Part shown: positions 1 through 24,439 of the stretch, piece after piece
How the letters are laid out: each line of letters begins with the position of its first letter
Numbering within the stretch: position 1 is the first letter of the stretch
IMG/VR virus record: IMGVR_UViG_3300011013_000092
Location: 1 to 24,439 of that record
DNA length: 24,439 nt
Strand: one strand, 5' to 3'
DNA from: a virus
Notes under the pieces: model-generated
Database searches by the model: none
What the model was told of the DNA's origin: nothing
Seen by the model: the letters and a program-made list of their open reading frames with translations, nothing else
Made by a program: the position numbers and the translations under genes

Positions 1-915
1 GGATTGCGAGCATCTGGCGTTTCTAAGAATATGGCTACAAAAGCTGCACAGCAGGGCATGAACGCAGTTGAAGGCTTTGGAACTAGTAGTGATTTCGATG
101 TTTTCAATATGATGGAGTTTGCTGGTTTACGTGAAGACTTTACTGGTGCAAAAATGTATGAGCTAGAAGCATTACAAACAGCCTCACCAGCTCAATTAAA
201 TGAACTATTAAGATTACAAAAATCAGGAGAAATGAATCCTGAAACTGGGAAAACTAAAGCTGAAGAGCTGGCTACTCAAATGGGTATAGGTGGAGTACTC
301 ACAAATCAAGAACAAACTCAAAAAGCTATAAACCGCACGCAACAGCAAGTAGTTCGAAGAACTATGGGATTAGGTTATAACCAAGAACTTGAGCAGAGTA
401 TAATGAGTAAAGTTGGCAACACTGACTTTAAAGACCTAACCTTTGATGAGCAAAACTTCTTTAATGCTAGAGCTAAACAGACAGGGAAAGCTTCTGGTGC
501 AGCAATGTGGAGCGGCTTAAACTCTGAAACAGCTGAAGGTATTCTCCGCAAAGGACCTCAAGGTAGAGTAACTGGTGGTGGTGAAGCAGCTGTTGGAGCT
601 GAGGGCGTAGTAGATGCAAAAGTGTTTATGGATGCAACAAGACTCCTGGCTAAAGCATCACAAAACTTAATAGATTTAGGTCATACTACAGAGGCTACAG
701 CTGGAGCAACTAATGCTGAAGATATATTTGAACAAACTCAGAAAGCTGCAGCAGCAATGCAAGGACCAATAAATCAATTCAGCGATAAGATGATTGCTCC
801 ACTAAATAAAAGTGTGGGTGAATTCACTAAGAAAATGGAAGGTCTTATTGATAAGATGAATGGGGCCTTAAAACAACAAGATATTAACCCACTGCCACAA
901 GGTAGGAAGAAATAG
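1..915 (+). CDS. Probable tail tape measure protein, C-terminal part (5' end outside window)
   Basis: The reading frame is open from base 1, so only about 304 C-terminal residues are visible; the TTG at 4 is probably internal rather than a true start. The visible part is rich in Ala, Gln, Lys and Thr and looks mostly helical, with no enzyme motif. It ends in an amphipathic helix (around 780-880) with a Lys/Gln-rich tail. Known: tape measure proteins set tail length, fill the tube, and normally lie just upstream of the hub genes. The TAG stop shares one base with the GTG of the next gene. The call rests mainly on position directly before the hub and on composition; another internal tail protein is possible. 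No transmembrane segment, peptidase or lysozyme domain is visible in this part. Confidence 0.6.
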   Translation, partial: GLRASGVSKNMATKAAQQGMNAVEGFGTSSDFDVFNMMEFAGLREDFTGAKMYELEALQTASPAQLNELLRLQKSGEMNPETGKTKAEELATQMGIGGVLTNQEQTQKAINRTQQQVVRRTMGLGYNQELEQSIMSKVGNTDFKDLTFDEQNFFNARAKQTGKASGAAMWSGLNSETAEGILRKGPQGRVTGGGEAAVGAEGVVDAKVFMDATRLLAKASQNLIDLGHTTEATAGATNAEDIFEQTQKAAAAMQGPINQFSDKMIAPLNKSVGEFTKKMEGLIDKMNGALKQQDINPLPQGRKK

Positions 916-2666
916 TGGTATTAGATCATAAAACTAGAATTACAAATCCAGCGGCTATGGCCTTAATCTGGAATTACGTTGACCGTATTGACGCCGATGG
1001 TGGTGTTGAGGCTAATGAGGTTGAATCTAGGGTTATTATCAATACTGCATCATTAAAATCTATATTGACAGGTAAGAGTAAGTCTTCTCCAGCAGGAACA
1101 TTCGAGATAAGGTTAGCGCCAACTTTCAATTGGGTAACCAGAATAACCGTGGGTAGCTGGATTGCTCTTTTGATGTCCCCTGAACAAGATATACCTCAAA
1201 CCAAAAATGTCGATCCGGGTCTAGTAGACGAGAAGACGTTTAAGATGCTCGGTCGAATAAACTCTGTTAGATTGGTTACTACAGTTAACCAGGAAACGGG
1301 AGCTAGACAAACTGAATACATAGTAGAGGGTGAAGATTGGGGGAGTGTTTTTAATACTAAGCTGTATATGGATCCTGTTGCTAGAAATAATAACTTCGAA
1401 ACTGGGAGTGCTGTGGGTCATGCTGCTAGGATTCTACTAGATAATATGATAACTGATTGGGTACAAAATGGAGATCCACTACCCTCATCATCTGAAGTTG
1501 TTACTAGTTTAATAGATTTATGGGGTGACCCATTATCTCTAGTCAGTGGGGCTTTCTCGAAGCTAACCCCGAGTATTCTACTATCATCGCAATCTCAATT
1601 TAAAATACCTGTTGAAGTTGCAACATATATGAGACTAACTGCAAAAAATGACATGCCCGCCATTAATATGGCTTCACTTATAAAACCCCTTATTGACGGT
1701 CGATTAACTGGAGATGATAGTTATAGCGGTGATGCAAAAGAAGCTTTCGGCTTCCCTGATCCTAGGAGTTTCTTTGGCACACATACATTCTGGCAACTGC
1801 TTATCGATAATTGCAATACCACTCTAAATGAACTAGTTACAGATGTACGATTTGAAAATGGGAAACCAAAATTAGCACTATATAAGAGAATAAAACCATT
1901 CGTTACTGATCCGAGTTTTGCCTTATCTAATTCTGATCTTAAGGATATTATTTCCGAATTCAGACATGTTAAGAAGATTGAGATTCCGTACGAGGAAGTA
2001 CTGAATATCAATGTGGGTACCAACTGGAGAGATAAAATAAACTTCGTTGAGATACTCCCTCAGCCACTACTGAATCAAACTAATTTAGGTAATCAAGTTA
2101 AACAAGATTCTCAAGAAAAAGATTTAATCGCTTTCGAAAGAGACGGTTTTATGCCTCTCGTTGAGAAAGTCAACTATATGCCCTATACTGATGGTAACCC
2201 AATGCCATTAGAGGCGACTAAATGGAAATCATTATTGAGGCAGTGGTATTTTAATACCCACAACCTACTCAACGGCGCTGTTACTTTTATCGGGCGACAA
2301 GAGTATATTCAAGTTGGAGATAATATTAAGATTAACTCTAAGGTATTTGGGGCCGCTCCATTTAATGAGTTCCAAAGTAAACTTGATACAGCTGGAATAG
2401 ATTCATATCTCCTTGGTCATATTGAGAATGTATCACATCAATTTACCACTAATGAGACTGGTGCGAGATCTTTCTTCACTACAGTTCAATTCTCTAGGGG
2501 AATAATAGCTGACACTAACGGCCAGCCGGTAGGTGGATCATTTACTACTGGCGCAATAGATAATGATGCAGAAGCATTAACAAATACAGCAGAAAAAGAT
2601 ATACATGATACGTTCGGCACATCCACTGAGAGTGATCCAGATGTCCAGAAATTGAAAGGTACATAA
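915..2666 (+). CDS. Baseplate hub protein, gp27-like
   Basis: This 583-residue protein probably forms the trimeric hub joining the tail tube to the central spike. The GTG start overlaps the upstream TAG, with AGGAAG about seven bases upstream. Residues 80-165 read as a hub beta domain (FEIRLAP, then VGSWIALLM, then GRINSVRLVTTV and YIVEGEDWGSVFN). Residues about 288-330 carry a motif typical of hub proteins: TFWQLL, then NELVTDVRFENGKPKLALY and RIKPF. Residues about 424-480 have a late-hub pattern, with a Trp/Tyr-rich helix followed by a short barrel containing VGDNIKI. The stop overlaps the spike start as TAATG, fitting a fixed ratio of hub to spike. Family assignment is by motif and gene order; no alignment was run. 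No lysozyme or peptidase residues are apparent. Confidence 0.75.
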   Translation: MVLDHKTRITNPAAMALIWNYVDRIDADGGVEANEVESRVIINTASLKSILTGKSKSSPAGTFEIRLAPTFNWVTRITVGSWIALLMSPEQDIPQTKNVDPGLVDEKTFKMLGRINSVRLVTTVNQETGARQTEYIVEGEDWGSVFNTKLYMDPVARNNNFETGSAVGHAARILLDNMITDWVQNGDPLPSSSEVVTSLIDLWGDPLSLVSGAFSKLTPSILLSSQSQFKIPVEVATYMRLTAKNDMPAINMASLIKPLIDGRLTGDDSYSGDAKEAFGFPDPRSFFGTHTFWQLLIDNCNTTLNELVTDVRFENGKPKLALYKRIKPFVTDPSFALSNSDLKDIISEFRHVKKIEIPYEEVLNINVGTNWRDKINFVEILPQPLLNQTNLGNQVKQDSQEKDLIAFERDGFMPLVEKVNYMPYTDGNPMPLEATKWKSLLRQWYFNTHNLLNGAVTFIGRQEYIQVGDNIKINSKVFGAAPFNEFQSKLDTAGIDSYLLGHIENVSHQFTTNETGARSFFTTVQFSRGIIADTNGQPVGGSFTTGAIDNDAEALTNTAEKDIHDTFGTSTESDPDVQKLKGT

Positions 2667-3691
2667 TGAGCTATATAGTTACAGATAGTACCTTATATAA
2701 AACTGATGAGTCATACGGTGCTAAGGATTATATGGATAATGCTATTCGTACAGGTATTGTTAGGAAAGCAGTTGAGCATGAAGATGTAGGCACTAAGTAT
2801 ATAGTGGAAGTATTTATGGGTGGTAATCAAGTGCCTGTATCATGTGTACCTATGACTAGATTTAATAGTCCATATAACTTTGAAGAAATCAGGCTAAAAC
2901 CTTGGTTAAGAGGTCCAGTAGCATCTGGCTTTATGGATCCTGGTTCTGCTAGTGAATATAATTTTAGAGATGGCACACATGTTATTATTGCTTTTCTAGA
3001 TGGTAAGTCTCGAGAGGGAGTTATACTGGGGACAATCAAGCACCCATCTCGCGAGGTTGCAACAGAGACAGAAACACTTGCATACCACTCTGTCTACAAT
3101 GGTCTAGAAACCAAGATAGATCCAGCAGGAGCATATACTGTTACATTCCAGGGTGCTCCAACTAATGATGCTGTATCAGTACCACCAGGTGTAAGTGAAG
3201 TTGCCACAGTCCAATATAATCCCGTGATCGCAGGCTCCTTTTACGGATTCGATGAAACTGGCAGCTTCACTATTGATTGTAGTGATGAAGTCAACACCAA
3301 TATGATCAAGATCACTAAGGATGCAGCGGGTGGAACTATGATGATCACATCTGGTCAGAATACCATAAGTATTGGTGGTAGCCCTGCTCAAGGAGAATTG
3401 AGTATTACTACGGGTGCATTAGCTTTAGAAACTTTTGAAACTAAAATTACAGCACAAACAGAATTTAGTGTTGAAGCGACTACTGCAGTGAAAATCAAGG
3501 GTTTACAGGTAGCTATCGGAAACGATACAATAGAGTTGGTAGACGCAATATTGCAAATAATAGATGGTATTGGCCAAGTAACGGTAACTAGTCCAGTGGG
3601 GACTTGCACTCCAATAATGGCTTCTCCTCAATGGGCTAGCGGAATAGTTCCACTAGTAGTTAAGCTCAATACATTAAAGGGTTCGCTCTAA
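2666..3691 (+). CDS. Central baseplate spike with OB-fold, gp5/gpV-like, no lysozyme domain seen
   Basis: This 341-residue protein is the likely membrane-piercing spike at the tail tip. Residues about 25-130 form an OB-fold typical of spike N-termini: IVEVFMGG, then RGPVASGF, then a glycine-rich turn followed by VIIAFLDG and GVILGTIKHPS. Residues about 215-285 are short alternating beta repeats (SGQNTISIGG, ALETFETKITA, FSVEATTAVKIKG) consistent with a triple beta-helix. The C-terminus has a short helix (IELVDAILQIIDGIGQVTV), a TSPVGTCTPI segment and a final helix, a layout seen in related phage spikes. T4 gp5 carries a lysozyme domain between OB-fold and helix; none is visible here. The HxH apex motif of P2 gpV is also absent. 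The ATG overlaps the hub stop (TAATG). Confidence 0.8.
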   Translation: MSYIVTDSTLYKTDESYGAKDYMDNAIRTGIVRKAVEHEDVGTKYIVEVFMGGNQVPVSCVPMTRFNSPYNFEEIRLKPWLRGPVASGFMDPGSASEYNFRDGTHVIIAFLDGKSREGVILGTIKHPSREVATETETLAYHSVYNGLETKIDPAGAYTVTFQGAPTNDAVSVPPGVSEVATVQYNPVIAGSFYGFDETGSFTIDCSDEVNTNMIKITKDAAGGTMMITSGQNTISIGGSPAQGELSITTGALALETFETKITAQTEFSVEATTAVKIKGLQVAIGNDTIELVDAILQIIDGIGQVTVTSPVGTCTPIMASPQWASGIVPLVVKLNTLKGSL

Positions 3692-3704
3692 TTGAGCGAA
3701 TTTG
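3682..3704 (+). terminator. Hairpin over the spike stop codon, possible weak terminator
   Basis: A perfect 7-bp inverted repeat TTCGCTC (3682-3688) and GAGCGAA (3694-3700) encloses a five-base loop TAATT. The spike stop codon TAA (3689-3691) lies in the loop. Only a short T run (TTT, 3701-3703) follows, so termination would be weak. It could instead be a 3'-end stabiliser or an RNA processing site. It lies just upstream of a TATAATT box and a strong ribosome binding site, suggesting a boundary between transcription blocks. Confidence 0.45.
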
Positions 3705-3707
3705 CTA

Positions 3708-3714
3708 TATAATT
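3708..3714 (+). promoter_or_regulatory. TATAATT box, candidate phage promoter
   Basis: TATAATT starts 23 bases before the ATG at 3731 and follows the hairpin. No convincing -35 hexamer is present at 16-18 bases. The same heptamer lies in the gaps before 16473 and before 22392. Possible phage late-type or extended -10 promoter; function is inferred from recurrence only. Confidence 0.4.
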
Positions 3715-3718
3715 ACCC

Positions 3719-3725
3719 TAAGGAG
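3719..3725 (+). promoter_or_regulatory. Strong ribosome binding site TAAGGAG
   Basis: A near-perfect Shine-Dalgarno sequence ends five bases before the ATG at 3731. It fixes that start and is the strongest such site in the window, as expected for the first gene of a new transcription or translation block. Confidence 0.75.
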
Positions 3726-3730
3726 ATTTT

Positions 3731-4618
3731 ATGCCAGATTTAATACCTAACCAAGGGGGCTCGAACGCTGGATCAGCCGATCCCCAATCTGTAGATGAAA
3801 TATATAAGCCGGAACCAACTAACTGGTATAAATCATTACCGTATGGTTTTGCGTTCAATAATAGGGCCGAACGCAATAAAAGTACTAGTATTTTTTACTT
3901 GCCAATATTACCCTCAAATATTAATGTTACTACTCATTTTGCTACTAATATTGTAACCACATTATTTGGTGTCGTAGAGGAACATTCAGAGGTTAGGTAT
4001 TACGATATTGAGATAGCTGGAACTACAGGTATTTCGCCTCGCTATATAGACGCAAAACAACAGGGCAATCCAGCATCCACTGTTACTAACCCAATTGGTA
4101 GAGAATCTGCAACCAGCTCAGGTCTCGATTTAGGTGGTTTTTTACCGGAAGTAACTAACACTATAAACCAAGTAAAGAATGTAGTATCTGATATCGGTAG
4201 TGTTCTAGGTAATGGACCAACGATGAGAACAGGTGTTGATGTTTATCAAACCGGGTATATGGCATTCCACAACTTCTATCGATTCCTATTAAACTATAAG
4301 AAAGATACAACGGGTCAATCTAACCTAGGTGGAACTAAAAGAGCGACACACCCACTACAATTCCTTAATTATAAGGATAGAGTAAAATATGACTGCGTGA
4401 TTCAGTCATTCACATTAGTGAGATCAGCTGAGAGCTCGATGCTGTATAACTATAATATAAAGCTAAGAGCATTCAATATTAGAAGCGTAGATGCTTCACC
4501 CCCAGAACAAAATCAGCTTGCCAAACTCGGTATTGGGGATATTAAGGGACAATCAGCATTTTCTTCACTCACTAGTGCAGTAGGTGGAGCTGCAACACTC
4601 ATAGGGGCTATACTATAA
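3731..4618 (+). CDS. Inner-baseplate or tail-tube junction protein, role uncertain
   Basis: This 295-residue protein sits between the spike and gp25-like genes and is probably structural. Residues about 50-105 hold the most distinctive part: YLPILPSNINVTTHFA, a strand ending in TTLFGVVEEHSEVRYYDI, then AGTTGISPRY. This resembles small baseplate proteins that link tube to hub (gp48/gp54 or P2 gpU type), but I cannot assign a family firmly. Residues 120-175 are a Gly/Ser/Asn-rich linker. Residues 185-255 form a second compact domain with YMAFHNFYRFLLNYKK and KDRVKYDCVIQSFTL. The last 20 residues are small and hydrophobic (SAVGGAATLIGAIL), unusual for a soluble baseplate protein. The ATG is fixed by a strong ribosome binding site. 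The stop overlaps the next ATG (TAATG), so it is translationally coupled to the wedge gene. Confidence 0.5.
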   Translation: MPDLIPNQGGSNAGSADPQSVDEIYKPEPTNWYKSLPYGFAFNNRAERNKSTSIFYLPILPSNINVTTHFATNIVTTLFGVVEEHSEVRYYDIEIAGTTGISPRYIDAKQQGNPASTVTNPIGRESATSSGLDLGGFLPEVTNTINQVKNVVSDIGSVLGNGPTMRTGVDVYQTGYMAFHNFYRFLLNYKKDTTGQSNLGGTKRATHPLQFLNYKDRVKYDCVIQSFTLVRSAESSMLYNYNIKLRAFNIRSVDASPPEQNQLAKLGIGDIKGQSAFSSLTSAVGGAATLIGAIL

Positions 4619-6207
4619 TGTCGGTGAAACTAGATACAGCATTTGCTAGTTTATCAGAATTAAAGATTTGGTTTAGAGGTCAATCTGGTCAAACTTTAAC
4701 TCTCGCTGATATTAATGAACTGATTCCTCTTCGCTGGACCTTCTTTAAAAATAGTTGGGAATTCGTAAAAGAAGGCCTTATTGTTAAAGCGGATAAATAT
4801 GAATTCCCAGATATGTTAATTGATCAAATTGATAATTTGACCCGATACATAGAAAGAGCAAGAAATAGCACAAATAAGGCAATTAATCCTTTCGGGAGAA
4901 CTTCCATTCTAACGGATTATTATGCTGTCTGGGAAAATCTCGACATAACTTCTATCCCCATCACAAGACAAGAACAGAAGCTTATTGATGATAAGATTAA
5001 TACTATATCTCGATTTGTTAAAACAGATTTTGAGAGAATACGTGATGATATGGTTGTTGCTAGAGATGAGATAGCTGATACAGTTGGCCTATCTGATGAC
5101 AACTACAATCTAACACTAAATAGAAGCTCCGTTGCTCAACTTAGGAGTGCCAGGATATCTGATATTACTAATATGCAAACGTTACACACTGGAATAAAAG
5201 CTGTTGATTATATATTAGCTAATATTAGTTCGCTAGATACTGTAAATATTGACCCATTTGCTTTAGCTAGACAGAATGCAAATAATGCAGATGTTGAGAT
5301 TGGGGAAGGTAGATCTGGTCGCTTAGTTAAAATGAACCACGGTGATAGTCTACAAACCTTAGCAGCAAGATATTTTAATGATCCAGATAGATGGATTGAT
5401 ATTGCAATTGCTAATGGCTTGAAGCCACCATATATAGATGAGATTGGTGAAGCAGTTATTATTATCTCTAATGGTGACGGTAATCAGCTAAATATTTCTA
5501 ATGAAGATGCTGAGGGCGATAAAAACATAAACAAGTTTTATATCAATCAAGCTATATTCCTAAAATCGGACGCAACTACTGCTCCAGAGCAACGAACTAT
5601 TATCAATATTAAAGTTGTACCTATATCGGGTGAAATTGTATTGGAATTAAGCGGTGATACAGATTTAGATAGATACAAGGTATCTGATAATGCAATAATT
5701 AGAGTGTATAAGCAGAATACAATCAATTCTCAATTTTTGGTTCTTATTCCAAGTGAACAACCACTCCCACAGCAGAAAGTGGGAGTAGATCCATTTCTCC
5801 TAAATCGGCTAACTGATGACGAAAAGAACTCAGGTATTGATTTTGCTGTAAATGATGATATGGATATAGTATTCACATCAACTAACGATTTACAACTTAG
5901 TTTTGGTTTACCTAATGCACTTCAGGCTATTCAGTTCAAAATGATGACCGAAAAAGGTCAATTACCTAGGCATCCTGAGTATGGACTGCCACAAGTAGCG
6001 GGTATAAAAGTTACTGATCCAGCAGCGATAAAAGAGACACTCGCTAACGGTATAAATGATATGATTAGTGCAGATAGTAGATTTAGTAGAATAGAAACAC
6101 TGAATATTACAAGGCCAGAAGGCAACATATTTTTAATTAAGTTAAATGTGAGAATGACTGGGACCGGAACAGTGGTACCTATAAGCTTTAGTGTAAATAC
6201 AGGTTAA
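4618..6207 (+). CDS. Baseplate wedge protein: LysM-like domain joined to a gp25-like domain
   Basis: This 529-residue protein has three parts. Residues 1-200 are largely helical and unrecognised (WTFFKNSWEFVKEGL, LIDQIDNLTRYIERARNS). Residues about 232-285 look like a LysM or gp53-type module: HGDSLQTLAARYFNDPDRW, then IAIANGLKPPYID and AVIIIS. Residues about 405-527 match the gp25/GPW wedge family: a DDMDIVFTSTNDLQLSFGL strand pair, a helix ALQAIQFKMMTEKG, the RHPEYGLP signature, RFSRIETLNI and a final beta hairpin ending in PISFSVNTG. Known: gp25 nucleates the sheath and T4 gp53 is a LysM-bearing wedge protein; they are separate genes in T4. Here they appear in one chain. The LysM-like module is more likely structural than peptidoglycan binding. 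The TAATG overlap couples it to the gene before. Confidence 0.78.
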   Translation: MSVKLDTAFASLSELKIWFRGQSGQTLTLADINELIPLRWTFFKNSWEFVKEGLIVKADKYEFPDMLIDQIDNLTRYIERARNSTNKAINPFGRTSILTDYYAVWENLDITSIPITRQEQKLIDDKINTISRFVKTDFERIRDDMVVARDEIADTVGLSDDNYNLTLNRSSVAQLRSARISDITNMQTLHTGIKAVDYILANISSLDTVNIDPFALARQNANNADVEIGEGRSGRLVKMNHGDSLQTLAARYFNDPDRWIDIAIANGLKPPYIDEIGEAVIIISNGDGNQLNISNEDAEGDKNINKFYINQAIFLKSDATTAPEQRTIINIKVVPISGEIVLELSGDTDLDRYKVSDNAIIRVYKQNTINSQFLVLIPSEQPLPQQKVGVDPFLLNRLTDDEKNSGIDFAVNDDMDIVFTSTNDLQLSFGLPNALQAIQFKMMTEKGQLPRHPEYGLPQVAGIKVTDPAAIKETLANGINDMISADSRFSRIETLNITRPEGNIFLIKLNVRMTGTGTVVPISFSVNTG

Positions 6208-6212
6208 TAAAT

Positions 6213-9200
6213 ATGGCAGTAGAAATAAAGAGTTACAATCAAATACTTGGTGAAATGGTCCGTAAGATAATTGCGGATACCCCATTAAATGATGTAAATA
6301 CCGGCTCTACACTCTTAACATTACTTGAAGCAGCTGCTCAAGTAGACTTTGAGAATAATGCATCCATACTTAATGTGTTAGAATTATTGAGTATAGATGC
6401 TATCAGGAATAATGATCTAGATGCGAGAGCCGCCGATTTTGGTCTATCTAGAGTTCCAGCACAAAGAGCGACTGGTTTTGTTGATATAGGTGATAGCAGT
6501 ATCACAAAAAGAAGTACAGGCCTATATCAAGTAAAACCTGCCCCAATTGCTGGATCTACTCAGATATTTGTAAATAATACATCTGAGTGGGCAGCAACCG
6601 GTGAGCTATTTATAGGCAGGGGGACTGCTAACTTTGAGGGCCCAATAAGCTACACCTCGATAGTGAACAGCGGTTCTTTCTCCACAATCAATCTAGCATC
6701 TTCATTACAAAAAGATCATCTCATATCTGAAACAGTCATCGACGCACAAGGTACATCTAATCGCCTAATTTCAGCTGATACTCTCGTGCAGATTCCCGCT
6801 AATAATCTAAATCCTGCCATTGAATATAGAATAGTTAGAGACGCAGTGATTCCTTCCGGTGAAGATCTAGTAACAGGGGTTGAAGTTATAGCTATTATTG
6901 CCGGTACGTCAAATAATGCCGGTATAAACACTATTATTAAATTTAGTTCTGTACCTTTTACTAATGCCACTGTTACCAACACAACAGCCCTAACCAACGG
7001 TACCGATGTAGAAACAGATGATGCTCTGAGAGAAAGAGTTAAATCTTATTCTAATACATTAGCTCGTGGTACTGAATCAGCTATCTTAGCAGCAGTTATT
7101 GGTGTATCCGATCCGAGTGATGGTAAGCAGGTTGCTTCTGCTGTAATAACTGAGCCACCTAAAATAGGTGATCCATCTATATTATATTTAGATGATGGCG
7201 GTGGATTTGAACCATCTTTTGCTGGACAATCCGTAGACACATTACTAAATGAATCAAATGGCGGAGAAGAATTTTTACAATTAGCGAATTTCCCACTACC
7301 ACGACCACAGGTTGTTAATACTATTGATGGACCTTATGAACTAACGGATCAAATGGAACTTAGGGTATTAGTAGACGGTGTCGAAGAGGGAGTATTATTT
7401 ACAAATGATCAGTTTACTAATATAGCTGCAGCCACGTTGGCAGAAATAATAATAGCAATAAACGACCAATCTAATACCTTTAAGGCTACTTTCACAGATA
7501 ATTCTACAAGAATATTATTATTCCCATTAGATCATACAGCTGAAACTATTCAAGTTACACCTATCAAATCTACTGATAATGCTAATTTGTTTGCTAACAA
7601 TGTATTAAAATTTCCCTCTAATGAGTTTTCGTATATTAGGTTATATCAGAATAGCACATTGTTGACAGAAAAAGAAAGATCTGCCACACTATTAACAACC
7701 ACTTTTGCAACATGGAATATAACTACTGCAGGGAACTTAATAATTGGTGTAGATGATACTCCCCCACAGGATAGAGGATTTACTACATCTGACTTTAATG
7801 GTGTTCCTTTTGCAGCATTAACAATAGATGATTGGGTTACAGCTATAAATAAGAAATATGCTGGATTAACGGCAACTGCCGCATCTAGTGGTAGGGTGCA
7901 AATAACCTCTAATAAAGAGGGATCTGGATCCACATTAAGGGTTTTTGGTGGAACATATTTCGATAAATTATTCTCAAATCAAGATATAGAGTCTTCAGGT
8001 AAAAATTCTGATTTTGAATTAAATAGACAAAATGGCAATATTAGAATTTTAACTGATTTTACTGTAGGTGATTCTATTACTGCAGGTATTGAAGATGCTA
8101 AAGGGGCTATATTTTCTACCCCAACACCAACAGGTTCATATAATGTTGCAACTGATGCTAATGGTAGACCGGCTAGATTAGTAGTAATACCTGATTCAGA
8201 CGAGGTAACTATAAGAATAGGCGTTGGATTAGCTATTGGTAATATCATTACAGTCACCGATGAAGGTAATAATGTAATGAGACTAACCTCTGATTCAGCT
8301 GCCTCGTTTTCAGCTATTATCCCAAGAGATGTGTTATTTATAGCCGACCGAGGGGTAACTAGTTCTTGGATTGATTCAGCCAACACTGGTCTTTTTAAAG
8401 TTATATCAAAAGGTGAACATGTAGTACCTGGAACAGATACCTACATCGAAGTTAAAAATGTAGGTATAGTGCCCGGCGTACACACAGTAGAGGCATCTGA
8501 AGATATTCAAGCTTTTAAAACATTAGCGTACCCTCAGCTATGGAAAGGAACCTTTGTTTCTACTCCAGCTTCCGTACAGATACAAGAACTCGTAGATTCT
8601 TTTAATGATAATCTAATAAATACAAAATCTGCTGTTTTTAAAACAAACAGTATTAAATTAACAACGACAACAGAAGATGGTGGAACAATAGCAACTGCAG
8701 CAGGATCGGGTAATGCAATCGCATTATTTGATTTATTTAATGAGCAAACAGGGACGTTAGGGTTTATTGCTAGCCGCACATCTAATAAAGATTTCACGTC
8801 TTTCTTTAAGAGAACAGGGCCTACTTCAGTAGACGCTGAAGGTGTCGTTGGTAAATCAGTATGGTTAGATCGTGTGCAGTATACCGATATAAAGGGTAAC
8901 TTTACAGCTAATGCTACACCTGGCGAAGAGGGCGTAGATACATACAGTGAAGAATTAGAGTCCACAGGTATATTAGTTCCTGCTAACCTTCAATATTCTG
9001 ATACACTGAATTATTTAAGTGGATCTAACAAGGGGCATTATAGAAATATAAGAGACTATTTGGCTGGTGATAAAATCGGTACACAGCACGCTTTACCAAG
9101 AACCGTAATGGACATATCGCTAGCTGAACAATTTAATTTAATGGTATCTTCTGCCGTATCAGCTGAAGATAGTGTAGTTTTTATCTTAGATCAAGATCCT

Positions 9201-12200
9201 GTTGCTAAAACAATTGATGTTAAGATTTCTAGAACCGGTAAAATCAATAGTGACTTTCCAACAACTACATTCTCATTTTCCGCAGATGATGCAGATAATG
9301 AGCCAGGTATTACATTTGGAAACCTCCAAGTTTGGGGAAAAGATTCTAACAATACTGAGTTTCAAGACTATGCCGTATGGTTTAGAGCTAGAAACTGGTA
9401 TGTATCTGGTGGTGCTGGAAGTGGCGGTGGTGCTTTTATGGTTAGAGCTGAAGAGTTTGGCCCACACGGTGAAGCATATAGATTCCAAATTGAACACCCA
9501 GCTCTACCCAATGAAGCGAATGTTGTTGTTCATGATAATGATCCTGATTTTTCACTTGTAACATATAGATTTGGATCAAGTGGGCCTAAGCCCACTGGAA
9601 TAAGTGATGGGAATACTTTTACTGTTTCCGCACTCGGCGGTGATATGTTCCGCTATACATTTAACAACGCACCTGCTTTTGCAGCAGTTGCCGCCAACGA
9701 TGTATTAAGTATATTAGCAGGAAGCGGTGTCGCTGATGCTAATTCAGGGCAATTCAGTATCATAGCTGTAGATGATTTAACAAAAACAATAGATATATAT
9801 AACCCTAATGGTGTTACCTCAATACTCGGCAACCCAGAAGTTACAACAATAGACACAATTGATGATATTGTGGGATCTCAAACCGTTAGCACTGTATCTG
9901 GTATTTTAGCAGCAGCTGGATTAGATGGTAAGTTCTTTACTATCAACGATGCTGCAGGTTCTGTAGCCGTATACTACAATGTTGGTACACCTAATCCTGG
10001 AGCTGGTACACTCGGTGTTAATAGGGTACTAGAAGTAATACTAGGTGGCGGAGAAGCAGATAGTACAGTTGCTTCACTGACATCTGGGATACTCAGTGCA
10101 GACAGTGAATTCTCTAGTGTACCAGCTGGTACAACAGTTACTATAACCAATACCGATAATGGCACCTATGCTGTAGCAGCAGATGGATCAACAGCTACTG
10201 GCTTTATATTCTCAGGTACTCCAGGTGTAGCAGATGTCACAATTGACAATACTTACTTCATCCTACAAGATCAAAACGGTAGCGTGGCATTCTGGTACGA
10301 CCTTAGTGGTACGACTTCAGAACCACTACACGGCGCTGACAGGTCAATTGAGATACCGACTATAGTATTCGGCGACTCACAGAATACTATAGCAACTAAA
10401 ACAGCAGTCGTTATAGTAAGCGATCCACAGTTCACAACAGCAACTGCAATAGGTAATCAGATAACTGTAACAGATGTTACGAATGGTGCTCGTGTAGCAG
10501 CGTCAGCCGGAACAACAGGGTTTACAGTAAGCGAGAGTGTGGCCGGAGTAGACGATATAGTTGAAACTATAGGTGTTGCTAGCCTGTTAAATATTTTTTC
10601 ATTAACAGGTACCGGTGTAGCAGATATTGTTTCAAAGATATCAGAAAGCCCTTTACTTATATCGGCAGAAATTGACGCAACTAATGATATATTTAAAGCC
10701 ACTAGGGAAGAAGTATACACCCCAGCCGGCCCAACAGATTTTAGTGCATCTCTGTCGTTTGAGCATGATCCGAGTCCAATATCTGGAAACAATAAGTGGA
10801 TAAAACTATTTGATAGCATTAGTTGGGTAAAAGATTTTCAAAACCTAAATCCACACTTCGCATTAAAAAATGAACTTATATTACCCGGTGCTGCCCCATC
10901 TACCTATGTAATGGACACAACACCTAATGCAGACGGGACAACAGGTGAATACTTTAAATTAGTCCCAATAACATTAGATAATATACTCCACCACTTCACA
11001 CAAAAAGCGCTATCTCAGCTACCTATTGTGGCAGATGTTGAGATAGCAAATAATATACGTAGAATTCAAATTAAATCAAAGCTTCTTGGATCTCAAGGGG
11101 CCGTGGAAGTAATTGGTGGTAATGCCAATTATGTGGATTTTAGTATTTTTGGAGAAGGTCAAATAGCACCTGGATCTGAATCAGGTGGTGATTTTCTACA
11201 AGTAAAAACTAGAGCATTCCCTGTTACATTAACGAAAGGAATGCTAGTTAGTGTAGAAAACGATCAACCCGCTAAAAGGTTTTCTAGATTACAAGATAAC
11301 GATACGATAGATGTATTCAAGGGTACCGGTGATAATGCTGAATATCAATGGAATCCTAAAGACACTAAATTAAGTAGTTTAGTTAGAATGGATATAACGG
11401 ATGTATCTGCTGCATACGGTAGAGTACCGGGTATTGTATGGAGATGGGAGCACAATGATGGTGGTTCACTATATAACATAATAGATTCAACACTAGGTGT
11501 TGTTACAGCTCCACCTGATGATGAAGTTGCAGTAGGTGGAAGTGATGCCGCAAACTTACACATCGAGATTATTGAAGCAGGTGATGCACTAAATGCGCAA
11601 AACTTTAAATTAACTGTAAGCGGAGTACCAACTCAAGCAGATTACTTTACTTTTAGAAGTGCTTCAGGTGCTACTTTTGCATTATGGTTTGATGTTGACA
11701 ATAACAGCACTGCCCCAACTGGCTCAACATATATAGCCGCAACTAATCAAATAGAAGTAGATATATCATCTGGTGATTCTGAAGATCAAGTAGTATCTAA
11801 AATGGCTGCAGTATTAAATGTAAATGTGGCATTCTTAAGCGAATTCACTGGTACGCAGGAAGAAGGTGTAAACTTTGATGATGTTGTGGCTGGTGACCTA
11901 CTTAACGTATATGGGACCTTCTCATCAGCATGGAATGCTGGAAATAAAGGATTTGCTTCTGGTGATGCTAATATAGCTGGCTTCCCAATTATCAGCGTAG
12001 ACTCTGTTAATCGCAGGGTAGATGTCGTAAATCCTCGCGGTGTCGCTATGGGAGCAGAAACCATAGGTACTGGGACTATAGAAATAACACCAACACCTAT
12101 TGTAAAATGGAATTTAAGACATGCGGCTAAAACAAGTATAGTTCAAGCTGTCAAGGTAGGCACAGATGTAACATTGACTACTGTGAGTCAACACGGGCTA

Positions 12201-13709
12201 AGAGAGGGAGATAGCTTTACAATAGAAGACAACGGTTTAGCTCAGACTACTACAGTGGATACCGTAGTAAACACCTCTACGATAATTTTTACAGATATCA
12301 CTGGAAAACCAGATAATACATACTTGGATGGATCTATTGCTGATTCATCAAAAGTGTCGACTCGATATAAAATAGAATCAATAGGCTTTAATAATCTATA
12401 TAGACTTACCTGGGTTGAAGGTGAAGAGCCCCTATTTGTAGACTGTGGAGTTGCAGTAGATGATTTCATGTCTATACAGGGAGACACTTTTGGAAGCAGT
12501 AATTCTGGGGTATTTAGGGTATTAGGTGTAGATAATCGTGGGATAGTTTTCGAGAATGAGATAGCTAAAGAAGAATTAGATACTTATTTCCCTTTTAATA
12601 ATACTGGCATACTTGCTACTTGGGTTTCTAACTCAGACACAGTGACAGGTGTAGCAGGTACATTTAGCAATGTTGAAATAGGCGATTGGGTTAAAAAACC
12701 AGAAGATGCAGATGAAGAATATAGACAAGTTACAGGACTACTTGATGATAATGATGATCCTGTAACAGCTGATCTCGCTACACGAATAAAATTAGGTTCT
12801 AACTATGAAGGAACTACGTCTACAAGTATAGGTATAAGTTTTGATCAAAATAGTGATGTAGGTAAAGGTAAGATTCTACAAAATATAGACGATATCAGCT
12901 TCTTTGAAGGTGACTCGGTGCAAATAAGTGATAATATTTTTATAGACAATATCGTGGATAGTGGATGGTTTAGTTCAGTTAATTCTGGAACTTTCAGTGT
13001 CCTACAAGTAGGTACAGACGGAACCACACTTAGACCTTTTGTTAGAGTTAAAAATGCTGCAGGTCAATCACAGACCGGCGTAGATCTGGGAGTAGCTCCA
13101 CTTGGCTTTTTCATATTAGAGGGTCAAGAATATATATATAAGAGTATTCGACAAATCGAGCACACAGCTATAGATGACTTTAATCCAGATAGAAGATCTA
13201 TATACATGACACCTCCAACTAAGGTTGGTAAAATGTCTATATCGAACGGTACTAAAGTTATTCCTATAGGTAAACTAGGATACACCACTGATGTGACCAC
13301 TGGTATAGATGGTTACACTTATTACACCGGGCTACTTAGAACGGTGCAAAGAATAGTGGATGGGTTTGAACCTGAAGCAAGTAGTTTCCCAGGCAGAAGA
13401 GCTGTGGGTGGTGCAATAGAGATATTGCCTCCACTTATTAGAAGAGTTGAAGTGTCTATTGAAGTTACCACCAATGAGGGTGTTAACTTGAACGAAATCA
13501 GTAATGATATTAAAACAGCTATAATCGACTATGTAGGTGGTTTAGGTGTGGGTGAAGATGTAATCTTGTCCGAAATAACAGTAGCTGTTATGGATATTAC
13601 CGGCGTGGCAGCTGTAACATTTAATAGTCCACTACCTAGTACAGAAAGAATATCTATAGACGATAATGAAAAAGCTTTCATAGAGCCAGATGATATCGGT
13701 GTAGCATAA
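6213..13709 (+). CDS. Giant baseplate J-like wedge protein (gp6/gpJ family) with a large modular middle region
   Basis: At 2498 residues this is far longer than P2 gpJ (about 300) or T4 gp6 (about 660). Residues 1-300 are a typical baseplate J N-terminal half: helical start (GSTLLTLLEAAAQVDFE), DLDARAADFGLSRVPA, AGTSNNAG, then TNGTDVETDDALRERV and RGTESAILAAV. Residues about 2396-2498 match the J C-terminal half (GGAIEILPP, RRVEVSIEVTT, a helix, DITGVAAVTF). Between them lie about 2,100 residues of short beta-rich modules of recurring types. These include VDG/DF/IN modules (372-448, 490-587, 779-843, 1589-1650), a tandem pair with FWYDL-type motifs (1237-1448) and a third copy (1804-1889). 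NSG-F-VD modules lie near 705, 1160, 1892, 2081 and 2232. Only one Cys was noticed. It probably dimerises in the wedge and forms an extended outer baseplate. The upstream ribosome site is weak (AGGTTA); start ATG at 6213. Confidence 0.85.
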   Translation: MAVEIKSYNQILGEMVRKIIADTPLNDVNTGSTLLTLLEAAAQVDFENNASILNVLELLSIDAIRNNDLDARAADFGLSRVPAQRATGFVDIGDSSITKRSTGLYQVKPAPIAGSTQIFVNNTSEWAATGELFIGRGTANFEGPISYTSIVNSGSFSTINLASSLQKDHLISETVIDAQGTSNRLISADTLVQIPANNLNPAIEYRIVRDAVIPSGEDLVTGVEVIAIIAGTSNNAGINTIIKFSSVPFTNATVTNTTALTNGTDVETDDALRERVKSYSNTLARGTESAILAAVIGVSDPSDGKQVASAVITEPPKIGDPSILYLDDGGGFEPSFAGQSVDTLLNESNGGEEFLQLANFPLPRPQVVNTIDGPYELTDQMELRVLVDGVEEGVLFTNDQFTNIAAATLAEIIIAINDQSNTFKATFTDNSTRILLFPLDHTAETIQVTPIKSTDNANLFANNVLKFPSNEFSYIRLYQNSTLLTEKERSATLLTTTFATWNITTAGNLIIGVDDTPPQDRGFTTSDFNGVPFAALTIDDWVTAINKKYAGLTATAASSGRVQITSNKEGSGSTLRVFGGTYFDKLFSNQDIESSGKNSDFELNRQNGNIRILTDFTVGDSITAGIEDAKGAIFSTPTPTGSYNVATDANGRPARLVVIPDSDEVTIRIGVGLAIGNIITVTDEGNNVMRLTSDSAASFSAIIPRDVLFIADRGVTSSWIDSANTGLFKVISKGEHVVPGTDTYIEVKNVGIVPGVHTVEASEDIQAFKTLAYPQLWKGTFVSTPASVQIQELVDSFNDNLINTKSAVFKTNSIKLTTTTEDGGTIATAAGSGNAIALFDLFNEQTGTLGFIASRTSNKDFTSFFKRTGPTSVDAEGVVGKSVWLDRVQYTDIKGNFTANATPGEEGVDTYSEELESTGILVPANLQYSDTLNYLSGSNKGHYRNIRDYLAGDKIGTQHALPRTVMDISLAEQFNLMVSSAVSAEDSVVFILDQDPVAKTIDVKISRTGKINSDFPTTTFSFSADDADNEPGITFGNLQVWGKDSNNTEFQDYAVWFRARNWYVSGGAGSGGGAFMVRAEEFGPHGEAYRFQIEHPALPNEANVVVHDNDPDFSLVTYRFGSSGPKPTGISDGNTFTVSALGGDMFRYTFNNAPAFAAVAANDVLSILAGSGVADANSGQFSIIAVDDLTKTIDIYNPNGVTSILGNPEVTTIDTIDDIVGSQTVSTVSGILAAAGLDGKFFTINDAAGSVAVYYNVGTPNPGAGTLGVNRVLEVILGGGEADSTVASLTSGILSADSEFSSVPAGTTVTITNTDNGTYAVAADGSTATGFIFSGTPGVADVTIDNTYFILQDQNGSVAFWYDLSGTTSEPLHGADRSIEIPTIVFGDSQNTIATKTAVVIVSDPQFTTATAIGNQITVTDVTNGARVAASAGTTGFTVSESVAGVDDIVETIGVASLLNIFSLTGTGVADIVSKISESPLLISAEIDATNDIFKATREEVYTPAGPTDFSASLSFEHDPSPISGNNKWIKLFDSISWVKDFQNLNPHFALKNELILPGAAPSTYVMDTTPNADGTTGEYFKLVPITLDNILHHFTQKALSQLPIVADVEIANNIRRIQIKSKLLGSQGAVEVIGGNANYVDFSIFGEGQIAPGSESGGDFLQVKTRAFPVTLTKGMLVSVENDQPAKRFSRLQDNDTIDVFKGTGDNAEYQWNPKDTKLSSLVRMDITDVSAAYGRVPGIVWRWEHNDGGSLYNIIDSTLGVVTAPPDDEVAVGGSDAANLHIEIIEAGDALNAQNFKLTVSGVPTQADYFTFRSASGATFALWFDVDNNSTAPTGSTYIAATNQIEVDISSGDSEDQVVSKMAAVLNVNVAFLSEFTGTQEEGVNFDDVVAGDLLNVYGTFSSAWNAGNKGFASGDANIAGFPIISVDSVNRRVDVVNPRGVAMGAETIGTGTIEITPTPIVKWNLRHAAKTSIVQAVKVGTDVTLTTVSQHGLREGDSFTIEDNGLAQTTTVDTVVNTSTIIFTDITGKPDNTYLDGSIADSSKVSTRYKIESIGFNNLYRLTWVEGEEPLFVDCGVAVDDFMSIQGDTFGSSNSGVFRVLGVDNRGIVFENEIAKEELDTYFPFNNTGILATWVSNSDTVTGVAGTFSNVEIGDWVKKPEDADEEYRQVTGLLDDNDDPVTADLATRIKLGSNYEGTTSTSIGISFDQNSDVGKGKILQNIDDISFFEGDSVQISDNIFIDNIVDSGWFSSVNSGTFSVLQVGTDGTTLRPFVRVKNAAGQSQTGVDLGVAPLGFFILEGQEYIYKSIRQIEHTAIDDFNPDRRSIYMTPPTKVGKMSISNGTKVIPIGKLGYTTDVTTGIDGYTYYTGLLRTVQRIVDGFEPEASSFPGRRAVGGAIEILPPLIRRVEVSIEVTTNEGVNLNEISNDIKTAIIDYVGGLGVGEDVILSEITVAVMDITGVAAVTFNSPLPSTERISIDDNEKAFIEPDDIGVA
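9921..10556 (+). repeat. Tandem pair of about 105-residue beta modules inside the J-like gene
   Basis: Residues about 1237-1345 and 1346-1448 of the J-like protein read as two consecutive copies of one module. Each begins with a strand and an aromatic motif (GKFFTINDAAGSVAVYYNV; NTYFILQDQNGSVAFWYDL). An acidic loop follows, then a helix, then TVTITN or QITVTD with a Gly-Ala turn, then TGF. Similar copies lie at residues 1804-1889 of this protein and 858-966 of the fibre. Identity is low and the comparison was made by eye. Confidence 0.6.
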
Positions 13710-13716
13710 GGGTAAC

Positions 13717-16248
13717 ATGGCAGAGAATAAAACAAAAGTAGATCGCATACATGATCAGATGCCACGCTATTTTAGAACGCGTGTAAACCCTAATTGGAAA
13801 GCTTTAATTGAGAGTATGGGGGAGTCTGATCAGACACTTTCTGATCTAGTCGAAGAAGTAAAAAAACAATTCTTTATGAAGACTGCAGAGAGACCATATA
13901 TAGATAAACTGGGAGCTAATTTTAAGGTATCTAGACCTAAATTCATAGGTATGGATGACGCAACCTTCCGCAATTATATTCCTGTTTTAGCGTATCAACC
14001 AAAACAAGTTAAGCTGGTATTAGATTTACTACTAGATATATTCTTTTTTAAAGAGTCTACGACATCTTTTACGCAATCTGAGGGTTTCAGCCCATATGAT
14101 CTAAGAGATAAATGGAAAATAGAATACACTATAGATGGTGTTAAAAAGGAAAGTATAGTTTTCGAATCCGATGATTTTACCGATATCACTATGGCTACAG
14201 CGGAAGAGGTGGCAGCGGTTATAAATAGAAAAGCACTATATAGCTTTGCTATTGTATTTGATGATAGAATACAGAAACGTAAATTTATTCGTATATTTAC
14301 TAACACTATTGGCTCTAAAGGATCTGTGCAAGTGACAGGTGGTAGAGCAAACCTAGAGTTTAGATTTATTGGTTTTAATAATGATTCTGGTGCGGGTACT
14401 AATACGACTTGGAATATAACTAAGATCGGTGAAACAGTTACATTTGAGCACACGGGTGGAACTTCACCTGGCTTAGATAGGGTATTAGCTGGTGATATCG
14501 CTATTATAAACATACCCGACAATGAAGGATCATTTGAGATAACGAAAGTAAATGTTGGAACTGGGACATTTGAGTTTGTCAACCTGTTTGGTACGCCGGG
14601 ATCTTTTGATCACTCATCTGATCCAGATTCTGCAGTAAATTTTATGACTGCAGATAAGGCAGTTATATATACTAATAATAATCGTGCAGTAGTTTGGGAA
14701 GTATCACCTGGTGAAATAATTGTTGAGATACCAGCTTCACCTCCAGTAGTAAAACGCAACCTGTCTGGTAGCGCACATATTAATGGTATTGTTGACACAA
14801 TAGTAAATAGAGTTAGCGCAACAGAATTAGAATTGAACAATGTAGAAGAGTGGCCTCTCGCAGGTGGGCAATTTGTAATTCAAAAAGAAGATGAAATCGC
14901 TACTAGAATTCTAACTGATACTGAGGATGAGCAGGTATCCTACTTATTGAATACGCGTTTTGATAAAAAACAGATATATAATTACACAGCAAAAGTTGGT
15001 AATAATTTGACCGGTGTTACACCAGATCTGCCAATTATAGCTAATATATTTGAACACGATATAGTATCCGCTGAACGGCAGACTGGCTTTGATGTATTAG
15101 TTACGACTACAGCTCCCCATGGATTTCTAGAAGGAGAAGCTGTTAGAATTCAAAATACACAATCACCACTAATTACTAAAAGCTTGCGAGTAGACATACT
15201 ACTTGCAGACACTGATATCAATGTCGTTAATAAAATGGCTGCAAGAATTGGAGCTGAAGCTGACTTTAACACTACTAGTCTCGGCAATATCATAGAGATA
15301 ACTAACTCGAATATTGGCCCTACAACAGATGTCACAGACATAGATAGCGGTGTATCAATAGCAGTAATACAGCAAGGCACTATTGCGCTCCCTGAAATAA
15401 CTCAAATAGGGGTTTCCAATGGGGCATCATATGATGTAGCTGGTGACGCTGAGCGATTTGAGATAAGTAGTGCAAATGATATTACTAGGTACCATGTGTG
15501 GTTCAATGTCTTAGATGGTATAAATTATCCACAAACAAACCCAGGACTAGACGATAGTGGTATAGATGGTACCTTCATAATTTCTGAAATAGTATCACCA
15601 ACACAGTTTAAATATATCTCTCCAGGCGAGTTTGGGACTAAAACAGGTGGTTTAGCTAGAGTAGAAAGAATTGAAATGTCAAATTCTGGATCACTAGCAT
15701 ACCTAACTAGTGCACAATTAGATACAGGCCTATTAGGCCCTAATATATGGGATGCTAATGCTGCTTTTGTACTATCATCGCTTACCACAAGTACCGCTGA
15801 TGAAATAAAAGCAGGTAATAATGTTCGCACACTTAATATAAATCCTATAAACAATATACCGAACGAGGAAGGTTTTGTTATTTTTGGGTTTGGTACAGAG
15901 AATGAAGAAGGCCCTGTAAGATATTTATTCAAGCCCACTCCATCCTCTATGCAAATTGATCCAGCATACGTTTTTAAAAACAATCATGATGTAGGCGATA
16001 CTATCACAGTTATTAGAAGAAAAGGCGCACACGTTATAAGTAGCACGGGCAAAGAATATGCCCCATATATAACTGATCCATCTATAGCTAGAGAGGTATT
16101 ACAGGAGTTATTGAGGCAAGTTAAGTCTGTAGGTATATTTATTGAATTTCTAGTAAGATTCCCTGAGCAACTTTATGCTACCCTCGATGTCTATCGCAGT
16201 GATGTAGATAATCTATGGCCAGTAAATCAGAGTGATACTACAGAATAA
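13717..16248 (+). CDS. Baseplate wedge protein, gpI / Tail_P2_I-like, enlarged by beta modules
   Basis: This 843-residue protein follows the J-like gene after a seven-base gap, the usual order of J then I in contractile tails. Residues 1-115 are gpI-like: DQMPRYFRTRVNPNWKALIE, a helical stretch, AERPYIDKLGANFKVSRPK, then DDATFRNYIPVLAYQ. P2 gpI is under 200 residues, so most of the length is added. Residues about 128-222 are a VDG/DF/IN module (YTIDGVKKE, DDFTDITMATAEEVAAVIN, GSKGSVQVTGGRANLEF). Residues 258-295 are an NSG-F-type module. Residues 453-485 have a HGF-L-EGEAV-I motif. Residues 485-620 hold two half copies of the FWYD-type module in swapped order (INVVNKMAARIG with IIEITNSN first, RYHVWFNVL later). 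The C-terminal 70 residues return to a helical domain (AREVLQELLRQVKSVGIFI). Likely a wedge arm connecting inner baseplate to fibres. Confidence 0.72.
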   Translation: MAENKTKVDRIHDQMPRYFRTRVNPNWKALIESMGESDQTLSDLVEEVKKQFFMKTAERPYIDKLGANFKVSRPKFIGMDDATFRNYIPVLAYQPKQVKLVLDLLLDIFFFKESTTSFTQSEGFSPYDLRDKWKIEYTIDGVKKESIVFESDDFTDITMATAEEVAAVINRKALYSFAIVFDDRIQKRKFIRIFTNTIGSKGSVQVTGGRANLEFRFIGFNNDSGAGTNTTWNITKIGETVTFEHTGGTSPGLDRVLAGDIAIINIPDNEGSFEITKVNVGTGTFEFVNLFGTPGSFDHSSDPDSAVNFMTADKAVIYTNNNRAVVWEVSPGEIIVEIPASPPVVKRNLSGSAHINGIVDTIVNRVSATELELNNVEEWPLAGGQFVIQKEDEIATRILTDTEDEQVSYLLNTRFDKKQIYNYTAKVGNNLTGVTPDLPIIANIFEHDIVSAERQTGFDVLVTTTAPHGFLEGEAVRIQNTQSPLITKSLRVDILLADTDINVVNKMAARIGAEADFNTTSLGNIIEITNSNIGPTTDVTDIDSGVSIAVIQQGTIALPEITQIGVSNGASYDVAGDAERFEISSANDITRYHVWFNVLDGINYPQTNPGLDDSGIDGTFIISEIVSPTQFKYISPGEFGTKTGGLARVERIEMSNSGSLAYLTSAQLDTGLLGPNIWDANAAFVLSSLTTSTADEIKAGNNVRTLNINPINNIPNEEGFVIFGFGTENEEGPVRYLFKPTPSSMQIDPAYVFKNNHDVGDTITVIRRKGAHVISSTGKEYAPYITDPSIAREVLQELLRQVKSVGIFIEFLVRFPEQLYATLDVYRSDVDNLWPVNQSDTTE

Positions 16249-16274
16249 TAACAGTAAATTAGCAGTGTACGCGG

Positions 16275-16281
16275 TATAATT
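16275..16281 (+). promoter_or_regulatory. TATAATT box, candidate phage promoter
   Basis: TATAATT followed by TAAAAG lies about 200 bases before the fibre ATG, 27 bases after the upstream stop. No TTGACA-like -35 hexamer is visible. It is the second of three gap copies of this heptamer. If used, the fibre transcript would have a leader of roughly 180-190 bases. Confidence 0.4.
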
Positions 16282-16440
16282 TAAAAGTAATTAAAGTGAA
16301 GACAGCTTTTGTCAGTAAAATGTAAAGATTTCCAATTATATCACTTAGATTATTCGATTGGGTTTCTTAAAAAACACTTGTAATCTGGGTTTATAAAAGG
16401 TGTTAGTTGGAAGAATTACAACAACTTACGATACCCACGG

Positions 16441-16458
16441 GTTTAAGATAATTTAAAC
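16441..16458 (+). repeat. Small inverted repeat just upstream of the fibre ribosome binding site
   Basis: GTTTAA (16441-16446) and TTAAAC (16453-16458) are perfect inverted repeats six bases apart. The ribosome site AAAGGA (16459-16464) follows at once and the ATG is at 16473. The hairpin would be weak because it is AT-rich; a protein operator or a chance repeat is equally possible. Confidence 0.25.
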
Positions 16459-16472
16459 AAAGGATCTAAATT

Positions 16473-19400
16473 ATGGCCGTATTAGGTCGTTTATTACTAG
16501 GATCAGCTGAGCGATTAGATCTTCCCGATCTTCTCTCAATAGATTCATTCACATCTGCTGATTTTAAGTATTTAATTCAGAGCTTTGTTGGTGGTGATAA
16601 GTCTTATATTTTAAAAGGGTTTGAAGTAATTCAACCACAGGATTCTATTGGTACAGAGAGTGTATCAATACGTGTAGCTGATTCTGTAGCTTATTTTCCA
16701 GGATCTGGAGCTGGTTCTTTCTATTATGGTCTTCCAGAAGGTACGACTGGAACCGAGGCTTTAGTTCCAGAATTAAGAAAAAATGCAATAAACTATGTTT
16801 ACTTAACTCTTACTACATTTGATTCAGCTCGTGATAGTAGAGCTTTTTGGGATCCAGACCAAAATGGTGGAGACGGTGGCGAATTTAGCCAAGATGTAAA
16901 CACAGAATCAACTCTATCCGTGGAAGTAAATGTATCTGTATCCACATTTCCTGAAAATGTAATCCCCGTAGCTAAGATTAAGGTTGGCGCATCAGTAATC
17001 GAGTCAATACAAGACTGTAGAGATATGATGTTCAGATTAGGGGCTGGCGGAGTTAATCCAGATCCTTTTTCTAGCTTTGATTTTAGAGATGATCCAGATT
17101 CAAATTACTCTAGAAATGAACCATCTACTACAATGACATCGCCCCTTAATCCAAATCCTTTTGAGGGCGGAGATAAGAACATATTCACTCTAAGAGAGTG
17201 GATGAGTGTAGTTATGACCAGAATAAAAGAACTTTCTGGTGACACGTATTGGTACTCACAAGAGAGTTTAGGTGATTCTGGCCCTAATATCGGCAACGTA
17301 TGGCGCGATACTTTAGGTTCTTCTCTTATGTCTAAAGGGACATTCTCTCACGACGAACTAATAGGTGGTCGAATTATATGGGATGAAAATATCCGATATA
17401 GCAATCTAACCGATCCTAGATGCGTAATTATTAGACCATCCACTATAGATATTCCTAATGAAAATGTAGCTTACATTGAACTAGTTAGAGATACCGAATT
17501 AAACACCACAAGTACTGCTGTAACCTGGCTTAATGGTTCAAATATCGTAGAAGGTGTTGTTGGATCTTTCGACAATCTAACAAAAGGTGATTGGATTAAG
17601 AAAAAATCCGATGCATATTATTTATACCTACGTGCTGAAGAGTTTTACGCACTACCTGGTTTAGCAGGTGGTACTACCTCTCCAGCGCTAGCACAGTCAG
17701 TAAAATTAAATGCGATATATGCTGGTACCTCTAGTGCAGAAATCGGTGATTACACTAAAGGGGAATATTTACAAACCGATATAAAAGTTGCAAATAAGGC
17801 AGATCCCACTAACAATGAGTTTGGTGGTAACTTTTATTGGTTAGGGCATCGAGCCGATGTACTATTAGGTTTAGAGGGCATAACGCCTACCCAGCTAAGT
17901 ATAGATATCACTCAAGCAGACGGTGTTAAAGCAAGAGTTACTTCTGTAGGTCATGCTCTTATAGATCAGGACCGCATAACGATAACAACCGGTGGATACG
18001 CAGGGACATTCCAAGTAGAAGTAGAAGATACAGATAACTTTTTCATATATACAACTGTTACAGGTGATGAATTAGCTCAAACTGCTTTCTATGCTATCGT
18101 TGAATCTAGAGCTGTGTCTACCGACCATAGTTTCCAATTAGAAAGCGCAAATCATACCGCTAAAGCTAACCAGCGTGTGTATATTGAAAATACTAGTTCC
18201 CTATACGATGGTTCTTATTTAGTTAACCCTAGAACAGATACTACCTTCCAAATTGCATATGATGCATTAACTCCAGATCCTGGACCACTTGATACTGAAA
18301 ACGTTAGAGTAATTAAGGTAAATGTAAAGACTGAATTTGGTGTTGTTAAAATTATCCAAGGCGAATCGATAGACATCGGTGACGCTGATACACAGAATAT
18401 ATTGTCATACATCGGAATGGACTCGCTGTCGCAAACAGTACCGATATATAACACACCTAATGATTATAATGCGCTCGATGGTCATCAAAGCTGGAACTGC
18501 GATGATGACGATGATCTTACAACTAGAGCATCTAAATTAACAGCGATGATGGCTGATAGAGTACAAGAGCGTGGATTTAATTTCCGCGGTCGTGTAAATA
18601 TAACATCAGTCACCAATGGGTTAGATCAGGATATATCAGCAAATGGAACTCTTACCTTACATAAACCGAGTAGTCCTGAGCAAATAATAGATTTAACTGT
18701 CAGTCTTCCGGCGAATAGTGTAGCTATTGCAAACATAGACCGAGATGGAAATGCGGGTATTTCTCTAACAGTTGAGAGTATCGGTAATGCATCAATTCTT
18801 GGTGAAAACAAAATAATAATGTTTTATCGCTTCGGCGATACAACGGTATATACCTGGGAAGACCATTCAATAGTTCCTTCCGGTCATTACAATACTGAAT
18901 TACCCGAAGATTCTTCCAATAGAAACATAACTGTATTTAATCCTGGACAGTTAAAACTAGATCCACCATCTGGTTTATTAGATTTAATAGTAGACGAGGG
19001 TACAGAAGTAACTCGTGTAACTACCAGTAGTGGTGCTGCGACACCGCAATCAAGCTGGTACACATTAAATGCCGCATTAGATACCACAGAATACTATGTA
19101 TGGTACGACATAGATAGTGGTGGTACTGACCCAGCAATAGCCGGTAAGACTGCTATCACGGTTGCTATTTCAGTAGCTGACTCTGCCGACGATGTAGCTT
19201 TAGCCACAGAGACAGCAATAAACCTTATTGCGGCCACCGATGTTGTAGCATCAAGGGTTGGTGCTGCCGTAACAATCACTAACTTACTTGTCGGTGAAAC
19301 TACTGACAGCCTAGATACTGGATCAACTGGTTTTGACATAGATATACTATGTAATGGTAATGACCCAGATATAGAATTAGTAATACCTGGATCTACAAAT

Positions 19401-22355
19401 AAGAATATTATTGATGTTGACGTTATCAATGCACTCGGCACTCTTGTTATATCTAGCGGAGCTGCTGCATGGGTTAGAGTAAACCGCTATGCATTAAAGA
19501 CTTTCAATACTATCCAGACCACAGATTTACCTGACACAGATGTAAATGGTTCTATCTATATAACAAGTATAGAAGATATCCCAGTAGATCAAGATGTGTT
19601 CGTGCTATGGACAAGACTCGATGATAGCATGATTGAATCGCATAAGGCCGATCACCCTGATGGAAATATCTATGAAGAATTCCTAGATGTTGTTGCTGGT
19701 GTTCCTACAAATCCATATGAAATAACAGGGCCTGTGCCTTCAGGTACAGAAATACAACTTCCTCCAGATAGTAGGGATGACGACAGAATACAAGAGTATA
19801 TAGTTGGCTCTGGTCAACTTAAGGTATCTTTAAGAGGACAATTATTGAGACCAGGTGTCGACTGGGAAGAAGTTGGTCTTGCTGGATGTCTATCATCTAG
19901 GATTAATATCCTACAAGAATTAGTAATATCTGATTATATTTCATGGAGAATAGATTCTCAAGGGGCAGTGTATTTTGCCTCTGATGGTGCTTCGCCTGTA
20001 TCTTTACAAGATGCATATGATGGTGGGCGCTTTATAAATGTTGTCACCGGTCAACCAATTGTTGTTACTGGAGCATCAGGTAAACTAATGTCAATACAGG
20101 GTGACCTTGATGTTACCGGTGTTATCGATCCAAAGGGTATAACATTTGATCTTCAAGGTGGTACACCCTTCATATCACAAAGTGGTATATGGTTTAATAC
20201 ATTAGATGAAATGGTTATAGAGGCTGTAGCAGCCAATGCAGCCATAACAACTAAGCAAGGCAACTTGATATTAAAAAGTTTTAGCGGAACAGTTGAAACA
20301 GCTGCCATATTAAAACTAGGTAACTACCTAGACATGAACGGGCAATTGTTAACTGACCTAACCGGGCCAGTCACACTAGGTGTCGACCTAACACTTAATG
20401 ATAACATGCTATTAGGTGGAACCGGCGACATAACACTAGGCGACAATATAAATGTAAACGGTAAGCACCTAGTTGATGATACCACACTTCTGTTCCACAC
20501 ATCTGGTAGCAATAGTTTGTTCGCCGGCCTTAATGCTGGTAATTTAGCACCATCTGGTGCTAACAATACCGGTATTGGTGAAAATGCGCTTACCAATCTG
20601 TCCACAGGAAGTAATAATGTAGCACTGGGTTATAATGCACTGAATGATGTCACCATAGGTAGCGGTAATATTGCATCAGGTTCATCAGCTATGAGTTCGC
20701 TCGCTAGTGGTGATAACAACAGTGCATTTGGGTTTCAGGCCCTAATGGCAGCAGATGCAGTATCACAGAATACTGCTGTAGGTAAAGATTCACTAATAGT
20801 ATTAGCCACAGGGGCAGCGAATACCTCTATAGGTTATCAATCATTGCTCTCTGAAACATCGGGATCTAACAATGTGGCGTTAGGTGCTAACACGCTAGAT
20901 AGCCAAGATGGATCTAGTAATAATACTGCTTTAGGTTATGGTGCAGGTGGATCAATAACAACTGGCCAAAACTCTGTATTCCTTGGATCTGGAGCTGATA
21001 CAACTAGTCTACTAGCCGACAACCAGATTGCTATAGGTTATGGTGCTATAGTAGATGCCGCTAATAAATTACGCATGGGTAATGATAGCCTAACAACTAT
21101 CGAGTTCGCTCCAAACTCAGTTATGCAGGTGCAAACAGGTACGCTTGATATAACTTCCCCAGGCAATCTAGGTATTAGTACACTAGCAGCTATGAGTTTA
21201 ACTGCAGATAACAGTAGCATTAATTTAGACACTGCTATAGTGGATATTGTGGCTGATACAAGTAGTATAGGTTTAACTTCAACAACTGCAGATATAACTA
21301 CGCCAACTAGTAGCATATCTCTGGCTCCAGCTTCAATAAGCCTAAGTGCTTCACTTACAACTATAGATATGTTAGCTGCCAGTTTAACTATAACCAGTAC
21401 ACTCATATCACTAGTTGGCCCAATTACAACCAGTTCTACGTTGTCACTTGGGGGCATCATAGACATGAATTCTAATCGCATAACTGAAGTAGCTGCTCCA
21501 ACAGCAGTAACTGATGCGGCTAGACAGCAGGAAGTTGACGATCTCGAAACTACCATAAACAATGAATTCTTAAGATTAGATGGTACCAATCCTATGGAAG
21601 CCGATCTAGCCATGGGAACACATAAAATAACAGGTTTAACTGCTCCAATGGCGGCAACCGATGCGGCTCGAAAACAAGAAGTAGACGATTTAGAATCATC
21701 TATAAACAATGAATTCTTAAGATTAGACGGCACTAACCCTATGGAGGCTGATTTGGCCATGGGGACACATAAAATAACAGGTTTAACTGACCCAACTGCA
21801 GCACAAGATGCATCTACCATGGCCTATACAGATCTACATCTAAAACTAGATGGCTCTGTTGCCATGACTGGTGATTTAGATCTAGACGGAGCATACAGGG
21901 TAATAAATGCACTTGATCCTGTATTCCCGCAAGACCTAGTTACAAAAGCTTTTGTTGAAAGCGCAGATACATTAAAAGCAACATATGTAAAGTTATATAA
22001 TGATACAGGTGCAACTCTATTAGCGGGTGATATTGTTTCAGTTAGTACTGTAGCCGGTCAATGTATTTTAGCTGATGCTACCACGAGGGCCACATCTGAA
22101 GGTACTGTGGGGATAGTTATCGCGAACGCGCTAAACGCCACGACAGCTATAGTACAGGTCGCTGGTGAGAGTATAGTTGATGTCAATGTAGCAGTTTCCC
22201 TAAGCGTGGGTAAAAGAGCATACCTAAGTACAACAGCTGGGGCTATTGATAAAGATGCCCCAATTGCTTCAGGTACTGCTGTATTCGTTTTAGGCGTGGC
22301 TACTCAAGCAAATAGAGTTATAATCCAACCATCATTAGCGTATATTAATGAATAA
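16473..22355 (+). CDS. Very large tail fibre protein with YadA-like head repeats
   Basis: This 1960-residue protein is the main host-contact candidate. Residues 1-260 look like a baseplate-attachment domain (RLDLPDLLSIDSFTSADF, YILKGFEVIQP, IPVAKIKVG, IQDCRDMMFRLGAGG, LREWMSVVMTRIKEL). Residues 345-600 hold small beta modules, including GDWIKK and GHALIDQDRITITTGG motifs. Residues 858-966 are a YVWYDI-type module. Residues about 1085-1150 hold the RGQLLRPG module found again as the separate 92-residue gene. Residues about 1346-1536 are YadA-like repeats (GSNNVALGYNAL type). Residues about 1580-1650 are a Ser/Thr/Ile-rich fibrous stretch. Residues 1670-1767 are two 49-residue shaft units plus a diverged third. 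The last 110 residues form a small beta tip domain (GTVGIVIANAL, VGKRAYLSTTAG). No peptidase S74 chaperone domain is seen. The ribosome site is AAAGGA, eight bases before the ATG. Confidence 0.82.
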   Translation: MAVLGRLLLGSAERLDLPDLLSIDSFTSADFKYLIQSFVGGDKSYILKGFEVIQPQDSIGTESVSIRVADSVAYFPGSGAGSFYYGLPEGTTGTEALVPELRKNAINYVYLTLTTFDSARDSRAFWDPDQNGGDGGEFSQDVNTESTLSVEVNVSVSTFPENVIPVAKIKVGASVIESIQDCRDMMFRLGAGGVNPDPFSSFDFRDDPDSNYSRNEPSTTMTSPLNPNPFEGGDKNIFTLREWMSVVMTRIKELSGDTYWYSQESLGDSGPNIGNVWRDTLGSSLMSKGTFSHDELIGGRIIWDENIRYSNLTDPRCVIIRPSTIDIPNENVAYIELVRDTELNTTSTAVTWLNGSNIVEGVVGSFDNLTKGDWIKKKSDAYYLYLRAEEFYALPGLAGGTTSPALAQSVKLNAIYAGTSSAEIGDYTKGEYLQTDIKVANKADPTNNEFGGNFYWLGHRADVLLGLEGITPTQLSIDITQADGVKARVTSVGHALIDQDRITITTGGYAGTFQVEVEDTDNFFIYTTVTGDELAQTAFYAIVESRAVSTDHSFQLESANHTAKANQRVYIENTSSLYDGSYLVNPRTDTTFQIAYDALTPDPGPLDTENVRVIKVNVKTEFGVVKIIQGESIDIGDADTQNILSYIGMDSLSQTVPIYNTPNDYNALDGHQSWNCDDDDDLTTRASKLTAMMADRVQERGFNFRGRVNITSVTNGLDQDISANGTLTLHKPSSPEQIIDLTVSLPANSVAIANIDRDGNAGISLTVESIGNASILGENKIIMFYRFGDTTVYTWEDHSIVPSGHYNTELPEDSSNRNITVFNPGQLKLDPPSGLLDLIVDEGTEVTRVTTSSGAATPQSSWYTLNAALDTTEYYVWYDIDSGGTDPAIAGKTAITVAISVADSADDVALATETAINLIAATDVVASRVGAAVTITNLLVGETTDSLDTGSTGFDIDILCNGNDPDIELVIPGSTNKNIIDVDVINALGTLVISSGAAAWVRVNRYALKTFNTIQTTDLPDTDVNGSIYITSIEDIPVDQDVFVLWTRLDDSMIESHKADHPDGNIYEEFLDVVAGVPTNPYEITGPVPSGTEIQLPPDSRDDDRIQEYIVGSGQLKVSLRGQLLRPGVDWEEVGLAGCLSSRINILQELVISDYISWRIDSQGAVYFASDGASPVSLQDAYDGGRFINVVTGQPIVVTGASGKLMSIQGDLDVTGVIDPKGITFDLQGGTPFISQSGIWFNTLDEMVIEAVAANAAITTKQGNLILKSFSGTVETAAILKLGNYLDMNGQLLTDLTGPVTLGVDLTLNDNMLLGGTGDITLGDNINVNGKHLVDDTTLLFHTSGSNSLFAGLNAGNLAPSGANNTGIGENALTNLSTGSNNVALGYNALNDVTIGSGNIASGSSAMSSLASGDNNSAFGFQALMAADAVSQNTAVGKDSLIVLATGAANTSIGYQSLLSETSGSNNVALGANTLDSQDGSSNNTALGYGAGGSITTGQNSVFLGSGADTTSLLADNQIAIGYGAIVDAANKLRMGNDSLTTIEFAPNSVMQVQTGTLDITSPGNLGISTLAAMSLTADNSSINLDTAIVDIVADTSSIGLTSTTADITTPTSSISLAPASISLSASLTTIDMLAASLTITSTLISLVGPITTSSTLSLGGIIDMNSNRITEVAAPTAVTDAARQQEVDDLETTINNEFLRLDGTNPMEADLAMGTHKITGLTAPMAATDAARKQEVDDLESSINNEFLRLDGTNPMEADLAMGTHKITGLTDPTAAQDASTMAYTDLHLKLDGSVAMTGDLDLDGAYRVINALDPVFPQDLVTKAFVESADTLKATYVKLYNDTGATLLAGDIVSVSTVAGQCILADATTRATSEGTVGIVIANALNATTAIVQVAGESIVDVNVAVSLSVGKRAYLSTTAGAIDKDAPIASGTAVFVLGVATQANRVIIQPSLAYINE
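20509..21080 (+). repeat. YadA-like left-handed beta-roll repeats in the fibre
   Basis: Residues about 1346-1536 of the fibre contain roughly a dozen degenerate units of about 14 residues with the pattern GxNNxAxGxxAL or close variants: NNTGIGENAL, NNVALGYNAL, NNSAFGFQAL, QNTAVGKDSL, ANTSIGYQSL, NNVALGANTL, NNTALGYGAG and QNSVFLGSGA. This is the head-repeat pattern of trimeric autotransporter adhesins, also common in phage fibres. It implies a trimeric fibre head that may bind the cell surface. Confidence 0.8.
21480..21773 (+). repeat. Two tandem 147-bp (49-residue) shaft repeats
   Basis: Unit 1 spans 21480-21626 and unit 2 spans 21627-21773, exactly in frame; a diverged third begins at 21774. 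Each unit reads as a turn (IT-x-x-x-xP), a short helix (DAARxQEVDDLE) and a segment containing RLDGTNPMEADLAMGTHK. Twenty-nine residues are identical between the copies. LDG-NPM-A-DL and DA-x-x-QEVDDL patterns are known in phage fibre shafts next to coiled coils. Confidence 0.85.
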
Positions 22356-22371
22356 TTGGTTATTAAAGGTG

Positions 22372-22378
22372 TATAATT
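22372..22378 (+). promoter_or_regulatory. TATAATT box, candidate phage promoter
   Basis: TATAATTAA lies in the 36-base gap after the fibre stop and begins 20 bases before the ATG at 22392. No -35 hexamer is evident. It is the third gap copy of this heptamer. If it is a promoter, the leader of the next gene would be very short. Confidence 0.4.
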
Positions 22379-22391
22379 AAGTAGGTGACTT

Positions 22392-22670
22392 ATGGGCAGG
22401 AAAATATTATTACCCGATAATGGGGTTTTAGTAGCAAAAACAGCATATGATAAGACAGTTGGTATTATAGCTAATGCTAGCTCGCCTGTTATAATAACAC
22501 TACCTGATAGCGAGACTTATCAAGACGTTGAACTGTGGGTAGAGTTGCGGGGTCAGCTGTTAAGACCTGGAACAGACTATAATTTTTTAGGCACAGAGCC
22601 ACGTACACAGATCGAGCTTTTACAAGATGTTAAGATTGGGGACAGTGTCCGCATAAGAAAGCTATCATAA
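22392..22670 (+). CDS. Small 92-residue structural protein, a free-standing fibre module
   Basis: This short protein lies between two fibre genes, with TAGGTG as ribosome site. Residues 1-25 are a short start (KILLPDNGVLVAKTAY), then a beta strand pair (VIITLPDSETYQDVELWV). The core is LRGQLLRPGTDYNF followed by QIELLQDVKIGDSVRIRK. The same core, with LRGQLLRPGVDWEE and INILQELVISDYISWRI, is inside the fibre at residues about 1085-1150, so the two are clearly related. It has no signal peptide or membrane segment. Likely a decoration or adaptor that packs on the fibre or baseplate; a remnant of a duplicated fibre segment is possible. The exact role is unknown. Confidence 0.65.
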   Translation: MGRKILLPDNGVLVAKTAYDKTVGIIANASSPVIITLPDSETYQDVELWVELRGQLLRPGTDYNFLGTEPRTQIELLQDVKIGDSVRIRKLS

Positions 22671-22689
22671 TCCGTAGGATCGAGGAATA

Positions 22690-24439
22690 ATGGCAACTAA
22701 ATTAGACTCAAGACAAGTAATCTCGCTAGATGCATTAAGTCAACTAACTGCGGGTGTAGCGGATGTCGAAGTAGATAACATACTTAGATCGATAGATTCT
22801 GATCTAACCCCTATTCTTAAACTTAGTACAGATGGGGCACTAACGATATCTGTCGGTACTAACTTAAAGATAAACCCTGAAACAGGTAAGCAAACAAGCT
22901 TGCCACCAATTAATGGTGTAATTCCTACTTTCGCTAGTGGTACAGTTGTTTTTCCTGCATCAGCTGGCGGAACAGTTACAGTCACACCAGGTAATAATCC
23001 CACCTTAACAATGTCAGTTAGCAGTTTTATTAATGCTGGAATTCACATTGAAGATACAGGGGATCTATTAGTTAATTTTGGAGTTGAAAGTGTAACAAGC
23101 GGTGGAGCTACTATTCCCCCTGCCCTACCTAATTCTATAGCTATCGGGTATATATCAATATCGACTGATATTGCAGGTAATATAGCAAACATATCAGATA
23201 GTACAGTTTTTCAATATGTAAGTCTATACGAAGATGCAGCCGCACAGTCTTTTCAAGATAGAAGTGCTAAACTAATAGGCGGTGGAACATGGACATGGGA
23301 TGCAGGCGATTTAACACTAAGTGCTGCAGCATACGTTCAACTGCCAGGTCTAACAGATACTGCAAATGAAATATCCGCGCAATCAATAACCATAGCAGCA
23401 AACGAAGTTGCTTATGTTTCTCTAAATAGATCGAGCGATACGCCGACGGTATTAACAGTTTCTACAGCTAATATAAATGCTGTACCACAGTCTAATGACA
23501 TAATAGTTATAGCAAGACGCGATGGTTCTGACATACTAGTTGGAACTTCTTCTTTTAGATTAAAAGAAGATGAGAACCTTGAATTAGATGGTGCCCTTGC
23601 GGAGATAGGCAGAAGATTAGATCAGTTAAAACTGTTAGAAGATCAGGTTAATGCAGATCAGGTGACAATAAGTGGCGCAGACATTACGCAATTAGATGGG
23701 ACAGTATTAGGACAAGAATTAAACAATGTCTTAATGGATTTCACCGGTGCTACAATAAACTTTACAACAGGGGTTATTTCCGGCGATGCTAGTGGAATTA
23801 ATTTTCCACCATTCGCAATTCCTGTGGGTGAATATTTCTGGTATGGTATTGCGATTGTAGGCGATACTGTAGGGATAGATAATAGAATAAGTGCTAGTGT
23901 ACAAATAACACCAGCCACAGTAGCAGATGCAGTTCAGGCTACTGCGGAGTTGCCCCTGATTGTTGGATCTAAGAAACTTGGTGCTGTCCAAGTATGGAAC
24001 AATGCAGGAACAATAGAGGTTGTCGATATTAGGCGACTCGGTGTTGGTTCTGGTTCTGGCGGCGAAGGTGATGGCGGTGGGGCACCAGTTGAGCCAGCTG
24101 CCGGTTTTAATATGGCTTACAGTGATGGTTTTAACGTTGGTCCAACCAGCACTGATGCTCTAGTTAGAGACACGGAAACAAATGCAAGTCATAACTTATC
24201 TAAAGGGTTTTATTCTTTAGAATGTGACGGAACACCAACTTATACCGCTACAGGTACCAATGTACTTTTATCGGGCGCCGCTGGATACACGGTTGAAGCT
24301 GGTGACATTATTTATATCACCTCATTAGATGAGTGGAGAAGAATTAGCAACGTCAATAGTCAAACCGACGTTGATATCGATACTGCGTTCTCAGTAGATC
24401 CTGCAGCAGAAGCTGGTATGGTTTCACAAGCAGTGTGGA
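22690..24439 (+). CDS. Second tail fibre or baseplate appendage protein, 3' end outside window
   Basis: Translating from the ATG at 22690 gives an uninterrupted frame of 583 codons to the window edge. GAGGA lies three bases upstream. Residues 1-285 are beta-rich and rich in Ser, Thr, Ala and Ile, with no recognised catalytic motif. Residues about 290-335 look like a short coiled coil (LDGALAEIGRRLDQLKLLED). Residues about 370-450 form a compact domain (PVGEYFWYGIAIVGD, LGAVQVWNNAGTIEV) ending in DIRRLGVGSGSG. A Gly/Ser-rich linker at about 450-470 follows, then a new domain (GFNMAYSDGFNVG, GDIIYITSLDEWRRI). The LGAVQV to DIRRLG segment resembles IPVAKIKVG to DCRDMMFRLGAGG near the fibre N-terminus, suggesting a shared attachment domain. 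Function as an appendage is inferred from this and from position. Confidence 0.65.
   Translation, partial: MATKLDSRQVISLDALSQLTAGVADVEVDNILRSIDSDLTPILKLSTDGALTISVGTNLKINPETGKQTSLPPINGVIPTFASGTVVFPASAGGTVTVTPGNNPTLTMSVSSFINAGIHIEDTGDLLVNFGVESVTSGGATIPPALPNSIAIGYISISTDIAGNIANISDSTVFQYVSLYEDAAAQSFQDRSAKLIGGGTWTWDAGDLTLSAAAYVQLPGLTDTANEISAQSITIAANEVAYVSLNRSSDTPTVLTVSTANINAVPQSNDIIVIARRDGSDILVGTSSFRLKEDENLELDGALAEIGRRLDQLKLLEDQVNADQVTISGADITQLDGTVLGQELNNVLMDFTGATINFTTGVISGDASGINFPPFAIPVGEYFWYGIAIVGDTVGIDNRISASVQITPATVADAVQATAELPLIVGSKKLGAVQVWNNAGTIEVVDIRRLGVGSGSGGEGDGGGAPVEPAAGFNMAYSDGFNVGPTSTDALVRDTETNASHNLSKGFYSLECDGTPTYTATGTNVLLSGAAGYTVEAGDIIYITSLDEWRRISNVNSQTDVDIDTAFSVDPAAEAGMVSQAVW

Follow-up and report, generated by a model that had tools for sequence, protein, structure and literature searches.

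Shared modules of probably two-layered origin in the giant baseplate wedge and fibre proteins of an uncultured contractile-tailed phage

Background

Baseplate wedges are usually viewed as a conserved core that serves as the attachment point for variable receptor-binding proteins. The wedge heterotrimers closest to the proteins described here are T4 (gp6)2-gp7, T6SS (TssF)2-TssG, Milano (BW2)2-BW3, and XM1 (gp16)2-gp17. Our locus resembles these systems in its adjacent J and I genes, in N- and C-terminal core sequences that match solved J proteins, and in the related N-termini of J and I. Size sets it apart: complete J genes of this family encode 1759-2516 aa (2498 aa here) and the gpI described here has 843 aa, whereas the solved proteins that they match measure 348-495 aa for J and 209-285 aa for gpI. 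Both are larger because of their module arrays. Enlargement itself is known, since T4 gp7 has 1032 aa and gpI orthologues span 242-1032 aa (PMC10457771). Wedge globular domains also serve to attach receptor-binding proteins (PMC10811340). In the phage described here, the wedge proteins themselves bear variable modules.

We analysed a window of 24,439 nucleotides, positions 1 to 24,439 of IMG/VR record IMGVR_UViG_3300011013_000092. The explanation that we consider probable is that module sharing in this region has two layers, an old paralogy of J and I and a younger set of lineage-specific modules.

Gene content of the locus

In this uncultured phage with a contractile tail, three adjacent genes code for giant proteins of the baseplate and tail fibre that are partly made of common modules. 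All features given below lie on the plus strand. The J-like baseplate wedge protein (6213..13709, 2498 aa) has a core that is interrupted by about 1,900 aa of arrayed modules. The gene of the gpI-like baseplate wedge protein (13717..16248, 843 aa) lies directly 3' of J, as expected for gpI and T4 gp7 wedge proteins, and is followed by the fibre gene F (16473-22355, 1960 aa). The region singled out in the first-pass annotation ended at 19370, just past the FWYD copy of F. Longer relatives of this phage are contigs of about 150-180 kb.

J matched Pfam Baseplate_J (PF04865) at aa 176-286 (E 7e-12, 45.6 bits against a cut-off of 21.1), PHROG_6 baseplate wedge (E 8e-29), and, at aa 2375-2485, PHROG_1608 (E 9e-7). 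The match of the J core to solved J proteins is split either side of the module array. Within the core domain (aa 181-368, 6753..7316), J187-301 matched in sequence residues 95-206 of the 348-aa ORF62 (PDB 9euf_C, E 6e-13), and the last 100 positions of the whole J-family profile matched residues 385-485 of the 487-aa gp88 (PDB 9zd7, E 1e-4); a profile of the C-terminal 230 aa of J alone had no PDB match at E 0.01. The C-terminal core (aa 2310-2498, 13140..13706) is conserved in 14 of 14 aligned relatives. Among the relatives, the J reading frame of L037 stops at aa 443 in a MAG contig, which looks like a frame change, and the J of L036 contains a Kelch propeller.

The gpI-like protein matched PHROG_1160 baseplate (E 6e-7). 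Its N-terminal helical core (aa 1-96, 13717..14004) resembles a solved gpI, as aa 11-94 matched the 209-aa gp146 of phi92 (E 7e-4), and the AlphaFold model predicts helices at residues 2-110. A search for related loci with gpI as the query found no relative. In F, the N-terminal domain (aa 1-330, 16473..17462) occurs at the same place in about 47 contigs with 51-74% conservation and is followed by a variable distal part, which has PHROG tail-spike and structural matches; this layout is that of trimeric tail fibres whose N-terminus binds the baseplate. We read the locus as encoding the baseplate wedge and fibre of a contractile-tailed phage, in which J and I would be expected to act as J2-I heterotrimer wedge proteins, enlarged by small beta-rich modules set between parts of the core.

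Module matches across the three proteins

From the sequence alone, the first-pass annotation had reported five module types recurring across J, gpI (I), and the fibre (F), and had suggested an all-against-all HHalign comparison. This recurrence was borne out by comparing profiles of 100-aa slices, built as 11-member family profiles wherever relatives exist, and for some modules by BLASTP. Off-diagonal scores of at least 35 numbered 80, against none with shuffled columns and none with reversed sequence (120, 1, and 0, respectively, at scores of at least 30); the slices thus did match better than shuffled sequence. The fibre-like protein P0004 (583 aa, next gene), a beta-rich negative control, gave no HHalign score above 27.

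The strongest cross-protein match joins the TW-GDW-KK (TW) modules of J (aa 2123-2223, 12579..12881) and F (aa 332-437, 17466..17783), which BLASTP alone detected (F332-434 to J2117-2223, 36%, E 6e-11) and for which the top HHalign score was 103 (F336-425 to J2121-2207). The VDG family follows, with a top cross-protein score of 78 (I121-173 to J369-420) between the gpI module (aa 118-212, 14068..14352), predicted as b-b-b-a-b-b-b, and the first J module (aa 369-432, 7317..7508; BLASTP I126-183 to J374-429, E 1e-5). Further copies in J are the second module (aa 495-582, 7695..7958; score 49 to I124-210), the third (aa 1560-1640, 10890..11132; score 41, and BLASTP I171-219 to J1597-1647, E 2e-3), and a weak VDG-like stretch (aa 786-846, 8568..8750; scores of 32 to I158-225 and 30 to J534-594). 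J also carries three FWYD modules. Modules a (aa 1230-1325, 9900..10187; score 106 to J1340-1427) and b (aa 1337-1440, 10221..10532) are in tandem, and b gave the top cross-protein score of this family, 54 (I492-561 to J1382-1452). Module c (aa 1798-1880, 11604..11852) connects J to the fibre copy (aa 848-962, 19014..19358), with a score of 33 (F859-921 to J1808-1873). An FWYD alignment contained no segment of sufficient conservation to serve as a search query.

The NSG family is represented in gpI by aa 219-294 (14371..14598, pLDDT about 90) and in J by module 1 (aa 660-765, 8190..8507; scores of 58 to J1124-1219 and 34 to I249-316), module 2 (aa 1112-1205, 9546..9827; 54 to J2060-2120), and module 4 (aa 2050-2122, 12360..12578; 54 to J1143-1202 and 36 to I230-294), along with two second halves of modules (aa 1885-1946, 11865..12050, score 50 to J1153-1202; aa 2234-2285, 12912..13067, score 38 to J700-749). 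Its top cross-protein score was 39 (I219-279 to J1123-1187). For HGL (J aa 1972-2046, 12126..12350) the top score was 42 (I428-482 to J1952-2008). HGL and NSG are the weakest families, with single-hit HHalign probabilities of 61-66%, and rest partly on the controls.

Given the abundance of S, T, D, and G in the proteins and the modest size of some HHalign scores, one might ask whether the matches reflect convergent low-complexity beta sequence or chance. We regard this as scarcely credible: none of the shuffled or reversed comparisons reached 35 against 80 real ones, and module edges coincide with indel edges. Chance is refuted for VDG, FWYD, and TW, and least firmly for HGL and NSG.

With mean pLDDT values of 57 and 60, the AlphaFold models are of low confidence overall, and the matching order of strands and helices is all that supports a common fold. 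Their most confident part is the VDG-NSG pair of gpI (residues 120-310, mostly about 80-90), with a drop to about 60 at 181-200 within the VDG module. A Foldseek search of the J 1100-2299 model against PDB found no reliable match (best E 0.002, probability 0.06). Meanwhile, the gpI model matched FliD D2-D3 (probability 0.97, E 0.007), and the second VDG module of J (J495-582) weakly resembled Pfam Flagellin_IN (E 0.006), with 17.1 bits below the gathering threshold of 22.7.

Direct DNA repeats across J, I, and F are short (25-38 nt, 61-80%), the exception being a 147-nt fibre repeat. As only short repeats occur between the genes, no recent DNA copy links them. A caution for annotators is that J, I, and fibre proteins of such phages can match one another through common modules and not through common function.

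The old layer: J and gpI

Two further elements are common to J and I. One is the N-terminal core (J aa 1-82, 6213..6458), for which I22-96 aligned to J29-108 with an HHalign score of 47 (best of 30 shuffles, 19.6). The other is the EGP module, found in J at aa 105-180 (6525..6752) and in gpI at aa 690-768 (15784..16020; I716-764 to J127-176, score 34); it is present in all J relatives examined and its presence in gpI is likewise conserved. EGP does not occupy the same place in the module order of J as in that of I. The N-terminal cores (I22-96 to J29-108) and the VDG regions (I115-222 to J363-472) form two separate HHalign matches, with E-values of 2e-6 and 5e-15.

VDG and EGP are present in both J and I, with their positions kept, in almost all relatives whose gene is complete and intact. 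These include Myxococcus phage Mx1, the one relative in the annotated phage collection, whose J and I carry HGL-type modules as well. In a tree of 73 VDG sequences the four positions need 3 changes, which is the minimum, so the VDG copies are older than the whole phage family. Since the N-terminal cores match too, paralogy is the best reading of J and I, and by sequence they look like descendants of a common ancestor, as are TssF and TssG of the T6SS and gp6 and gp7 of T4. The duplication of J and I, together with the VDG and EGP arrangement, would thus have been in place before the phage family diversified.

Plain descent from this duplication, with no shuffling, might be thought to account for all sharing between J and I, as the N-terminal core, VDG, and EGP are common to almost all relatives. 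We consider this very improbable as a full account. It is contradicted by lineage-restricted modules with module-sized indels, by nested and permuted insertions, and by the TW module held in common with the fibre, and it is refuted for FWYD, TW, and HGL.

The younger layer: gain, loss, and transfer of modules

The FWYD, TW, HGL, and GIP modules are lineage-specific. Relatives that are 45-75% identical differ by the absence of exactly one module. For instance, L006 (75% identical overall) lacks J aa 1971-2044, a clean removal of the HGL module, and three others (L013, L014, and L015) lack J aa 1747/1751-1875/1885, which holds FWYD module c. Several inner branches of the J tree lack resolution, so the numbers of gains and losses are not exact.

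The clearest nested case lies in gpI. Its HGL module is divided into a first half (aa 446-483, 15052..15165) and a second half (aa 612-642, 15550..15642), both of which are matched by an HMM spanning the insert, and is uninterrupted in relatives without the insert. Between the halves, in a loop, sits a circularly permuted FWYD module (aa 484-611, 15166..15549). Against an independent fibre FWYD profile it scored 20.4 bits in native order and 44.9 bits after rotation, and it is missing in six relatives (L008, L009, L010, L035, L014, and L015). The loop is an insertion hot spot, being empty in some other phages and occupied by an unrelated GIP-type domain in others. The tandem FWYD modules of J were considered as the origin of the permuted copy and rejected, as the copy resembles fibre-type FWYD better; the tree does not point to a particular source.

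J and F have one TW module each, and these form two separate clades in the tree, a sequence pattern consistent with a single transfer. The module directly follows the fibre N-terminal domain in about 47 contigs, and distant J proteins lack it; both observations favour F as the source. We therefore infer that TW moved from the fibre to J, although distant J proteins may instead have lost it.

The first-pass annotation interpreted the sharing as domain shuffling among neighbouring genes, and a process of this kind, with ongoing exchange or gene conversion among the three genes, would explain why modules are present in all three and why the TW modules of J and F match each other while J TW and F FWYD had no tblastn match at E 1e-3 in 50,697 phage records, a single-sequence search that is insensitive. 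Within-gene copying was also shown once, in the gpI of L062, whose duplicate HGL modules are identical at 42 of 74 aligned residues and score 218 with each other versus 50-55 to the J copies; the gpI of L076 has an extra HGL module as well. The trees speak against such exchange, as copies cluster by position and not by genome. VDG needs no more than its minimum of 3 changes, FWYD needs 5 where 4 would be the fewest possible, and J and F each have a single TW clade, so modules have not been constantly exchanged among neighbouring genes. We judge ongoing exchange to be improbable. The shuffling interpretation is only partly right because the sharing has two layers: it is correct that homologous modules occur on both sides of gene borders and come and go as whole units, but shuffling among neighbouring genes leaves most of the sharing unexplained.

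Alternatively, each protein could have acquired its modules on its own from a broad repertoire of surface-protein domains of phages and bacteria, with sharing arising from that common source. The weak similarity of VDG to the flagellin/FliD IN motif fits this idea, as do the similarity of HGL to the E1_FCCH domain (17.5 bits for the L062 gpI module, below the Pfam gathering threshold of 29.5), the unrelated GIP-type domain at the same gpI loop elsewhere, and the Kelch propeller in the J of L036. The insensitive phage search found no relative of TW or FWYD, which weighs against it, and we hold this reading to be rather unlikely, if less so than ongoing exchange.

In the two-layer explanation, FWYD, TW, HGL, and GIP would have been inserted at linkers or surface loops, in some cases within another module and in one case in permuted form, and gained or lost as units. 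A compact domain with adjacent ends could presumably be spliced into a loop with the core undisturbed, which would account for the tolerance of modules. The arrays may extend as arms at the edge of the wedge, where they would hold or position fibres and might also bind the cell surface, and the modular outer baseplate envisaged in the first-pass annotation is plausible on this sequence evidence. More tentatively, the surface loop of gpI HGL and a linker of J might be standing insertion sites for compact domains, native or permuted, with the wedge itself, and not the fibre tip alone, acting as a replaceable display platform. This proposal is consistent with the presence of two unrelated inserts in the one loop and with relatives in which the site is empty.

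Comparison with known systems

Close relatives of this phage give before-and-after views of single module insertions, including that of a permuted domain inside another domain, and so open to direct test a step in protein evolution that can rarely be observed. The likeness of the VDG modules to FliD D2-D3 and Flagellin_IN, in sequence and by Foldseek, is weak and below curated thresholds, and does not imply a filament role. The sequential genes gp10, gp11, and gp12 at the T4 baseplate periphery derive from one ancestral fold, with subdomains acquired or lost (PMC3004832); there, whole proteins are related by fold only, whereas here J, I, and the fibre have in common several module families that can be recognised by sequence and that include nested and permuted copies. 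Domain mosaicism in phage receptor-binding and tail proteins, as surveyed by Smug et al. 2023 (PMC10684548), is similar in that domains are common to functional classes that include the baseplate. Their survey spans phages, whereas the events described here are resolved by position within one family and concern wedge proteins, not receptor-binding tips.

Gene order and core of the wedge proteins

The 24,439 bases of the window represent the complete IMG/VR record. Because the genes at either end are cut off, this record is probably a fragment in its own right. On the plus strand, the end of a tail gene at the window start is followed by hub and spike-like proteins, a gpW-like protein that includes LysM (4618-6207; PHROG_975 baseplate, E 8e-19), the J-like baseplate wedge protein (J; 6213-13709), the gpI-like wedge protein (gpI; 13717-16248), the fibre (16473-22355), a 92-aa protein (22392-22670), and the start of a further fibre-like protein at the window end. 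Within the gpW-like gene, a LysM-like middle part with weak PHROG matches (aa 237-301) is fused to a gp25-like C-terminus. The same gene order occurs in the relatives L003/L006 (J 75% identical) and in Myxococcus phage Mx1. Searching with a profile of the N-terminal part of J gave 31 relatives among viral contigs, plus one on a genome contig assigned to an Elusimicrobia MAG; the complete J genes of these relatives mostly encode 1759-2516 aa. In the Elusimicrobia MAG contig (L037, 9977-11308) the J reading frame ends at aa 443, probably through a frame change.

Residues 187-301 of J matched residues 95-206 of a solved J of 348 aa (E 6e-13). At its end, the whole-J profile matched the final 100 residues of a J of 487 aa (E 1e-4), which places about 1,900 residues between the two parts of the core. 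Residues 11-94 of gpI matched phi92 gp146 (209 aa, E 7e-4). The two proteins also matched each other, at gpI 22-96 with J 29-108 and at gpI 115-222 with J 363-472 (E 5e-15), the latter spanning the first VDG module. This agrees with published work in which TssF/TssG and gp6/gp7 are viewed as related pairs that form a 2:1 heterotrimer (PMC6300606).

Modules shared among J, gpI, and the fibre

The first-pass annotation held that at least five module families recur across these neighbouring proteins, and the HHalign slice comparison that it proposed recovered all five named families between proteins, HGL and NSG being the weakest. With 100-aa slices and J and gpI profiles of 11 relatives, 80 off-diagonal matches scored at least 35, against none in two composition-keeping controls (shuffled and reversed); thin profiles at a score of 30 gave 66 real matches against one in each control. 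The neighbouring fibre-like protein P0004 displayed no strong match in this comparison. BLASTP within the window matched fibre 332-434 to J 2117-2223 (E 6e-11) and two stretches of gpI to J. Two further shared elements were an N-terminal core (gpI 29-75 with J 36-82) and the EGP module (gpI 716-764 with J 127-176). Judged from sequence, module sharing among the three proteins is real. Alignments of the relatives L014 and L015 also displayed a 'WQSG..VRY ... NNG.F' stretch common to J and gpI, possibly another lineage-specific shared module.

Structure models had mean pLDDT of 57 (J 1100-2299) and 60 (gpI, most confident in the VDG and NSG modules). Foldseek linked the gpI model to FliD D2-D3 with probability 0.97 but E 0.007, which fits the weak similarity to Flagellin_IN seen for a VDG module of J; we do not claim FliD/Flagellin_IN membership.

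Old and young layers of the module arrays

VDG modules occupied three positions in J and one in gpI in nearly all relatives examined, including Mx1, and the genes departing from this pattern were mostly truncated or interrupted. In a tree of 73 VDG copies, the four positions required three changes, the possible minimum. EGP was found in J of all relatives and usually in gpI, among those readable to the end. Since both families are near-universal, and VDG is grouped by position, they form the old layer and do not reflect recent traffic between neighbouring genes. FWYD copies also clustered by position in their tree, which argues against ongoing exchange. The domain shuffling among neighbouring genes first proposed thus does not apply to VDG and EGP, nor to FWYD as a continuing process; for TW it fits as a single transfer.

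A scan for TW gave 53 loci. In about 47 contigs the module began near fibre residue 330, directly after the conserved N-terminal domain, the exception being one partial reading frame. J copies formed one clade and fibre copies another (98/100), so one transfer is enough. TW is absent from distant J proteins and present in the fibre of the distant relative L030, which favours transfer from fibre to J; the same absence may come from loss in distant J proteins. Elsewhere in the fibre gene, two tandem 147-nt copies (21480-21773, 80% identical) belong to a repeated 'ITGL..P' segment of the fibre tip, and a 45-residue 'LRGQLLRPG.D' module is common to fibre aa 1115-1159 (19815-19949) and the 92-aa protein (BLASTP E 6e-5).

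In the young layer, indels aligned among close relatives matched module extents: L006 lacks J 1971-2044 (the HGL module), L013 lacks J 1751-1885 (the third FWYD module and its linker), and L014 and L015 lack the third FWYD, HGL, and TW. In gpI, residues 484-611 are absent from six relatives and sit inside the HGL module, with its halves on either side. This insertion is a circularly permuted FWYD domain: a profile from fibre FWYD copies only scored 20.4 bits against it as it stands and 44.9 bits against the rotated sequence, covering nearly the full profile. Across 46 gpI proteins, this HGL loop is mostly short. Four have the permuted FWYD there, and in another five (L013, L057, L060, L063, and L070) it is occupied by a 65-aa domain of unrelated type. 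A module was also gained at a second site, near gpI residue 427. An extra HGL module is present in gpI of L062 and likewise of L076; that of L062 is closest to the HGL module already resident in gpI, with 42 identities over 74 aligned residues and a score of 218, compared with 50-55 against J copies.

Proposed role and comparison with known systems

We infer that the module arrays would lengthen the wedge outward and help hold the fibres, because in phage Milano receptor-binding proteins are attached by globular domains of the wedge proteins (PMC10811340). Direct binding of the arrays to the host surface is another possible, putative role. In J of the relative L036, a Kelch beta-propeller is inserted in the array (aa 721-951, Kelch_4 E 4e-17), and gpI of Mx1 is annotated as 'kelch repeat protein'.

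T4 gp10-gp12 provide a known case of sequential baseplate genes with a common fold (PMC3004832), and phage tail proteins often show domain mosaicism (PMC10684548). Module sharing among neighbouring tail genes is of a known kind; the size of the arrays, their nesting, and the permuted insertion set this case apart.
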